From Clostridia bacterium (GTDB taxonomy: Bacteria; Bacillota; Clostridia; Lachnospirales; Lachnospiraceae), in the NCBI GenBank assembly GCA_910574835.1, contig CAJTDE010000001.1, forward strand, positions 372,001-436,000: a stretch of 64,000 nucleotides of DNA, written 5' to 3'. The notes beneath the pieces were generated by a model. That model saw only the letters and a program-made list of their open reading frames with translations, made no database searches and was not told where the DNA came from. Made by a program: the position numbers and the translations under genes. This document shows positions 1 to 64,000 of this stretch, piece after piece (positions within the stretch are counted from its first letter, which is position 1; the number at the start of each line of letters is the position of its first letter).

Positions 1-639
1 CGTATCGTAGGTCTGTCCGGGACTTCCAACCATGAATCCCGCACCTGTCTGATAGCTCAGGCTCTTCAAGCTTCGCAGGCATTGCTTTCTTGCAGCTAAG
101 CTCATCTCGGAAGGGTGGAGACAGGCGTAATGTGCCTCGCTGGCTGTCTCATGACGGAGAAGATAGCGATCCGCCCCGGCTTTTTTAAGCTTCTCGTAGC
201 TCTCATAAGACCGCTCCCCTACAGACAAAGTTACGGCACAATTGGGATAAGCCCTCTTTACAGAGGAAACCACCTCTGCCAGACGTTCATCTGTAAACCA
301 GGCGTCCTCTCCTCCCTGGAGTACAAAGGTGCGAAATCCAAGCTCCCAGCCCTGCCTGCAGCACTCCAAAATCTCTTCCGGGGTCAGGCGGTACCGAACC
401 GCTCTTTGATTCTCCCGGTTGATTCCGCAGTAATAGCAGCCGTTCCTGCAATAATTCGTAAATTCTATCAGACCCCTGACATATACTGCCCTGCCATAGT
501 GTCTTTCTCGAAGCTTTACCGCCCGGACCCGCACATATTCGGCCGCTTCCGGATCTTCCAGATGTTTCAGCAGTTCTCTATATTCTTCCCTGTTCTCCAG
601 CTTATGATTCTTAACAAAACGTTCCACAAGGTCCGTCAT
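1..639 (-). CDS. hydE: [FeFe] hydrogenase H-cluster radical SAM maturase HydE (partial, 3' end outside window)
   Basis: This reverse-strand frame is open from an ATG at 639 to the window edge, giving 213 residues. A GAGGTGG ribosome binding site precedes the ATG. The radical SAM cluster motif C-x3-C-x2-C is at residues 63, 67 and 70, within EFTNYCRNGCYYCGI, followed by a conserved LQGGED segment near residue 107. HydE works with HydF and HydG to build the diiron subcluster of [FeFe] hydrogenase, in the cytoplasm of anaerobes. About 140 C-terminal residues are missing because the window ends. BioB and PylB are related folds, but the wording around the cluster motif is HydE-like. HydF and HydG are not in the window. 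Confidence 0.9.
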   Translation of the reverse strand, partial: MTDLVERFVKNHKLENREEYRELLKHLEDPEAAEYVRVRAVKLRERHYGRAVYVRGLIEFTNYCRNGCYYCGINRENQRAVRYRLTPEEILECCRQGWELGFRTFVLQGGEDAWFTDERLAEVVSSVKRAYPNCAVTLSVGERSYESYEKLKKAGADRYLLRHETASEAHYACLHPSEMSLAARKQCLRSLKSLSYQTGAGFMVGSPGQTYDT

Positions 640-727
640 CTGCCACCTCTGAGTGTCCGTAAATTGTTCCCGCTCTCCATCATTTTTCTAATGATGAAAA
701 GAATTTTTTGCTCAATTCTTATGGCGT

Positions 728-2257
728 TCATTTGCATTTTTCTCTGAAATATACTTTATTTTTTGTTTTGCCAGCGCCTTTAAGGATATCTAGCTTTTCA
801 GCTTTCAACAACAAGCGACTTGCCGTCTTTATCTCAACTTCCAACAATTTCGCTGCAGCAGAACTATTTATTTCTTTATTTGTTTCCAAATAGAGCAAAA
901 TGGTATGCATTCTTGCTCTTTCTAATTCAGACATTGATTCGGACATTGATTCGGACATTGATTCGGACATTTTCTCTTTTGCTTCAAACCCGTCTCTTAT
1001 GTGAATTATTACATTCAAATAGGTTCTTTCCTCGTCCATATCAAACTCAGGCTCCGGCGAACCATTTTGTTTAAGTTCTCTTAATATTTTAGGAATACCC
1101 GTTCCCTTTTTTTCAGATAAATCAATCTCCTTAAACAATTCTCCGATTCTTCTGTTACGATATTTCCTTGCTTTAACTTTACCCGATACAAAACGCTCAA
1201 GATTAATCCATTTAGCAAGTCCGGGATAATTAAGTATCTGAATACTATCTACATATATGCGAATTTCCACTGGTTCCGGCTCACGATAAGACTTATGAAA
1301 TATTGCATTTACCAGTGCTTCTTCCAATGCATTATACGGATAATTAAAATATCGTTCTGCTTCTGCCTGACCTTGCACTTTTACAACTTTTTGCTCAATC
1401 ACTGTTGTCTTTATATAATCCAAAGCATCCTGAACCTGCTTCCATATTGGTCCTGTAAATGTTTTTTCTGTAAAATCATCAGATGCCTCCGCTTCATTTG
1501 AATGAAATCTAATTAGTTCAATATATGCTCCCGGAATCAACTTCTCTGGATATTCCGTAAACATCAATACACCAATATTTCTGATATCTAAATCTGTATC
1601 TGTCTCATTTGCAACTTCCTGTGCAAGCAGCAATTCCTCTAATGAACTGCTATTAAGCTCCATCACCAGACTACTATTGCTCTTCCTAATAAAATCCTCA
1701 AGATAGCCTCTTCTGATATTATCAATTTTTGCTTTTCTGTTTACACGGTCATCAAAGGGAACAGAATTAAATTTATCAAACAATTCAGATATTTCATCCT
1801 GCTTAGCATCCGTAGTAAGCGATGCCGGTCTAATCCAATACCTCAAACTTTTGTCTGCTTTTCCATCGTTTTCAACATAGACCGATTTTGGCGCTTGGTA
1901 AGGACCGCTATCGCCTGCCGAACACCATAGGTATATCAAATACGTTCCTTCATTCTTGTAATCAATCACTTCTATTCTTGGAATGTACCGCGGAATAATT
2001 TGATTACAATACTGAAATATTTCCTGCTGGATGGAGTCTAACTTTTCCTTCGGAACGCCTTCTAACGGAAATACCGGCATACCATTTTTCTCTTTTACCC
2101 CTATGACAATATAGCCGCCATTGGTATTATCATAATCGTTTGCAAAGGCACAAATAGAATGAATGATATCATTTGGATTCCAGCCTGTTTTATACTCTAC
2201 GCGGTCATGTTCAACAACGCGCCCTTCCAACAAGGTTTCTATTTTTAATGGTATCAA
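728..2257 (-). CDS. AlbA_2 (Schlafen-like) domain ATP-binding transcriptional regulator
   Basis: This protein has 509 residues. The N-terminal third matches the AlbA_2/Schlafen-type putative DNA-binding domain (EYKTGWNPNDIIHSICAFAND, then GGYIVIGVKEKNG). The middle has a GHKL-type ATPase-like block (YPYNALEEALVNAIFHKSY, then KGTGIPKILREL), typical of the RecG-like C-terminal HATPase_c_4 region. The C-terminal winged helix (about residues 450-505) follows a low-complexity linker in which MSES is repeated about four times, encoded by 12-bp tandem repeats at 930-970. The start is TTG at 2257 with AGGCAG upstream; no better ATG is seen. It lies downstream of thrS with no clear terminator between them. 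Members are usually annotated as putative transcriptional regulators or toxin-antitoxin/defence-linked proteins; the target is unknown. Confidence 0.8.
   Translation of the reverse strand: MIPLKIETLLEGRVVEHDRVEYKTGWNPNDIIHSICAFANDYDNTNGGYIVIGVKEKNGMPVFPLEGVPKEKLDSIQQEIFQYCNQIIPRYIPRIEVIDYKNEGTYLIYLWCSAGDSGPYQAPKSVYVENDGKADKSLRYWIRPASLTTDAKQDEISELFDKFNSVPFDDRVNRKAKIDNIRRGYLEDFIRKSNSSLVMELNSSSLEELLLAQEVANETDTDLDIRNIGVLMFTEYPEKLIPGAYIELIRFHSNEAEASDDFTEKTFTGPIWKQVQDALDYIKTTVIEQKVVKVQGQAEAERYFNYPYNALEEALVNAIFHKSYREPEPVEIRIYVDSIQILNYPGLAKWINLERFVSGKVKARKYRNRRIGELFKEIDLSEKKGTGIPKILRELKQNGSPEPEFDMDEERTYLNVIIHIRDGFEAKEKMSESMSESMSESMSELERARMHTILLYLETNKEINSSAAAKLLEVEIKTASRLLLKAEKLDILKGAGKTKNKVYFREKCK
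930..970. repeat. 12-bp tandem repeat inside the regulator gene
   Basis: About three and a half copies of a 12-bp unit (GACATTGATTCG) encode Met-Ser-Glu-Ser repeats in the linker before the C-terminal winged helix. The unit length is a multiple of three, so copy-number change would alter linker length and not the reading frame. Confidence 0.85.
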
Positions 2258-2316
2258 TCAGCTGCCTCACTTTCTGCTATGAATCACCTTTTATATTATC
2301 TTTTCCAAGAGATATT

Positions 2317-4263
2317 CTAGTTGTTCTTTTGGCATAATTGTCCGGAATACGTGCGAACCCTTCTTTCATGAATTTCTTCACTGATATCCTGAATGAATTC
2401 TTTCAGCTCCTTCTGCCCTTCATCACCTGCAAATCGGCTGCGGACAGACACCAGGTTCTCCTCCGCCTCTTTTTGGCCAACTACCAGCATATAAGGAATC
2501 TTCTGCATCTGTGCGCTGCGGATCTTGTAGCCAATCTTCTCATCCTGCCCGTCCAGCTCCGCACGGATTCCGGCCGCTGTCAGCGCCGCCATAACCTTCC
2601 TGCCATACTCCATATGCTTCTCGGAGATAGGCAGCACCTTCACCTGCACCGGAGCCAGCCAGGTCGGGAACGCTCCTGCAAAATGCTCAATCAAAATACC
2701 GATAAACCGTTCAATGGAGCCAAAGGCCACCCGGTGAATCATAATCGGACGATGCTTCTCTCCGTCCGCTCCGATGTATTCAAGCTCAAAACGCTGAGGA
2801 AGCTGAAAGTCAAGCTGAATGGTACCGCACTGCCAGGTTCTTCCGATGGCGTCCACCAGATGGAAGTCAATCTTCGGTCCGTAAAATGCGCCGTCGCCTT
2901 CATTAACCACATAATCAAGGCCAATCTCATCCAAAGCTGCCCGTAATCCCTCCGTCGCCATCTCCCAGTCCTCATCGCTTCCCATGCTGTCCTCCGGCCT
3001 TGTAGACAGTTCTACATGGTACTCAAAGCCAAAGAGGGTATAAACCTCATTGATAAGCTTTGCCACGCCCATGATCTCTTCCTTGATCTGCTCCGGCGTC
3101 ATAAAAATATGGGCGTCGTCCTGGGTAAAGCAGCGCACACGCATCAAGCCGTGAAGCTGTCCGGACTTCTCATGACGGTGTACCAGACCAAGCTCCCCAA
3201 CCCGCATGGGAAGATCCCGGTAGGAACGCGGTTCCGATGCATAGACCAAAATTCCGCCCGGGCAGTTCATAGGCTTTACTGCATAATCCTGCTCGTCAAT
3301 GACGGTAGTGTACATGTTATTCTTGTAGTGATCCCAGTGACCGGAGGTCTCCCAAAGACTGCGGTTCAGAATAATAGGCGTGGCAATTTCCACATAACCT
3401 GCCTTCTTGTGGATTTCCCGCCAGTAATCCAGAAGCGTATTTTTTAAGGTCATTCCTTTTGGTAAGAAAAACGGGAAGCCCGGTCCTGCCTCATGCATCA
3501 TAAAAAGTCCAAGCTCTCTGCCCAGCTTCCGGTGGTCGCGCTTCTTTGCTTCCTCCAGCATGGTCAGATATGCTTCCAACTCGTCCTTCTTGGCAAATGC
3601 AGTGGCATAGATACGGGTCAGCATCTTATTGCGCTCATCCCCTCTCCAGTAGGCGCCTGCAATACTGGTTAACTTATAAGCCTTACCTACATCCTTGGTG
3701 CTTCTAAGATGCGGACCCGCACAGAGATCCGTAAATTCTCCCTGCTTATAAAAACTGATTTCAGCATCCGCCGGAAGATCAGAGATAAGCTCTACCTTAT
3801 ACGGCTCTTCTTTCTCCCTGGCCCATGCAAGGGCTTCTTCTCTTGGAAGCGTAAAACGCTCCACAGGAAGAGCCTCTTTTACTATCTTTTTCATCTCGCT
3901 CTCGATTTTCTCCAAATCCTCTGCGGTAATCGGCTCCTCAAAATCAATGTCATAATAGAATCCGTCTGCCACGGAAGGCCCAATTGCAAGCTTTGCAGTT
4001 GGATACAATCGCTTTACTGCCTGAGCCATGACATGGCTGGCTGTGTGACGCAGGGTGGACAGACCTTTCTCGTCTTTGGCCGTGAGGATATTCAGCTCAC
4101 AGTCCTGCTCTATCATCGTTCTCAGATCTACTGCCTCACCGTCCACTTCCCCGGCACAGGCAACTCTTGCCAGTCCTTCGCTGATGTCAAGGGCAATGTC
4201 ATAAACAGATTTACTTTCTGCATACTCCTTTACGGAACCGTCCTTTAATGTTATCTTCATCAT
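2317..4263 (-). CDS. thrS: Threonyl-tRNA synthetase
   Basis: This is class II threonyl-tRNA synthetase, 648 residues, which charges tRNA-Thr in the cytoplasm. The domain order is N-terminal TGS (MKITLKDGS onwards), second additional editing domain (RHTASHVMAQAVKRLYP, then CAGPHLRST with the editing Cys/His residues), catalytic core with the zinc Cys in MNCPGG and the class II motif RCFTQDDAHIF, and the C-terminal anticodon-binding domain. The C-terminus is slightly longer than usual, ending in a Cys-containing tail. The start ATG follows GGAGAG; a second ATG is the next codon. Expression is controlled by the T-box leader immediately upstream. Confidence 0.97.
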   Translation of the reverse strand: MMKITLKDGSVKEYAESKSVYDIALDISEGLARVACAGEVDGEAVDLRTMIEQDCELNILTAKDEKGLSTLRHTASHVMAQAVKRLYPTAKLAIGPSVADGFYYDIDFEEPITAEDLEKIESEMKKIVKEALPVERFTLPREEALAWAREKEEPYKVELISDLPADAEISFYKQGEFTDLCAGPHLRSTKDVGKAYKLTSIAGAYWRGDERNKMLTRIYATAFAKKDELEAYLTMLEEAKKRDHRKLGRELGLFMMHEAGPGFPFFLPKGMTLKNTLLDYWREIHKKAGYVEIATPIILNRSLWETSGHWDHYKNNMYTTVIDEQDYAVKPMNCPGGILVYASEPRSYRDLPMRVGELGLVHRHEKSGQLHGLMRVRCFTQDDAHIFMTPEQIKEEIMGVAKLINEVYTLFGFEYHVELSTRPEDSMGSDEDWEMATEGLRAALDEIGLDYVVNEGDGAFYGPKIDFHLVDAIGRTWQCGTIQLDFQLPQRFELEYIGADGEKHRPIMIHRVAFGSIERFIGILIEHFAGAFPTWLAPVQVKVLPISEKHMEYGRKVMAALTAAGIRAELDGQDEKIGYKIRSAQMQKIPYMLVVGQKEAEENLVSVRSRFAGDEGQKELKEFIQDISEEIHERRVRTYSGQLCQKNN

Positions 4264-4367
4264 TCTTCTCTCCTCTATTTTTCTTTTTGAATTGCATTGT
4301 TATTTCCGCAGGATACGGAAATCCCTTTCTTAATCGGTGCACTGTAAAATCCCACAACCATACCGCC

Positions 4368-4406
4368 AAAAAAAGTCCCTCTCTGCCACTCCTGACAGAA
4401 AGGGAC
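4368..4406 (-). terminator. T-box intrinsic terminator
   Basis: A GTCCCTTTCT / AGAGAGGGAC stem is followed on the minus strand by seven T. It is the attenuator arm of the thrS T-box, competing with the antiterminator that includes the TGGAACC sequence. Confidence 0.88.
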
Positions 4407-4645
4407 GATCATTCTTATCGCGGTTCCACCCTGTTTGTTTTGATTGCTCAAAAACCACTCATAAAACGATAACGGAGTCACCGGGCCGGATTGGGGCCAC
4501 TCAGAGGTAGTTTTCAGTACGGGCCGTCCGATTCACTCCGGTCCTCTGCTTCCCGATGAGGATACTTCCAGCAAATGCATCCCTCTCTGGCATCTTCCAC
4601 AGCCTACTCGTCTCTTCTACGTATTTACTCTATGTGCTTTTCTTT
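4368..4645 (-). promoter_or_regulatory. T-box riboswitch leader of thrS
   Basis: On the minus strand the leader contains the T-box core GGGTGGAACCGCG (4419-4431), followed by a terminator hairpin (stem around 4375-4406) ending in a run of seven T. Upstream lies a long structured stem I region with an AGAGAGGGA distal motif. Thr codons ACT and ACC occur together at 4506-4511, a plausible specifier position, but the loop was not folded. Uncharged tRNA-Thr would stabilise the antiterminator and switch on thrS. Confidence 0.93.
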
Positions 4646-4651
4646 AGGCTT

Positions 4652-4679
4652 ATTATAACATTCAAAATCAGTTTGTCAA
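4652..4679 (-). promoter_or_regulatory. Sigma-A promoter of thrS leader
   Basis: On the minus strand, TTGACA (4679-4674) and TATAAT (4657-4652) are separated by 16 bp. Both hexamers are perfect consensus. The predicted start point is near 4645, at the beginning of the T-box leader. Confidence 0.9.
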
Positions 4680-4689
4680 CTGAAACTTG

Positions 4690-7600
4690 TTATGCCATTT
4701 CATAACCCGGTTTTTGCTTGTTGTCGTCATCGTCTTTTCTTGTTTTCTTAGCGAAGATTAGCAGTGCTGCATTTGCTGCCGCAAATACGAGCATCCACAA
4801 TGTCCACTTGTCTACAAAGATCATTGGATTACGCATATCTTCTGTCAGTATGAAGAAGATTACGGATACAACTGCCGGAAGAATACTTAAGATTCGAACT
4901 AATCCCTTTCTCTTCAGCTCTTCCTGCTCCTCGTCATCCTGATACCTCCGGGCCTCGTCATTTTCCTCTTCTTCTCTCTTCTTTCCGAAGAAATATCCTA
5001 CCAGAAGAAGTATACTTACTGCCACTGTGAGAACGGAGAGAATCAGGTTTAATAGCGCCCATGCTCTCGGAGCCGCAAGCGGTGTTTCCTCATCGTCTAT
5101 CTCAATATTTTGGGCTGGCGTCTCAGGCTCCTCCGGAGTCTCATTATTGGCAAGAGGCGTCTCTTCATCTGCTATATCCTGTACAGGCGGCTCTGCCTCA
5201 GGTGTTGCCGCAGGCGTCGGCGCCGCTGCCGGAGTTGCTGCCGGTATCACGGTCTGCGCAACCGGCAATACTGCTGTCGGTGTGGGTGCCGGTCCGGGAT
5301 CCGGTGTTCCGCCGCCGCCAGTTCCGCCGCCGCCCGGTGCGGGAGGTGTAGGTGTGGTTGGAGGGGTGGGTGTGGGTGTTGGAGTCGGCGTTGGGGTTGG
5401 GGTTGGGGTTGGAGTCGGTGTTGGAGTTGGGGTGCTGGCAGCATATGTGATTACAAATTCAATATTGCCGGTAATCTCTCTTCCTGCTGCCGGCGCTTCC
5501 GGAGTCCATGTACCGTTGGGACCAAAGCCTTCATTTGCCCTTGTTGCCGGAATCTGTGCCGCATCCAATACTGCTTTTCCGTTGTCTGCTGCTGCGGCTG
5601 GTTCATCATTGTCGTTTCTTAAAGTTACAACAACTTTGTATGTACCGTCTGCTTCTGCTCCAATAACTGTTCCGTTTACTGCACGGTAAGTTACAATTGC
5701 CTGGTATTTATCCGGAATACCATCACCCTTTTTGTCCGGATCTCCTGCATCTGGTATTGTACTGTCTACAAGATCATCAACAGTACAGGTAACTGTAATA
5801 ACAACATCTCCATTTACTGTTCCGTTGCTTGGATCTTCTACTTTTTCTACAATGTAGTGATGATCTCCTATATCAATAGAATCATCTTTTTTAACCCATT
5901 GAGTTACATCATAAGTATCATTATCCTTAAATGGATCTGTGTCACCCTTAAGCTTAGGCTCGGATTTCAGTTCTGCTCCATTGTCATCTACATATATAAT
6001 TGTAACTGTTCTCTCCGGCTTTGCAATATACTGTGCGGTAAATGTATAAACTGCAGCTTTATTTTTATCAGTATTTTTAACCGGAACATTGGAGGTCTGT
6101 AAAATCGTTGCTGATGTCAAATCTACACCATGTATCCACTCAGAACCGTCTTCTGCTTCTGCTGTCCAGCTAGTAAAGTACCAATCCGGATCAGTAGCTA
6201 CTGTTGCACCGGATATCGTAACACTGCCATCCGCGGCCATCTTTCCTTCGTTCTGAATTGTCAAATACTCTGTTTTTGCTTCCTGACCATCAATAGAGCC
6301 ATGTGAAGCCGCCGCATAGACTATCTTAACCTGATATCTATCTGGGATACCATCCGTTTTTCCGCCATTGCCATCGTTATCAGGAGAATAAATTAAATTA
6401 ATCTCCACATCTGCTGTAATCGTACCCGATAGCTTATCCAGTTCTTCCTGTTTTGTCAGTACAAGATCCAAAGAATAATTCTTTCCATCCTTTTCAATTG
6501 TCCTGGGAATCTCATTCGTTGCCGCTCTAAGCACAAACATACTAACTGTATTTGTACCTTCTAAAGAATAATTATATTCCTCGCCATCCTCATGCTCCCA
6601 AGTAATTGGATCTTTCAGCTCTTCATTATCATCTGTTTGGAAATTCACTGTTATGGTGTGCGTCTTGGCTGCCGGAGTATCAGATGAACCTTCATCCTTT
6701 CCCGGATCCGGATCTTTAGTTGTACCATTATCGTTACTCTCAAGAGTTGCCTTATTTGTAACATTCCCATCTTTGATATCATCAGCAGTAAAAGATTTTA
6801 TTACATAAATCACTGCCTCATTGCCACTGATAATTCCAGTAATGGCCCTATCGGCATCTTGTTTTCCATCGCCATACACCCAGGTTGCTCCTATATCAGT
6901 TACTTTATAAGCAGCGCCATCGTCGCCTGTAACCGTTATTTTATACAAAAGGGTTACTTTACCGTCCTTGCTTGGAATCTTTATCTTTTCTGCTCCTGGG
7001 TAAGTAATGCCATAATTCTTATTTTGTTCTTCTGTAAGAGGCGAATCTCCAGCATTTTTTACTAATTCTTTTTTAAAATCAGTAAATTCCTTCTTCTTTT
7101 CTTCGCAAGTTACTTTAAATGTTGCTAATATGGTTCCCCTTGGTTCTCCGGATGCTGATTTCCATTTCTTTTCCGATTTATCATATTTTAATGTAATCGT
7201 TTTTGTTGCTTCATCAGTTAATGTATGCTTTTCGCCTACACCAAAGGCAGGCTCCATTTCATACATCTTTGCATACACATTACCATACAATGTGACATCA
7301 CAGAAATATGCTCCATCCTGCTGATAAACTGATCCTACGGATGATTCATACTGTCCATTTTCCGTTCTGTTCCATGTACTATACGTTCTATCCTCATGCT
7401 CTTCTGTTACATCATGAACTTTTACAAACGTTTTTAAAATACCATATAAATCAGTTCTTTCAGGCACATCCGGTGCTTTATCGTCATCAACCTCCCATAC
7501 AGCATAGAGGGTTTTCGAAATGGGGTTGGAAGTGCTGCCATAGCCTTCACTCCAATTTAAAGTAATGGATTCGCCCCCAATATATTTTGCTGCTGTTGCG

Positions 7601-8955
7601 TTATCCGTTTCTGCCCAGCCTAAGAATTTGTATCCTGTACGTGAAGGCTGTTCATTGGTAACGTTGAAAGTAGCACTTGTATCTGCAACTGTCTTTCTTT
7701 GAGATGTTGGAGTAGGTGCTCCGCCATTTGTATCATAATTTAACACATAGTCAGCATTAATTGTACTCGACAACGTGACATATGTTTTATACCAATAAGC
7801 TCTCCCATATAAATTCTCATAATTTTGAATTTCTACTATCCGTCTACAGTTTCCACATCTCGCATATTCATAATATGGGTCATATCTATTATAGATACCT
7901 AGATACATTGAAGTAACTCCAGGCTTTTTTGCTTCAAATTTAAATAAAAGTCCAGGGTAACCTGTGCCCGGAAAATGAGCCTTTTCACAACTTTTGTATT
8001 TAAGATATTCTGTTGATACAGGTTGATCAAATGCATAATAATCAGAAATAAATTCAACCAATATGTTCCCACAAGTGCATTTAAACGGAAGTGTTCTAAG
8101 ATAATAATATACTAAATTATCACCAACTTGTTTTGTAACTGGATTAATACTTAGATCGTCTAGCCGCATATCAAACTTTTGTGGTACAGAAGATATTGTA
8201 AGATCTTCAAGTGGATAATATACATATGGTGCAACTTCTACATCTACCAACTCTTCCAACTTCTCAAAAGCCGCCGTCATAACCTCAACCGCAGCCTGAA
8301 CGTCCTCGCGTTCCTCATACTCCGTACCAAGCAACACGTCATAAGTATCTGACACAGGACCATAGAGAAGTTCTCCAACCTCCTCCATATTGTCTATGGT
8401 AATCTCCTCCGGAATCTTCGCTACCGCATCCAAAAACGCCTGAACCTCTTCCGGGACTTCTTCTTTTACTTCTTCCTCTTCCAAAACGTTCTCATCTATC
8501 ACTTCGGAATCATCAGCAGAATTATCGTCCGCGTTCAAATCAGTATTCTTGTCATCCTTGGAAGCATCATCCTTTACCTCTTCCTCCGATTTCTCATCCT
8601 GATTTGCATCAGCTTCCTTCTTTTCTTCCTGATTTACATCATTTTCCGTAATCTCTTCCTCAGAAAGCTTATCAGATTCTTCCGCTGTCTCACCTTCGGA
8701 ATCCTCTTTTTCTAATGCATCCTCCACCGGTGTACCTGCCTTCGGTTCTTCCTCCTTTGATGCATCCTCTTTCGGCTCTTCTGGTGCCGCTTCCATTGTC
8801 TTAGCCGCATTATCTACACTTTCCTCCACGCCTGCGGGTTCATCCGCGGCAGCCGCAAAGGTAGTGGACGCAGCCAGATTGCTCAGTGTCATGCTTGCAA
8901 TCAGCATAAAGGCTAAAACCTTCGCCCAGAACCGCTTTTTTTCTTTTGTTGTCAT
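4690..8955 (-). CDS. Large surface protein with InlB B-repeat, Pro-Thr stalk and C-terminal membrane segments
   Basis: The protein has about 1421 residues. The ATG at 8955 is preferred because an AGGAGG lies 9 bases upstream and a signal peptide follows at once (residues about 1-36, ending in TFAAAA). Domains in order: a very acidic Glu/Asp-rich region (about 40-180); an all-beta region; a Listeria-Bacteroides/InlB B-type repeat (GYKFLGWAETDNATAAKYI... LYAVW, about 420-480); several MucBP/SHIRT-like beta modules with YxVTDIGATW and TVTIIYVDDNGAEL motifs; a (Thr-Pro)n stalk near 1180-1210; and two DEETPLA motifs, followed by three hydrophobic segments. There is no LPxTG, so it is probably membrane-anchored. 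It lies downstream of the second small-domain gene and BTAD regulator. The ligand is unknown. Confidence 0.85.
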   Translation of the reverse strand: MTTKEKKRFWAKVLAFMLIASMTLSNLAASTTFAAAADEPAGVEESVDNAAKTMEAAPEEPKEDASKEEEPKAGTPVEDALEKEDSEGETAEESDKLSEEEITENDVNQEEKKEADANQDEKSEEEVKDDASKDDKNTDLNADDNSADDSEVIDENVLEEEEVKEEVPEEVQAFLDAVAKIPEEITIDNMEEVGELLYGPVSDTYDVLLGTEYEEREDVQAAVEVMTAAFEKLEELVDVEVAPYVYYPLEDLTISSVPQKFDMRLDDLSINPVTKQVGDNLVYYYLRTLPFKCTCGNILVEFISDYYAFDQPVSTEYLKYKSCEKAHFPGTGYPGLLFKFEAKKPGVTSMYLGIYNRYDPYYEYARCGNCRRIVEIQNYENLYGRAYWYKTYVTLSSTINADYVLNYDTNGGAPTPTSQRKTVADTSATFNVTNEQPSRTGYKFLGWAETDNATAAKYIGGESITLNWSEGYGSTSNPISKTLYAVWEVDDDKAPDVPERTDLYGILKTFVKVHDVTEEHEDRTYSTWNRTENGQYESSVGSVYQQDGAYFCDVTLYGNVYAKMYEMEPAFGVGEKHTLTDEATKTITLKYDKSEKKWKSASGEPRGTILATFKVTCEEKKKEFTDFKKELVKNAGDSPLTEEQNKNYGITYPGAEKIKIPSKDGKVTLLYKITVTGDDGAAYKVTDIGATWVYGDGKQDADRAITGIISGNEAVIYVIKSFTADDIKDGNVTNKATLESNDNGTTKDPDPGKDEGSSDTPAAKTHTITVNFQTDDNEELKDPITWEHEDGEEYNYSLEGTNTVSMFVLRAATNEIPRTIEKDGKNYSLDLVLTKQEELDKLSGTITADVEINLIYSPDNDGNGGKTDGIPDRYQVKIVYAAASHGSIDGQEAKTEYLTIQNEGKMAADGSVTISGATVATDPDWYFTSWTAEAEDGSEWIHGVDLTSATILQTSNVPVKNTDKNKAAVYTFTAQYIAKPERTVTIIYVDDNGAELKSEPKLKGDTDPFKDNDTYDVTQWVKKDDSIDIGDHHYIVEKVEDPSNGTVNGDVVITVTCTVDDLVDSTIPDAGDPDKKGDGIPDKYQAIVTYRAVNGTVIGAEADGTYKVVVTLRNDNDEPAAAADNGKAVLDAAQIPATRANEGFGPNGTWTPEAPAAGREITGNIEFVITYAASTPTPTPTPTPTPTPTPTPTPTPTPPTTPTPPAPGGGGTGGGGTPDPGPAPTPTAVLPVAQTVIPAATPAAAPTPAATPEAEPPVQDIADEETPLANNETPEEPETPAQNIEIDDEETPLAAPRAWALLNLILSVLTVAVSILLLVGYFFGKKREEEENDEARRYQDDEEQEELKRKGLVRILSILPAVVSVIFFILTEDMRNPMIFVDKWTLWMLVFAAANAALLIFAKKTRKDDDDNKQKPGYEMA
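5340..5440. repeat. Hexamer repeat encoding the Thr-Pro stalk
   Basis: Degenerate 6-bp units of the GGTGTT/GGGGTT type (plus strand) encode about 13 consecutive Thr-Pro pairs of the large surface protein. The low complexity is prone to slippage in multiples of 6 bp, which would change stalk length without breaking the frame. The ORFs on the opposite strand here are artefacts of the repeat. Confidence 0.8.
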
Positions 8956-9095
8956 CCTTGACATCCTCCTTTCATCCATTTACCCGTGTTCCCGGGACTT
9001 TTGCACCTCAAAGGGCGCTTCCATTTTGAATCCCTTCTTAATGCTCTGTGTTCCCTCGATCTGTCATTTGCTGCTCCAACCTCTCACCCCCTGTG

Positions 9096-9455
9096 TTACT
9101 CTGCAAGAACCTCATCCAGCAATTGCAGCAGCTCTATGGCACTGTGAAATACCACCTCTTGGTTTTCATTGAGCCAGACAAGCCTTCCCTGCCATGTATA
9201 ATGTTCCCGAAAAAGTATCTGTATGCGGAACGCCGCAATACCCTCCCGTCTGTCACATTCCGAATGAATCAGAGGCAGAGGGCGATTAAGGCTGTCCTCC
9301 AGATTAAGCAAGCTATTTAAAAGCAGCACCATCTGCGACAGACTCTGAAATTCTTCCTTTTTTTCCAATCGCGGATGCTGCAAATAGCCATTCATAATGC
9401 CTTTGTCATATGTTCTGACCGTAACTACTGCTTCCCGGCTATGACAGGGAAGCAT
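9096..9455 (-). CDS. Small protein with unnamed W-x-G-x3-W / F-x-SA-x-EL-x-x-L domain
   Basis: This protein has 119 residues and no signal peptide or membrane segment. Its C-terminal half (FRIQILFREHYTWQGRLVW..., then FHSAIELLQLLDEVL) is clearly paralogous to both halves of the protein at 24752-25264 in this window. The shared pattern is (V/F)RI-x6-8-W-x-G-x-(L/V)-x-W-x6-V-x-F-(R/H)-(S/N)A-x-ELL-x-(L/Y)(L/I). I know of no functional name for this domain. It lies between the BTAD regulator gene (separated by a terminator) and the large surface protein gene, so a role in controlling or assembling surface structures is inferred from context only. Confidence 0.72.
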   Translation of the reverse strand: MLPCHSREAVVTVRTYDKGIMNGYLQHPRLEKKEEFQSLSQMVLLLNSLLNLEDSLNRPLPLIHSECDRREGIAAFRIQILFREHYTWQGRLVWLNENQEVVFHSAIELLQLLDEVLAE

Positions 9456-9506
9456 TTTCCCTTGAAGCCCTATACCACCACCACCTTTTCATCCGGCTTG
9501 TAACAT

Positions 9507-9545
9507 AAAAATAACAAGCCACCGTTAGTAACTTGTTATTTTTTG
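9507..9545 (-). terminator. Intrinsic terminator after BTAD regulator
   Basis: The inverted repeat AATAACAAG / CTTGTTATT (9510-9518 and 9532-9540) is flanked by A and T runs on both sides, so it could work in both directions. On the minus strand it sits just after the stop of the regulator at 9572 and ahead of the small-domain gene. Confidence 0.75.
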
Positions 9546-9571
9546 TAAAAATATGATCTTTAATTTCATTT

Positions 9572-10753
9572 TTATACAGTCTGCAATGCGGAAATACGGT
9601 ATGTAAGGCAAGCCTTCGAATGACGGTAGATTCTATGGAAGCTGCTGTCTATTCGGCTCATGACAAGCTGCGCGCTCTCCTCATTGGCTCCGGTCAGCAT
9701 TAAAATATAAGAGCCTGCCTCCAGTCTGGCAACCGAATCACCTGACCGCAGCCCTTCCAGAAGAACCCTTTCCAGCCTCCGCGTATCCGTAGCAAGCGCA
9801 ACATCTCTTCCCAAGCTTACAATGACAAGGGATGATTTCTGCTTGGAACGCGCTATATGACGTTTTTCCAATGCTACTATACTCTGAAACATTTCAAAGG
9901 TACAGAAAAATGCCCGCTGCTCCAAATCTCCCTCTAATACCAATTTAAAAATATCCGATGCCCCCAGCTCTTTTTTCCCAAGCCCCATAGCCAGGGCATA
10001 GATCTGCTCTATCTGTTCCCCCGGAGACAATTCAAATTCCTGAAGCATCTTTGTCCGAAAAGCTCCGTATATCTCCATAGCCTGCCCTGTCTGTCCCAGG
10101 GCAATCAGCGCCCGCATCCGATAAGCGGCAAAGTCCTCCACTGCAAAATCTATCTGATATGCCTGCTCGCAAACAGTAACGATCTCCATCCATCTGTCTT
10201 TCTTCCATAGAACAGGCAAAACCTTCCTGCATGCATCCAGATAAAGCGCGCGGTAGTACTGCCGCAATACAATGACCCATTCGCTGTCATTGGAAGAAAG
10301 AAAGTCCCCTCTATACAGGGCAATTGCCTGAAGCAGCAATTCACAGTAAGTATCCTCCGATTCATTTCCCGCCTCCAGACAGGCAGCTTCAAACTGCTCC
10401 GTATCCAGCTCGAGGCAGACATTCGGATTCCATGCGTAATAGCCGGAAAAGGTTAAAAGCAAATCATCCTGGTTCGAAAACATAACCTTTAACAGATTCC
10501 GAACCTTGAACAGCATATGCCGCAATGCATTTGCCGGCGCAGCGCTTCCGCTGTCTGTCCAAAACCGCTCTATCAACTCCTCCGAAGAAATGTTTCTGTT
10601 GTGATTTACAATCAAATATTGCAAAAAAGACAGGGTCTTTTTTCCTGCCTTTGGGGCTGACTCCCGTTTGCTTGTTTCTCCCCCTTCGCTGCTGCCATAA
10701 ACAAATGAGCCTAATAACTCAAAATGTATGATTCGTTTCCCCTCAATACTCAT
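9572..10753 (-). CDS. BTAD/SARP-like transcriptional regulator with degenerate GGDEF-like C-terminus
   Basis: The protein has 393 residues. The N-terminal winged helix (about 8-105, HFELLGSFVY... KTLSFLQYLIVNHNRNISSEELIERFW) is of the OmpR/PhoB type used by SARP/AfsR activators. The helical bacterial transcriptional activator domain follows (about 115-250, LELDTEQFEAACLEA... ALIALGQTGQAMEIYGAF). The C-terminal 120 residues resemble a diguanylate cyclase fold (LRSGDSVARLEAGSYILMLTG), but the GGDEF signature reads EAGSY, so catalysis is unlikely. It is paralogous to the regulator at 30235-31557 and lies next to the candidate invertible promoter at 10874-11099. It probably activates the surface genes on either side; target sites are not known. 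The start ATG follows GAGGGG. Confidence 0.85.
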   Translation of the reverse strand: MSIEGKRIIHFELLGSFVYGSSEGGETSKRESAPKAGKKTLSFLQYLIVNHNRNISSEELIERFWTDSGSAAPANALRHMLFKVRNLLKVMFSNQDDLLLTFSGYYAWNPNVCLELDTEQFEAACLEAGNESEDTYCELLLQAIALYRGDFLSSNDSEWVIVLRQYYRALYLDACRKVLPVLWKKDRWMEIVTVCEQAYQIDFAVEDFAAYRMRALIALGQTGQAMEIYGAFRTKMLQEFELSPGEQIEQIYALAMGLGKKELGASDIFKLVLEGDLEQRAFFCTFEMFQSIVALEKRHIARSKQKSSLVIVSLGRDVALATDTRRLERVLLEGLRSGDSVARLEAGSYILMLTGANEESAQLVMSRIDSSFHRIYRHSKACLTYRISALQTV

Positions 10754-10873
10754 ACAATCCCCTCACTGACAAACCCTCAATACCCTTACAACCATTTATC
10801 TGTCGCTTTTTGCCGCGAACTTTGTGTCCACCCTCTCTTAAGCTTTCGCAGCTCTAAAGATTTTTCTTACAAA

Positions 10874-10900
10874 TATCATAGAGAATTATACTCTGCGACA
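10874..10900 (+). repeat. Left inverted site of candidate switch
   Basis: It is a dyad with spacer AATTATA at 10884-10890 and inner arm CTCTGCGACA. The outer arm matches the right site's arm at 7 of 10 positions. Confidence 0.7.
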
Positions 10901-11016
10901 AAAAATGAATTGATATATGACGCAATGCCGTCTTTTTAGCAGTCAAATATGCGGAATAAGCTTTGTAATGGTACAAACGAACCCTACGACCGCTCCTGAG
11001 CGGAAAAATTTTTATA

Positions 11017-11045
11017 TTGCATAATCGAGATTAACTAAGTATAAT
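11017..11045 (+). promoter_or_regulatory. Promoter-like element inside candidate invertible segment
   Basis: TTGCAT (11017-11022) and a perfect TATAAT (11040-11045) are separated by 17 bp on the plus strand. In the present orientation it points at the right-hand palindrome and at the 3' end of the convergent sipW operon. If the segment were flipped, it would face the BTAD regulator gene. Confidence 0.5.
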
Positions 11046-11072
11046 AAAAGAAACACAAGATTTAGAAAACTA

Positions 11073-11099
11073 TGTCGCAGAGTATAATTCTCTGCGACA
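11073..11099 (-). repeat. Right inverted site of candidate switch / terminator-like palindrome
   Basis: It is a perfect 10-bp dyad around a 7-bp spacer, followed on the plus strand by TTTTT (11100-11104). It may therefore also act as a terminator for rightward transcripts from the internal promoter. Confidence 0.7.
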
Positions 11100-11202
11100 T
11101 TTTTACTGCATTTCACACACTGGATTCACCATCCCTTCCCAAGCGAAAACAAATTAAAACAGCTTTACCGAATCCTTTTGCCTGTCTTCAAAGGATGCAA
11201 AA

Positions 11203-11236
11203 GAAAAAAGGCGCCTCAAAATGAGACATCCTTTTT
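11203..11236 (-). terminator. Intrinsic terminator of the surface-structure operon
   Basis: On the minus strand an AAGGATGTCTCA / TGAGGCGCCTT imperfect stem is followed by TTTTTTCTT. It lies just downstream of the sipW-like gene, the last gene of the long surface cluster. Confidence 0.7.
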
Positions 11237-11257
11237 CGTCATTCTTGTTTTACAATA

Positions 11258-11782
11258 TCAATCCTGATCTTTTAGCCTGTTTCCCAGGATTCGAAACAGA
11301 ACTCCTGCACCTAAGATTCCTGCCAGATAAATTTTTCCGGACATATTTGCCAGCAAAGGCAAAAGATAGCCCAGCAAAGGAATCGACAGCTCCACTCTGC
11401 CAATCACATTGCCGTAGGCGATAGGAAGCACATCATTCTGTGCATTCGCATCTCCCTTCGTTAGAAGCTCCTGTTCCTCCTGATGATTCTCCACGGCCCG
11501 ATGAGTTATGATTGTAGTGGAGTCATGGCCTCCGTAAAATACAATCACTTCTCCCACCGCTATCTCCTGCGGCGAAGTCTGTCTTGCATAAACCACACTT
11601 CCTACCGGAATTGCAGGCTCCATACTGCCGCTGATAATCGAGTAAAGCTGATAGCCAAACAAACGAGGCACAGTAAGGGGTATACAAAGCAGGATTACCA
11701 GCAGAAGCAGCGCCAGGCCAAAGCCGCCGCATAAGGTTCCCAGCCAGGAGCGCTTCTTCTTTTCTATTATTTCAGTTCCCAA
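11258..11782 (-). CDS. sipW: SipW/archaeal-type signal peptidase I
   Basis: The protein has 174 residues with an N-terminal membrane segment (about 15-40) and a C-terminal one (about 140-165). The catalytic Ser is in ISGSMEPAIPVGS. The general base is His (ITHRAVE) and not Lys, as in the ER/SipW branch of signal peptidases, and GDANAQND carries the conserved Asp. SipW enzymes process TasA/camelysin-type fibre proteins. Three upstream genes in this operon (13553-14404, 14401-14946 and possibly 12776-13546) have matching features. The start is TTG at 11782 with GAGGAG 8 bases upstream, overlapping the end of the previous gene by 16 bp. It is a second, different peptidase from the LepB type encoded at 23555. 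Confidence 0.88.
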   Translation of the reverse strand: MGTEIIEKKKRSWLGTLCGGFGLALLLLVILLCIPLTVPRLFGYQLYSIISGSMEPAIPVGSVVYARQTSPQEIAVGEVIVFYGGHDSTTIITHRAVENHQEEQELLTKGDANAQNDVLPIAYGNVIGRVELSIPLLGYLLPLLANMSGKIYLAGILGAGVLFRILGNRLKDQD

Positions 11783-12783
11783 TTGTCCAGCTCCTCATAC
11801 GCATGTTCACGCCGCTTTTTCCACATCACAACTCCCATTGCAATCAGCGTCGATACTGCCGCCAAACCGATTATAATGGATGCTCCGTACACAAAACGTC
11901 CTTCTGAATTAATAAAGAGATCGCGGATGCCTGCCAAGGGCACTTCATCATCATCCAGATTCATAAGCTCTCCCGGACCCTGGGGCACCTCGGCGTCCGG
12001 AATGGCTGTGGTACCGCCCTCACCGTTGTCACCTTCATCAGCATCGGCCATTCCGCCTGCTCCTGCACCTCCGGCTGCATTGTCACCCTCTGACAGAATT
12101 GTGACGCTTCCGGGGACAATCACCGTATTCGTTCCTTCATCCGTCACAGTTGTAGTCGTAGAGCCTGCCGCCGCTTTGTGATATATAAAAGTAAACTCAT
12201 TCTTAGACTCATCGCTTACAAGCGTGCGCGTCAGATTGTATGCCTGAGGCTCGTAACCTTCTATATACAGGAAAGCCATCACCGGTTTATCGCCCACATT
12301 TCCATAATAGGTTTCGCTGGGCGCCAGGGTATTGCCTGCTTCATCCCGATAATTGATATGATAGGCTACCATATCTCCCTTGATGCCATAAGCCACTACA
12401 AAGTCCCGATCACTTTCCACCAGAATCGAATTACTGCTTATCTGAGCCACGGTATTGTTATCCCGTCCGCTTTGACGGATTCCTTTTACATAATATTTAC
12501 TGTCCGCGGGAAGCTGAATCATGGCCGCCGCATTGAAGCTTACCCTGTCCCGATAGCTCAGGCCGCTGATGGTTATCTTATCTTTGCCGCCTGCGACCGT
12601 ATATTTTGAGGAAAGCCCTGATAAACCATTTGTTCCTGAAAATTCTCCCTGGTTGCCGGCATAAAAGGTCAGAGTATAAGTATAAGGATCTCCATCCGCC
12701 GCCTTACTTTCTATTGCAGGTAATGCAGAAACAAGCAGGCCAAGGGATAGAATCACAAGTCCGATTCTGCGCCATCTATTCAT
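11767..12783 (-). CDS. Secreted MucBP-domain surface protein with DEVPLA motif and C-terminal anchor
   Basis: The protein has 338 residues. The start is the ATG at 12783 with GGAGGGAAGGA upstream; longer in-frame readings upstream overlap the previous gene and lack a signal. The signal peptide covers about residues 1-28 (ending SKAADG). A beta-rich region is followed by a MucBP-like module (VAYHINYRDEAGNTL... EGYEPQAYN... FTFIYHKA, about 140-205). A Gly/Asp-rich linker and the motif LDDDEVPLAG precede a single membrane helix and a Lys/Arg tail. The DExPLA motif recurs twice in the surface protein at 4690-8955. It overlaps the previous gene by 8 bp and is probably an accessory surface or fibre component. 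Confidence 0.82.
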   Translation of the reverse strand: MNRWRRIGLVILSLGLLVSALPAIESKAADGDPYTYTLTFYAGNQGEFSGTNGLSGLSSKYTVAGGKDKITISGLSYRDRVSFNAAAMIQLPADSKYYVKGIRQSGRDNNTVAQISSNSILVESDRDFVVAYGIKGDMVAYHINYRDEAGNTLAPSETYYGNVGDKPVMAFLYIEGYEPQAYNLTRTLVSDESKNEFTFIYHKAAAGSTTTTVTDEGTNTVIVPGSVTILSEGDNAAGGAGAGGMADADEGDNGEGGTTAIPDAEVPQGPGELMNLDDDEVPLAGIRDLFINSEGRFVYGASIIIGLAAVSTLIAMGVVMWKKRREHAYEELDNWELK

Positions 12784-13546
12784 GTTCCTTCCCTCCTTTG
12801 CCCCTGCGGCTGACAATTGCCAGCCCCATAAAGCCGATTCCGCCCAATAAAGCCAGCAGCGACCAGAGCAGGATCTGATTCTCATCGCCTGTGCGCACAT
12901 CATTTCCTACCCTGTATATATCGTTGGATTCCCGGCGGCTCCCGTTCGTAGAAGTCGCATTGCCCGTACCTCTCAACTTCTCCACTGCAAAGTTCATCTG
13001 CAGCTTTGCAATGGTATTCTGATACGTATTTCCGCTTGTCTCCCCATCCAGGGCTACCTTCAATGAAATGGAAGCCTTCGCTTTGCTGTCCAGCTCATCC
13101 AGATAAAAGAAGTCCTCCAGCCCGTTTGTCGCCTCATGAAGTCCCTCGCCTGCTGCGGTGACGGTCTCGCCGCCTACCGTCTCGCTGCTGTAAAGCGTTG
13201 TATTCTCACCTTTGCTGTTCTTATACGTTAATACATAGGTGTAAGCGCTTCCCTCCGCCACCTTCTGGCTGTCCTCCAGGCTTTGAAGAACCGTGTTGGT
13301 CATATACCAGTCTGTCGCTGAGGTATCGTTATTCTCCAGGCTGATACTGATAGCTATACTGTCGCCCGGCTGCAGAGACGATATTGCATCCGCAATATCC
13401 GAGGACTTGAAATTGCTCTCCATCTTATTTCCAACAAACCGCACATACCAGCCGTTTCCGCCTATATAGTCCTCCGCATGGACTGTCATCACACTCCCTG
13501 CCGCAAGAAGCAGGATTAGAAATAAACTGCAAAGCCTTTTTTTCAT
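12776..13546 (-). CDS. Secreted pilus/fibre-associated protein with C-terminal sorting-like tail
   Basis: The protein has 256 residues. The signal peptide covers about 1-25 (LFLILLLAAGSVMTVHAED). The middle is a secreted domain with ISISLENNDTSATDWYMTNTVLQSLEDS, similar to SipW/TasA-associated proteins. The C-terminus has DVRTGDENQ followed by a hydrophobic stretch and a basic tail, arranged like a sortase signal but with DVRTG in place of LPxTG. Whether the class C sortase upstream accepts it is not known. It is translated in the middle of the operon, with an 8-bp overlap to the next gene. Confidence 0.78.
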   Translation of the reverse strand: MKKRLCSLFLILLLAAGSVMTVHAEDYIGGNGWYVRFVGNKMESNFKSSDIADAISSLQPGDSIAISISLENNDTSATDWYMTNTVLQSLEDSQKVAEGSAYTYVLTYKNSKGENTTLYSSETVGGETVTAAGEGLHEATNGLEDFFYLDELDSKAKASISLKVALDGETSGNTYQNTIAKLQMNFAVEKLRGTGNATSTNGSRRESNDIYRVGNDVRTGDENQILLWSLLALLGGIGFMGLAIVSRRGKGGKEHE

Positions 13547-13552
13547 ATTCTC

Positions 13553-14404
13553 CTACCTCCCTAACCTTAGATTTCCGTCTGCGTCTACTGTCACGTCAAC
13601 ACCCCAGGCGCTTCCGATTGCATCAACAGCATTGTGAGTCTGTACCGCATCCACATCAATCTCTAATACAAACTCTACCCCGTCATAGTCATAGGTCATG
13701 GTGATTGTTTTGTAATTCCCGTTGACCGTTTCCGTTGTTGTTACCTTTTTCGCCACCTCTTTATCGATTACCAGGTTATCCGCAAAAGGCGGACTTACTT
13801 CGTCCGTTTTTAAGATTCCTGTGTAATAAAGGACGGTTCGCTCCTTTGTGCTGGCATTTTTATCCAAGACCCACCCCTGAGACTCGGAGGGCATCCCGTC
13901 TTTTTCTATCCACGGATTCAGCCGTATCCATTCGGGAGATATATCCCTGCGCTTTTCACGCTCTTCTACGGGAATGGGATCCTCTCCCTCTTTCGGCGCA
14001 TCCACCCAATAGCGGTAAATCATCACGCGCACATATTGATCGATATTCCCGGTGTTCTTCACACACAGCTCTTCTTCGTACTGCCGCCCGGGCTGGATCT
14101 CCCCATATGTTTCCTTCCCGTCCTCCTGATTATTCAGCAAATAGGTCAGCAAAGCGCTGCCGCCCTCATCCCACTCATCGTCCTTCTGTGTATAATTTCT
14201 CCAGCTGACTTCTTTTCCGTTTTCCATCAGAGTCACGCCGATATCAAACATGCGAAGCTCCGCCGAATAATTTTCACTGTAATAAGTCAGGGCTGCCTGG
14301 CTGCTTCCGGCTACGCTTCCAAGCAGCAGCAATACAGCTGTGCCAAAGAGAAGCCATGTGGTATAGGCGCCTTTGGATCTGCTTTTATTGTTCTTCTTTT
14401 TCAT
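13553..14404 (-). CDS. SipW-dependent-type secreted protein (TasA/camelysin-like)
   Basis: The protein has 283 residues. The N-terminus has a basic stretch, a hydrophobic core with LLLGSVAGSSQAALTYYSEN and then a beta-rich domain, the usual appearance of SipW-processed proteins. It has no C-terminal anchor. The conserved block VKNTGNIDQYVRVMIYRYWVD (about 145-165) is typical of TasA/camelysin-type beta-sandwich proteins. It starts inside the stop region of the previous gene (ATGA overlap). It is inferred to be an exported fibre subunit or its partner. Confidence 0.8.
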   Translation of the reverse strand: MKKKNNKSRSKGAYTTWLLFGTAVLLLLGSVAGSSQAALTYYSENYSAELRMFDIGVTLMENGKEVSWRNYTQKDDEWDEGGSALLTYLLNNQEDGKETYGEIQPGRQYEEELCVKNTGNIDQYVRVMIYRYWVDAPKEGEDPIPVEEREKRRDISPEWIRLNPWIEKDGMPSESQGWVLDKNASTKERTVLYYTGILKTDEVSPPFADNLVIDKEVAKKVTTTETVNGNYKTITMTYDYDGVEFVLEIDVDAVQTHNAVDAIGSAWGVDVTVDADGNLRLGR

Positions 14405-14946
14405 GATCCGGTCACCTCACTCTCTTCAGGCTTTATAGACAAATTCCAGTCCGCATAAGGTGTTCCGTCCTCCTGATACAGCACTGGGGTGCTCTCCTGG
14501 ACAACGATTACATTGAAATTATCAATGTCAAGGCCCATCAGCTCCGGACTCACACCGATTTCAACAGACAGTACATTCGTCGCTTCTCCCGGCTTTAAAA
14601 CAGACTCATAATACCACCAGCCATCCGCATCCTTTCTCCAGTGCGCGGCGCCTCCCTCCGGTACACTCTCGCTCTCCGTAAGCTTAAGCAGGCTTCCGGC
14701 ATATATCCTTGCACGTACAAAGCAGTCAGCGTCTCCCGTATTTACAATCTGGATCTTTTTGATAAATCCTTCTATCTCCTCTTTAATCTCTGTCTTAGAA
14801 CCAAGGACCAGACGGGCGCTCCCCCTTGTAGTTGTGTAGGTTGTAAAATACGCCAGTGAATCCTTAAGCGAAGATCCAAATAGCAGTATCAGGGCAAAGG
14901 CTGCCAAAAAAACTGTCCGTCTGCGGTATAATTGCTTCCTACTCAT
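14401..14946 (-). CDS. SipW-dependent-type secreted protein (TasA/camelysin-like), shorter paralogue
   Basis: The protein has 181 residues. The signal segment (about 10-32) ends in SLAYFTTYTTTRGSARL, the characteristic form of TasA/CalY precursors in which the cleavage region is followed by Y/F-T-T. The domain contains KKIQIVNTGDADCFVRARIY, the same NTG...VR pattern as its neighbour at 13553. It overlaps both flanking genes by a few bases, so the set is translationally coupled. It is probably a structural subunit of an extracellular fibre matured by the SipW-like peptidase of the operon. Confidence 0.8.
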   Translation of the reverse strand: MSRKQLYRRRTVFLAAFALILLFGSSLKDSLAYFTTYTTTRGSARLVLGSKTEIKEEIEGFIKKIQIVNTGDADCFVRARIYAGSLLKLTESESVPEGGAAHWRKDADGWWYYESVLKPGEATNVLSVEIGVSPELMGLDIDNFNVIVVQESTPVLYQEDGTPYADWNLSIKPEESEVTGS

Positions 14947-16243
14947 TGGCCGCCTCCTCCTTATGATCGCCGCCCACTATCTGCACGCCGACCCATTTCG
15001 TGTCTTCCTCAGAATAAGTGAAATGGTTGGCAATGCCTGTTCCAAATGTGGTGGTCTCGTCATAGTCGTTGGTAAAAGTTATCTTTGCAGCAGTCTCGAC
15101 GCCATCCTCGTCGATTCCTCCGTTTACCTCGCCGGAAGCACCCAGAAGCGCGGTGATTTCAATGGTTGGATTGTCTGCTTCGCCCGTAAAGACCTCGGAA
15201 GCGGGATTCCATGTTTCGCCGCCCCATCCAGTGAGCTTGTAAGAGGCTCCTGTATAAACCTCCTTCACCGTTACTTTGGTACCGGCCGGAATCTTCTTTA
15301 CCAGAACACTCTGCTGACCGGGTTCTTTAAAATTCATACCCAGCATATCACTGTATACTACCTTGGAGTTTTCTTTTCCCTCCGCATCCTTGTCTGTCTT
15401 GACGGCTTCTACCTGGAATACAAACATAGCTTCACCTAAAGATTCGTTGTAGGTCGTAAGACTTTTTACGATCTCCAGGTTTAAATAGCGAACTCTCTGC
15501 TGAGGCTTAAGCCCTACTGTCACATCATAAATCCAACTATCCGAAGCATCCGGCGTCTGTCCGTATTCATTATTCGGCAGGGATACCAAATACGGCAGAA
15601 AAGTGTATTCACATTTCGGAGCCGCAACAGGCTTTACCCATACCAGATACAGTCCCTGTTTCATATCGTCCGCCCTGCCAAAAGGTGTTTCCGTCTCCTG
15701 AAAGGCTTTTGTATCAATGGTGATCTTCTTCTCCGGTTTAGGGAGATCTTCTTCCTTTGGTATTACAAGCTCGCCCAAAGTCTCTTCTGTCCCGTCCTCT
15801 CCGGTTTTTTCCGAAACAGGAAGATTATAGAATTTTGCCGCATAGTGAGCCAGAGCTTCCCAATCCGCCGCCTTCACATCTTCATTAAAAATACTCCTAT
15901 TCAGTTCTTCCAGCTTCCAGGAAATGGGGTATGTGCCGGAAGCTATGTCTTTCTCTACCGCTTTTTTAAAGTCCTCTGCAGGATCAAAGCCTCCAAAGCT
16001 GTCCGTGGCTGCGATTCGATAAAGATATACCTCAATCCCGTCTTTTGCATTTTTCAAGTCTTCCCAGTCTACATGGTCCGCCTCACTTTTCAAGGAATCT
16101 ATTTTGACAGTCAAAGAGCAAGGCTTCTCCGTATCTATCTTCCCCCGTGCAAAAAGATTCATCTGAGGCAGTAAAAACGCAAGGCATAGAACCATAACGA
16201 TTCCGGCACAAAGCCAGCCTGTTTTCCCATATCTCGTTCTCAT
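14939..16243 (-). CDS. Secreted Cna-B-like pilus-associated protein without LPxTG
   Basis: The protein has 434 residues. The ATG at 16243 is preferred because GAGAGGA lies at the right distance; an earlier ATG two codons upstream overlaps that site. A signal/anchor segment (about 8-32) is followed by domains that resemble pilin and DUF5979/Cna-B-like modules: YLYRIAATDSFGGFDPAEDFKKAV, GLYLVWVKP and a late block LVKKIPAGTKVTVKEVYTGASYKLTGW. It ends in an acidic tail with no membrane helix or sorting signal. It lies immediately downstream of the sortase gene, so a pilus base or accessory role is inferred. Confidence 0.75.
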   Translation of the reverse strand: MRTRYGKTGWLCAGIVMVLCLAFLLPQMNLFARGKIDTEKPCSLTVKIDSLKSEADHVDWEDLKNAKDGIEVYLYRIAATDSFGGFDPAEDFKKAVEKDIASGTYPISWKLEELNRSIFNEDVKAADWEALAHYAAKFYNLPVSEKTGEDGTEETLGELVIPKEEDLPKPEKKITIDTKAFQETETPFGRADDMKQGLYLVWVKPVAAPKCEYTFLPYLVSLPNNEYGQTPDASDSWIYDVTVGLKPQQRVRYLNLEIVKSLTTYNESLGEAMFVFQVEAVKTDKDAEGKENSKVVYSDMLGMNFKEPGQQSVLVKKIPAGTKVTVKEVYTGASYKLTGWGGETWNPASEVFTGEADNPTIEITALLGASGEVNGGIDEDGVETAAKITFTNDYDETTTFGTGIANHFTYSEEDTKWVGVQIVGGDHKEEAANE

Positions 16244-16259
16244 ACACATTCCTCTCTTT

Positions 16260-17075
16260 CTATCTCTTCCGATGGCGAACCATTAGCCAAAGCAGCAAAA
16301 GCAGCAATATGGGCGCCATCAGGATCGGTGTAATCAGAATCGGTTTCAGCTGCATGGCATCTGCTGTCACACGGATGGAAGAAGCATCTGCCAGGTTCTC
16401 AATCCGATGACCGCGCACCAGCATACGGTGGCTGTTAATCCCATAAGGTGTACAGGTTACCAAGGTACAATAGTCCATATCATTGATCAGTTCCAGATCC
16501 TGAAGCTCTTCCGGAAGTACAATGTGAATCTGATCCACTTCATAGGTCAAGGTCTCATCTAATACGCGAAGCACAAAGACATCGCCTTCCTGAAGCTGAT
16601 CTAAATCGGTAAACAGCTTTGCCGACGGCAAGCCACGATGACCGGACAGCACGCAATGAGTCCCCGGTCCCCCTACGGGCAAAGAGCTTCCGCCAATGTG
16701 TCCGACTGCAATCTGCAGAACAGATTCCTCTACACCATGATAGATAGGAAGATAACAATTGATGCTCTCAATCTCAATATAACCCATGATTCCATTGCCG
16801 GAGACATCCAGCAAAGACTCATATTCCTGATATTCCTCCTCCGACATGCTGTAGCGGTTTCCCTTGCTCCATAAGGTATCATTGTAAGCTCTGGCATCAT
16901 TCCACAGCTTTTCATAAGTCTCATTGTCCAGATCCGCCACAGCCTCCGCATAGTTGGCAATGGCCTGGGACTGGTGAAACTTGTTCCAATAATCGCTGAC
17001 CGTAGGATACAGCAGCAAGGACAAGCCTGCAAGCAGGATGGTAATTAAAATAATATTGGATAAATGTTTCTTCAT
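16260..17075 (-). CDS. Class C (pilus) sortase
   Basis: The protein has 271 residues. The ATG at 17075 is chosen because AAGGAG lies 8 bases upstream and the signal-anchor begins there; the longer reading to 17129 adds an unlikely segment. An N-terminal transmembrane helix, the catalytic His in CVLSGHRGLPSA, Cys in YCTLVTCTPYG and Arg in HRMLVRGHR are all present, and a second C-terminal membrane segment is typical of class C enzymes. It should cross-link the LPxTG pilins encoded directly upstream (17161 and 18761) on the outer membrane face. A stem-loop at 17100-17125 lies between the pilin gene and this one. Confidence 0.93.
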   Translation of the reverse strand: MKKHLSNIILITILLAGLSLLLYPTVSDYWNKFHQSQAIANYAEAVADLDNETYEKLWNDARAYNDTLWSKGNRYSMSEEEYQEYESLLDVSGNGIMGYIEIESINCYLPIYHGVEESVLQIAVGHIGGSSLPVGGPGTHCVLSGHRGLPSAKLFTDLDQLQEGDVFVLRVLDETLTYEVDQIHIVLPEELQDLELINDMDYCTLVTCTPYGINSHRMLVRGHRIENLADASSIRVTADAMQLKPILITPILMAPILLLLLLWLMVRHRKR

Positions 17076-17099
17076 GCAGACTTCTCCTTGCTGTTGTAT

Positions 17100-17125
17100 G
17101 CCAGAGAGACAACCGCCTCTCTGGC
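17100..17125 (-). other. Intergenic stem-loop between major pilin and sortase
   Basis: Perfect arms GCCAGAGAG / CTCTCTGGC enclose an 8-base loop with no U-run after it on the transcribed strand. It is therefore more likely an mRNA processing or partial attenuation element, lowering sortase relative to pilin, than a terminator. Confidence 0.5.
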
Positions 17126-17160
17126 TCAACAGACAAATTATAGTTTCAATTTCAAAAGCT

Positions 17161-18693
17161 TTATTTCTCGCTGCTCATACGTTTCTTTACTACCAGCATA
17201 ATGCCGGCGCCTACTACCAGGATGCCGCCCAGTACGTAGAAGATCGTTGTACCGATACCACCGGTGGAGGGAAGCTCTGCACCTGTGTTATTTAAAACCT
17301 TAACGGTTTCTACCGGAGATGTAGTATCCTCTATGGTACTCTCGTTTTCTTCATTCAGCATACCCTGTTTTATTTCAGCTTCGCCAAGGCTCTTGCCTGT
17401 ATTTGGGTCTTTTTTTTCAATAATCTGGATCTCAATCGGTCTCGGTAGCATATTGTAACCTGCGGGTGCCTCTATCTCTGTCAGATAGTAAGTCCCGGCA
17501 GCCAAGCCCCTGAATGTCAGCTTGCCTGTATCACCTGTTGTGATTTCACTGGTCTGGGAATTTTTATCAACTTTATATACGGTAGGATCTTCTTTATCCT
17601 GACTAAATGTTATTGGGTTTGTTCCATCAGCATTAGTGGATAATGTAAATTTTGCACCTGCCAACATCACTTCTTCGTTGTCTTTCATTGTATATTTCTC
17701 TACATCAAACTCATAAACATATGTTTTTGTCTCGGATTCCTCCGTTGTATTGCCTTCACCAAAGTCAAGGGTTGCTTTGTTTGTCTCAGGATCTTTGCCG
17801 ATATTGGCATTCTCATTGACAGTCGCCTGATAGGATACAACAAGCGTGCTGCCTGGTGTCAGACTTGTGCAGTAAGCTTCGTTAAATACAACCTCAAAGG
17901 TACATCCATCTTCCAGATTAGATGTTTTAAGTTCATAATTCTCTGCTCCAACCAGCGTACCCTTTGTCGCATCCGTTTCACCTTCCGGAAGCAATGTTAC
18001 TGTCACCTTTCCGCCAAAGGTAAGTCCTTCTGACATTACATCATGCAGCACATATTTTTCGGAGCCTTTTTTTACATTAATTTTTACCTGGAAATCAAGT
18101 ACGTCTCCAATAGATGCGGTGTTCTCATCTCCCCAGTTTCCGTCTTTGTCCTTAACTTCCTTTTCTGTGGTTGTCTTTTCGTTCTTTTCCTGCATTTCCA
18201 CCTTTGGCTGTGTTGTGTCCAAAGAGCACAGAGCACCTGTATTAGAATCAACCAGATAGTAACCAAGTTCCAGGCCACTAAACACCAGAGTTTCGCCTTC
18301 TACTGCAATTTTTGTAGCTGTTGCCCCAATCTTCTTGTCTTTTGCATATGTCAAAGCCAGCTTTGCAAATTCCTGTGCTCTTTCAGCCGAAGCATCACCT
18401 ATCCATGTAATATAACCCTGAGCATCAACTGTTACATAATCCTTTCCAGCTCCATTTGTAACAAACTCTTTCCATAAAGCATCAGTTACTTTATAAGCAA
18501 ATGCTCTCTCATCTTCGTTCTCTTCTGTACTATGACTTTCCAGATCAAAGATTTTGTAAATCTTATACTCCTGTCCCGCCAGTGCCCCAGTAACGGTAAT
18601 CTCTCCATCTCCAGCCGCCATTACCGGAAGCCCCATCGCCAGCACCAATACCATAGCCAGTGCAAAGCTCAGTAACTTTTTCATACGTTTCAT
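17161..18693 (-). CDS. Major pilin, isopeptide-forming SpaH/EbpB-like fimbrial protein
   Basis: The protein has 510 residues. The ATG at 18693 has GGAG 9 bases upstream. The signal peptide covers about 1-25 (LVLAMGLPVMAAGDG). The N-terminal pilin domain ends near TTQPKVEM, where pilin Lys motifs lie. The central domain (about 185-300) is typical of fimbrial isopeptide-forming shafts. A Cna-B domain carries the E-box in YYLTEIEAPAGYN. The C-terminal sorting signal LPSTGG is followed by a hydrophobic helix and a basic tail. It is the expected polymerised shaft subunit of the sortase pilus, with its sortase encoded just downstream. Confidence 0.93.
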   Translation of the reverse strand: MKRMKKLLSFALAMVLVLAMGLPVMAAGDGEITVTGALAGQEYKIYKIFDLESHSTEENEDERAFAYKVTDALWKEFVTNGAGKDYVTVDAQGYITWIGDASAERAQEFAKLALTYAKDKKIGATATKIAVEGETLVFSGLELGYYLVDSNTGALCSLDTTQPKVEMQEKNEKTTTEKEVKDKDGNWGDENTASIGDVLDFQVKINVKKGSEKYVLHDVMSEGLTFGGKVTVTLLPEGETDATKGTLVGAENYELKTSNLEDGCTFEVVFNEAYCTSLTPGSTLVVSYQATVNENANIGKDPETNKATLDFGEGNTTEESETKTYVYEFDVEKYTMKDNEEVMLAGAKFTLSTNADGTNPITFSQDKEDPTVYKVDKNSQTSEITTGDTGKLTFRGLAAGTYYLTEIEAPAGYNMLPRPIEIQIIEKKDPNTGKSLGEAEIKQGMLNEENESTIEDTTSPVETVKVLNNTGAELPSTGGIGTTIFYVLGGILVVGAGIMLVVKKRMSSEK

Positions 18694-18736
18694 CACTTAT
18701 TCTCCTTTTCCCTTTTTATTTTGATTCATAATTCTT

Positions 18737-18753
18737 ACGGCCTAAGGCCGCGT
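18737..18753 (-). other. Short GC-rich palindrome between adhesin and pilin genes
   Basis: A GCGGCCT / AGGCCGT dyad lies in the 67-bp gap between the adhesin stop and the pilin start. No U-run follows. It could be a processing hairpin that raises pilin mRNA relative to the upstream adhesin. Confidence 0.35.
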
Positions 18754-18760
18754 ACTTCAT

Positions 18761-21700
18761 TCAGTTCCTGGAGGAATCTCCCCTCCTTTCCCCGAATTTT
18801 TTTCTATACATCAGGCCCGCAATCAGCAGAAGGCTGATGCCTGCCATTGTATATAAGTTCGTACCGGCGCCGCCTGTCTCCGGCAGCTCATAGACATAGC
18901 AGCTATTGTTGAATACTGTTTCCACAACAACTCCCTCTGCCAAAATCTCGCCGGAAGCAAGCTTTTTCGACACTACCTCTCCGGGCGACCGCTGTTCTTT
19001 TCCACCCACCAGTATCTGTGTATAATAATAGCGATCGTCATGTTCCAACTCTTCAATCGTAAACTTCGTACCGACAGGCAGATATTTTACCTCGATATAT
19101 TCTCCTGCCTTTAGTGTAAACTCACCGCCGTCCCAGATGATCAAATCACGGGCACATTCATTCCCATTGGCATCATATTTGATATAAGAATAATCGTCCG
19201 GCAAATTCTTACCGTTTTCATCCGTAAAATGAATCCTGAACTGAAATTCGTCTCCAAGATCAACGTTATCGCCATCTTCTTTGCTCGTTACAAACTTTCT
19301 CACTTTCAAAGAGCTGGTTAACTGATCCGGCGCTATGGAAGTAACGGAAGGCAGTGTAAACTGCATCCAGCAGGTAGAACCGGAAGCGCCGCGTTCGGTG
19401 TAAAAGAACTTTAAAGTATGCTTTCCTGTCTTATTGCTTCCGTCTTCATTTCGCATATAATCCCACAGATCTACATACTCTCCCACGGATGCGTGGACAC
19501 CGCCGATGTCACAGACGAGTTGCGAATTTCCCTGTTCATCACACAGGAATACCCACATGTCGTCATCTCCAAAGAAAAGATACTCCAAAGGACCTGCATA
19601 GTCTTCTGTCAGTTCAAAATCAACGGAGTAAGACATACCAAAATAGCTATTGTGATCCGATTTGTCGTCACAGGCCGGAAGGCTGCCTTCCGCTCCATTC
19701 GCCCCCTTAAATTTTCGATTACCCACCTCCGCTTTACTGCCGAATTTTATATCATGCCCGTCGGCCCCCCAGGTGGGCGCTGAATCCATCGGCCAGAAAT
19801 CATTGCTCCATATGATTCTTTTCGTGCTCCAGGAAGTTCCGTTGTTATGGAAAGTGTCCAGTCCTTCTATCCCTGCTCCATCTACGCTTGTTAAAGTATA
19901 GGTATCTCCTTCACGGCTAAAGCCCAGTTTGTATTGAGTTGAAAAAATCGACTTTCCAACTTGTGGTTCCGGTCCGAATATCTTTGGCGCCGAAACATTA
20001 AAATTCAAAGAATCACCGCTCACTCCCGACACCAGCCCAAAGGTACATCCTGTGGAATTTTTTAACGAATTTGACATATTAAACTTATTGTCGTTCCAGG
20101 TATTTTCCCCAAAGGCTGTTCCTGCATTTCTGTTACCAAATGCATATTTTGAGGCTGCATCACAATTTTGACTGCTGTTAATGCCGTATGCCGATGTGTT
20201 CATATATTGAACTCCGCCCTCTGATCCATGCTCTCCATCACTGATGTCATAATCATAAAAGGTTGATGCAATATTTTTATTGCCTGTCGTCGGATCATAT
20301 ACCAGCCGAATCGTTGACTTATCATTAATCAGTATATACTGCGCGTTCCCCTCCGCCGTAACCTTACGGTTTGTGAAATGCAGATTACTGTCATACGGCC
20401 AAACCGTCCAATCCTCCGCATTGGTACTGTCTGCCTGCTCACATATCAAGCCGCCGTCTCCGTTATAGCAAGACTCCATATGGTTGTGATTAAGCACCCA
20501 TATCTCTTTTAGATTGTAGCCTCCATTTTCAATCAGAGCATTAAAATGGTTGATACCCGGAGACTTAATATATTCAAAATCTTTTACCTTACATACCTCT
20601 GTCAGAGTTTCTCGAGTTTTGATCTTCCCGTCTCCGTTTTTATCAATATAAATATTCTTAATGGTTCCTTCTGCTCCATTTTGAGGCAGATTTCCGCCGC
20701 TTGTATCAATCACATTCAGCCCATCCAAAGCAGAAAGATCAATATCTTCATATTGAGAGATATTATTTGAATCCACTACTCTTGAAAGATTAGCATAATA
20801 CTGTACCTGGAATCTGGGGTTTGCCTGGGAAGCCGCATACAGTACGATGGTATCCTCCTTCGTGGTAACTACCATCTTCTCATCTTCGCCAAGAACCATC
20901 GTATTCAGCGCATTTACTTCTTTCTCTTCCGACAGTTCGAGAACTCCTACTGCAATATCCGTCTCGGCTTCTTCAGTTTCCTCTGCAGAAGCCTCAAGAG
21001 TATCCGCTTTATCTGCAAATTGGCTCAAAGCCTCAGCCGGCGTAACCTCTGCCGTAACCACACATTCGGACAAATCCAGCTCTTCACCCTTATACGACAG
21101 GCTGTAAGACAAAGCCTGAACCAAAAGCAGCTCGCTTTCCTCATCCACTTCTTCCGCATAAGCTGCAGCCGAAGCACATTCTTCCGAATCTTCTTTTAAC
21201 GGTGTTACCGCAAAGCTCAGCTCTTCATTCTTTTGTGTTTCTTCGCCTTCATTTTCTGTCTCCGCAGCCTCAGATCCTTCCACTGCAGAATCTTCCGAAG
21301 CAATCTCTTCCTCCATTTCTTCTTCCGTGAACAGCATCACAGGGCCTTCCTGCTCCTCCGTCTTTGGTTCATCCGATGTATCCAAAGCCTCTGTCTCTTC
21401 TGCCTCTTCTGCCTCTTCTGCCTCTTCTGCCTCTTCCGTCTCCTCAGGCGCCGGCTCTTCGTTCGGCTCCAAAGACTCGTCAGTCCCTGCTTCCTCCGGC
21501 AGTGCGGCATCTCCTTCCACATGGAAGGTAATGTGGAACGCTTCGTCCTCATACTCAAAGGATTCCGACAGATGGATTGTTCCGTTTTCCCCTGTCCGAT
21601 AACCGATGGCTATCTCGGAAAAGCTGTTCATTTGGAAGGTGGTGCTGCTATTTTCCACATTGCTGTTATCCAGTACTTCCGTATCTTCTTCTCCGAAGTG

Positions 21701-23524
21701 GACAACTGTCACGGAGCTTCCCTCCGCCATGCCATTCTCATCCAGGAACTGCACTGTAACGGTCACTCCGCTTTCAGGCTCTATTTCCTCACCATCCAAG
21801 TAAAAGCCAACCTTGAGAAGAGTCTTCATAAAGGCGCCCTCATCTGCCAAAGCTTCCTTAAACCTGGACTCCTGCTCTGCATAATGCTCTTCACCGTTTT
21901 CCGGAGTTATCTCTTCTACAAGAAGCTCCGCTTCCTCGGGAATATTTGCCTCTGCCCCATACTCGACTGTCACAATATAGGAATCGCCCGTATACATCTT
22001 GGTATAGCTCTCGTCCTCTTTAACAAAACCGGGTTCGAAGCACTCCTCACTATGTGTATGCTCTAAAACAATTAACTTTCTGCAGCTTATAACACCCTCT
22101 TCGTCATAGCACTCTTCCGTATGGGTGTGCAGCTCGACCGCCGGATGAACACATGCCAGATTTCCATCCTTATCATAGCAGTCTTCCACATGGGCATGCT
22201 CTTCAATTACTGACAACGGACAAAGCAGCCTTTCATCTGCCGCATAGCAAGTCTCGTCATGGGTATGAACCACAAAGTTTGCCTGACCGCAGGATAATTT
22301 ACCCTCTTCGTCATAGCAGTCAGCCGTATGGCTATGAATCCTGCTTGCGCAATAGAAGACAGCATCCTCCTCTTTCTCTTCACATTCTTCCGTATGCGTA
22401 TGCTCCTCCAGACCGCAAATCAAGCCTTCCTGATAGCACTCCTCCGTATGCGCGTGTTCCTGATAACATTCCTCATTATGTATATGTTCCGTCACTTCCG
22501 GCAGCTCACAGACCAGCTCCCAGAGAAGGTCGCCGTTCTCATCCTTCTCCTGCTTTCCGTCTTTATCAAGAACTGCTTCATAACAATCCTTCTCCGTATG
22601 CCGATGAAGAATAACCTCTTCTTTTCCGCAGACCAGCTCCTTCACTACGCCGCGGCATTTTTCCGTATGAGTATGGCCAACCGGGTTTTCTTCCTTCCCG
22701 CAGGTCAATTCGCGGTTCACCATGTAGCAGGAGCTGCCATGCTGATGGCCCTTCTCCTCTCCCTTACCGCAAATCAGCTTTTCCGCCGTCTCGTAACAAG
22801 TCTCCGGGTCATGGGTATGACCTTCGGATTCCTCCTCTTCACAAATCAAAGCGCCGTCTTCTCCATAGCAGGCATCCGTATGGGTGTGGCCCGCAGACTC
22901 TTCCTCTTTACAGATAACCTTCTCTTCCTCCGTGTAACATTCTTCCGTATGAGTATGGCCTTCTCCCTCCGCCTCCTCACAGGTCAGTTCTTTATGCTCC
23001 GTATAGCAGGCATCCGTATGCTTATGAGCTTCCGACTCCTCCTGACCGCAGATAAATCCGCTGTCGTTGATTCGATAACAGGCATCCGTATGTTCATGCT
23101 CCTCAACCTCCGGAATGGGACAGACAAGAACCCCTTCTTCATAGCAGCCGTCGTTATGCTCATGAACCACATAATCCGCAATGCCGCAGACAAGCTCTCC
23201 CTCTCCGTCATAACATTCCTGTGTATGGACATGCAGCTCTTCCAAAAAAGCACAAGAAAACTCCAGGGTAACCGGCTCCTCTGATTCGTCCCCCGTTCCT
23301 GTTCTGCCGCAAGTCACAAGCTGCCCATAACATTCCTCCGTATGCGTATGCTCCTCCAATTCACACGGCGTCTTTCGCTGCAAGGCAACTGCCGGCATCA
23401 AAAGCACGTATGCCGTCACAAATACGACACATGCGCCCAATACGGTCAGGACCCTTCTCCATCGCTTGTTTTTACTTTGTTCCCGCAGAAATCTTCCTGC
23501 CCTCTTCAAAATTGAAGATTCCAT
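18761..23524 (-). CDS. Giant LPETG adhesin with about 18 His/Cys repeats and a fibro-slime domain
   Basis: The protein has about 1587 residues. The ATG at 23524 follows AAAGGAGG with correct spacing; the upstream in-frame TTG lies inside that site. A signal-anchor (about 25-50) is followed by about 18 tandem units of 20-26 residues, pattern H-x-H-x(3-5)-C-Y-x(5-10)-L-x-C (about 55-505), for example HTHTEECYGQLVTC. A beta domain and a Glu-rich linker (TEEAEEAEEAEE, about 690) come next. A further HNHMESCY unit lies near 1010, then a PA14/fibro-slime domain (LFFGDDDMWVFLCDE... VGEYVDLWDYM), a Cna-B-like module and LPETGG with helix and basic tail. It is probably the pilus tip or a large adhesin attached by the class C sortase. 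Confidence 0.88.
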   Translation of the reverse strand: MESSILKRAGRFLREQSKNKRWRRVLTVLGACVVFVTAYVLLMPAVALQRKTPCELEEHTHTEECYGQLVTCGRTGTGDESEEPVTLEFSCAFLEELHVHTQECYDGEGELVCGIADYVVHEHNDGCYEEGVLVCPIPEVEEHEHTDACYRINDSGFICGQEESEAHKHTDACYTEHKELTCEEAEGEGHTHTEECYTEEEKVICKEEESAGHTHTDACYGEDGALICEEEESEGHTHDPETCYETAEKLICGKGEEKGHQHGSSCYMVNRELTCGKEENPVGHTHTEKCRGVVKELVCGKEEVILHRHTEKDCYEAVLDKDGKQEKDENGDLLWELVCELPEVTEHIHNEECYQEHAHTEECYQEGLICGLEEHTHTEECEEKEEDAVFYCASRIHSHTADCYDEEGKLSCGQANFVVHTHDETCYAADERLLCPLSVIEEHAHVEDCYDKDGNLACVHPAVELHTHTEECYDEEGVISCRKLIVLEHTHSEECFEPGFVKEDESYTKMYTGDSYIVTVEYGAEANIPEEAELLVEEITPENGEEHYAEQESRFKEALADEGAFMKTLLKVGFYLDGEEIEPESGVTVTVQFLDENGMAEGSSVTVVHFGEEDTEVLDNSNVENSSTTFQMNSFSEIAIGYRTGENGTIHLSESFEYEDEAFHITFHVEGDAALPEEAGTDESLEPNEEPAPEETEEAEEAEEAEEAEETEALDTSDEPKTEEQEGPVMLFTEEEMEEEIASEDSAVEGSEAAETENEGEETQKNEELSFAVTPLKEDSEECASAAAYAEEVDEESELLLVQALSYSLSYKGEELDLSECVVTAEVTPAEALSQFADKADTLEASAEETEEAETDIAVGVLELSEEKEVNALNTMVLGEDEKMVVTTKEDTIVLYAASQANPRFQVQYYANLSRVVDSNNISQYEDIDLSALDGLNVIDTSGGNLPQNGAEGTIKNIYIDKNGDGKIKTRETLTEVCKVKDFEYIKSPGINHFNALIENGGYNLKEIWVLNHNHMESCYNGDGGLICEQADSTNAEDWTVWPYDSNLHFTNRKVTAEGNAQYILINDKSTIRLVYDPTTGNKNIASTFYDYDISDGEHGSEGGVQYMNTSAYGINSSQNCDAASKYAFGNRNAGTAFGENTWNDNKFNMSNSLKNSTGCTFGLVSGVSGDSLNFNVSAPKIFGPEPQVGKSIFSTQYKLGFSREGDTYTLTSVDGAGIEGLDTFHNNGTSWSTKRIIWSNDFWPMDSAPTWGADGHDIKFGSKAEVGNRKFKGANGAEGSLPACDDKSDHNSYFGMSYSVDFELTEDYAGPLEYLFFGDDDMWVFLCDEQGNSQLVCDIGGVHASVGEYVDLWDYMRNEDGSNKTGKHTLKFFYTERGASGSTCWMQFTLPSVTSIAPDQLTSSLKVRKFVTSKEDGDNVDLGDEFQFRIHFTDENGKNLPDDYSYIKYDANGNECARDLIIWDGGEFTLKAGEYIEVKYLPVGTKFTIEELEHDDRYYYTQILVGGKEQRSPGEVVSKKLASGEILAEGVVVETVFNNSCYVYELPETGGAGTNLYTMAGISLLLIAGLMYRKKFGERRGDSSRN

Positions 23525-23554
23525 AGGAATTGCCTCCTTTTCCAAAAACGACTA

Positions 23555-24139
23555 TCACCTTACCGTGCCAAAGCTCCCAATCGGCCAGACACGAAACACC
23601 AGCTTCCCTACCAACTGCTCCTCAGATACACAGCCTACGGTTGTACTCCGGCTGTCCACGGAAACGCTTCTGTGATCGCCCATAACGAAGATGCGATTTT
23701 CCGGAACCTGATAGGGAAGCTTGATATCACATTCCCCAACGGCCCGTTCTGTCAGATAGGGTTCATCCAGCAGCACATCATTCACATATACGTTGCCGTC
23801 CTCATCCATGTCCACCCATTCGCCGGACATGGCAATCACTCGTTTTACCAGAATCTTATTATTATAATAAAATGCCACCACATCACCCGGCTTAAAGTCT
23901 GTTGTCTTCCAGGTGGCAATGATATCGCCGTCATACAAAGTAGGACTCATACTTGTTCCATATATCTGCAGCACCGGCATCAGTAAAGTTGCAATCAGAA
24001 CGGCTATGGCCGCTACTACAATCAGCGTACTTACCGTACTTGTCAATACTCGTTTGTAGCGCTTTTTGTACTTAACCCGATTCAATTCCTCTTCTAATTG
24101 GGAAAGCTCCGGCACTTCAATTGCTTTTCTTTTCTTCAT
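23555..24139 (-). CDS. lepB: Signal peptidase I (LepB type)
   Basis: The protein has 194 residues from the ATG at 24139, which has GTGAGGA upstream; an in-frame ATG at 24211 would add 24 residues but lacks a good ribosome binding site. After a Lys/Arg-rich N-terminus there is one membrane segment (about 35-58). The catalytic Ser is in YGTSMSPTLYDGD and the Lys in KILVKRVIA. The box FVMGDHR has the usual form except that SVSVDSRS replaces the common N-SxDSR wording. It is encoded directly upstream of the adhesin and pilin genes, like the dedicated peptidases of many sortase-pilus loci, and probably processes their signal peptides. Confidence 0.92.
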   Translation of the reverse strand: MKKRKAIEVPELSQLEEELNRVKYKKRYKRVLTSTVSTLIVVAAIAVLIATLLMPVLQIYGTSMSPTLYDGDIIATWKTTDFKPGDVVAFYYNNKILVKRVIAMSGEWVDMDEDGNVYVNDVLLDEPYLTERAVGECDIKLPYQVPENRIFVMGDHRSVSVDSRSTTVGCVSEEQLVGKLVFRVWPIGSFGTVR

Positions 24140-24239
24140 AATCATCCTCACTGCTGTCCCGAAAGCCATTACACGTTTAAGACGAGTTCTGCTTCTATCC
24201 TGTCGGGACATATGCCGCAGCGCACCTGCAGGTTATCAA

Positions 24240-24755
24240 TCAGAACTCTTCCTTCTTTATAAGTAATGCCGGCAGCTCTATACTGCTGTCGCCTGCTTTC
24301 TCTCTGGCAGAGCTTAACATATATTCACACCGTTTACGGGTATCCTCTTCCAGCCTTTGACATTGCTTGCGGGTATCCTCCTCCAGCCTCCGACATTCTT
24401 CCCGGGCGCTGTTTAAGATCAGCTCTGCTCCGCGCCTGGCTTTCTCAAGGATTTCCTCTGCTTCCTTCTCGTTCTCGGCCTTTTTTTGCGCGCAAATCTT
24501 TTCCTGTCTGCCGCTTAATTCCTTAATATTCTCCATATATTGGGCTGCCGCCGCCTCTGCTGCTTCAAAGATTCCGCTTAATGCCAGAGAAGCCTCTGCT
24601 ATGGAGCCGGCCTCGTCTATCGCGATGGCCCGTTTTTCAAGCTTAGCCTCTGCTTCTGCCAATTGTCCCTTAAGCTCCTCCATCTCCTTAGCCTGTGCAA
24701 CCAAAAGTTCAAGCAGTTGGGGACGCCCCAGTTTTCTAAGCTCTTTTCCCGTCAT
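24240..24755 (-). CDS. Coiled-coil protein with two EEDTRKQC-type repeats
   Basis: The protein has 171 residues and no signal peptide. It is almost wholly helical: MTGKELRKLGRPQLLELLVAQ at the start resembles a short helix-turn-helix, then a long Glu/Lys/Ala-rich coiled coil (about 20-165) with an ECRRLEEDTRKQCQRLEEDTRKRC repeat. It overlaps the previous gene by 4 bp. Similar small coiled-coil proteins occur in Lachnospiraceae without a known function. From its place between the small-domain gene and lepB, a cytoplasmic scaffolding role in surface assembly is possible but unproven. Confidence 0.72.
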   Translation of the reverse strand: MTGKELRKLGRPQLLELLVAQAKEMEELKGQLAEAEAKLEKRAIAIDEAGSIAEASLALSGIFEAAEAAAAQYMENIKELSGRQEKICAQKKAENEKEAEEILEKARRGAELILNSAREECRRLEEDTRKQCQRLEEDTRKRCEYMLSSAREKAGDSSIELPALLIKKEEF

Positions 24756-25264
24756 TCCTGTCCGTCACCTCTGTCCCAGTTTTCTTCTGGCACACCCTCC
24801 GTACTGTCAATTAATTTCAGCAGCTCCAGGGCGCTGCGGAAAGGAACTGTCTTATTCTTTTCTGCCCAGGTCACCTGTCCCTGCCAGCTTGCATTCTGAC
24901 GATATTGAATCCGCACAACAAAGGTTGCTTTTTCCCCTTGATGCTTGTTCATAGTCTCTTCCTTCGTTACAACTGCCTTTTCTTCTTTTTGCTTCATTCT
25001 ATTCTCCTGTATGGAGCTGCGCTCCGAAACATCCGTTCTTTCGGGAACTCTCCGAAAACTGCGGGCCTTTACAGACGCCTGCGGATAGCCAAGCCAATCG
25101 TAAAACCCTTCCATATACTCTAAAAGCTCTCCCGCATTGCGAAAGCTTACCGGCTTTTCTTTATACCATGTATATAATCTGCCGCTCCAGTCACCATTTT
25201 CAAAGCTGTCGCAGCAAATGCGGACGACACTGGAAGCTGCCAGGCTTACATAAGCTCTATCCAT
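24752..25264 (-). CDS. Protein with two copies of the unnamed W-x-G-x3-W domain
   Basis: The protein has 170 residues. The ATG at 25264 is chosen because AGAGGT lies 6 bases upstream. The N-terminal copy (about 8-55: SSVVRICCDSFENGDWSGRL, then VSFRNAGELLEYME) and the C-terminal copy (about 118-160: ATFVVRIQYRQNASWQGQVTW, then VPFRSALELLKLIDS) align with each other and with the protein at 9096-9455. A charged linker separates the copies. There is no signal peptide or membrane segment. It heads the coiled-coil, lepB and adhesin gene set and follows the PilT terminator. Its function is not known. Confidence 0.75.
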   Translation of the reverse strand: MDRAYVSLAASSVVRICCDSFENGDWSGRLYTWYKEKPVSFRNAGELLEYMEGFYDWLGYPQASVKARSFRRVPERTDVSERSSIQENRMKQKEEKAVVTKEETMNKHQGEKATFVVRIQYRQNASWQGQVTWAEKNKTVPFRSALELLKLIDSTEGVPEENWDRGDGQE

Positions 25265-25443
25265 TTGCATACCTCTTGATACCGGTTTTATAAGGGCCTC
25301 ACAGCACGCCTTTCTAACTCAATCTCCGGTCTCAGCTCAATGTATCTGTAAATCATCCGTACATTATGAGACACCTACCTACTTTGTTTTATTCTACCTT
25401 ACCCACTGTTAAATCACCCATTAAAAAAGGACGCTTTACATAC

Positions 25444-25475
25444 AAAAAGCGGAAACTTTTAAGAAAGTTTCCGCC
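25444..25475 (-). terminator. Intrinsic terminator after pilT-like gene
   Basis: Arms GCGGAAACT / AGTTTCCGC (25449-25457, 25466-25474) are followed on the minus strand by TTTTTG. The hairpin overlaps the last codons of the pilT-like gene. Between it and the gene starting at 25264 I see no other feature. Confidence 0.82.
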
Positions 25476-26520
25476 CTAACAGCTCCGGGTTGACCGCATA
25501 GGTCAGCGCCGTTTCTTTTGTAATTCGTCCTGCCTTGTACAATCGGAGAATATCGCTGTCCATAGTCTGCATTCCTGCAACTCCTCCGGAGTAAATCACA
25601 TTGTCCATTTGGTGAATCTTGCCTTCCCGAATCATATTCTGAATCGCAGGATTGACAATCATAATCTCAAAAACCGGCTCCAGGCCGCCGTCCACCACGG
25701 GAAGCAACCGCTGGGATACCACCGCCCGCAGCACCATAGACAGCTGCACACGTATCTGTGCCTGCTGGCCTGCCGGAAATACGTCCACGATTCGGTCAAT
25801 GGTTTTGGCCGCTCCGATGGTATGCAGGGTAGACAGGAGAAGCTGCCCCGTCTCTGCCGCTGTCAGAGCCGTCTGTATGGTTTCAAAATCCCGCATCTCG
25901 CCCAGAAGTATCACATCCGGCGTCTGGCGAAGAGCTGCCCGCAGAGCCGTCTCATAGCTCTCCGTATCCAGGTCAAGCTCTCTTTGGCTTACCAGACACT
26001 TCTGATGGGAATGAATATACTCAATCGGGTCCTCAATGGTAATGATATGGCCGCTCCGCTTCTGGTTAATCTGGTCAATCAGACAGGCTAAAGTCGTAGT
26101 TTTTCCGCTTCCCGCCGGACCGGTAACCAAAATCATGCCATTCTTCTGGCGATAGAGGTCCATCACTGCCTGGGGAATATGCATCCTCCCGCTGTCCGGC
26201 AGTCCAAAGGTTACAATTCGAAGCACCGCTGCCAAGGAGCTTCTCTGCTTATACGCATTGCACCGGAATCGGCCGGCCCCTTTCACAGAAAAGGAAAAGT
26301 CATCATCTCCCTCCTCCAAAAGCCTCTTGATATCGCGATTTGCCAGCTGATAAATCTGTTCAAGCAGCTCTTTAGAGGAATCCGGCATCACCCGCTCCGA
26401 AGTAATCGGAAAGATCTCTCCTCCCCGCTTTAAGCTGATAGGAGAACCCGGAATCACAAAAATATCCGAGCCGCACATGTCCAAACCTGTCTTTAATATC
26501 TCCTGTATCTGTATTGCCAT
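25459..26520 (-). CDS. pilT: PilT-like type IV pilus ATPase
   Basis: The protein has 353 residues. The ATG at 26520 lies one base after the stop of the upstream gene with GGAGG 8 bases away. It has an N-terminal PAS-like domain, then a RecA-type core with Walker A GPAGSGKTTTLA (about 130), Asp box TIEDPIEYIH, Walker B-like LLGEMRD and His box STLHT. The EMRDxETI and AAETGQLLLSTLHT wording favours PilT (retraction) over PilB/GspE. It is the last gene of the small type IV pilus-like operon; no extension ATPase is encoded beside it, so it may instead be the only motor of this system. Confidence 0.9.
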   Translation of the reverse strand: MAIQIQEILKTGLDMCGSDIFVIPGSPISLKRGGEIFPITSERVMPDSSKELLEQIYQLANRDIKRLLEEGDDDFSFSVKGAGRFRCNAYKQRSSLAAVLRIVTFGLPDSGRMHIPQAVMDLYRQKNGMILVTGPAGSGKTTTLACLIDQINQKRSGHIITIEDPIEYIHSHQKCLVSQRELDLDTESYETALRAALRQTPDVILLGEMRDFETIQTALTAAETGQLLLSTLHTIGAAKTIDRIVDVFPAGQQAQIRVQLSMVLRAVVSQRLLPVVDGGLEPVFEIMIVNPAIQNMIREGKIHQMDNVIYSGGVAGMQTMDSDILRLYKAGRITKETALTYAVNPELLGRKLS

Positions 26521-26521
26521 C

Positions 26522-26989
26522 TCACATTCCTCCATCCCAAATATCGATTCCCGGCTCCGGATTCCACTCCACGGTATTCACAAGCCGCTGCCAAAGAACA
26601 CGATAGCGTCCGCCGCCTTCCTGTGCCTTATCACTATGCTCCACAATAAGAAGCAATTGCTGAACTTCCTGTACCTCTTCCTTTAGCTCCCACAGCCCCT
26701 GTTCCGGAATCTCGGCCCTGCCGGCCAGAAGATCCGCATCCAGATCGGCAAGCTGTTCCTGAAGCCTTCCCTCCGCCTCATAGTAGGCCGCTGCAGTCGC
26801 AAGCGCTTTGCGGCTCATCCGCACATCCGACATGGCGGACACCAGGGACAGCACTCCAAAAGTAGTAAAGGCCAGCGTCATTACAATCAAAAGGATAGAC
26901 GCCATGCCGACGCCGGCTCCCTTAGACATTCCCAAATCCTCTTCTTCCCTGTCCGGAGGCGCTTTCCACCGCTCTGTCTTTTCACTCAT
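26522..26989 (-). CDS. Single-span pilus-associated protein (PilX-like position)
   Basis: The protein has 155 residues. A charged 28-residue N-terminus precedes one hydrophobic segment (about 28-52, GMASILLIVMTLAFTTFGVLSLVSAM), then a helical region (YYEAEGRLQEQLADLDADL). The arrangement, a cytoplasmic tail, one helix and an extracytoplasmic helical domain with YYxAE, resembles PilX/PulK-type minor pilins without a clear leader-peptidase site. It lies between the pseudopilin-like gene and pilT. The role is inferred from order only. Confidence 0.65.
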   Translation of the reverse strand: MSEKTERWKAPPDREEEDLGMSKGAGVGMASILLIVMTLAFTTFGVLSLVSAMSDVRMSRKALATAAAYYEAEGRLQEQLADLDADLLAGRAEIPEQGLWELKEEVQEVQQLLLIVEHSDKAQEGGGRYRVLWQRLVNTVEWNPEPGIDIWDGGM

Positions 26990-27016
26990 AGGCTCACCCT
27001 TTCTTTCCCTCTATCG

Positions 27017-27466
27017 TCATCCCGGTACATACCTGGCTGTCTCAAGCTCCGTATAAGTCTTTCCATCGGAAATCCCATTCACAAATACCCGGATATGACA
27101 GAGCATTCCTGCTTCCGTGTCATCCGTCCACAGCTCTGCCCGGACCTCATAGAAGGCGGACTCTAAAGATACCGGCTCCATTTTACTGCCGCAGCCCCTG
27201 CGAAAGGTACGTACATTTCCGCCGGATTCCTCTTCCTTCCAGCCATTTTCCGGGGAAAACAACTGTTCCGGCTGTTGGGGACACTCCTTCCATTGCTCCA
27301 GCAAGTCCTCAGCCAACACCATTCCCAAGGTCTGTCCCCGGCTCTCTTCACTTATCAAATGCGCTTTCACAAAGACCTGCACCAGCACCGCAGAGGATAG
27401 GGCAAAGAATAGAATCACCAAAACCAGCTCCACCAGCGCCGGATTTCTCTTTTCCGCCATTTTCAT
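27017..27466 (-). CDS. Pseudopilin-like protein
   Basis: The protein has 149 residues. A short basic leader is followed by NPALVELVLVILFFALSSAVLVQVF, which has the class III prepilin layout with Glu at position 5 after a possible N/P cleavage junction; the canonical Gly and Phe are missing. The C-terminal domain contains one Cys pair region (RRGCGSK, MLCHIR) and a beta-rich end. ATGA overlap links it to the preceding gene. It probably forms part of a type IV pilus-like filament or its base. The unusual cleavage site leaves the processing enzyme open, and no prepilin peptidase is in the window. Confidence 0.68.
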   Translation of the reverse strand: MKMAEKRNPALVELVLVILFFALSSAVLVQVFVKAHLISEESRGQTLGMVLAEDLLEQWKECPQQPEQLFSPENGWKEEESGGNVRTFRRGCGSKMEPVSLESAFYEVRAELWTDDTEAGMLCHIRVFVNGISDGKTYTELETARYVPG

Positions 27467-27939
27467 ACTGATTCCCCTTCTATATATAAGTGCAGACTGC
27501 GCTCGTCTCCTTTGGAATCTGCCGCATATAATACCAGATGCCCCGTATCTGTCTCTTCTATCCGAAATTCGGAAAGCTCCATCAGCTTCTCGCCCATCCC
27601 CGGTGAAAGAGGCTGCTCGCTGGCCTGATAAAGCTCCCGAAGCGCACCGTCATAATAATAAATACGGGTTTCATACCCTTCTACGGCAGAGGCAAGCACC
27701 AACACCTCTAACCCATCCTTTTCCTCTATACAAACACTTCCCGAAGCCCTTGTACTCATCCGTACCTTATTTGCCACATAGGAAAAGGAGGAACGAATCT
27801 CCGTATTCTCATTGCCCGTGGATACAATATTTTTATAAACACGTGCTCCTATCACCACAAGCAGCAGAGAAAACAGGGCGAAGATCCCATATATCAGAAA
27901 TGTAAGCAGCCCGTTCACCGCATGTTTTCCTTCTCTCAT
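27463..27939 (-). CDS. DUF4860-type single-span pilus locus protein
   Basis: The protein has 158 residues from the ATG at 27939, which has GGAG 7 bases upstream; the GTG two codons earlier overlaps the previous gene. One N-terminal membrane helix (about 10-33, GLLTFLIYGIFALFSLLLVVIGARVY) is followed by a beta-rich domain (SFSYVANKVRMS... IYYYDGALRELYQASEQ). This resembles the DUF4860 family found with type II/IV pilus genes in clostridia. It may be a minor pseudopilin. Confidence 0.68.
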   Translation of the reverse strand: MREGKHAVNGLLTFLIYGIFALFSLLLVVIGARVYKNIVSTGNENTEIRSSFSYVANKVRMSTRASGSVCIEEKDGLEVLVLASAVEGYETRIYYYDGALRELYQASEQPLSPGMGEKLMELSEFRIEETDTGHLVLYAADSKGDERSLHLYIEGESV

Positions 27940-27941
27940 GC

Positions 27942-28280
27942 TCACTCTCCGTTCTCTGTCTCTCCCAGGCGAATCACCTTAACGCGGGGCTTGATATTCT
28001 CTGCAAATATCTCATAGCTGACAGCGTATTGATCAAAATCAACCTGTATTCCATAATTCTCTATCAGGTACTGCATACTCTCCGGATACCTTCCTTCCAT
28101 AGCATAACAGTTCACCACAGCCTGATTAATCACATCCGTAAGAAGCTCTTGCTGCTCGCTCCGGGCAGTCTTTTCCATTCGGCTGCTGCCCACATGCAAG
28201 AAAACAACCGCACAAAAGAAGATTCCCAGAACCGCTGCCCAGCGTATCACATGCTTCCTTTTTCTTTTATACAAATGCAT
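27942..28280 (-). CDS. Small single-span protein of pilus-like operon
   Basis: The protein has 112 residues. A very basic N-terminus (YKRKRKHVIR) is followed by one hydrophobic helix (about 13-30) and a soluble domain with NCYAMEGRYPESMQYLIENYGI, a wording seen in pseudopilin globular regions. It starts after GGGAGG. It lies directly after the gspF-like gene and overlaps no other gene. It is probably another pseudopilin-like subunit. Confidence 0.65.
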   Translation of the reverse strand: MHLYKRKRKHVIRWAAVLGIFFCAVVFLHVGSSRMEKTARSEQQELLTDVINQAVVNCYAMEGRYPESMQYLIENYGIQVDFDQYAVSYEIFAENIKPRVKVIRLGETENGE

Positions 28281-28313
28281 GGGCTTCCTCCCTTTTGTCC
28301 TCTTTCCTCAGGA

Positions 28314-29363
28314 TCAACCGATAGACATCATTATGCTCACCAGAGGAAGCATAACAGACAGCAGGATTCCTCCGATGATCAGGGTCAAAACCGCCACCAG
28401 CGCCGGCTCAATCCAGGATACCAGCCGATGAATCCCTTCCTCTACTTCCCTTCCATAGATTCCGGAAATACGCTCCATTACCTGATCTGTTTGTCCTGCC
28501 TCTACTCCCACACGAATCATCTTCTGATGGAGCGGTTCAAACATATCAGCCTGCTCAATAGCCGCTGCGAAATCTCCGTTCTGCTCCATAAGCTCCCGGC
28601 ACCTTTTTGCCTTTTTTATATTGCGCTGATCCGGAATCAATTCCGGAATCAATTCCAAGGCATGCTCCAAATGATAACCGCTGTTCAGCACCATTGCAAT
28701 CACATCCGCAAACCTCTGGGCCGCCTGTTTATCCAAAAGACGGCGCACAGACGGCAGCAGCTGGCTGAGCCGGAAAAGCTGCTGTCTCCCGCCAAGACAC
28801 CAGATAAGGAAGAGCGCCAGCGCCAATGCCAAAAAAACTGCGGTCGCAATCAAGACAACACGCCCTGCAACGACGCCGCCGGATAAAACCATACTTTCTG
28901 TGCCTGCAAGACCGGCTCCCAGGCTTAAAAACACCTCTGTAAATACCGGAAGCACACGAAGTACCAGAACCCCAATCACCGCCGTCATTAAAACTACCAG
29001 CACGAGAGGGTAGGTCACCGCACTTCGAATCGACGCCTGCATCCGGCTTTCCCTCTCATAATAATCACTCAGAGCTTCCAGCACGTGATCCAGCTCTCCC
29101 GAGGTCTCGCCTACCTGAATCATATGTACCATATACTTTGGAAAAAAATCTGCCGCTTTTACTCCTTCGTACAGGCTTCCCCCGTCCCGCACGCCTTCAT
29201 AGATCTTCTGAAAGGCCGCGCCATAAGGCGTCTCTTTATAATTGCGGTACAAAACCTCCATCCCGTCATACAGAGGGATACCAGCCTTCAGAATCATTGC
29301 CACCTGCTGGCAAAACAGGGATACCTCTGCCGCCGGCAAGCTTTTCAACCTCTTATTCTCCAT
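28314..29363 (-). CDS. Type II secretion/type IV pilus inner-membrane protein GspF/PilC
   Basis: The protein has 349 residues. Two T2SSF domains are visible: about 12-135 (FCQQVAMILKAGIPLYDGMEVL) and about 215-340 (RFADVIAMVLNSGYHLEHALEL), each followed by hydrophobic segments, with three membrane helices in all. It is the polytopic platform protein of pilus or secretion machines that docks to the cytoplasmic ATPase. In this operon it follows the transglutaminase-like lipoprotein and precedes the pseudopilin-like genes and pilT. Confidence 0.92.
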   Translation of the reverse strand: MENKRLKSLPAAEVSLFCQQVAMILKAGIPLYDGMEVLYRNYKETPYGAAFQKIYEGVRDGGSLYEGVKAADFFPKYMVHMIQVGETSGELDHVLEALSDYYERESRMQASIRSAVTYPLVLVVLMTAVIGVLVLRVLPVFTEVFLSLGAGLAGTESMVLSGGVVAGRVVLIATAVFLALALALFLIWCLGGRQQLFRLSQLLPSVRRLLDKQAAQRFADVIAMVLNSGYHLEHALELIPELIPDQRNIKKAKRCRELMEQNGDFAAAIEQADMFEPLHQKMIRVGVEAGQTDQVMERISGIYGREVEEGIHRLVSWIEPALVAVLTLIIGGILLSVMLPLVSIMMSIG

Positions 29364-29381
29364 CTTGATTCACACTCCCCT

Positions 29382-30308
29382 CTAATACTGTCGTTCTTTT
29401 GTATAATTATCTTCCTTATAGGAAGAGGCCGGACCAAATGTCGGATCCATCCATATCCATTCCCCATCTATATAGACCTGATTCCAGGCATGATAGATGT
29501 TATCCGGCTGCACATATCCAATGGCCAGCCGCACAGGAACATTTTGCGCCCGAAGCATAGATGCAAAAAGCGCGGCATAATCAAAACAGATGCCCTTGCG
29601 TTCCTCCAATGTCGCATCTACATCCGGAAGATAGCCTTTCTGTACATTGGCCGCCTTATCGTAATCATAAGTAAGATACTCTACGATATAATCATAAATA
29701 CATTCTGCCTTATCCGCATCGGAGGTCAAATCCGCACACAAATCATAGGAAAGCTTTACCGCATTCTTATCATTTGTGTACCACACATACTGGCTGGGAT
29801 ACAGGTATACTCTGTTGGTATCTGTCATCTCAACCTGCACCTCCGCATAGGCAATCGGACTGTAACTTGTTCCCTCCACTTGCTGGTAAACCTGAACTCT
29901 ATAGGTTCCGTTTCCCATCTGGAGAGGATATACCTCATATTCCTCCTCCTGGTTTAAATCATAGGTATACACTTCTTCGTCCAGGGAAACCTGCGCCTTG
30001 AGACGCGTATCCGAAGGAATGCCTTTTACCATGATGTAGCCGTCAGCCGTATGGCTGGCATCTACCGTAACGCCATTGTCCTCAAAGACAATCTCTCCGG
30101 ACGCCTCCGGAACAGGTATATCAATAGGCCCTGTGTAAACAGAGCCTGGTTCTATCACTCGAAAATCCCCCTGCGAGTCTGGCAGAGGGCTTTTTGCTTC
30201 TACTTCCTGTATATTATCTTTTGGTAACAGCTCCTCAGCGGAGGTCTTTTTGCAGCCGGTCAGAAGACACAGGGCTGTCAGAAATACCATCCAAATCCTT
30301 AAACCCAT
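29382..30308 (-). CDS. Transglutaminase-like domain lipoprotein
   Basis: The protein has 308 residues. The ATG at 30308 has GGGAGG 6 bases upstream and starts a lipoprotein signal with lipobox LLTGC (Cys about 20). The transglutaminase/protease-like core near the C-terminus carries the catalytic Cys in ERKGICFDYAALFASMLRA, His in IYHAWNQVYI and Asp in WIWMDPTF. The start lies 74 bp inside the end of the upstream regulator gene, a long overlap that suggests coupling. It may cross-link or cleave extracellular partners of the pilus-like system; the substrate is unknown. Confidence 0.85.
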   Translation of the reverse strand: MGLRIWMVFLTALCLLTGCKKTSAEELLPKDNIQEVEAKSPLPDSQGDFRVIEPGSVYTGPIDIPVPEASGEIVFEDNGVTVDASHTADGYIMVKGIPSDTRLKAQVSLDEEVYTYDLNQEEEYEVYPLQMGNGTYRVQVYQQVEGTSYSPIAYAEVQVEMTDTNRVYLYPSQYVWYTNDKNAVKLSYDLCADLTSDADKAECIYDYIVEYLTYDYDKAANVQKGYLPDVDATLEERKGICFDYAALFASMLRAQNVPVRLAIGYVQPDNIYHAWNQVYIDGEWIWMDPTFGPASSYKEDNYTKERQY

Positions 30309-31557
30309 TCTTTTCCTCCCACTCTGCCACCCGATTAAAATCTTCAAAATTCTTCTTGTCATTTTCCGGTATATCGGCTATGGTTGCCACACGATAATTC
30401 ACATGTACACGACGGCTGCTTATCTTCTTTCGAAAGCAGGAGTCAATACGGCTGGTTGCAATTTGACAATCCTCTCGGCGAATCCCTGTAAGCAATACCA
30501 GATATTGACTTACATTATAGCGCGTAAATGCGTCTCCCCGGCGCAGTGTTATCTGAATAGCCTCTGCCAGGCTTACGGAAATATCCTTTAGAGTCTCCGA
30601 CTCCTCCGCCCGTCTCTGCCGCTCATCTAAAATGGTGCAGAGCAGCAGATAGACAGACTGTCCCGTTCTCTCCATCGTCCGCACAATGACACGGTAAATA
30701 TCCATAAAGCTTGGATATGTACAATAATAAGCGCCTGTCTCTTCCGGTTCCTCCCTGAGCATCTGCTGGATCTCATGCAAATTACCTGTATTTAACTGAA
30801 TCTGATTGCTCATCTGGCGAAAGCACTCTACCATCCGCTCTGACGGAGACATATCCAATTCGTCAAAGTACATCTCCGTAGTTCTCTCATAGAGTGCCAT
30901 AGCTTCCTTGGGACGTTCCAGGCCCAGCAGACATTCGATCTGATAAATCTGCCATTCATCGAAAGGATATAGAGCAGCCGCCTGACTGCAAAGCTCTAAA
31001 AGCTCCGCATATTCTCTGCGCTGCTTCATCTTCTGGCATACTTCCTCCAGCGCTGTAAAATAAAGGTGCTGAAAATGAGCTCCTGCAACGATTGCCCATT
31101 CTTCCCCGGACAGCGCCGGCAAAAAATATCCTTTATAATAATAGCATGCCTCTTTTAAAAGTTCAAGCCTTCGCTCCGAATTTGTCTGCTCAGCCTGGGC
31201 CAAAAGATGCTCAAAATGTACCGCATCCACTTCCACCGGAAAAGAGCTGACAAACCGATAACGGCCGCCTTCCGTGTTTATATACTGTTCTTTGGGCAAT
31301 TCCGTATTTTTTAACAGCCTGCGCAAATGAAAAACCGTCACACGCAGATTATTTGCCCGATCTCCTTCCATGTCACTGTCGTACAATCGCTCCATAAGCT
31401 GCACTCTGGTCAGTCCCTGATGTCCTGCATACAGAAGCAGCTGTAAAAGCTGTAATACCTTGGTGGTTTGATTTCTGCCCAATTGTATCATCTTTCCTTG
31501 ATAGGTCATAACGAAGTCACCAAGCATCTGTACCTTCAGACAAATTTCATTCTCCAT
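30235..31557 (-). CDS. BTAD/SARP-like transcriptional regulator with degenerate GGDEF-like C-terminus
   Basis: The protein has 440 residues. The architecture equals that of 9572-10753: winged helix (about 8-100, QMLGDFVMTYQGKMIQLG... LTRVQLMERLYD), BTAD helical repeat domain (about 105-255) and a C-terminal cyclase-like region (LRRGDAFTRYNVSQYLVLLTG) in which the GGDEF position reads NVSQY. ATG start after AAAGGGG. It is the first gene of the pilus-like operon and has its own promoter at 31684-31712. An activator role for the downstream genes is inferred from position and family. Confidence 0.86.
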   Translation of the reverse strand: MENEICLKVQMLGDFVMTYQGKMIQLGRNQTTKVLQLLQLLLYAGHQGLTRVQLMERLYDSDMEGDRANNLRVTVFHLRRLLKNTELPKEQYINTEGGRYRFVSSFPVEVDAVHFEHLLAQAEQTNSERRLELLKEACYYYKGYFLPALSGEEWAIVAGAHFQHLYFTALEEVCQKMKQRREYAELLELCSQAAALYPFDEWQIYQIECLLGLERPKEAMALYERTTEMYFDELDMSPSERMVECFRQMSNQIQLNTGNLHEIQQMLREEPEETGAYYCTYPSFMDIYRVIVRTMERTGQSVYLLLCTILDERQRRAEESETLKDISVSLAEAIQITLRRGDAFTRYNVSQYLVLLTGIRREDCQIATSRIDSCFRKKISSRRVHVNYRVATIADIPENDKKNFEDFNRVAEWEEKNGFKDLDGISDSPVSSDRLQKDLR

Positions 31558-31683
31558 AGTCGACCCCTTTTGGAAATTTTTTTGTATCCTCTCAAAAAAC
31601 TCTTATTTGCAGAGGGCTGTCCGATACCTCAGCCTGTGTATAGACAGTATCTCTTAATTCATTATTTTAAAACCAGCTCGGTA

Positions 31684-31712
31684 ATTATACCATATAATAT
31701 ATGGAAGTCCAA
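31684..31712 (-). promoter_or_regulatory. Promoter of the BTAD regulator / pilus-like operon
   Basis: On the minus strand TTGGAC (31712-31707) and a perfect TATAAT (31689-31684) are 17 bp apart. The leader to the ATG at 31557 is about 120 bases. The sequence between 31713 and 31828 is AT-rich with no other feature I can support. Confidence 0.7.
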
Positions 31713-31828
31713 TTGATTTGTTAATTTTATGTATAAAAACTTACTGTAAAAGTATAAAAATTTACCACTTCGTCATTGCTATAACAAAATATTTCTATTT
31801 AATTCTTATTTTTTACAATTTCCCGAAG

Positions 31829-31866
31829 GATAAAAAATCCCCGCCGCGTCACCGCAGCGGGGATTT
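31829..31866 (-). terminator. Intrinsic terminator
   Basis: Arms AAATCCCCGC / GCGGGGATTT (31835-31844, 31857-31866) are followed on the minus strand by a T-rich run. It would stop leftward transcripts from the padR/membrane protein operon before they reach the BTAD regulator promoter; such transcripts would run antisense to the small gene at 32096. From 31867 to 32080 nothing else is supported. Confidence 0.72.
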
Positions 31867-32095
31867 CACTAAAGGGGAGGATATAAGTAATTCGTTTCTC
31901 TTTTGTCTAATTCTATTATGACCCGTTATTCCGGCTTTATACAAAAAAGTTGAAAATTTCTATACTTCTTTTTAAAGATATGTTATCTTAGAAGCAACAG
32001 CGGAATCTGCCCTCGGCAGCTTTTGTCCGGGGCATGAATCCAATATACTCTTTCACGCTGTCAGGCGAACCCCGCAAAATAACAGGAGGCATCCC

Positions 32096-32293
32096 ATGTT
32101 AAAAAAACTCAAACGCATCCTTGCCCTCACAGGCGCTCTGCTGTTAGCAGGCATGTATCTTATCACTTTTGTTCTCGCCTTCACGGACCCCACGGCCTCC
32201 AAGGACTGGCTCAAAGCCTCTCTTGTATGTACCGTTGTGATTCCCTGCTTTCTCTATGCCTACATTCTTGTATACCGGTATCTGAAAAAATAA
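32096..32293 (+). CDS. Small two-helix membrane protein
   Basis: The protein has 65 residues with AGGAGG 6 bases upstream of the ATG. Two hydrophobic segments (about 9-30 and 43-60) flank a short FTDPTASKDWLK loop, and the ends are Lys-rich. It is the only plus-strand gene in this part of the window, convergent with 32298. I do not recognise the family beyond a general small membrane protein of Lachnospiraceae. Confidence 0.75.
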   Translation: MLKKLKRILALTGALLLAGMYLITFVLAFTDPTASKDWLKASLVCTVVIPCFLYAYILVYRYLKK

Positions 32294-32297
32294 GCTG

Positions 32298-33479
32298 CTA
32301 TTTCTTTTCTGTCACTACCGTGTCAAACCGGTAAGCGGAAAGCACCAGCCCTGCAAGAACGGCGCTGCCCGTGATGCTGACGAATCCCTCCGACACAAAG
32401 GGCAGATTGCCGAACATACCGAATCGGTGTCCAAAATTCCCCAGGACATAAAGCAGGCCCTGGACACTGAGAGCCAGGCTTCCCCCAAGGGCTGCCAGCC
32501 TTCCCAGACGGTTGCGGATTTGAAATGCTGTTGCAAACAAAAGCCCATACATGGAAAAAACCGCCAAAAGCAAAATTCCGGCCGGTATCCGCCCGTATTT
32601 CATAAACCAGCGGAAAATCCAATAATTTTTCCCATAGCTCTGCGGAACCACATCATCCAAAAATATTGAAAAGTCCGCTTCCTGGTACTGCATCTTATAC
32701 TCCGCATATCCCTTTCCTACCATATAAAGCATCATGCCAAGGCCGGAAACAAGCAGAGCCAGGACGGAAGTGTAGATATATGTTTTCAAAACAAACTGTG
32801 AGCTGTTCACCCACAGTAAAAATACCAGAAATGCCCCCGTAGCAGATAAAGCCGTAAGCCACCGATGCCTTCCATGATAGAGCAGCACTGCCATAACCGG
32901 AACCGCTGCCTGAAAAATAAGAAATATAACTGTAGGGCTGAATATCCGGCATGGATTAAACAACATTACGGGACTTGATATCATAACGTCTTCAAAAAGA
33001 CGGCGGCCTGCCTCTGAGTGAATCAGCATATAGAACCCACCCAGAGCCGTAAACAATACGGTCAGCTTTCCCGCATGTTTCAGCAAGAGCGGGTAACCGT
33101 ACCGCATGGAGAGCACAAGTACCAACAGGCCCCACAGTATACATATATTTTCGCTTCCTCCAAATCCTCCGTACTGCTGCCGGTTTCCCGCCGCTGCCAA
33201 TGCCGTAAGTATGAGGATCGCTGCCAATAGAGGCTTTGCGATTCGAAGATGATGAGTCTCATTCATCTGAATCCCAATCACCGAGGCGTCTCCCATGTCA
33301 CGGATGGCTTTCTCATATGCCTCGTCCTCCTCGATGCCATATTCCATATAGATCTCCGCCTTATCCTCCACGTGAGCGCGCAGCTCTTCATTTACCGCCG
33401 CATGAATGGGCTTGTAGGCGATCTGTTCATCCACATCCTCCAGAAAATGATTTAACCGTTCCTGCTGCTCAGAGCGCAA
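32298..33479 (-). CDS. Membrane protein with N-terminal permease prefix (DUF1700-like) domain
   Basis: The protein has about 393 residues. The start is taken as TTG at 33479, 8 bases after AGGAGG; a GTG at 33488 abuts that site. The N-terminal 85 residues (QERLNHFLEDVDEQIAYK... EELRAHVEDKAEIYMEYGIEEDEAYEKAIRDMGD) match the permease prefix domain 1 that accompanies PadR regulators. About nine hydrophobic segments follow. It overlaps the padR gene by about 10 bp, so the pair is one operon. It may be a regulated membrane protein of unknown transport function. Confidence 0.82.
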   Translation of the reverse strand: MRSEQQERLNHFLEDVDEQIAYKPIHAAVNEELRAHVEDKAEIYMEYGIEEDEAYEKAIRDMGDASVIGIQMNETHHLRIAKPLLAAILILTALAAAGNRQQYGGFGGSENICILWGLLVLVLSMRYGYPLLLKHAGKLTVLFTALGGFYMLIHSEAGRRLFEDVMISSPVMLFNPCRIFSPTVIFLIFQAAVPVMAVLLYHGRHRWLTALSATGAFLVFLLWVNSSQFVLKTYIYTSVLALLVSGLGMMLYMVGKGYAEYKMQYQEADFSIFLDDVVPQSYGKNYWIFRWFMKYGRIPAGILLLAVFSMYGLLFATAFQIRNRLGRLAALGGSLALSVQGLLYVLGNFGHRFGMFGNLPFVSEGFVSITGSAVLAGLVLSAYRFDTVVTEKK

Positions 33480-33807
33480 GGGACACACCTCCTGTCATTA
33501 TGCTGCGGATCGCATTCTCATAGACTTCCCACTCCTCCTGCTTTTGCCGAAGCAGCTTTCCTCCCTTTTTTGTGAGACGATAATACTTCCGCTTCCGTCC
33601 TGTCTCGGCCTGGCTCTCATAGCTCTCCACCGCCTCCTGCTCCTCTAAGGAATGCAGAATCGGGTAAAGCGTTCCCTCCTTAAGAGAAAATACCTGGTTG
33701 CTCCGCTCTTCCAGCTTTCGAATCATCTGATATCCATACATATCCTCTTCCTCCAGAAGCTTCAGAAGAAGCATGGCCGTGCTCATCGCCATCATCCTTT
33801 TATCCAT
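33469..33807 (-). CDS. PadR-family transcriptional regulator
   Basis: The protein has 112 residues. The ATG at 33807 has AGGTGA upstream. The winged helix has LLLKLLEEEDMYGYQMIRKLEERS and FSLKEGTLYPILHSLEEQEAVESY, typical of PadR. PadR repressors control genes in their own operon in response to phenolic acids, drugs or membrane stress; the ligand here is unknown. Its mRNA leader carries a 15-bp minisatellite (33889-33948). Confidence 0.92.
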   Translation of the reverse strand: MDKRMMAMSTAMLLLKLLEEEDMYGYQMIRKLEERSNQVFSLKEGTLYPILHSLEEQEAVESYESQAETGRKRKYYRLTKKGGKLLRQKQEEWEVYENAIRSIMTGGVSLAL

Positions 33808-33888
33808 AAGAATCACCTGTCCTTTCTTTCCACTTAGGCTTGAACTTCATTAGAAAATACTATTTTCCGCTCTGTCCCTTCTTCTTGC

Positions 33889-33948
33889 TATGCTTTGATC
33901 TCTTACGCTTTGATCTCTTATGCCTTGATTTCCTATGCATAGACTTTC
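33889..33948. repeat. 15-bp minisatellite in padR leader
   Basis: Four direct 15-bp units of the type TATGCTTTGATCTCT occur between the padR promoter and its start codon. The first two units differ by one base; the later ones decay. Copy-number change would alter the length of the 5' untranslated region. Confidence 0.75.
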
Positions 33949-33957
33949 TATGTATTT

Positions 33958-33986
33958 ATAATACCTCCATAATCTAGGTATGTCAA
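33958..33986 (-). promoter_or_regulatory. Promoter of padR operon
   Basis: On the minus strand a perfect TTGACA (33986-33981) and TATTAT (33963-33958) are 17 bp apart, giving a transcript with a leader of about 145 bases before padR. The remainder of the gap up to 34312 holds no gene I can support. Confidence 0.85.
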
Positions 33987-34312
33987 GAAATGATTGACAC
34001 TTATTCCAAATTAATGACTTCCGATTTTTATTTTCCATATGAATCATGACTCTGTTTATGCCGGATTCAATAAAGTTATATCTGCTTTTCCTGTTCACAT
34101 CAATTAATAACCGCCCCCATGAAATCACCCCCACGAAATCGCTTACATATTTTTCCACAAATCGCTTGCACTTTTCTTCTGTCTGTGTTACCATATCTTC
34201 GTAATCTTACGGAAAGTATTTCTGCTTTCTGTTTCCCAAAGAAAAAGTCAGATTCTTGAACTGTTGATGCTTAGCTAATTAAGCCGTCTATTGTTCATGT
34301 AAGTAAAAAAGT

Positions 34313-34358
34313 GTTACTGTCCACACATCCCGCGGAATCGTGGAGTGCGAACAGTAAC
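34313..34358. repeat. Short palindrome of the GTTACTGT family
   Basis: Arms GTTACTGT / ACAGTAAC enclose a 30-base loop with a CAC...GTG inner part. Related short dyads lie at 41751-41779 and 52497-52523. Confidence 0.55.
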
Positions 34359-34398
34359 AAAAAAGTGAGTGTGATGCCTATGAATGCCTTTTACGGTC

Positions 34399-34427
34399 TT
34401 GCAGGATAAACAAGAAAACCGTATAAT
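34399..34427 (+). promoter_or_regulatory. Promoter-like element before Rpn pseudogene
   Basis: TTGCAG (34399-34404) and TATAAT (34422-34427) are 17 bp apart, immediately before the ribosome binding site AGGAG at 34431. The very short leader makes this uncertain. Confidence 0.45.
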
Positions 34428-34441
34428 GAAAGGAGAACAAA

Positions 34442-35461
34442 TTGAAAATCAAAATAAGCAAAATATTCCGTTTCCGAAAACGGGCCAACCGAAAGTACAA
34501 GGATGAACTGTTTCGGTTTATTCCCGCGAGCAACGAGCCAAGCGGACATGCTGGCATGTCCATTTGGCGACTGCCGCGAGGGTCAAATATCCCGTAGCTT
34601 GCTGCGGGGTATTTGACTTTCCATGATAAAAGGGATCTGCTGTCTCTTTATAACGCCGTCAACGGCACGAATTACCAAGATCCGGACGACCTGGAAATTA
34701 ACACTCTGGAAAATGTCATTTATCTGAAAATGAAAAATGATCTGTCCTTCCTGGTGAGTGCTTCCATGAATCTTTATGAGCATCAGAGTACGTGGAATCC
34801 AAATATGCCTCTGCGCGGGCTGCTGTATTTTGCGGAGTTATATGAGCGGTACATCAACAGCAAAGGGTATCGCTTGTCCGGGAATACACGTATTCCTCTG
34901 CCGTTTCCCAATTACATTGTATTTTACAATGGCTTGGAGAGAGAGGCGGAGCGGATGGAGCTTCGGTTATCGGAGGCATTTGAATCCGGGCGCGAAGGAT
35001 ATGAACCTGCGCTGGAATGTCGTGCCCTTGTCCTGAACATTAACAGCGGACATAACCGTGAATTAATGGAGAAATGCCGGCGACTACAGGAGTATGCGGA
35101 GTTTATAGGAGAGATCCGCAGGAACCTTCAAAGAGGGATGGAATTGGAGCAGGCGTTGGAGCAGGCAATCGAGTACTGCCTGGCACATGGAGTACTGACG
35201 GACATTTTGCAAAGAAGTCAGGCGGAGGTGCGTAGAATGTTGTTGGAAGAATATGACGAGAAGGCGGAACGGGAATATCTCCGGAAGGAAGCGATTGAGG
35301 AAGGCCGGAAGGAAGGATTGGAGCAAGGCATTGAGCTTCTCATCAAAAATGCCCTGACTTCTACCCACAATATAACCCAAACTGCCCATCTTTTAATGGT
35401 GCCGGAAGAAAAGGTAGAAAAAGTAGCCAGAGAGTACAAGATACCTACAAAAGAAAATTAA
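34442..35461 (+). pseudogene. Rpn-family recombination-promoting nuclease (PD-(D/E)XK), disrupted
   Basis: The remnant reads RKYKDELFRFI, then a 96-bp palindromic insertion (34523-34618) that contributes a TAG stop, then FHDKRDLLSLYNAVNGTNYQDPDDLEI and the rest of an Rpn/PD-(D/E)XK transposase-like protein (NYIVFYNG..., then a C-terminal helical tail). Removing the insertion restores the frame across the junction. Upstream, an alternative frame encodes a plausible N-terminus (NIPFPKTGQP), which suggests an additional small deletion near 34490. The part from 34613 on is still open (282 residues). Rpn proteins are DNA endonucleases often in many copies per genome; this copy is probably inactive. 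Confidence 0.85.
34523..34618. mobile_element. 96-bp palindromic (REP/MITE-like) insertion
   Basis: It consists of two successive hairpins: GCCAA...GGACATGC / GCATGTCC...TTGGC (34537-34568), with partial outer pairing of CCCGCG and CGCGAGGG, and GTCAAATA.CCCG / CGGG.TATTTGAC (34582-34617). It sits inside a conserved codon junction of the Rpn gene, so it is a true insertion. It encodes no protein. I believe similar palindromes recur in Lachnospiraceae genomes but cannot check. Confidence 0.75.
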
Positions 35462-35469
35462 GCAAATAA

Positions 35470-35515
35470 GCAGGCGGGAATAATGCAATCGCATAAATTT
35501 CCCGCCTGCGTTTTT
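35470..35515 (+). terminator. Strong intrinsic terminator
   Basis: Arms GCAGGCGGGAA / TTCCCGCCTGC (35470-35480, 35499-35509) are followed by GTTTTT on the plus strand, nine bases after the stop codon of the Rpn remnant. Confidence 0.88.
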
Positions 35516-35578
35516 AACATAAGCACAAAACATTCCGCTTTATTAGTGCAGCCATCAAAAGAGGCAAATCGAAACTAT

Positions 35579-36184
35579 TTATCCTACCCCAAGGGCAAGA
35601 AGTTCTTCCCTTGCCTGCTCCTGGGAAGTAAACAAAATTCCGCAAATCCCCAAGCGTTCCGCCGCCAGTATATTCTCCCTGGTATCATCCAGAAATACTG
35701 CTTCCCCCGGCTCTATCCCATACTTTTCCATAAGTCTCAGAAACGCCTTCTCGTCCGGCTTAATCAAATGCTCTTGAAAGGAAAGAAAATAACCGTCCAT
35801 CAGATCCAGAAAATCAAGTTTATCCTCCCGCTGATCATAAATATGTTTCGGCCAGTTGGAAAGAGCATACACCCGATATCCCTTCTCCTTCAACTCCAAA
35901 ATCCAGGGAATGGCATAGTCAAGCTTCCAGGTACATTCTCCCAGATTCGCATAGACTGCACGGATCTCCTTTTCATACTCCGGAGCTGCCGCTGCAAAGT
36001 CCCGAATTTCCTCTTCTTCGCTTAAAAGCCCTTTATCATGCTCTACCCAGGCCGGATTCTTAAATACGGCTTGCTCTACAGCCTTATATGCTGACGGCTC
36101 CGGCACAATCTTCTTCAAATATTCTTCCCATCCATAGCCGTTCAGCACCCGTCCGATATCGAATATTATTGTTTTAATTTTCAT
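35579..36184 (-). CDS. HAD-superfamily hydrolase (YihX-like phosphatase)
   Basis: The protein has 201 residues from the ATG at 36184, five bases after GGAGG. Motif I is FDIGRVL with the nucleophile Asp (second Asp replaced by Gly, as in YihX-type enzymes), motif II is YALSNWP, motif III is the Lys of HLIKPDEKAF, and motif IV is FLDDTRENI. A helical cap lies at about 15-85. It is a likely small-metabolite phosphatase in the cytoplasm. It follows purA with a weak hairpin between them; a link to purine metabolism is possible but not shown. Confidence 0.88.
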   Translation of the reverse strand: MKIKTIIFDIGRVLNGYGWEEYLKKIVPEPSAYKAVEQAVFKNPAWVEHDKGLLSEEEEIRDFAAAAPEYEKEIRAVYANLGECTWKLDYAIPWILELKEKGYRVYALSNWPKHIYDQREDKLDFLDLMDGYFLSFQEHLIKPDEKAFLRLMEKYGIEPGEAVFLDDTRENILAAERLGICGILFTSQEQAREELLALGVG

Positions 36185-36206
36185 CTTGGCCTCCACAATC
36201 AAAGAA

Positions 36207-36230
36207 GCTGCCGCAAAGCAAAACGGCAGC
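36207..36230 (-). terminator. Weak hairpin between purA and HAD gene
   Basis: Arms GCTGCCG / CGGCAGC are followed on the minus strand by TTCTTTG. It may be a partial terminator after purA. Confidence 0.4.
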
Positions 36231-36243
36231 CCTAATCAAATAC

Positions 36244-37524
36244 CTATTTCCGATAAATAATATCATCCCGCCCCGGTCCATTGGAGACCATCGTAATCGG
36301 GCACTCAATCTGCTTCTCCACAAACTCAATATACTTCCGGCAATTCTCCGGCAATTCCTCGTACTTCTTAATCCCCCGGATATCGCATTTCCAGCCCGGA
36401 AGCGTCTCAAACACCGGCTTCGCCTTCTCAAGAAGATACGGAACCGGGAAGTCTTTTGTCACCTCGCCGTCAATTTCATACCCCACGCAGACAGGAATCT
36501 CATCAAGATACCCCAGCACATCCAGCACCGTAAAGGCCACATCCGTAGTTCCCTGAATCCGGCACCCATAACGGGAAGCCACACAGTCGAACCATCCCAC
36601 TCTCCGGGGACGTCCCGTGGTGGCGCCGAACTCGCCGCCGTCGCCGCCTCTCCTGCGAAGCTCATCCGCCTCATCTCCGAAGATCTCACTGACAAAGGCT
36701 CCCGCGCCCACCGCACTGGAGTAAGCCTTGCACACCGTAACAATCTCCTTAATCTCATAGGGCGGAATCCCCGCACCGATAGCGCCGTAAGCCGCCAATG
36801 TGGAGGAAGAAGTCACCATCGGATAGATGCCGTGATCCGGGTCCTTCATAGACCCAAGCTGCCCTTCCAGAAGTATTGTCTTCCCTTCCTGAATCGCCTT
36901 AAAGAGAAATGCGGAGGTATCGCATACATAAGGCTCCACCATCCTCTTATATTCCATCAGCTCTTCATAAAGCTTTTCCTGATCAAGCGCCGGCTTGTGA
37001 TACAGATGCTCAAGAATGGTGTTCTTCTGAATACACACATTGGCAATCTTCTCCCGAAGATAGCTCTCCCCGGCAAACAGCTCGCTTACCTGAAAGCCGA
37101 TCTTTGCAAATTTATCCGAATAAAAAGGAGCAATCCCCGACTTGGTAGAGCCAAAAGATTTTCCGCCCAAACGCTCCTCCTCGCACTGATCAAAGAGAAT
37201 ATGATAGGACATCACCATCTGCGCCCGATCAGACACCAGGATCTTCGGAGCCGGAACGCCGCGCTCCACAATGCTCTGAATCTCCCGGAACAGCACCGGA
37301 ATATTGAGCGCCACGCCATTGCCGATGATGCTTGTGGTGTGATCATAAAATACGCCGGAGGGAAGTGTGTGCAAGGCAAATTTTCCATAATTGTTCACAA
37401 TGGTGTGGCCTGCATTTGCCCCTCCCTGAAAGCGGACAATAATATCCGACTCCTGAGCCAGCATATCGGTAATCTTGCCCTTTCCTTCATCTCCCCAGTT
37501 TGCTCCAACAACTGCTTTAACCAT
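36244..37524 (-). CDS. purA: Adenylosuccinate synthetase
   Basis: The protein has 426 residues and catalyses the GTP-dependent joining of IMP and aspartate, first step from IMP to AMP. The ATG at 37524 has GGAGG upstream; the longer reading to 37566 adds a non-conserved leader that runs into a repeat. The P-loop GANWGDEGKGK, FQGGANAGHTI and HTLPSG are at the N-terminus, and GTTDVAFTVLD and EFVEKQIE lie in the C-terminal half. The sequence is close to family length. Upstream lies a tandem 105-bp palindromic repeat. Confidence 0.96.
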   Translation of the reverse strand: MVKAVVGANWGDEGKGKITDMLAQESDIIVRFQGGANAGHTIVNNYGKFALHTLPSGVFYDHTTSIIGNGVALNIPVLFREIQSIVERGVPAPKILVSDRAQMVMSYHILFDQCEEERLGGKSFGSTKSGIAPFYSDKFAKIGFQVSELFAGESYLREKIANVCIQKNTILEHLYHKPALDQEKLYEELMEYKRMVEPYVCDTSAFLFKAIQEGKTILLEGQLGSMKDPDHGIYPMVTSSSTLAAYGAIGAGIPPYEIKEIVTVCKAYSSAVGAGAFVSEIFGDEADELRRRGGDGGEFGATTGRPRRVGWFDCVASRYGCRIQGTTDVAFTVLDVLGYLDEIPVCVGYEIDGEVTKDFPVPYLLEKAKPVFETLPGWKCDIRGIKKYEELPENCRKYIEFVEKQIECPITMVSNGPGRDDIIYRK

Positions 37525-37540
37525 AGTCCCGATTCCTCCA

Positions 37541-37769
37541 TTCCAGTTCCATAATATTGCTTTCAATACACCTTCTTGAAATCAATTTCCAGTCACAAGC
37601 ACATGTGCCTGTAAATCGATTTGTGCATTGTAAGGAATATTATTGTTCCAGTTCCGTAATATTCCTTCCAATACACCTTCTTGAAATCAATTTCCAGTCA
37701 CAAGTGCATGTGCCTGTAAATCGATTTGTGCATTGTAAGGAATATTACTGTTCCAGTTCCGTAATATCC
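37541..37769. repeat. Tandem 105-bp palindromic repeat (two copies plus partial third)
   Basis: Units start at 37541, 37646 and 37751 (period 105 bp); the first two are about 95% identical and the third is truncated after 19 bases. Each boundary carries a GGAATATTAC / GTAATATTCC dyad around GTTCCAGTTCC. A diverged copy lies at 43051-43170. It fills the space upstream of purA; the rest of the gap to 37875 holds no gene. Confidence 0.88.
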
Positions 37770-37875
37770 CATCTCATATGCATGGATAACGCCGGCAGGC
37801 ACAGGCTTTCCGCCCCTAACCGCCGACGCTATTTAGTATACATGTTTTTTTTCCAATTGTAAACAACTTGTTGCT

Positions 37876-38595
37876 CTACTTATCTTTCGCTTTCCCCAGA
37901 TAAGCCGCCTTCACTTCCTCGTTCTCCAAAAGCTCCGCGCCCGTACCGGTGAGCGTGATCCGGCCCGTCTCCATTACATAACCCTTATTGGCGGCCTTCA
38001 GCGCCATATTCGCATTCTGTTCCACCAAAAGGATCGTCACGCCCTGCTTATTAATCTCCCGGATAATATCAAACACGCCCTGTACAATAATAGGCGCCAG
38101 TCCCAGAGAAGGCTCATCCATCATAATCAGCTCCGGCTTGGACATCAAAGCTCTGCCAATAGCCAGCATCTGCTGCTCCCCGCCGGACAGGGTTCCCGCA
38201 AGCTGCCAGGAACGTTCCTTAAGCCTCGGAAACAGATCATGCACCCATTTCAAATCCTCTTCCAGAGAATCCTTTCTCATATAAGCGCCAATCTTCAAAT
38301 TCTCTAGAACCGTCAGATCAGGAAATACCCGCCTCCCCTCCGGCACCAGAGTAATTCCCTTGGACACAATTTGATCCGTAGGAAGCCCCGCAAGCTCCGC
38401 ACCTTCAAACTGAATACTGCCGCTCTCCGGCTTCACCAGCCCCACAATAGAACGTAAGGTAGAGCTTTTCCCGGCTCCGTTGGCGCCAATGAGGGTTACA
38501 ACCTCCCCCCTGGGCACCTCAAAACTGATATCCTTTACCGCCTTAATTCCGCCATAGGATACATGGAGATCCTTTACTTCCAATATATTACTCAT
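37876..38595 (-). CDS. livF: Branched-chain amino acid ABC transporter ATPase LivF
   Basis: The protein has 239 residues from the ATG at 38595 (GGGAGGTG upstream). Walker A is GANGAGKSS, the signature is LSGGEQQMLAIGRAL, and Walker B is LIMMDEPSLG. The sequence ISFEVPRGEVVTLIGANGAGKS and the length are typical of LivF. It overlaps livG by 8 bp. It pairs with LivG to power uptake of leucine, isoleucine and valine through LivH/LivM. Confidence 0.95.
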   Translation of the reverse strand: MSNILEVKDLHVSYGGIKAVKDISFEVPRGEVVTLIGANGAGKSSTLRSIVGLVKPESGSIQFEGAELAGLPTDQIVSKGITLVPEGRRVFPDLTVLENLKIGAYMRKDSLEEDLKWVHDLFPRLKERSWQLAGTLSGGEQQMLAIGRALMSKPELIMMDEPSLGLAPIIVQGVFDIIREINKQGVTILLVEQNANMALKAANKGYVMETGRITLTGTGAELLENEEVKAAYLGKAKDK

Positions 38596-39439
38596 TCTGC
38601 GCACCTCCCAGATAAGCCTCAATTACCCGCGGATTATTCCGAATCTCCTCCGGCGTCCCCTCCGCAATGGGCTTTCCAAAATCCAGTACATAGATCCGAT
38701 CGGAAATCTCCATAACCAGATCCATATGATGCTCAATCATAAAAATCGTCAGCCCGAACTCATCCCGAATCCGCCCGATAAACTGGGTCAGCTCCAAGGT
38801 CTCCTGAGGATTCATGCCTGCCGCCGGCTCGTCTAAAAGAAGCAGCTCAGGCTTCGTAGCCAGGGCACGGGCAATCTCCAGATGACGCTGCTTGCCGTAA
38901 GGAAGGGAGGTTGCCAGCTCATCCCGCACATCGTCAAGCTCCATCAGATGAAGCAGTTCTTCCGATTCCCTCCGCATCCGCGCCTCCTCCTTGCCGTTCA
39001 GCCGAAAGGTGGCCGTGAAAATATTGCTGGTACGGAGCATATGCTTGGCAATCAGAATATTTTCAAACACTGTCTGGCTCTTAAAAAGACGGATATTCTG
39101 AAAGGTCCTTGCAATCCCCAGGCGCGTAATCTTATCCGGCGTGGGGGCAACCGCATGCTGTCCCGTATAAGTCATGGGATTCTCACCCCGGTAAAGCTTC
39201 TTCATCTTGCCCTGGGGATAATTCTGAATTATCTTATTTCCCTTATAATAAACAGCGCCGTTGGTAGGCGCATATACGCCGGTAATCACATTAAAGGCCG
39301 TGGTCTTTCCCGCACCGTTGGGACCGATCAGGGACACAATCTCTCCCTTATCCACCTCAAGGTTCATATTGTCCACCGCAATAACGCCGCCGAACTGCAT
39401 CGTGACATTTTCCACCTTTAATACATTTTCCTTACTCAT
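38588..39439 (-). CDS. livG: Branched-chain amino acid ABC transporter ATPase LivG
   Basis: The protein has 283 residues from the ATG at 39439 (GGGAGG upstream). Walker A is GPNGAGKTT, and the signature region reads SLPYGKQRHLEIARALATKPELLLLDEPAAGMNP, the LivG form. A roughly 30-residue insertion (NPMTYTGQHAVAPTPDKI) near position 90 is usual for LivG. It overlaps livM by 8 bp. Confidence 0.95.
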   Translation of the reverse strand: MSKENVLKVENVTMQFGGVIAVDNMNLEVDKGEIVSLIGPNGAGKTTAFNVITGVYAPTNGAVYYKGNKIIQNYPQGKMKKLYRGENPMTYTGQHAVAPTPDKITRLGIARTFQNIRLFKSQTVFENILIAKHMLRTSNIFTATFRLNGKEEARMRRESEELLHLMELDDVRDELATSLPYGKQRHLEIARALATKPELLLLDEPAAGMNPQETLELTQFIGRIRDEFGLTIFMIEHHMDLVMEISDRIYVLDFGKPIAEGTPEEIRNNPRVIEAYLGGAQNE

Positions 39440-40520
39440 GGGAGACGCCTCCCTTCTTTTCCTTTTTTCCACTGAATTTCCTCTTAAAGAAATCAGCGAT
39501 TCCCTCCACGGAGAACTCCTTGGTTCCCATAATGCCCTGCCGGTAGAACAGCACCACTGCCATAATCACAACGGCAAATACCACCTTCCGGAAACCGGGA
39601 CGCAGAAACGGTACATGAAAGCCTCCGATATAAAGATTCTCATTATCCAGAAAACGCAGCCACCATTCGGAGCAGGCGATAAACAGGAAGGAGCTAATAC
39701 AGCTTCCCGTCACGGAGCCGATGCCGCCGATTACCACAATAAGAAGAATCTCATAGGTCATGGCCGACTTAAACATAGACGCCTGGATGGTCGTCTGATA
39801 CATAGCCAAAAGCCCCCCGGAAATCCCCGCAAAGAAAGAGCTGATCACAAAGGCCAGACGCTTATGGTGAGCAAGATTGATTCCCATAGCCTCCGCCGCA
39901 ATCTCATCATCCCGAATGGCCTTAAATGCACGGCCGTAGGTGGAATTGATCAGCATCACAATAAGGGCAATACAGATCCCCGCCACCACAAAGGGGAAGA
40001 CCACAGACCGGAAGGAGGGGAAATTCCGCAGCAGATTGGAACCGTTGGTAACAGGCCCCAGCTTATCCCACTGGAACACCGCCCGGATAATCTCCGCAAA
40101 GCCCAGGGTTGCGATGGCCAGATAATCACTTTTCAGACGCAGCACCGGAAGTCCGATGAGATAGGCAAATACGGCCGCTGCAATGCCTCCGGCAATCAAA
40201 GCCACCGGAATCGGCAGGGTAAACTGAATAATGCCCCCGTCAAAATACTGATACACACTGTTTCTGGATTCCATCGGAATGGTCAGAATCGCATAGGTGT
40301 AGGCTCCCAGAAGCATAAAGCCCGCCTGCCCCAGAGAAAACAGTCCGGTAAATCCGTTCAGCAGATTCATAGATACGGCTACCAATGCATAGATAGCGCC
40401 TTTTTTTAATACGGTAAAAAGCATTGAACTGGAGGGCAGGGTCTGCTCCAGTAAAAAGAGCAGTATCAAAAGCGCCGCTATAAGACCCACGTTCCATGCG
40501 TTTTTTTTCTTCGTACTCAT
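39432..40520 (-). CDS. livM: Branched-chain amino acid ABC transporter permease LivM
   Basis: The protein has 362 residues with eight or more membrane helices. Conserved blocks are NLLNGFTGLFSLGQAGFMLLGAYTYAIL and the cytoplasmic EAA-like loop KAIRDDEIAAEAMGIN. It is preceded by a good AGGAGG. It forms the channel with LivH. The C-terminus is Lys-rich. Confidence 0.94.
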   Translation of the reverse strand: MSTKKKNAWNVGLIAALLILLFLLEQTLPSSSMLFTVLKKGAIYALVAVSMNLLNGFTGLFSLGQAGFMLLGAYTYAILTIPMESRNSVYQYFDGGIIQFTLPIPVALIAGGIAAAVFAYLIGLPVLRLKSDYLAIATLGFAEIIRAVFQWDKLGPVTNGSNLLRNFPSFRSVVFPFVVAGICIALIVMLINSTYGRAFKAIRDDEIAAEAMGINLAHHKRLAFVISSFFAGISGGLLAMYQTTIQASMFKSAMTYEILLIVVIGGIGSVTGSCISSFLFIACSEWWLRFLDNENLYIGGFHVPFLRPGFRKVVFAVVIMAVVLFYRQGIMGTKEFSVEGIADFFKRKFSGKKEKKGGVSHE

Positions 40521-40533
40521 TTTGAACGCCTCC

Positions 40534-41418
40534 TTATACTTTATCCGTAACCTTCTCGCCGAACAGACCCGTAGGCTTGGCGATCAGAATCACAATCAGC
40601 AGCGCAAAGGTAAAGGCATCGGAAAAGGTAGTCCAGCCCAGACCCTTGATGATATTTTCACAGATACCAATGATAAATGCCCCGATCACAGCGCCGGGAA
40701 TGGAACCAATCCCCCCGAACACCGCCGCCACAAACGCCTTCAATCCCGGCATAGCTCCCGCAGTAGGCGTTACGCCCGTGTAATTGGTAAAGAACAAAAG
40801 GCTTCCGATGGCCGCCAGAAAGGTTCCTATGATAAAAGTAAAGCTGATAACGGAATTAATCTTAATTCCCATAAGCTGCGAGGTCTCAAAATCTCTGGAG
40901 GCCGCGCGCATAGCCATACCAATCTTGGTGCGTTTGATCAGCGTCACCAGCAGCAGAACCAGAACAATTGTCAATATAGGAGTAATAATCGTAACCCGTT
41001 TTGTGGTGGCTCCAAACACAGTCACCGTATCGTTGATCCAGGGAATCGCCGGATACTGCTGAGACAGTCCGCCCGTCACATACAGAGCCAGATTCTGCAG
41101 CAGATAGGAAACGCCGATGGCGGAAATCATAATAGACATACGGGGAGCGCTCCGAAGAGGCTTGTAGGCCGCCCGTTCCACCAGAAAGCCCAGAATAACC
41201 GTTACAACAATCATCAAAGGAATTGCTATGTAGATAGGCATGACGGTGGTGGAATAAACCATAATCAGACCTGCCACCATAAAAATATCGCCGTGGGCAA
41301 AGTTAATCAGACGCAGAATACCGTAGACCATCGTATAGCCGATGGCAATCAGGGCATACTGACCGCCCACTGAAATTCCTGCCATAAGATAGGGCAGGTT
41401 TCTACTCATCCAATCCAT
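40534..41418 (-). CDS. livH: Branched-chain amino acid ABC transporter permease LivH
   Basis: The protein has 294 residues from the ATG at 41418, with GGAGG 7 bases upstream; the ATG at 41436 would overlap that site. Conserved blocks are YGILRLINFAHGDIFMVAG and RAASRDFETSQLMGIKINSVISFTF. It is followed after 13 bp by livM. The 394-bp gap between it and livJ contains hairpins that may lower its expression relative to the binding protein. Confidence 0.94.
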   Translation of the reverse strand: MDWMSRNLPYLMAGISVGGQYALIAIGYTMVYGILRLINFAHGDIFMVAGLIMVYSTTVMPIYIAIPLMIVVTVILGFLVERAAYKPLRSAPRMSIMISAIGVSYLLQNLALYVTGGLSQQYPAIPWINDTVTVFGATTKRVTIITPILTIVLVLLLVTLIKRTKIGMAMRAASRDFETSQLMGIKINSVISFTFIIGTFLAAIGSLLFFTNYTGVTPTAGAMPGLKAFVAAVFGGIGSIPGAVIGAFIIGICENIIKGLGWTTFSDAFTFALLIVILIAKPTGLFGEKVTDKV

Positions 41419-41665
41419 AAAAAGCCTCCAAGTCATTGATGGAGCACTAACACAAATCCGGATACCGGAAATTTCCGAAAGTACTCTTTTGCCGGGGCTG
41501 CCACACCAAGAAAAATATATACAAGATATAGTAAAATCTGATTTGAAATTAACGCTGTATCTTCTACGTATAATCTTTGCTGCGACAGTCCCTTTCTATT
41601 TACTTTGTAAAACCTGTATTTCCATGAAATAATTAGGAAGATGGAAGTAAAGCTTCAACAAGGAT

Positions 41666-41696
41666 ATGGCGGAAGAGCATAAGAGCCTTCCGCCAT
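41666..41696. other. Hairpin in livJ-livH gap
   Basis: Arms ATGGCGGAAG / CTTCCGCCAT lie midway between the genes. There is no U-run on the minus strand, so it is more likely a stabilising or attenuating stem downstream of livJ than a full terminator. The rest of 41419-41665 is AT-rich and holds nothing I can identify. Confidence 0.45.
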
Positions 41697-41750
41697 TCTT
41701 ATCTTCAATACATCCCTGCATGAATCAAAAGCTGACAGTGTTTTCCGTCC

Positions 41751-41779
41751 GGTTGCCGGTCACGAAACGAGCAGCAACC
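41751..41779. repeat. Short palindrome related to GTTACTGT family
   Basis: Imperfect arms GGTTGC / GCAACC with an inner GGTCAC element resemble the dyad at 52497-52523. It lies just after the livJ stop codon. Confidence 0.4.
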
Positions 41780-41812
41780 GCCTGCCTGCGCAGCGATATA
41801 CCGGCGCCGCTC

Positions 41813-43027
41813 TTAGTTTACGCCCTGCTCCGTTACGAAGTCCCATGCACCGGTCTCTGTGTTGGCACATTTTACATAAGCAGTATCGCGAAGGGCATCG
41901 CCGTTCACATCATCAAATGCAATCGCTCCGGTTACGCCTGTGTAGGACACATCCCAGAGAGCTTCATTTACGGCTGCCGGATCGGTGGAGCCTGCCGCTT
42001 TCAAAGCTTCAAGGGCTACATAGTAAGCATCATAACCCATCGCTGTTACGGCTGAAATCGTATCGTCGCCGCCGTTGTTTGCCTTTGCGGTGGAATCGCT
42101 GTTGATCCACTCCTTGATGCCTGCGTCGAAGGTCTCGTTGCCGCCCTCCTGATAGAAGGTGGTTACATAGATCTCAACATCCTTGCCCTTTGCCGCATTT
42201 AAGATAACGTTGGAATCCCAGGTGTCGCCTGCCATGATGGGAGTTGTCATTCCCTGGGCCGCCGCCTGCTCAATAATCAGAGCTGCCGCCTCTGTGGATA
42301 CGGGAGCAAAGAATACGTCTGCGCCTGCGTTCTTGGCAGAGGTTACGTAGGACGTAAAGTCACTGTTGCCCTCCTGGAAGGTTTCCTCAACCACCTCGCC
42401 GCCAAGTCCTGTGAAGGCTTCCTTAAAGTAGTAGCCAAGTCCTGTGGAGTAGTCGTCGCCAAGCTTTGTCAGTATGTACGCCTTCTTTGCGGAGAAGTTC
42501 TCATTTGCAAAGTTGGCAAGTACGGTGCCCTGGAAGGGGTCCAGGAAGCAGATACGGAAGTAATGGGTATTGCCCTCCGTAACCTGAGGATTGGTACAGG
42601 TAACGCCCATAGCCGGAATGCCTGCTTCTTTAAATACGTCGGAAGCCGCGATGGACACGCCGGAGCCGTAGGAACCAAGTGCGATAGACACGCCTGCGCT
42701 TACCAGTGCGGAAGCTGCGGACGGTCCCTTGTCGTTGGAGGACTCGTTGTCTACGATCTCCAACTGTACGGTGTACTCTTCTCCGCCAATTTCCACGGTA
42801 GGCGTCTCCTGGTTTGCGTACTGCATACCAAGCACCTCCTGCTTGCCGCCTGCGCCGTTGTCTCCGGACGCCGGCTCATATACGCCGATTTTTACTACCT
42901 TTGCACCGTCTGCCGCTGCGGGCGCATCGGTTCCTGCTCCGCCCTCGCTGCCTTTACTGCCGCAGCCTGCCAGCATGGAACCAACCAGAGCGGTTACCAG
43001 TGCAATTGCTAATACACGCTTTTTCAT
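41813..43027 (-). CDS. livJ: Branched-chain amino acid binding lipoprotein
   Basis: The protein has 404 residues. The lipoprotein signal has lipobox SMLAGC (Cys at about 22). It is a type I periplasmic binding protein fold with KIGVYEPASGDNGAGGKQEVLGMQYA, SSNDKGPSAASALVSAGV and the C-terminal GVTGAIAFDDVNGD. It is the extracellular ligand-binding part of the Liv transporter, the first gene of the operon, and carries a diverged palindromic repeat upstream. Confidence 0.95.
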   Translation of the reverse strand: MKKRVLAIALVTALVGSMLAGCGSKGSEGGAGTDAPAAADGAKVVKIGVYEPASGDNGAGGKQEVLGMQYANQETPTVEIGGEEYTVQLEIVDNESSNDKGPSAASALVSAGVSIALGSYGSGVSIAASDVFKEAGIPAMGVTCTNPQVTEGNTHYFRICFLDPFQGTVLANFANENFSAKKAYILTKLGDDYSTGLGYYFKEAFTGLGGEVVEETFQEGNSDFTSYVTSAKNAGADVFFAPVSTEAAALIIEQAAAQGMTTPIMAGDTWDSNVILNAAKGKDVEIYVTTFYQEGGNETFDAGIKEWINSDSTAKANNGGDDTISAVTAMGYDAYYVALEALKAAGSTDPAAVNEALWDVSYTGVTGAIAFDDVNGDALRDTAYVKCANTETGAWDFVTEQGVN

Positions 43028-43050
43028 AACTCATCATCCTCCTATTAAAA

Positions 43051-43170
43051 GTTCCGTAATATTCCCGCCGTACTTCGGTATGTAATCAATTACCGGGCGC
43101 ATGTGTATGCGTCTGCTAATCTATTTGTGCACTGTGAGGGATATTACTGTTTCAGTTCCGCAATATCCCT
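43051..43170. repeat. Diverged copy of the 105-bp palindromic repeat family
   Basis: It shares TTCCGTAATATTCC, ATTTGTGCA, GGGATATTACTGTT and AGTTCCGCAATATCC with the tandem array at 37541-37769. It lies in the 252-bp space upstream of livJ. No gene lies in the rest of the gap. Confidence 0.75.
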
Positions 43171-43279
43171 TCGGATACTGTTCGGAGCCTTGCTCTGTGT
43201 ACGTGTGTCAAAGACATTTGTACGCAAATCTCAATACGGGCTTTAGTATACCATGTTTACGGAAATAATTCAAGAAAAA

Positions 43280-46200
43280 TCACACAAAATCAAACAGTGA
43301 CAACTGATTTGATTCCGGCAGCTCCCCCAGAAGACCCAGATCTCCCATCAGATCAATCAGGCTCTTGGAAATCTTGCTCCGCTGCCGCAGATCGTCCTTG
43401 GATAAGAACGGCCCGTCCTTGGCCGCTGCCTGCAGCTGCTCCGCCGCCTTGTCTCCCATTCCTTCTATGGTACTTAAGGAAGGCATCAGCTTCCCGTCAA
43501 TAATCTGGAACTTATCCGCCTTGGCCCGGTAAATGTCAAGAGGCCAGAACTCAAAGCCCCTGGCGTACATCTCCTGGACAATGTGCATATCCTTCATGGT
43601 ATCCTGCTCTTTTTTTGAGAGCTGATCGCTCCTGCGCTTGTAATCCGCCATATAATAAGCCAGCCGTTCCTTGCCCTGGCACATCAGCTCATAGCTGAAG
43701 GCCGAGGCACGGATGCTGAAATACGCCGCATAATAGGCCAGAGGATAATTAATTTTACAGTAAGCAATTCTCCAGGCCATCATAACGTAAGCCGCCGCAT
43801 GAGCCTTGGGGAACATGTATTTAATCAGGGTACAGGATTCAATATACCAATCCTCCACACCTTCCGCCTTCATAGCCTCGATCCACTCCGGCTTTAAGCC
43901 CTTGCCCTTACGCACGCTTTCCATAATGGTAAAGGAAAGGCTCGGCTCCACTCCGGTGTTGATAAGATACAGCATAATATCGTCACGGGTGCAGATAGCC
44001 GTGGAAATGGTGGCCTTCCCCTCCTTGATAAACCGCTGAGCATTATTAAGCCACACGTCCGTGCCGTGAGAAAGGCCGGAAATCCGCACCAGATCCGAAA
44101 AGGACTGAGGCTTGGCGTCCACCACCATCTGTATAACAAAGTCCGTGCCGAACTCCGGAATCCCCAGACAGCCCAGGGGACAGCCCCCGATATCCTCCGG
44201 CGTAATTCCCAGGGCTTCCGTGCTCTTAAACAGCGACATCACTCCCGGATCATCCAGAGGAATTGTCCTTGCGTCCAGCCCGGTCAAATCCTCCAGCATA
44301 CGAATCATGGTCGGATCATCATGTCCCAGAATATCAAGCTTCAAAAGGTTATGGTCTATGGAGTGATAGTCAAAATGGGTGGTAATAATATCCGTCGTCA
44401 TATCATTTGCCGGATGCTGCACCGGCGTAAAGGAATGAATCTCCTCTCCGTGAGGCAGCACCACAATACCGCCGGGATGCTGTCCCGTAGAACGCCGCAC
44501 CCCGACACAGCCCTGAACTATCCGGTCAATTTCACAGTTGCGCTTATGGCTCCCATGCTCTTCAAAATAATTTTTCACATAGCCGAAGGCCGTCTTATCA
44601 GCCAGGGTAGCGATGGTCCCGGCCCGGAAGGTCTGTCCGGTACCGAATATCACCTCCGTATATTTATGGGCCTTTGACTGATAGTCTCCGGAAAAGTTCA
44701 GGTCAATATCCGGCTCTTTATCTCCCTTAAATCCCAGGAAGGTCTCAAAGGGAATGTCAAAGCCCTCCTTCTTAAGAGGGGCGCCGCACTTGGGGCAGCT
44801 TTTATCAGGCATATCGCAGCCGGCGGCTCCCGCATATTTCCGAACCTCATCGGAATCAAAATCACTGTAGTGGCACTCGGAGCAGTAATAATGAGGCGGC
44901 AGAGGGTTAACCTCCGTGATTCCGGCCATTGTTGCCACAAAGGAAGAGCCTACGGACCCCCGGGAGCCTACCAGGTAGCCATCGTCATTGGACTTCCACA
45001 CCAATTTCTGGGCAATGATGTACATAACCGCAAAGCCATTGGAAATAATGGAATGAAGCTCTTTTTCCAGACGGTCGGTTACCATCTTCGGCAGATCCTT
45101 TCCATAGATGGAATGAGCCTTCTCATAGCAGATGTCGCGAAGGGTCTGATCGGAGTTCTCAATCACCGGAGGGCACTTGTCCGGCCGCACCGGGGAAATG
45201 TATTCTATCATGTCGGCAATCCGGTTGGTATTTGTGATAACCACCTCCTCGGCTTTGTCGCTTCCCAGATATTCGAACTCCGAGAGCATTTCTTCCGTGG
45301 TCCGAAGGTATAGAGGCGCCTGATTGTCCGCATCCTTAAAGCCTTTGCCGGCCATGATAATCCGCCGGTACACTTCGTCCTCAGGATTTAGAAAATGCAC
45401 GTCGCAGGTTGCCACTACCATTTTCCCGAACTGCTCTCCCAGGCTGACAATCCGCTTGTTGAGGCGGATAAGATCCTCCTCGGACTCGAAGGTTGGCCGT
45501 TCTCCCCGCAGCATAAATTCATTATTTCCAAGGGGCTGAATTTCCAGGTAATCGTAGAAGTTCACCAGTCTTGCTATTTCCTCCTCCGGAGCCGAGCGCA
45601 CTAGCGCCTGATAAAGCTCCCCGGCTTCACAGGCGGAGCCGATGATCAAGCCTTCCCTGTATTTTTGCAGCACGCTCTTGGGTATTCTGGGGCGCTTGGC
45701 GTAATAGTCCAGGTGGGACCAGGAAACCAGGCGGTAGAGATTTACCCGGCCGATCTCATTTTTTGCCAGAATAATTACATGGTAGGTAGGAAGCTTTTTG
45801 ATCGTGTCCGCACTCATGCTTCCCATCTGATTGACTGCTGTCAGATCCCGGATATCGCGATCTTTCAGCATTTGCACAAATTTTACGAAGATTTCTGCGG
45901 TACAGCCTGCGTCGTCCACAGCCCGATGGTGATTTTCCAGGGATACATTCAGCGCCTTTGCCACCGTATCCAGCTTAAAGCGGTTCAGATTGGGCAGGAG
46001 GACGCGGGCCAGGGACACGGTGTCCACTACGGTAAAGGCACAGGGGAGGCTTTGGCGCTCGCTGTTTTTTCGGATAAAGCTCATGTCAAAATCGGCATTG
46101 TGGGCCACCATAACTGCGCCTTCGCAGAATTTCAGGAAACGGGGCAGCACTTCTGCGATATCCGGCTCATTCAGGACCATATCATCGGAAATGCCTGTGA

Positions 46201-47779
46201 GCTTTTCGATCTCAAAGGGGATGGGCGTGCGGGGGTTGACAAAGGCGCTGAAGCGCTCCGTAATCTGGCCCTTCTCCACCTTTACTGCGCCGATTTCGAT
46301 GATCTGATCGTGTTCGGCGCTGAAACCGGTGGTCTCTATGTCAAATACTACATAAAGGTCATCCAGGCTCTGTTCTCTGGGGTCCGTGACGATTTCTTTC
46401 AGGTCGTCTACCAGGTATCCTTCCAGGCCGTAAATGACTTTGAAGGGATCTCCCTTGTCCAGACTGTGGCTGGCATCCGGGTACGCCTGGACTACTCCGT
46501 GGTCTGTGACGGCTATGGCTTTGTGGCCCCAGGCTTTGGCCTGCTTGATGAGATCCTTAACCTCGGAAACTCCGTCCATATCACTCATTTTCGTATGGCA
46601 GTGAAGCTCCACTCGTTTGTGTTCGTGGTTGTCTGTCCGAAGCTTTCGAAAGTCTGCGGATTTTTTGATGCCGGTCAGGGAGCTTAGCGTCAGCTCGTTG
46701 TCAAAACGGTCTATGGCGGTTATTCCCTTGATCCGAACGAAGGCTCCTTTTTTTACATTTTCCCGAAAGTCCGGAAGATCTTCGTTTTTGATAAAGAGTT
46801 TGGCTCGGATGGTGTCTGTGTAGTCTGTAACGGTAATGGTTACTATGGTTTTTTCGCCGCGGATCTCCCGCTCGTCCAGTGAGGATACCTGTCCCCGGAC
46901 GGTGACCTCGCCCATTTCTCCGATGATCTGACAAAGCTCTGTGATCTCGCCGTCCTCGAAGCTGCGGCCGTAGAGTACGTCGGGATCGGATGTACGGGAG
47001 CTTTTGCCGCTGCCGCCTCCGCCTCCGCGTAAGGTGCGGCGGTAGGGGTAGTCGTCTTTGCCGAAGGAGGGGCGGGGCTTTTTTTCTTTGGGGGCTTTTG
47101 GTGCGGCTGCAGTTTTTGGGGAGGCCGGGGTGTTTTCTTTTTCCGATTGTTCCTGGGGGGCTCCCTGCGCCGCTGCCTGCTCCTGCTCGGCCTGATACAT
47201 GCGCTCTGCCAGTGCTGCCGCCTGTTTTTCCATAAATTCCTGGCTTTTTTGGCGTTTTTCTTCTTGTTCTTGGTTTTTGTCTATTAGTTCGGCTTCTATC
47301 TCCAGCTTCATGCCGCAGCGTTCGGTAAAGATTTTGTGGAGCACGCGGACCAGCTCGTCTGCCGCTTCCTGGCCCAGTGTGGTTTTTTCCAGGGACAGCT
47401 TCATGCGGTTTTCTTCCGGGAAGGTGATCTTGGCTCTTCGGAATAGGTTAAATTCCAGGATGCTGTAGGCTTTCAGCTCGAAGAGGATGCTGTCGCGGTA
47501 TAGCTCCAGGACTTTTTGAGGGGTGTATTGGCCGGAGAGCTGGAAGTGTTCTATGATTTTTAGTTCTATGGGGGTTTTTCCGAAAAGTTGTTTTTTTAGG
47601 GTTTGTTCTAAGTTGTATAGCTGTTCTTTGTGGATGAGGGTTTTGCTTTTGAGGTAGATCTTGATGTGAGTTTTTGCACGGTTGGAGGTGATGCGTTCTA
47701 CGTGGACTTGGTCTAGGAGGTCGGCGAGGGGTTTGTCTGCGTGTATGGGGGGGAATACTTCGGTGAATAGTTTTTCCAT
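43280..47779 (-). CDS. polC: DNA polymerase III alpha subunit, PolC type
   Basis: The protein has 1499 residues and is the replicative polymerase of low-GC Gram-positives. The ATG at 47779 follows GGAGA; the longer reading to 47848 runs into a palindromic element. Domains: N-terminal region and a Glu/Ala/Pro-rich linker (about 180-260), OB fold (EVTVRGQVSSLD, about 300), PHP domain with ELHCHTKMSDMDG (about 393), inserted DEDD 3'-5' exonuclease with FDIETTGF (about 480), zinc motif CSECHYSDFD... CPKCGAPL (about 960-990), the palm with PDIDLNFSG (about 1025), and a C-terminal fingers and helix-hairpin-helix region. The 5' half shows unusual strand composition shared with ispG. Confidence 0.97.
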   Translation of the reverse strand: MEKLFTEVFPPIHADKPLADLLDQVHVERITSNRAKTHIKIYLKSKTLIHKEQLYNLEQTLKKQLFGKTPIELKIIEHFQLSGQYTPQKVLELYRDSILFELKAYSILEFNLFRRAKITFPEENRMKLSLEKTTLGQEAADELVRVLHKIFTERCGMKLEIEAELIDKNQEQEEKRQKSQEFMEKQAAALAERMYQAEQEQAAAQGAPQEQSEKENTPASPKTAAAPKAPKEKKPRPSFGKDDYPYRRTLRGGGGGSGKSSRTSDPDVLYGRSFEDGEITELCQIIGEMGEVTVRGQVSSLDEREIRGEKTIVTITVTDYTDTIRAKLFIKNEDLPDFRENVKKGAFVRIKGITAIDRFDNELTLSSLTGIKKSADFRKLRTDNHEHKRVELHCHTKMSDMDGVSEVKDLIKQAKAWGHKAIAVTDHGVVQAYPDASHSLDKGDPFKVIYGLEGYLVDDLKEIVTDPREQSLDDLYVVFDIETTGFSAEHDQIIEIGAVKVEKGQITERFSAFVNPRTPIPFEIEKLTGISDDMVLNEPDIAEVLPRFLKFCEGAVMVAHNADFDMSFIRKNSERQSLPCAFTVVDTVSLARVLLPNLNRFKLDTVAKALNVSLENHHRAVDDAGCTAEIFVKFVQMLKDRDIRDLTAVNQMGSMSADTIKKLPTYHVIILAKNEIGRVNLYRLVSWSHLDYYAKRPRIPKSVLQKYREGLIIGSACEAGELYQALVRSAPEEEIARLVNFYDYLEIQPLGNNEFMLRGERPTFESEEDLIRLNKRIVSLGEQFGKMVVATCDVHFLNPEDEVYRRIIMAGKGFKDADNQAPLYLRTTEEMLSEFEYLGSDKAEEVVITNTNRIADMIEYISPVRPDKCPPVIENSDQTLRDICYEKAHSIYGKDLPKMVTDRLEKELHSIISNGFAVMYIIAQKLVWKSNDDGYLVGSRGSVGSSFVATMAGITEVNPLPPHYYCSECHYSDFDSDEVRKYAGAAGCDMPDKSCPKCGAPLKKEGFDIPFETFLGFKGDKEPDIDLNFSGDYQSKAHKYTEVIFGTGQTFRAGTIATLADKTAFGYVKNYFEEHGSHKRNCEIDRIVQGCVGVRRSTGQHPGGIVVLPHGEEIHSFTPVQHPANDMTTDIITTHFDYHSIDHNLLKLDILGHDDPTMIRMLEDLTGLDARTIPLDDPGVMSLFKSTEALGITPEDIGGCPLGCLGIPEFGTDFVIQMVVDAKPQSFSDLVRISGLSHGTDVWLNNAQRFIKEGKATISTAICTRDDIMLYLINTGVEPSLSFTIMESVRKGKGLKPEWIEAMKAEGVEDWYIESCTLIKYMFPKAHAAAYVMMAWRIAYCKINYPLAYYAAYFSIRASAFSYELMCQGKERLAYYMADYKRRSDQLSKKEQDTMKDMHIVQEMYARGFEFWPLDIYRAKADKFQIIDGKLMPSLSTIEGMGDKAAEQLQAAAKDGPFLSKDDLRQRSKISKSLIDLMGDLGLLGELPESNQLSLFDFV

Positions 47780-47812
47780 ATGGGGTCTCCGTTTTTTGAT
47801 GTGGGAGTGGAC

Positions 47813-48026
47813 GGGATTGCCGTAAAATAAGCCATCAGTCATTTCCATATCCTGTGTTCGGACGGTTCACGCACAGTCTGTCTGCTCTGTACGGACATTA
47901 CCTGATTTATGATTTTGCTTCCGGTTCTTTTTTGTGGGTAATGTTCGTCCATATCAGACAGACTGTGCGTGAACAGCCGGACACTGGATATCGGAAAAGC
48001 CTGCTGCCTTATTTTACGGCAATCCC
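47813..48026. mobile_element. 214-bp palindromic element with 19-bp perfect terminal inverted repeats
   Basis: The terminal repeats are 47813-47831 and 48008-48026 (GGGATTGCCG...). Inside are further nested inverted repeats: ATATCC / GGATAT (47847-47852, 47986-47991), TTCACGCACAGTCTGTCTG and its complement (about 47866-47884 and 47955-47973), and GGACATTACC / GGTAATGTTC. No transposase is encoded. It resembles a MITE or a large cruciform-forming palindrome and fills the 5' side of polC. Confidence 0.8.
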
Positions 48027-48171
48027 TGTTTGTTGTGGGTTTGTTGTGGTGCTGTTTGTCGTGGCTCTGTTTATTGTGGTCCTGTTTATTGTGGTCCTGT
48101 TTACTGTGGTCCTGTTTATTATGGTCCAGTTTATTGTAGTCCTGTTTATTGCAGCCCTGTTTGTTGTGGTG
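48026..48171. repeat. 15-bp minisatellite between ispG and polC
   Basis: About ten units of the type CTGTTTATTGTGGTC abut the right end of the 214-bp palindrome. Units 48067-48081 and 48082-48096 are identical and others differ by one to three bases; one unit near 48041-48051 is shortened. ORFs here give only artificial pentapeptide repeats. Confidence 0.88.
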
Positions 48172-48179
48172 TTTGGTGT

Positions 48180-49247
48180 TTAAATGGGGGCTTTTGTTAG
48201 GGCTTCCAGTTCGGTCCGTAGTGCGGTTAGCAGGTCTTTTTCGGGGATGCCGCTTTTTATGATTTTGCCTTTGCAAAAGAGGATGCCGGAGGCTTTTCCG
48301 CCGGCGATTCCCAGGTCGGCTTCTTTGGCTTCGCCGGGTCCGTTTACTACGCAGCCCATGACGGCTAGTTTTATGTCGTTTAGGGGGTATTCTTCTGCTA
48401 GGGTTTCTACCTGGTTTGCAAGGGCTATGAGGTCGATTTGGGTTCTTCCGCAGGTGGGACAGGATACGACTTCGATTCCTCCCTTGCGCAGTCCCAGGGT
48501 TTTTAGGATGCGCTTGGCGGATTTGATTTCTTCCAGGGGGTCGCCTGTGAGGGAGACGCGGATGGTGTCGCCGATGCCTTGATATAGGATGATTCCAAGG
48601 CCGACGGCGGATTTGATGTTGCCGGAATAGAGGGTGCCGGCTTCGGTGATCCCTACATGGAGGGGGTAGCTGGTTTGCTTTGCTATGAGTTCGTGGGCTT
48701 TGGCGCACATGAGGACGTCGGAGGACTTGATGCTGATGACGAGTTCTTCGTAGCCAAGGTCTTCTATCATATGTACTTTGTCCAGGGCGCTTTCTACGAG
48801 GCCCTCTGCGGTAACGCCGCCGTGTTTTTCCAGTAGCTCTTTTTCCAGGGAACCGCTGTTGACGCCTACGCGGATGGGGATCTTTCGCTCTTTTGCTGCG
48901 TCTACTACGGCTTTTACCCGATCTTTTCCGCCGATGTTGCCGGGGTTGATGCGGATCTTGTCGGCTCCGTGCTTGATGGCGGCGATTGCCATGCGGTAGT
49001 CGAAATGGATGTCGGCTACTAAGGGGATTGTTATTTGCTTTTTTATTTCTGTCAAAGCTTCTGCTGCTTCTATGGTTGGCACGGTGCAGCGGATGATCTC
49101 GCAGCCGGCGGCTGTCAGGCGGTTTATCTGCTCGACGGTTTCTTTTATGTTCTCGGTTTTTGTGTTGGTCATGGACTGAATCAGGATGGGGTTGCCGCCG
49201 CCTATTATACGATCTCCGATTTTTATGGTTCTTGTATTGTTTCTCAT
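48180..49247 (-). CDS. ispG: 4-hydroxy-3-methylbut-2-enyl diphosphate synthase (IspG/GcpE)
   Basis: The protein has 355 residues and is the [4Fe-4S] enzyme of the MEP isoprenoid pathway. It is recognised by QSMTNTKTENIKETVEQI and CEIIRCTVPTIEAAEAL at the N-terminus, KIRINPGNIG in the barrel, and the C-terminal cluster cysteines SCPTCGRTQID and MGCVVNGPGEAKEADLG. It starts with ATG after TTAGGAGG. Two copies of a repeat module lie just upstream. Its codon choices favour A/C at third positions (plus strand rich in G and T), unlike most of the window. Confidence 0.96.
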   Translation of the reverse strand: MRNNTRTIKIGDRIIGGGNPILIQSMTNTKTENIKETVEQINRLTAAGCEIIRCTVPTIEAAEALTEIKKQITIPLVADIHFDYRMAIAAIKHGADKIRINPGNIGGKDRVKAVVDAAKERKIPIRVGVNSGSLEKELLEKHGGVTAEGLVESALDKVHMIEDLGYEELVISIKSSDVLMCAKAHELIAKQTSYPLHVGITEAGTLYSGNIKSAVGLGIILYQGIGDTIRVSLTGDPLEEIKSAKRILKTLGLRKGGIEVVSCPTCGRTQIDLIALANQVETLAEEYPLNDIKLAVMGCVVNGPGEAKEADLGIAGGKASGILFCKGKIIKSGIPEKDLLTALRTELEALTKAPI

Positions 49248-49263
49248 TCTTTGCCTCCTAATT

Positions 49264-49324
49264 ATAGTCGCTGCGCGACGGCTCTAAAGAGTAAAGTCAC
49301 TGCGCGATGGCGCTAAAGGGTAAA
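49264..49324. repeat. Two tandem copies of the CCCTTTAG-GCC-GACTTTA repeat module
   Basis: On the minus strand the units TTTACCCTTTAGCGCC... and CTTTAGAGCCGTCGCGCAG... match the 3' module of the 119-bp palindromes at 63372-63490 and 63543-63661. They lie just before the ispG ribosome binding site, as the later copies do before the LUD gene. Confidence 0.8.
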
Positions 49325-49328
49325 AGTT

Positions 49329-50528
49329 TTATAATTTTTGTTCCCGGTATTCTTGTTCGCGTTTGAAACGGCCCCATTTTTCTACGTTTAGTACCATGCC
49401 CAGCTCTATCAGCAGGAATACGGCTGCGGTTCCGCCGGAGCTGAAGAAGGGCAGGGTGACGCCTGTGGTGGGAAAGAGCCTGGTTACGACCATCAGGTTC
49501 AGTACTGCCTGCAGAGCCACGTGGGAAAAGACGCCTATTACCAGCAGACGTCCGAACAGGTCCTCGGCTGTCTGGGCTATGATGTACAGGCGGAACAGGA
49601 GATAGATGAACAGGAGTATTACAAGTCCTGCTCCGAAGATTCCCAGTTCTTCGCAGATGATGGCGAATATCATATCGTTGTATGGCTCCGGTATCCGAAG
49701 CTTCTGTATGCTGTTTCCCAGGCCCTTTCCCATCAGTCCTCCGGAACCGATGGCGTAGATGCCCTGCAAGGACTGGTAGGCCGTGTCGGATTCGTATTCA
49801 TAGGGCTTCAGCCAAGCCACGATTCGGGCGATTCGGAAGGGGGAGTCGGAGTCTGTCTCCGGCATATGCAAGGTGTAGTAGATGACACCTGCTGCCACTA
49901 CCGCCACAGCCAGTCCCATGATTAAAAATGGGTAGTACTTTGGATGTACCATGAATACCATCAAAAAGCTGATGCCAAAGACGATTACGGCCGTACTCAT
50001 ATTGTTGCTGATTTTCAGTATCATCAGGGAAATCACGGCTGTGGGAGCCATGACCCGGAGTAATATTTTCCAGCTGTCCAGGCTGTGGGCGTATTTGCAG
50101 ATTAAGGCTGCTGAAAATACGATCATGCCTACTTTTACCGGCTCCGCTACCTGGAACTGACCGAGGCCCGGAACCTTAATCCAACGGGTCGCTCCTTTTA
50201 CGGTAACGCCCAGGCCCGGCACTAAAAGGAGCAGGATCAGGATTGCGGATCCTATCAGGCCTATCATGGCAAAATAGCGCCATTTGTGGTAGTCGATGTT
50301 GGCTACGAAAAGCATGATTCCCACACCCGCGGCGCTGTATTTGGCCTGGCTCTTCAACAGGAACGTGGGATCGTAATTATATGCCTGGCTTAAGCTTGCC
50401 GTGTAGTAGCTGGAGCTGTATATCATGATCAGACCGAATACAATCAGGAATATGACTGCTACGATCAGATTCATATCATAACTTAACAGATAGGAACGGA
50501 GCCTCCACCGTTTCCTTTTATTTGCCAT
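49329..50528 (-). CDS. ftsW: SEDS-family peptidoglycan polymerase/lipid II-binding protein (FtsW/SpoVE class)
   Basis: The protein has 399 residues with about ten membrane helices. Conserved SEDS features are GLIMIYSSS, GATRWIKVPGLGQFQVAEPVK and, near the C-terminus, FPTTGVTLPFFSSGGTAAVFLLIELGMVLN. Members polymerise glycan strands together with a class B penicillin-binding protein during division, elongation or sporulation. The closest class (FtsW, RodA or SpoVE) cannot be decided here. Confidence 0.92.
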   Translation of the reverse strand: MANKRKRWRLRSYLLSYDMNLIVAVIFLIVFGLIMIYSSSYYTASLSQAYNYDPTFLLKSQAKYSAAGVGIMLFVANIDYHKWRYFAMIGLIGSAILILLLLVPGLGVTVKGATRWIKVPGLGQFQVAEPVKVGMIVFSAALICKYAHSLDSWKILLRVMAPTAVISLMILKISNNMSTAVIVFGISFLMVFMVHPKYYPFLIMGLAVAVVAAGVIYYTLHMPETDSDSPFRIARIVAWLKPYEYESDTAYQSLQGIYAIGSGGLMGKGLGNSIQKLRIPEPYNDMIFAIICEELGIFGAGLVILLFIYLLFRLYIIAQTAEDLFGRLLVIGVFSHVALQAVLNLMVVTRLFPTTGVTLPFFSSGGTAAVFLLIELGMVLNVEKWGRFKREQEYREQKL

Positions 50529-50727
50529 ACGGTTCCTCCCGTTTTATTTCTGAGATTGCTTGTCCTTTCGTAACTCTGCGGATGCGTACTGCACCGAATT
50601 GTATGACTGCGGCGCACCCTTTGGGTATACAGTATAACATAAAATAGGAGTTTATGTGTGAATTTTTAGTCTTTTGGACGGCGTATCTATTTTTTTAATT
50701 CTTTTGCCGCCTGCTTCGCCGCAGTGA

Positions 50728-50770
50728 AAGGGCTGCCGTATAGTAGTATCTTCCCTCTACGGCAGCCCTT
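50728..50770 (-). terminator. Intrinsic terminator after ilvE
   Basis: Arms AAGGGCTGCCGTA / TACGGCAGCCCTT (50728-50740, 50758-50770) follow the ilvE stop on the minus strand. The U-run is weak, but the stem is long and GC-rich. The remaining gap (50529-50727) is the upstream region of ftsW with no feature I can support. Confidence 0.6.
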
Positions 50771-50797
50771 CATCTTTTGTCAGTAAGCAAGCAAATC

Positions 50798-51868
50798 TTA
50801 TTTTACCTCTACGGTCCAGCCGAAGGTATCCTCAATCTTGCCGAGCTGAATCCCTGTCACAGTGTCGTAAAGCTTCTGGCTGAGTTCTCCGATACCGCCG
50901 TCGCCAATCCGGAACACCTCATCCTCATAGCGCAGATGGCCTACGGGCGAGATGACGGCCGCTGTTCCAGAACCCCATACCTCTTCCAAGGCTCCTGTTC
51001 TGGCCGCTTCTTCCAGCTCTTCCACGGAAATCTTCCGCTCCTCCACGGGAAGTCCCCAGGCTCTGCACAGCTCCACGCAGGTCCTTCTGGTTACGCCGGG
51101 AAGGATGCTGCCGTTCAGCTGGGGGGTAACTACGGTTCCGCTGATCTTGAAGAAGATGTTCATAGCTCCCACCTCTTCGATGTACCTGCGCTCCACGCCG
51201 TCAAGCCAAAGTACCTGAGAATAGCCTTCATCATGGGCCTTCATCTGGGCTGCCAGAGACGCCACATAGTTTCCGCCTGTCTTGGCCTCACCGATGCCGC
51301 CCCGGACTGCGCGCACATATTCGTCCTCGATCCAAATCTTTACCGGATCAAGCCCCTCGGGATAGTAGGCTCCTACCGGGGAAAGAATAATAATAAACTT
51401 ATAGGTATGGGAAGGCCGCACGCCCAGGAAGGGATCTGTGGCAATCACAAAGGGACGTATGTAAAGCGAAGTACCCTCCTTGGTGGGAATCCATGCCTGA
51501 TCCGTCCGCACCAGCTCTTTCATTGCCTGAAGGAAATCCTCTGCCGGAATCTCCGGAATCATCAGACGGCGGTTGGAGTTGTTGGCACGCTCAATGTTCT
51601 TATCCGGGCGGAACATAAGGATTCTGCCGTCCTCGGTCTTATATGCCTTCAGGCCCTCGAACATCTCCTGTCCGTAGTGAAATACCATTGCGGACGGGTC
51701 CAGGCTGACAGGCGCGTAAGGCTCGATTCTCGGATCATGCCAGCCCTTTCCTTCCGTATAATCCATAACAAACATATGATCTGTGAAAATAGTGCCGAAT
51801 ACCAGGGGATCTTCCGGTCCCGGAATGGGCTTCGGATTTTCGTTTTTGATGAATTTGATGTCTAACAT
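50798..51868 (-). CDS. ilvE: Branched-chain amino acid aminotransferase
   Basis: The protein has 356 residues, a fold-type IV PLP aminotransferase that interconverts leucine, isoleucine and valine with their 2-oxo acids. The PLP Lys is in GGIGEAKTGGNYVASL. EVWGSGTAAVISPVG and LDGVERRYIEEVGAMNIFF are standard motifs of the longer class. It may serve synthesis or breakdown. It has a short gap to the dihydrofolate reductase gene upstream. Confidence 0.95.
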   Translation of the reverse strand: MLDIKFIKNENPKPIPGPEDPLVFGTIFTDHMFVMDYTEGKGWHDPRIEPYAPVSLDPSAMVFHYGQEMFEGLKAYKTEDGRILMFRPDKNIERANNSNRRLMIPEIPAEDFLQAMKELVRTDQAWIPTKEGTSLYIRPFVIATDPFLGVRPSHTYKFIIILSPVGAYYPEGLDPVKIWIEDEYVRAVRGGIGEAKTGGNYVASLAAQMKAHDEGYSQVLWLDGVERRYIEEVGAMNIFFKISGTVVTPQLNGSILPGVTRRTCVELCRAWGLPVEERKISVEELEEAARTGALEEVWGSGTAAVISPVGHLRYEDEVFRIGDGGIGELSQKLYDTVTGIQLGKIEDTFGWTVEVK

Positions 51869-51946
51869 AACATCACTCCTCTTTTATGTTTTTTCTCATT
51901 ATTCTACTTTTTTTATATGATGTCAATGCTTTTTCATAACATAGGA

Positions 51947-52450
51947 CTATATTTCCTTCGGAGCGCTGTTACGGTATTTCACAAACTCAAACTCCAAATC
52001 ATAGTAGGTCTTTTCCCCGCCGGACGCTTCCACACTCCACTCCGGACGCTCATCCAGATTCGGGAAATACGTATCCGCCTCATAAGCATAATCGATCTTC
52101 GTAATATGGGCTACGCTGCAGTAAGGAAGAAACTGCTCGTAAATGGTGGCCCCTCCTATAATATAAATATCCTCGGTGGGGTATTTTTTCAGTTCATCCA
52201 GAACTGCCTCCACATTATGGAAAACCAATGCCCCTTTGGCATCGTAGTCCGGGTTGGCCGTCAGTACGATGTTGGTCCGGTTCTTGAGGGGCAGACCGTT
52301 GGGAAAGCTTTCCAGCGTTTTGCGTCCCATAACAACTACCTTTCCCGTTGTCTCTGTCCGGAAAAACTTCATATCCTCGGGGATACTCACCAGTAAGCGG
52401 TTTTTCAGGCCGATGGCCCAGTTTTTATCTACTGCTACAATTAAATTCAT
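51947..52450 (-). CDS. folA: Dihydrofolate reductase
   Basis: The protein has 167 residues, NADPH-dependent, and reduces the dihydrofolate produced by thymidylate synthase. The start MNLIVAVDKNWAIGLKNRLLVSIPEDMKFFR, GKVVVMGRKTLESFPNGLPLKNRTNIVLT, and IIGGATIYEQFLPY are typical. It follows thyA in the same direction with an 80-bp gap that holds a short palindrome. Confidence 0.95.
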   Translation of the reverse strand: MNLIVAVDKNWAIGLKNRLLVSIPEDMKFFRTETTGKVVVMGRKTLESFPNGLPLKNRTNIVLTANPDYDAKGALVFHNVEAVLDELKKYPTEDIYIIGGATIYEQFLPYCSVAHITKIDYAYEADTYFPNLDERPEWSVEASGGEKTYYDLEFEFVKYRNSAPKEI

Positions 52451-52496
52451 ATCAAGCTCCTATTCCAGATCCGCAACTATCCATATGTTTTTGTTC

Positions 52497-52523
52497 GTTA
52501 CCGGTCACGGAGTGAACAGTAAC
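52497..52523. repeat. Short palindrome of the GTTACTGT family
   Basis: GTTACCGGTCAC / GTGAACAGTAAC is an imperfect dyad between thyA and the dihydrofolate reductase gene. It is similar to the dyads at 34313-34358 and 41751-41779. Confidence 0.5.
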
Positions 52524-52532
52524 TTTTGTTCT

Positions 52533-53381
52533 TTATACTGCCACAGGAATATTTTTCACCTGCGGGCCTGTCACATAGTCCTCCACCAGAAGATCCGCCG
52601 TGGTAAAGGCATAAAAGTCCGTCACCTCGGGATTCAAAGATACCTTCGGCGCTTCATACACGGGCCGCTCAATCAGCTCTTTCACAATCTCCACATGCCT
52701 GTCATAAATATGGGCATCCGCTATCACATGGACCAGTTCTCCCGGAATCATACCGCAGGACTGAGCCACCATCATAAGGAGGATGGCATACTGGCACACA
52801 TTCCAGTTGTTGGCTGTAAGCACATCCTGGGAACGCTGATTCAGGACCATATTCAGGGTCAGCTTCTCCTCCCCCGGCTTCTTCGTCACATTGTAGGTAG
52901 CGCTGTAGGCGCAGGGATACAGGTTCATTTCACTGAGGTCCGCAAACACATAGGTATTTGTCATAATCCTGCGGCTGTAGGGATTGTTCTTCAAGTCATA
53001 GAGCACACGATCCATCTGATCCATCATGCCTTCCTTATATCGGCTCTTCACACCGATCTGGTAGCCGTAAGCTTTTCCGATGGTTCCCTGTTCGTCCGCC
53101 CATTCATCCCAGATACTGCTGTTCAGATCGTGAATGTTGTTGGACTTCTTCTGATAAATCCAGAGAATTTCGTCCATACAGCTTTTCAAAGCTGTTTTCC
53201 GCAGCGTCAAAGCCGGGAACTCCTTTGCCAGGTCATAGCGGTTCACCGCGCCGAAGCGCTTGATGGTGTATGCGTAAGAGCCGTCCTCCCACTTGGGACG
53301 CACTTTTTCTCCCTCCGTGCTTGTACCATTTTCTATAATGTCACGGCACATATTGATAAATAATGTGTCTGCGTAGCTCAT
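52533..53381 (-). CDS. thyA: Thymidylate synthase
   Basis: The protein has 282 residues from the ATG at 53381, which matches the usual MSYADTLFINMCRDII start and has GAGAGG upstream. The catalytic Cys is in NLYPCAYSATYNV (the Ala after Cys is normal for this clostridial branch), and RSQDVLTANNWNVCQYA and HIYDRH carry substrate contacts. It converts dUMP to dTMP with methylene-tetrahydrofolate and is paired with dihydrofolate reductase. Confidence 0.94.
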   Translation of the reverse strand: MSYADTLFINMCRDIIENGTSTEGEKVRPKWEDGSYAYTIKRFGAVNRYDLAKEFPALTLRKTALKSCMDEILWIYQKKSNNIHDLNSSIWDEWADEQGTIGKAYGYQIGVKSRYKEGMMDQMDRVLYDLKNNPYSRRIMTNTYVFADLSEMNLYPCAYSATYNVTKKPGEEKLTLNMVLNQRSQDVLTANNWNVCQYAILLMMVAQSCGMIPGELVHVIADAHIYDRHVEIVKELIERPVYEAPKVSLNPEVTDFYAFTTADLLVEDYVTGPQVKNIPVAV

Positions 53382-53514
53382 TCCTGCCTCTCTTTCCATT
53401 TTCCGGTATTCCCGGATATGCAAACAGAGGAAGCCGCAAAATAAATTCTCCGGTTTTGCAGCATCCCCCGTTTTTTCGTCCGTATTTGCCTCTTGATTCG
53501 TCTCTTTCCTTAAA

Positions 53515-53680
53515 CTAGTAGTCCGTATCGGAAATCCTTGTGCATATTTCTGAGGATATTTTTCCGAGAGTGCAGGTCAAAAAACGCAGACGTAGTGGTG
53601 CTACGGCGAGGCTTTTTGACCTGTGCTATCGGAGAAATAGACCGGAAATATGCACAAGGATTTCCGGTACGGACTACTAG
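53515..53680. mobile_element. 166-bp palindromic element with 36-bp inverted arms
   Basis: Arms 53515-53550 and 53645-53680 match at 35 of 36 positions (CTAGTAGTCCGTA... at the ends). An inner dyad AGGTCAAAAA / TTTTTGACCT and a central CGTAG / CTACG complete a large hairpin. No protein is encoded. It separates thyA from the ferredoxin gene. The rest of the 325-bp gap shows nothing else. Confidence 0.8.
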
Positions 53681-53706
53681 CTAATGAGACCCTCTTCTAT
53701 CCGGGC

Positions 53707-54090
53707 TTAACCCTCCACAACCTCCAGTACATCCATAGGACAGGCTTTTGCACAGATTCCGCAGGCAATACACTTAGATGCGGCGGGAGAAGTCTCCGCC
53801 TTTACCATCAGCCCGAAGGGACAGGCCTCCACGCACTTGCCGCAGCCGGTACACAGCTTTTTATTTACCATGTACACACCCTTGGCGTTCTGTGTGATGG
53901 CTCCTGCTTCACAAGCCTCGGCGCACTTGCCGCACTGGGGACAGGCCATAGGGCGCACGCTCTTCTTCTCCACAATCTGAATACATGCCTTGTCCGGATC
54001 AAACTCTTTATAGAATGCCTCGGAGCATGCCCGAACACACTCCAGGCAGGCCATACAGGTAGATCCCTTTTTCATCATCAGTTTCTTCAT
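53707..54090 (-). CDS. Polyferredoxin with four [4Fe-4S] motifs
   Basis: The protein has 127 residues. Four Cys-rich motifs are visible: CMACLECVRAC, CPQCGKCAEAC, CTGCGKCVEACPFG and CIACGICAKACP, enough for about four [4Fe-4S] clusters. This resembles CooF/HycB-type electron-transfer subunits of anaerobes. No obvious partner oxidoreductase lies beside it. The start is ATG with GGAGG upstream. Confidence 0.9.
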   Translation of the reverse strand: MKKLMMKKGSTCMACLECVRACSEAFYKEFDPDKACIQIVEKKSVRPMACPQCGKCAEACEAGAITQNAKGVYMVNKKLCTGCGKCVEACPFGLMVKAETSPAASKCIACGICAKACPMDVLEVVEG

Positions 54091-54176
54091 CTTTGCTTCC
54101 TCCGTTGCTTATATGTACTTTCTTCTGATGCTTCTAAGTGTAACATCAATAGTACAATTTAACAACAAAAATTTTC

Positions 54177-55013
54177 TCATTTCCATTTTTCTATCATGGC
54201 ATCCGGGTCCGGCCCCACCCGCAGCTCCCGATCTAAGGCATCTATTTGCTCCATATCCTCAGCCGTAAGCTCAAAATCAAAAACATCTATATTCTGCTCA
54301 ATGCGCGCCTTATGTATTGACTTCGGAATCACGATTACATTCCTTTGTATGTTCCATCGAATGATAATCTGCGCCGGACTTCTGTGATACTTTTTCCCTA
54401 ACTCTTGGATCGTCAAATCCTCTAAAAGATTTCCCCCTGTTCCTCCGAGCGGACTCCATGCCTCACAGGCAATCTGCCGTTCCCGGCAATATGATGTCAA
54501 AGGCTTTTGAACCAGATACGGATGGTTTTCTATCTGATTGATCATAGGGCTTATCTCTGCCTGCGCGAGCAATGCCTCCAAATGAGGTATCTTACAATTG
54601 CACACGCCGATCACCCTGACGCGGCCTTCCCTGTAGAGCTGTTCCATCTGTTTCCATGCTCCGATATAGCCCGCAACAGGCCAATGGAGCAAATAAGAAT
54701 CCAGATAATCTGTCTGCAGGCGTTCCAGGCTTTCCTCAAAGGCTTCCCGGACCCTTCCCTCTCGAATATCTGTGTTCCACACCTTAGAACAGAGAAAAAT
54801 ATCCTCTCGATTCACCTTACTTAATCGTATGCCCTCTCCTACGCTTTCTTCATTTCCATAAATCATGGCCGTATCAATGCTGCGGTAGCCCGCCTCCAAT
54901 GCCCATTTGACCGCATTGATCGTGTCCTCCCCCTGGGGACTCTTAAACACGCCCAATCCGATGATTGGTATCTCGATTCCATTTTTCAGCTTTACTGTTC
55001 TGTCTGTTTTCAT
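54177..55013 (-). CDS. Aldo/keto reductase
   Basis: The protein has 278 residues with a TIM barrel and NADPH specificity expected. The catalytic tetrad is visible: Asp and Tyr in YRSIDTAMIYGNE, Lys in FLCSKVW and His in DSYLLHWP. NQIENHPYL and VIPKSIHKARIEQNIDVFDF are classic AKR5-like motifs. It is at the end of the sulfatase/ABC gene set on the same strand; the substrate is not known. Confidence 0.93.
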   Translation of the reverse strand: MKTDRTVKLKNGIEIPIIGLGVFKSPQGEDTINAVKWALEAGYRSIDTAMIYGNEESVGEGIRLSKVNREDIFLCSKVWNTDIREGRVREAFEESLERLQTDYLDSYLLHWPVAGYIGAWKQMEQLYREGRVRVIGVCNCKIPHLEALLAQAEISPMINQIENHPYLVQKPLTSYCRERQIACEAWSPLGGTGGNLLEDLTIQELGKKYHRSPAQIIIRWNIQRNVIVIPKSIHKARIEQNIDVFDFELTAEDMEQIDALDRELRVGPDPDAMIEKWK

Positions 55014-55044
55014 AACATTACCTCTTTATCACTTGACGCTCTTT

Positions 55045-56562
55045 TCAATAATCTCTGGGCTTACTCGTTCCTCTGCTGAAATGCTTCTCCAAAATGCAGG
55101 CGCTGTCGCCTTCATAAAAAATATCCCCCTCTGCCTCAACCCATGCGTGAAGCTTTTTATCCAATTCATCCGCCAAAGCTTTGTGCTTTTCGGAAAAAAT
55201 CAGATTCTTTGTCTCATAAGGGTCCAGCGCCAAGTCGTACAGCTCTGATAGATCTTCCTTATTCACCGTATATTTATAACGCTGTGTTACCAATGATTTC
55301 GCCACATTCCGGTGAAGGTGCCCATAGGTTTCACTGACAAAAAACTCTCTGCCGTGCTGAAAGCCATCACGCTCCTGCGCCAGAAGATCAAGACCGTCCG
55401 GCTTATAATCAAATTGCAGTCCTGCCGCGGCCAGCATCGTTACAGGCGCGTCCAGATTGCTTACCAGAGCATCCGTAACCTGTCCCGGCTTCACTACCCC
55501 CGGATAACACATGGCCATAGGAATCCGCATAACCTCCTCTGCCATATAGCTTGCCTTGTCAAACTTCCCTCCCTGACAGGCAACCGCATCTCCATGATCC
55601 GCCGTCCAAATAATCAGGGTATTTTCATCAAGCCCCAATTCCTTTAACTTCCTGAGCACAATCCCCGCCGCGTCGTCCACCATAGTAGAATGGGCATAGC
55701 AGCGCGATAACAGTAGCTGCCACTTTTCCCAGGGTATGGGATTGGGGTAAATCAGGTTCTCGTGCTCGTCGGAGATCCCCAGATTATGCTCCTTACGGTA
55801 GCAGGAAGGCTTGTCAAGCTGGGGAGAATCAAAGGTAGGATACATGGGTATCTCCTCCGGCGGATACATGTCCGCGTATTCCTGCGTTACAAAATACGGA
55901 TCATGCGGTCCCCAGAAGTCCAGGCGCAGAGAAAACGGCTCCTCGGAATCCGATTCCTTAATCTGTTCAAGCCGGCGGCATACCATATCCGCCAGGAAAA
56001 ATGCTTCATGAGTCTCTTTCGGCGTCAACAGGATTCCGGAAGCCTGCTCATTGGACCACTCTTTATCCTGAATATATCTGGCGCCGGGAATCAGATCCAA
56101 GCGCCAGGGGTCAAACGTACACTCAATTTCAACCACAGGCTCCGGCAGATTTTTTTCCTTTAAGTAATTTTTATATTCCTGGGTCAAGTACGGATTTCCA
56201 TAGGAGGGATAGCAGTAGCCTTCACAGCCGTGATCCAAAGCCGTTCCCATTCCCGCGTGCCATTTTCCAAAATAATAATTGCGATATCCGTGATCGCTTA
56301 AAATCTGCAGGTAAGTCCGCTCCGTAAACGGTACATTCACATCATTCAGCACCTCTCCGTGGTGATGTGAATATAAACCTGTCAAAATGCTTCTCCTGGA
56401 GGGACCGCACAGAGGGTTTGCGGAATATGCTCTGGTAAATTCCACTCCGTCCCCGGCAAATTCTTCGTAATGCTTCCGCCGGATCTTGGGTCCGAGATCC
56501 CATCCATGACGATAATAAATCTGATGATCTACCATTATGTATAAAAGATTTGGTCTTTTCAT
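55045..56562 (-). CDS. Cys-type sulfatase
   Basis: The protein has 505 residues of the alkaline phosphatase superfamily. The start MKRPNLLYIMVDHQ holds the metal-binding Asp, and the formylglycine motif C-G-P-S-R is in NPLCGPSRRSILTGLY (Cys about 52). Other metal/substrate residues lie in TADHGDAVACQGGKFDKASYMAEEVMRIP. It has no signal peptide, so it acts in the cytoplasm. Cys-type sulfatases need an anaerobic maturase (anSME), which is not in the window. With the adjacent sulfonate-type transporter it suggests uptake and desulfation of a small sulfate ester. Confidence 0.92.
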   Translation of the reverse strand: MKRPNLLYIMVDHQIYYRHGWDLGPKIRRKHYEEFAGDGVEFTRAYSANPLCGPSRRSILTGLYSHHHGEVLNDVNVPFTERTYLQILSDHGYRNYYFGKWHAGMGTALDHGCEGYCYPSYGNPYLTQEYKNYLKEKNLPEPVVEIECTFDPWRLDLIPGARYIQDKEWSNEQASGILLTPKETHEAFFLADMVCRRLEQIKESDSEEPFSLRLDFWGPHDPYFVTQEYADMYPPEEIPMYPTFDSPQLDKPSCYRKEHNLGISDEHENLIYPNPIPWEKWQLLLSRCYAHSTMVDDAAGIVLRKLKELGLDENTLIIWTADHGDAVACQGGKFDKASYMAEEVMRIPMAMCYPGVVKPGQVTDALVSNLDAPVTMLAAAGLQFDYKPDGLDLLAQERDGFQHGREFFVSETYGHLHRNVAKSLVTQRYKYTVNKEDLSELYDLALDPYETKNLIFSEKHKALADELDKKLHAWVEAEGDIFYEGDSACILEKHFSRGTSKPRDY

Positions 56563-56574
56563 ATAAGTTCTCCT

Positions 56575-57318
56575 TTACCACCATCGAATCTGATCTGTAA
56601 TGTAATTGCGGATACGGACAAATTCCGGGTCTTCCACATTGCGCGGGTGGGGTAAAGGAATTATGATTTCCTCCTTTACTTTTGCAGGCTTGTTAGTCAA
56701 AATCAATACGCGCTCCGCCAGATATACTGCTTCCTCGATATTATGCGTGATAAATACGACTGTTTTCTGACATTCCTTCCAAATGCGGATTACCTCATCC
56801 TCCAGATAAAAGCGGGTCTTAATATCCATCTGCCCATATGGCTCATCCATCAGCAGAAGATCCGGATTCATAGCAAAAGCCCGCCCAATCACAATCTTTT
56901 GTTCCGTACTTGTCGATAATTCCTTTGGATAGGAACGGCGATATTTCCCCAATCCCATCAACTCCATCATGTGCTCTGTCTGCTCTTTGATATATGCCTT
57001 ATCCTTATGCTTGGCACGCAGGCCGTAAGCCATATTTTCTTCCACCGTCAGCCAGGGAAATGCCGACGGCTCCTGAAAAATAAAGGAAAGATTATGCTTC
57101 TTAGGACCGGCCTCTTCTCCGTCTATCAAAACCGCGCCTTTTGTGGGCTTTAACAAGCTGGAAAGCATATTTAAAAAAGTAGTCTTTCCGCAGCCGGTAG
57201 GCCCCACCACACAGACAAATTCGCCATCGTATATCTGAAAACTGCAATCTTCAATTACCTTCAAATCCCCAAAGCTTTTGCACAGCTTTTCTACCTTTAC
57301 TTTTACCCTTCTTTCCAT
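56575..57318 (-). CDS. ABC transporter ATPase (SsuB/TauB type) with altered signature motif
   Basis: The protein has 247 residues. Walker A is GPTGCGKTT and Walker B is LLLMDEPYGQMD, but the LSGGQ signature is replaced by LSTSTEQKI. It pairs with the ATPase at 57331, whose signature is normal, so the pair probably makes one intact and one weak catalytic site. Family wording is that of nitrate/sulfonate/taurine importers. Confidence 0.9.
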   Translation of the reverse strand: MERRVKVKVEKLCKSFGDLKVIEDCSFQIYDGEFVCVVGPTGCGKTTFLNMLSSLLKPTKGAVLIDGEEAGPKKHNLSFIFQEPSAFPWLTVEENMAYGLRAKHKDKAYIKEQTEHMMELMGLGKYRRSYPKELSTSTEQKIVIGRAFAMNPDLLLMDEPYGQMDIKTRFYLEDEVIRIWKECQKTVVFITHNIEEAVYLAERVLILTNKPAKVKEEIIIPLPHPRNVEDPEFVRIRNYITDQIRWW

Positions 57319-57330
57319 CGCGTCCTCCCT

Positions 57331-58095
57331 TTACTGAATCACCAAATCCATATGCCGGTTAATCTCTCCCCGTATTTGCAGGAATTTTTCATCTGTATAG
57401 TTTCGTGGCCGCGGTAAATCCTTTAAATCATAAATCCTGCGCACCGACATAGGCGCGGCGGTAAAGAGTATGATACGATCTCCCAAATACACGGCTTCTT
57501 CAATATTGTTTGTCACAAAAATCACCGTCTTTTTATTTTGGTTCCATATCTTCAAAATCTCATCCTGCATGGAATAGCGCGTCTGGGCGTCCAATTTTCC
57601 AAAAGGCTCATCCATCAGCAGAATGTCACTGTCGCTGGCATAAGCTCTTGCAATTCCGACTCTCTGCTTCATTCCCCCGGAAAGCTGATGCGGATAATAT
57701 TTCTCAAAGCCATGCAGCCCTACCAAATCAATAAACTCCTGTCCGTGGGCATAGCGATCTTTTTTTGACATTCCGCGGAATTTTTCCGGCAGTGCAACAT
57801 TATCACGTACCGTAAGCCAGGGCAGAACTCCCAATTCCTGAAAGACCATTCCTACCTCCGGATGGATTCCTCCGCACAATTCTCCATTTATGTAAACTTC
57901 TCCGGAGGTAGCTTCCATAAGCCCGGCAACAATATTCAGCAATACGGATTTGCCGCACTCTCCCGGTCCAAGCAATACCAAGAACTCATTCTCCTTGACA
58001 GAAAGGCTTACCTCCTCTATGGCTGCCTCACAGGAATCCCCGTTTAAAAATACCTTGGATATCTTGTGCAGCTCTACTTTATTTCTATTTTCCAT
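57331..58095 (-). CDS. ABC transporter ATPase (SsuB/TauB type)
   Basis: The protein has 254 residues from the ATG at 58095 (GGAAG upstream; a GTG two codons earlier is possible). Walker A is GPGECGKSV, the signature QLSGGMKQRVGIARAY is canonical, and Walker B is ILLMDEPFGKLD. It overlaps the permease gene at 58074 by about 20 bp. It energises uptake together with the variant ATPase downstream. Confidence 0.92.
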   Translation of the reverse strand: MENRNKVELHKISKVFLNGDSCEAAIEEVSLSVKENEFLVLLGPGECGKSVLLNIVAGLMEATSGEVYINGELCGGIHPEVGMVFQELGVLPWLTVRDNVALPEKFRGMSKKDRYAHGQEFIDLVGLHGFEKYYPHQLSGGMKQRVGIARAYASDSDILLMDEPFGKLDAQTRYSMQDEILKIWNQNKKTVIFVTNNIEEAVYLGDRIILFTAAPMSVRRIYDLKDLPRPRNYTDEKFLQIRGEINRHMDLVIQ

Positions 58096-58862
58096 GAGCA
58101 CAGCTTCCTTTCTGCAAATGTTAATAAAACAGATAAAAATGCTCCTACAAGGCCAATAATCAGCATAGCGAATATTACAAGGGCAAGGTCCGCCACATTG
58201 GAGCCGCGAATAATCATAAATCCGAGTCCCGTATCCGCCGATATCATCTCTGCCGCCAGCACCACAATCCAGCCTGTCCCTACGGCCGTCTTGATGCCTG
58301 CCATAATCGCACTGAGGGCGGAGGGCATTACAATATCCTTCACAATCTGCAGCTGGGAGGCGCCAAACACGCGGGCCACGTCAATATTGAGCTGAGGTAT
58401 CATTTTAACCCCTGCATATGTATTTACGAGCACCGGCATCAATGTTCCCAGATAAATCAGAGCAATCTTTGAGGATTCCCCAATCCCAAACCACAGCGTC
58501 ATCAGCGGTATCCATGCCAGAGCCGGGATAGGACGAATCAAATCAAATAAAGGCTTCAGCAGGGAATTAGCCGTCTTGCTCCACCCCATAAGCAGTCCAA
58601 GCGGTATCCCCGTCAGGCAGGCAAAGACCAGACCGTTCAGCACTCTCTTCATGCTGGCCCAGATATGGCCGCCAAGAGAAACATGATTGATCGGCTTTTC
58701 AAATAAACGCACTGCTCTGTCATAGACCTCTCCGGGCGAAGGGATAATATGTCCCTCCCCGGAGGAAACCAGTATCCATAAGCCTGCGAACAGAACTATG
58801 GAAAGGATCGGAAGGATATTAAGTAGGATCTGATACCGCGTAATCTGTAACCTCTGTTTCAT
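58074..58862 (-). CDS. ABC transporter permease (SsuC/TauC type)
   Basis: The protein has 262 residues from the ATG at 58862, overlapping the preceding stop (ATGA). It has six membrane helices and the EAA-like loop NIDVARVFGASQLQIVKDIVMPSALSAIMAGIKTAVG. GLGFMIIRGS near the C-terminus is usual. It forms a heterodimeric channel with the permease at 58859. Confidence 0.93.
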   Translation of the reverse strand: MKQRLQITRYQILLNILPILSIVLFAGLWILVSSGEGHIIPSPGEVYDRAVRLFEKPINHVSLGGHIWASMKRVLNGLVFACLTGIPLGLLMGWSKTANSLLKPLFDLIRPIPALAWIPLMTLWFGIGESSKIALIYLGTLMPVLVNTYAGVKMIPQLNIDVARVFGASQLQIVKDIVMPSALSAIMAGIKTAVGTGWIVVLAAEMISADTGLGFMIIRGSNVADLALVIFAMLIIGLVGAFLSVLLTFAERKLCSWKIEIK

Positions 58863-59692
58863 TTTTCTTTTATCCTCCACTTCAGCACATAACCCTCAAT
58901 AAGCTCCAAGGCTGCTGTCAGGGCAAGTCCGATCAGCCCGATTACCAGCATGCCTGCAATAATAATATCAATGCGCCCATAGCTTCTTCCCATGAAAATC
59001 ATATAACCGAGTCCGCTGTTGGACGCCAGCATTTCAGCCGCTACCAGGGTTCCCCATCCGTTCCCCAGCGCGATCACCATCCCTGCGAAGGCAAGAGGCA
59101 TTGCCGAGGGTATTCCCACTGTCCGGAAAATACGCCAGTTCGAATAGCCGCATGTTTTCGCAAAATTAATATATACTTGGTTCGTTTCCCTTATCCCGGT
59201 ATAGGAATTGATCACAATGGGCACAAACGTTGTAAAAAATATTATAAATGACTTTGCTGCCGTTCCAATACCGAGAATCACGATTACAATGGGAATCCAT
59301 GCAATCGGCGGCAGGGGGCGGATGATTTCAAAAATCGGCCGGATAAACTTGTCCAGCGGCCGATACCACCCCATGAGAAGCCCCAACGGAAGCCCGATTA
59401 CCAGAGCCAGTCCGAAACCAATGAGCACCAGTCGAAAGCTGCTCAGAATATTTTGCAGCAATGTATTGCCGTCCGGCCTTGTATCCCCCGCCTTTATCCA
59501 TATGGCCTGAATCACCTTAATAGGTGAAACCAGTACATTTTCCCCAACTATATGAAGGGTGCACAGCATCTGCCATACGGTCAAAAATATGAAAATACTT
59601 ATGATCCCCAGAAGCAGCGCCTTCTGCCTCTCACGTCTCCTCTCAAAGCGCAGCTTTCCGGCAGCTGCCTCAAGTTTATTCCTCTCTTCCAT
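58859..59692 (-). CDS. ABC transporter permease (SsuC/TauC type)
   Basis: The protein has 277 residues with a basic N-terminus and six membrane helices. The cytoplasmic loop is YINFAKTCGYSNWRIFRTVGIPSAMPLAFAGMVIALG, and ASNSGLGYMIFMGRSY follows. Paralogous to the next permease, it belongs to the two-permease, two-ATPase form of this importer class. Confidence 0.93.
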   Translation of the reverse strand: MEERNKLEAAAGKLRFERRRERQKALLLGIISIFIFLTVWQMLCTLHIVGENVLVSPIKVIQAIWIKAGDTRPDGNTLLQNILSSFRLVLIGFGLALVIGLPLGLLMGWYRPLDKFIRPIFEIIRPLPPIAWIPIVIVILGIGTAAKSFIIFFTTFVPIVINSYTGIRETNQVYINFAKTCGYSNWRIFRTVGIPSAMPLAFAGMVIALGNGWGTLVAAEMLASNSGLGYMIFMGRSYGRIDIIIAGMLVIGLIGLALTAALELIEGYVLKWRIKEK

Positions 59693-59710
59693 AAGGATTC
59701 CTTTCTCACT

Positions 59711-60805
59711 CTACGGATTAAGCCCCTCCATAAAGGAGCCGTCATAATTCTCATCCAGCATTAAGGCATCTGCATCCTCCTGTGTATAATTCCCCATAGA
59801 TACATAGGTTTCCATGCATTTCATCAAAGCCTCCTGTAAGACGGTCCTTTCCCCCTCTTCTGCTTTTTTGAAATAGCCTGTCTGCTCCTTTGGACTTGGG
59901 ATCTTTATAATCTGCGCATCGACAAATTTAAGTGCGTTTGCTTCGTCTGTGGCTACGCCGTTTTCTTCACAAAATTCCACAAAAAGCTCTGCTGCCTCTT
60001 CCGGATAATCCTTGATCCATTGAACTCCCTTCATATAAGCCCGAACCCATTTTTCCACTGTCTCCGGGTCCTCCTCTATCATTTTGTCACTGGCAACAAT
60101 GACAGAAGGCATATAGATCTCCTGAGAAACCCCTGTGGTAACCGGAACCCAGCCTGCATCCTCCGCATTAAAGTAAAAGGAGGAATTGGCCTGTACCAAA
60201 TCTCCGCTTCCTGCCTGAAATGCGGTAAAAGCCGGGGAAGAGTCCATATTGGTTCTTACCACATCGTCCGCCGCCAGGCCGAGACACTCCAGGGTAGCCG
60301 TAAGCATAATATCTGTGATGGTTCCCTGCGTGTAAAGGATCTCCAGATCCTTCCAGTTTTCAGCCGTGCCGTAACAGCCTGTCTCTTCCTGATAGCCGGC
60401 ATTCACAATATCGCTGTCCGGGCGCGCCCACAATCCCATTACCGTGCCGTCGTCAATGGTAACGCCGATGATCTTCAGAGAACTTTTTGCTACCCCCAAT
60501 ACAATGCCGCCGAAGCCTGTGGTTCCAATATCCCAGGCTCCCGCCTCATATGCCTCCATTTGGGGCGGCGCTCCGATATACACCAAGGTCTCTACCTCCA
60601 GCCCCTCTTCCTCATAATACCCATTCTGCTCGGCCACATAAGCCGGAAGCCCGTGACCGGAAGGATGAACGCTGACTGTAATTTTTTCCTTTGCCGTCGT
60701 TTCCTCGGTCTGCTCTGTCGGAACATCCTTTCCGCCTCCGCAGCCTGCCGTAATTCCCAAGGACAGAGCCATTGCCATTGCTAACACCTTTTTCATTTTT
60801 TTCAT
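59711..60805 (-). CDS. Substrate-binding lipoprotein (NMT1/SsuA-like)
   Basis: The protein has 364 residues. The lipoprotein signal ends in LGITAGC. The body has VSVHPSGHGLPAYVAEQNGYYEEEGLEVE, typical of NMT1/SsuA/TauA binding proteins, and EAYEAGAWDIGTTGFGG. It is the first gene of the transporter-sulfatase operon; the LacI-type operator is at 60850-60865, about 45 bp upstream of its start. The ligand, perhaps a sulfonate or sulfate ester, is inferred from neighbours. Confidence 0.92.
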   Translation of the reverse strand: MKKMKKVLAMAMALSLGITAGCGGGKDVPTEQTEETTAKEKITVSVHPSGHGLPAYVAEQNGYYEEEGLEVETLVYIGAPPQMEAYEAGAWDIGTTGFGGIVLGVAKSSLKIIGVTIDDGTVMGLWARPDSDIVNAGYQEETGCYGTAENWKDLEILYTQGTITDIMLTATLECLGLAADDVVRTNMDSSPAFTAFQAGSGDLVQANSSFYFNAEDAGWVPVTTGVSQEIYMPSVIVASDKMIEEDPETVEKWVRAYMKGVQWIKDYPEEAAELFVEFCEENGVATDEANALKFVDAQIIKIPSPKEQTGYFKKAEEGERTVLQEALMKCMETYVSMGNYTQEDADALMLDENYDGSFMEGLNP

Positions 60806-60849
60806 GTTCTTCTCCTTTCATATTTCATTGGAAATGGTTGTATTGCATA

Positions 60850-60865
60850 AATGAAGCGTTTCATT
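60850..60865. promoter_or_regulatory. LacI-type operator in front of transporter-sulfatase operon
   Basis: AATGAAGCGTTTCATT is a dyad with a central CG, the classic LacI-family form. The identical 16 bases occur at 61988-62003. I see no clear -35/-10 pair between it and 60930. A TTGGCTT / AAGCCAA hairpin at about 60878-60898 lies between the operator and the lacI stop. Confidence 0.8.
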
Positions 60866-60930
60866 TTTTTGCCATTTTTTTTGGCTTATAAAAAAGCCAA
60901 AAAACAGATAATCTTATCCTTGCGGAAATG

Positions 60931-61971
60931 TCAGCATTTTTTGTCTACAATTGCAACTGTTTCCCCTTCTATGACGCACCCTTTGATAAAAACCTTTTTT
61001 TTCAGATTGCTCTCATCCTCTCCGTTTCTCCTTGCGGCGCGTATTTTTAAATAAAGCTCCGTGGCTGCCTCAATTACCTGATCAAATTTACGATCAAAAG
61101 TGGAGATACGCTTCGGCGTCATCCGGGAAGAATAAAAATCACCGAAACCCATGATGGATACATCCTCCGGCACCCGGACGCCATGTTTAATGCAGGCATT
61201 GTAGAATCCGACTGCAAAGCTGTCATCCCTGGGAAATACCATCTTCGGAAGCTTTCCCGCGCGAATCAGGCTTTCCGCCGCATCGTAGCCCACTGCGACA
61301 TCATCATTCTGTGTGGGATATTCGAAAAGCTGAAATCCCATTCCCCTTGCTTTGCACTCCGCCTCCATGCTATTGCGCCGATCCCGGTTGGGCGACAGCA
61401 TGGCTCCTTCAATAATATCCAAATATGTAATATTCCGATGGCCTCTGTTATACACAAAATCCACCATACATTTTGCAGCAAAAAAGTTATCCACGCCTAC
61501 ATAGGGAAGGTCGCATCCCTCCAGATAGCGGGCTAAAAAGATAATCGGCGTCTTTTCCGTCTTTGCCAGCATACGAAAATATGCTTCGTTGGCTAAGGAT
61601 TCAAAAAAGATAAATAAACCGTCCACCTTACTGCTGAGCATCGATTCGCAATTACGCTTTTCTCTCTCGCTGTCGTTGCGGGAAGTAGCCGTGATAATGC
61701 GGCAGTTATTCTTTTCCGCAAATGTCTCCATAGGCATCATAAATTTTGTCTCTGCCACATTTTCAATATCGCTTACAACGAGACCAATCAAATTCGTCCG
61801 GTCCGATGCAAGGCTGCGCGCCTGATAATCTACCCGATAGCCCAGATCTTCCATTGCCTTAAGAACCTTTTCCTTATTCTCAGGCTTTACGTTCCCTTTT
61901 CCCTGAACTACATTTGAAATTGTTCCCAAAGATAATCCGGTCAGCTTAACCAAGTCTTTATAGGATGCCAT
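60931..61971 (-). CDS. LacI-family transcriptional regulator
   Basis: The protein has 346 residues. The helix-turn-helix is at the N-terminus (SYKDLVKLTGLSLGTISNVVQGKGNVKPENKEKVLKAMEDLGY), followed by a periplasmic binding protein fold for the effector (NLIGLVVSDIENV..., DDSFAVGFYNACIKHGVRVPEDVSIMGFGD). The same operator stands before its own gene and before the transporter-sulfatase operon, so it probably represses both until an inducer is present. Confidence 0.94.
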   Translation of the reverse strand: MASYKDLVKLTGLSLGTISNVVQGKGNVKPENKEKVLKAMEDLGYRVDYQARSLASDRTNLIGLVVSDIENVAETKFMMPMETFAEKNNCRIITATSRNDSEREKRNCESMLSSKVDGLFIFFESLANEAYFRMLAKTEKTPIIFLARYLEGCDLPYVGVDNFFAAKCMVDFVYNRGHRNITYLDIIEGAMLSPNRDRRNSMEAECKARGMGFQLFEYPTQNDDVAVGYDAAESLIRAGKLPKMVFPRDDSFAVGFYNACIKHGVRVPEDVSIMGFGDFYSSRMTPKRISTFDRKFDQVIEAATELYLKIRAARRNGEDESNLKKKVFIKGCVIEGETVAIVDKKC

Positions 61972-61987
61972 GCTGCTTTTTCCCCTT

Positions 61988-62003
61988 AATGAAGCGTTTC
62001 ATT
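61988..62003. promoter_or_regulatory. LacI-type operator in front of lacI gene
   Basis: It is an exact copy of the 16-bp dyad at 60850-60865, lying between the lacI promoter and its start codon. Autoregulation is likely. Confidence 0.82.
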
Positions 62004-62010
62004 TTCATTT

Positions 62011-62039
62011 ATTTTATCATACTGCATACTGTCTGTCAA
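62011..62039 (-). promoter_or_regulatory. Promoter of lacI gene
   Basis: On the minus strand TTGACA (62039-62034) and TAAAAT (62016-62011) are 17 bp apart. The operator starts about 8 bp downstream, well placed to block initiation. Confidence 0.85.
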
Positions 62040-62140
62040 TTATATTTTCTATTTGGAATTGCCCTAATTTTCTAAATTTTTGTCAAAATACCCTTCTAAT
62101 ATTTTTCTTCGTAAAAAGTGAATTTTTTTTCAAAAAGGTG

Positions 62141-62169
62141 TTGACAAATTTCTCTGTTTGTTGTATTAT
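62141..62169 (+). promoter_or_regulatory. Promoter of tRNA-Gly gene
   Basis: TTGACA (62141-62146) and TATTAT (62164-62169) are 17 bp apart, about 40 bp upstream of the tRNA. Confidence 0.87.
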
Positions 62170-62211
62170 CAATCATGTCGCTGATACAAAGCAACACAAA
62201 ACAGAATAGAT

Positions 62212-62284
62212 GCGATAGTGGCGTAGCTGGTAACGCGCGACCTTGCCAAGGTCGAGACCGCGGGTTCGAACCCCGTCTATCGCT
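62212..62284 (+). tRNA. tRNA-Gly (anticodon GCC)
   Basis: The gene has a 73-base cloverleaf: acceptor GCGATAG / CTATCGC, D arm with AGCTGGTA, anticodon loop CTTGCCAAG with GCC, and T arm GGGTTCGAACCCC. The discriminator is T and CCA is not encoded. Confidence 0.96.
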
Positions 62285-62290
62285 CTCATG

Positions 62291-62325
62291 AAGTCTTTCG
62301 GTTTTAGAGCCGGAAGGCTTTTTTC
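62291..62325 (+). terminator. Intrinsic terminator after tRNA-Gly
   Basis: AAGTCTTTCGG / CCGGAAGGCTT (62291-62301, 62310-62320) is followed by TTTTT. Confidence 0.85.
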
Positions 62326-62431
62326 TTGTTAAAGCAATTATTTCCCAATTTATTCATAAATCTCTTCTTTTTGAGGCATACTATTCCCCAAAGCCCAGCT
62401 TTTAGAAAAATTTAAAATTGGAGGAATGTTT

Positions 62432-62650
62432 ATGTGTCACAGAAGTGGTAAACCCTCTGCTATGGATCTGCCGCCGTCCTGCAAGGCTGCGGCGGATAAG
62501 ATGGAACAGGCTCTGCGTGAGGAGGATTTGGCTTCATATAAAGCCGCACAGCTGACCGGCTCCGCCGTGGATGCCCTTTCCGATGCGGAACAGCGCCTGT
62601 CCCGGGAGCTTGGCAGGGATATTGTACTTGTCGCCTATGAAGCCAGATAA
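62432..62650 (+). CDS. Small Ala/Glu-rich protein of unknown function
   Basis: The protein has 72 residues. The ATG at 62432 is chosen because GGAGG lies 7 bases upstream; the ATG two codons earlier abuts that site. It has a short Cys/His start (MCHRSGK) and a helical body (ADKMEQALREEDLASYKAAQLTG...). No signal peptide. It lies 65 bp upstream of rubrerythrin on the same strand. I do not recognise the family. Confidence 0.65.
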   Translation: MCHRSGKPSAMDLPPSCKAAADKMEQALREEDLASYKAAQLTGSAVDALSDAEQRLSRELGRDIVLVAYEAR

Positions 62651-62715
62651 GCGTGGCCGCACATCCCTGAAAAGAACAGAAAACCATTTCACCCCAGAAA
62701 GGAGTATCTCAATCT

Positions 62716-63321
62716 ATGTCTATTGATTTTCAGCACAGCGAAACAAGAGAAAATCTGATGCGCGCCTTTGCAGGCGAGAGTCAGGCCCGGAACCGCTACA
62801 CCTTTGCGGCAGAGGAGGCCAAACGTCAGAAGCTTCCTGTCCTTGAACGCCTGTTTACCTTTACGGCCAATCAAGAAAAGGAACATGCGGAAATTTTCTA
62901 CAACCATTTGAAACCCCTGGCCGGGACTACCATTGAGATTGACGGCGGATATCCCATCGACCTCTACCCCACTATGGAGGAAATTCTGAAAGCCGCCCAG
63001 CACAATGAATATGAGGAGAATGATCCCATTTATAAGGCATTTGGAGATAAGGCGGCGGAAGAAGGCTTCACGGCCATCGCTTCCTCCTTCTATGGAATTG
63101 CAGCCATTGAAAAAATACACGGCGATCGCTTCGGAACCTTTGCCAAGCTTTTAGAGGACAAGAAGCTGTTTTCTTCCGATACGCAGGAGGCTTGGATCTG
63201 TCTCAACTGCGGTCATATTCACATGGGTCCTATGGCCCCGGCTGTCTGCCCCATCTGCCATAAGGAGCAGGGATACTTTGTCCGACTTTCCATGATGCCG
63301 GTAACTTTGCAGAGCTTATAA
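62716..63321 (+). CDS. rbr: Rubrerythrin
   Basis: The protein has 201 residues. A diiron four-helix bundle has the ExxH-type ligands (GESQARNRYTFAAEEA, NQEKEHAEIFYNHL, EEGFTAIASSFYGIAAIEKIHGDRF) and the C-terminal rubredoxin domain has Cys pairs CLNCGH and CPICHKEQGYF. It reduces hydrogen peroxide in anaerobes. AAAGGAG lies upstream of the ATG. Confidence 0.96.
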   Translation: MSIDFQHSETRENLMRAFAGESQARNRYTFAAEEAKRQKLPVLERLFTFTANQEKEHAEIFYNHLKPLAGTTIEIDGGYPIDLYPTMEEILKAAQHNEYEENDPIYKAFGDKAAEEGFTAIASSFYGIAAIEKIHGDRFGTFAKLLEDKKLFSSDTQEAWICLNCGHIHMGPMAPAVCPICHKEQGYFVRLSMMPVTLQSL

Positions 63322-63371
63322 ACTTGAAATATATGGGAAATTCTTCTATAATGGATGTTAATTAGGAACCG

Positions 63372-63490
63372 GTAAAGTCGCAAAGGTGCACGAGAGGAAC
63401 TTTTATGAGTTCCCTTTCGAATAAAAGTTCCTCTCATTGCAGGTGCGTCGAAGCGACTTTACCCTTTAGTGCCGTCGCGCAGCGACTTTA
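63372..63490. repeat. 119-bp palindromic repeat, copy 1
   Basis: Outer arms GTAAAGTCGC / GCGACTTTAC (63372-63381, 63453-63462) and inner arms GAGAGGAACTTTTAT / ATAAAAGTTCCTCTC (63392-63406, 63421-63435) form a long hairpin, followed by the module CCCTTTAGTGCCGTCGCGC. It lies downstream of rubrerythrin and could also end its transcription. Confidence 0.85.
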
Positions 63491-63542
63491 AATAGTCCAG
63501 CTAAGAAATGTCAAGCGATTTAGATAAATTTTTTGCCGGACG

Positions 63543-63661
63543 GTAAAGTCGCAAAGACACACGAGAGGAACTTTTATGAGTGCCCTTTCGAATAAAAGTT
63601 CCTCTCATTGCAGGTGCGTCGAAGCGACTTTACCCTTTAGTGCCGTCGCGCAGCGACTTTT
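63543..63661. repeat. 119-bp palindromic repeat, copy 2
   Basis: It differs from copy 1 at about five positions. It ends nine bases before the ribosome binding site of the LUD gene. The two copies and the 52-bp spacer fill the gap between rubrerythrin and that gene. Confidence 0.85.
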
Positions 63662-63678
63662 AATAGGAGGACTTTACC

Positions 63679-64000
63679 ATGTCACCAAAAAAACAATATT
63701 ATGAAAAAACCGCCAATACTATCATAGCCAATCTGGAAAATCGTCAAATGAAGGGCTGGTACTGCGAGGACAGCGCTGCCGCTGTTAAGAAGGTTCTGGA
63801 GCTGGTACCGGAACACGCTTCGGTTACCTGGGGCGGCACTATGACTCTGGAAGAATGTGGTCTGATGGACGCTCTGAAAAAGGAATCTTATACGCTCATT
63901 GACCGCCTGTCCGCCAAAACTCCGGAAGAAAAGAAGACGCTCTATGCCAAAGCTGTCTGCGCCGATTATTTCTTTATGAGCGCCAATGCCATCACCTTAG
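63679..64000 (+). CDS. LUD-domain protein (LutC/YkgG-like, DUF162), partial
   Basis: The first 107 residues are present; the 3' end lies outside the window. The start is ATG after AGGAGG. YYEKTANTIIANLENRQMKGWYCEDSAAAVKKVLELVPEHASVTWGGTMTLEECGL matches the N-terminal part of the LUD (lactate utilisation) domain found in small YkgG-type proteins. The partner genes of lactate oxidation are not visible. Confidence 0.85.
   Translation, partial: MSPKKQYYEKTANTIIANLENRQMKGWYCEDSAAAVKKVLELVPEHASVTWGGTMTLEECGLMDALKKESYTLIDRLSAKTPEEKKTLYAKAVCADYFFMSANAITL

Follow-up and report, generated by a model that had tools for sequence, protein, structure and literature searches.

Introduction

The Hin recombinase of Salmonella is a serine recombinase, and Mpi of Bacteroides is likewise of the serine type. 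In Salmonella, the hin recombinase gene lies inside the invertible segment, and Mpi acts as a master recombinase (passages of PMC5903667). In C. difficile, a short invertible segment lies by the surface-protein gene cwpV, and its OFF state arises through an intrinsic terminator next to an inverted repeat (passages of PMC2784873). Among gut Clostridia, inverton group 139 comprises 33 invertons, 32 of them from the class Clostridia, and is statistically linked to the tyrosine-type invertase group 35; two of its examples are 255 and 257 bp long, and the study followed shifts of orientation in culture (PMC11892184). Sortase pili of Bifidobacterium breve are switched ON and OFF by replication slippage (PMC9187656). 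The open-access literature, represented mostly by titles and the openings of abstracts, yielded no DNA-inversion switch linked to a BTAD regulator or a sortase pilus.

Here we analysed a stretch of 64,000 bp, referred to as the window, from contig C1 of a Lachnospiraceae draft genome (G000). We conclude, at a probability of roughly 0.8, that a 226-bp segment within it is an invertible promoter, assembled in the OFF orientation, for a BTAD regulator of a sortase-pilus and surface-protein locus. The cassette would belong to an already known kind, the promoter invertons, and possibly to the published group 139, which it resembles in length and in its occurrence in Clostridia, and its long relatives in the link to tyrosine-type enzymes (PMC11892184); neither "BTAD" nor "sortase" occurs in the main text of that article. 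Transcription of cwpV starts outside its invertible segment (passages of PMC2784873), whereas the window promoter lies inside (11017-11045), so that attenuation of the cwpV type, with the promoter outside, does not describe the locus. Like Hin, the long relatives of the cassette carry a recombinase inside the segment, but the window copy carries none (PMC5903667, in part); unlike Hin, the enzymes in those relatives are tyrosine recombinases. The flipping of several loci per genome by a shared recombinase, as proposed here, has its parallel in Mpi (PMC5903667, in part), from whose system the window cassette differs in bacterial class and sites. The B. breve switch is alike in turning sortase-dependent pili ON and OFF in a gut commensal and unlike in using slippage rather than DNA inversion (PMC9187656, in part).

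Results

Two inverted sites enclose a putative outward-facing promoter

The following features of the window are needed for the argument.

10874..11099, no strand: candidate invertible promoter cassette, recombinase-less, 226 bp
10874..10900, plus strand: gene-side recombination site with outer arm TATCATAGA, spacer GAATTATAC and inner arm TCTGCGACA
11073..11099, plus strand: far-side recombination site with perfect palindromic arms TGTCGCAGA/TCTGCGACA and spacer GTATAATTC
11017..11045, plus strand: putative outward promoter TTGCAT-17-TATAAT, a match in sequence only, pointing away from the BTAD gene (OFF)
11072..11104, plus strand: hairpin made up of the far-side site and the TTTTT behind it, at which intrinsic termination of the OFF transcript is predicted
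11212..11228, minus strand: terminator-like hairpin after the last pilus-operon gene (fold of -15.2 kcal/mol over 11196-11245)
9572..10753, minus strand: BTAD-domain (SARP-like) regulator, the proposed target, starting 120 bp from the cassette
4690..8979, minus strand: 1429-aa FILTED-domain/MucBP surface protein, downstream of the BTAD gene
11258..24211, minus strand: sortase-pilus operon, putative from its layout

The two inverted sites of the original prediction were confirmed at 10874-10900 and 11073-11099, with an identical core of 21 bp (10880-10900 with 11073-11093). Within the 64 kb, exact 21-bp inverted repeats no more than 1 kb apart are confined to two places, this cassette and the long hairpin at 53.5 kb, and 30 first-order Markov resamples gave none; chance would not be expected to produce an exact repeat of this length in a stretch of that size. 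The far-side spacer is the reverse complement of the gene-side spacer. Three mismatches separate the gene-side outer arm from the consensus arm, as many as in the outer arms of two relatives that both hold recombinases (L094 and L101). The proposed layout of 10-bp arms around a 7-bp spacer fits the window taken alone; the family as a whole has conserved arms of 9 bp around a locus-specific spacer of the same length.

As in promoter invertons, inverted repeats flank a short segment, and a promoter inside it, recognised by sequence match, reads out of one end. Its boxes (TTGCAT at 11017-11022, TATAAT at 11040-11045) face away from the BTAD gene as had been predicted, and the promoter ends 53 bp from the cassette end. 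A generic promoter scan missed it because the -35 box matches only three of six bases; the same scan, which thus also overlooks the inside promoter, listed no minus-strand promoter-like site from 11400 down to the BTAD start. Family searches of 14 window proteins returned no recombinase, in agreement with the original prediction. A translated comparison gave a single recombinase match in the 226 bp among the matches listed, at E 0.46, and the cassette is not a self-encoded one.

The TTTTT expected behind the right-hand site is present at 11100-11104, and site and tail together form a predicted terminator-like hairpin (-17.9 kcal/mol, z -7.2), the palindrome scoring as terminator-like on both strands. 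When the segment was flipped in silico, the gene-side hairpin was weaker (-6.6 kcal/mol). A crossover site doubling as OFF terminator is consistent with these fold predictions, and such a double role would explain the silence of a promoter so near the neighbouring operon. The hairpin at 11212..11228 would, in turn, limit read-through from the pilus operon into the cassette.

The window holds two further palindromic repeats. At 53516-53684 lies a near-perfect palindrome of about 169 bp (201-nt RNA fold of -118 kcal/mol, z -17) with seven genome copies, itself included, at 97-100% identity, probably a recently active MITE-like repeat. An imperfect palindromic repeat of about 220 bp at 47802-48030, at the boundary of two reading frames, has about 40 further genome copies at 74-84% identity.

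Spacers are specific to each locus and matched within each pair

Copies of the cassette were found by searching G000 and its genus with the segment and with the arms, and exact sites were scanned for in a one-genome-per-species collection of 84,980 species. The family site reads TGTCGCAGA-N9-TCTGCGACA with variable outer arms; its 9-bp spacer differs between loci and matches in inverted orientation within each pair. The scan returned 64 stretches, of which 27 contained a matched inverted pair and 36 a lone site only; the remaining one, L129, contained an unrelated repeat. Stretch ends cut off some of the lone sites, and the partner of L111 was found in L178. From 44 inverted rows we retained 34 distinct pairs, genus loci included, after dropping three rows of L129 (a cyanobacterial repeat in all orientations), a 2210-bp row of L075 and duplicates of genus loci (L102, L115, L119, L127, L133 and L137). 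These 34 pairs were selected at no more than two spacer mismatches and gathered largely with the motif, and are no independent sample.

Because that list required spacer similarity, a selection by arms alone is the fairer test of spacer matching. With at most three arm mismatches and sites 150-1700 bp apart, in 83 loci, the spacers matched at seven or more of nine positions in inverted register in 28 of 28 pairs (9/9 in 22) and in direct register in none. At four arm mismatches, inverted matches made up 30 of 34 pairs, the rest being three unmatched pairs and one pair from the mixed L075 assembly that matched in direct register. As a control, spacers paired across loci matched at 7/9 or better in 6.1% of 1,122 pairings.

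Single sites with two mismatches occurred in all 16 genus genomes, and a reversed control pattern in 12 of them; in another single-site count the reversed control outnumbered the matches (37 against 26). Exact matches behaved differently, the reversed control giving none in 15 of the 16 genus genomes and one in G007. At the level of the bacterial family, exact sites were present in 3 of 299 genomes, and sites with one mismatch in 5/299 versus 4/299 for the reversed pattern. Since the controls weaken the single-site counts, our argument rests on matched pairs and exact matches. The cassette family occurs in both Lachnospiraceae and Oscillospiraceae.

Lone sites with similar spacers in Mesorhizobium and Rhodobacter had no matched inverted partner and were read as an unrelated shared motif. 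Carriage by phages was also rejected, as the TGTCGCAGA pattern had no match in IMG/VR and the TTTCGTAGA pattern, a second arm type, had one (L199). In the latter (L199:1660-3088, IMGVR_UViG_3300035512_000671), a site pair encloses a related recombinase and adjoins what by eye is an apparent DNA cytosine methyltransferase gene, possibly a phase-variable modification locus.

Long cassettes carry a tyrosine recombinase, short ones do not

By span, the 34 pairs fall into 21 of 1085-1637 bp and 13 of 226-493 bp. A tyrosine recombinase homologue lies inside all 21 long pairs and inside none of the 13 short ones. The reading frame in L145 starts 128 bp outside the site, the gene in L039 is broken, the L043 enzyme is without an internal piece, and the short L080 has a recombinase 14 bp away, outside the cassette. 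The enzyme of L040 matches PF00589 (Phage_integrase), which for the relatives excludes the Hin/Mpi serine type, and the catalytic R-K-H-R-H-Y set is complete in 25 of 26 aligned recombinases. Matched spacers at the same arms in relatives, together with the tyrosine recombinases inside larger versions, fit the earlier proposal of tyrosine-recombinase-type sites.

In seven other genomes with short cassettes we searched for the enzyme. Five of them (G061, G062, G063, G064 and G067) have a recombinase inside a matched pair, which fits action in trans; G066 has a recombinase without a pair, and G065 gave no match at 1e-40.

The enzyme expected elsewhere in the genome of the window was found only as a candidate. 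In the G000 draft (96% complete, 133 contigs, contamination estimate 4.63%), the closest protein to the cassette recombinase query, at C15:86267-87226, is just 42% identical, and no recombinase above that value was found. On contig C1, the only match to this query among those listed lies at 107003-108157, outside the window (372001-436000). Inverted repeats were looked for around the C15 gene, and none was convincing. The C15 recombinase clade (G000, G002, G004, G005, G012 and G013) is separate from the genus TGTCGCAGA cassette recombinases and goes with TTTCGTAGA sites, exact in G000, G002, G004, G012 and G013 and a degenerate pair in G005 (L080). G006 has one exact TTTCGTAGA site and, among the matches listed, no C15-type enzyme.

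Other cassettes in the same genome

A second cassette of G000 lies on contig C45 (L036), which is assigned to this genome on the strength of the assembly. The cassette is 248 bp long with spacers matching at 9/9, and its promoter faces genes for a GGDEF protein, a BTAD protein and a serine-rich protein of 1937 aa. This serine-rich repeat protein, encoded at L036:11358-17171 downstream of GGDEF and BTAD, had no Pfam family match.

Three cassettes of 246-267 bp with TTTCGTAGA sites (C9:145685-145931, C10:60442-60708 and C29:27940-28185; L173-L175) adjoin LoaP-like NusG paralogues (NCBIfam LoaP scores of 109.5-117.0 bits, under the cut-off of 125). Their promoters point away from the antiterminator gene, two of them (TTTACG-17-TATGAT) fitting only a looser promoter rule. 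Sugar-transferase and other glycan-type genes, assigned by eye, follow the cassettes in C10 and C29, and C9 is less clear. These cassettes form a Clostridial parallel to the UpxY switches of Bacteroides.

Promoter placement and orientation across loci

A TTGNNN-17-TANNNT promoter that reads outward and lies 38-70 bp from one end was present in 28 of the 34 pairs, compared with 64 of 13,974 strand-windows in flanking DNA, under a rule (17-bp spacing, 38-70 bp) fixed after inspection of promoter placement in the cassettes. The pairs that fail it are L080, L084, L086, L094, L116 and L144. Promoter and recombinase gene diverge in 18 of the 18 long cassettes that have such a promoter.

To compare orientations, the outer arms served as a fixed frame because they stay put on inversion. 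Gene maps served to assign a target side in 11 pairs; the other 23 of the 34, with no clear or checked target, were omitted. Eight promoters point away from the target (the window, L039, L040, L041, L042, L044, L045 and L147) and three toward it (L036, L140 and L141), so both orientations occur among homologous loci; the orthologous cassette pairs L039/L040 and L042/L045 are all OFF. The far-end hairpin is the stronger one in 10 of the 11 loci (exception L044), with a difference below 1 kcal/mol in L036. More T follow the far end in 11 of 11, the gene side of L141 also having 6 T of 8. Terminator asymmetry is not universal, as L044 and L141 illustrate.

One assembly of the same genus (G004:C2), with arms TTTCGTAGA/TCTGCGAAA and its own recombinase inside, has the left flank on both sides of the cassette. 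The copies are identical at 533 of 537 positions, with four mismatches at the ends and a single N, and a second copy of the left inner end precedes the other flank. The simplest reading appears to be that both orientations coexisted in the population, and a real duplication is also conceivable. Elsewhere, the end of contig L107 coincides with a site, and contig L139 stops one base short of one.

Neighbouring genes

The cassette lies between the 3' end of the minus-strand pilus operon and the BTAD regulator. The operon encodes a SpaH/EbpB-type LPXTG major pilin, a 1594-aa fibro-slime/LPXTG protein, a sortase, accessory proteins and a signal peptidase (23555-24211), with a second peptidase at 11258-11782 just under the Pfam cut-off. 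From this neighbourhood we infer that the BTAD protein would control the pilus genes.

BTAD genes and homologues of the window pilus-operon proteins also adjoin the cassettes of L039, L041, L044 and L147. Pilus-operon homologues occur without BTAD in L042 and L045, which have an accessory gene of unknown family (a weak AP2 match below cut-off), and BTAD without a pilus homologue in the stretch covered in L040 (a 155-aa BTAD fragment) and L140. The direct ortholog of the window locus, L038 (G002:C20), has a single site only. Conservation of these neighbours supports, and does not prove, that the switch would govern fibre production.

The 230-bp cassette of L141 (5786-6015, A24_16.AM.DSS) has its promoter toward an operon that includes a fusion of an NAD-epimerase with further domains, and target and neighbours look unrelated to pili. 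Just upstream of the sole remaining site in G002:C20, nested inverted repeats (L006:1239-1462; 43 nt at 98% and 45 nt at 80%) are perhaps scars of aberrant rearrangement.

Discussion

The comparative evidence from related cassettes supports the invertible-promoter reading as originally put forward. The family would be built on 9-9-9 tyrosine-recombinase sites, and a recombinase acting in trans on the window cassette would flip the 226 bp by strand exchange within the locus-specific spacer. In the OFF orientation, the promoter would fire away from the BTAD gene, and the transcript would meet the far-side palindrome and its TTTTT as an intrinsic terminator. After a flip in this strain, it would fire through the gene-side site into the BTAD gene, the decayed outer arm there giving a weaker hairpin with fewer T behind it. 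The BTAD protein may then activate the adjoining pilus and surface-protein genes.

The strongest alternative is that the window copy is a locked remnant which lost its own recombinase by deletion, so that no enzyme acts on it now and the BTAD gene is fixed OFF or run by read-through. The 42% ceiling on recombinase identity in G000, the decayed gene-side arm, the reduction of the G002 ortholog to one site and the pairing of C15-type recombinases with TTTCGTAGA-type sites instead all speak for it. However, the two G000 cassettes, of which one is assembled OFF and the other ON, have both kept spacers matched at 9/9. G000 is also a draft genome, and five of the seven other genomes with short cassettes do have a recombinase inside a matched pair. 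We consider this alternative rather unlikely and give it some weight because the C15 enzyme may not act on TGTCGCAGA sites.

It is improbable that the sites are the ends of a small transposable element, here a recombinase-less derivative, whose inversion is incidental. The long and short forms do resemble autonomous and non-autonomous pairs, exact sites are rare in the bacterial family, and the cassettes sit at different loci; yet the spacer is locus-specific and still matched within each pair, promoter placement is constant, and many genus cassettes adjoin surface-structure regulators. That the right-hand palindrome is merely a transcription terminator and the left site a chance or decayed copy, with no recombination, agrees with the terminator-like score on both strands but is very improbable and was rejected, as a terminator needs no second inverted-register site with the same spacer, the pairing holds in 28 of 28 pairs, and recombinases lie between the larger site pairs.

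Beyond the invertible promoter itself, we tentatively suggest, as a possibility with the odds somewhat against it, that flip cassettes of this kind are portable, with the window copy as a non-autonomous member, and that at least five G000 cassettes of two arm types make up one randomised surface-control network. In the autonomous form, two sites would enclose a tyrosine recombinase together with an outward promoter divergent from it; crossover would take place at both sites, and one of them would also terminate transcription. The locus-specific spacer would keep each cassette private, so that one enzyme could serve many. Members of the network would be the pilus BTAD gene, the adhesin BTAD gene and the three LoaP-like antiterminator loci.

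If the invertible-promoter reading is true, production of pili and adhesins in little-studied gut Lachnospiraceae would be an ON/OFF property of single cells, and existing metagenomes would reveal its state through the orientation of the DNA. The rules for arms and spacers would give a simple pattern by which such switches may be located and their shared enzymes guessed.
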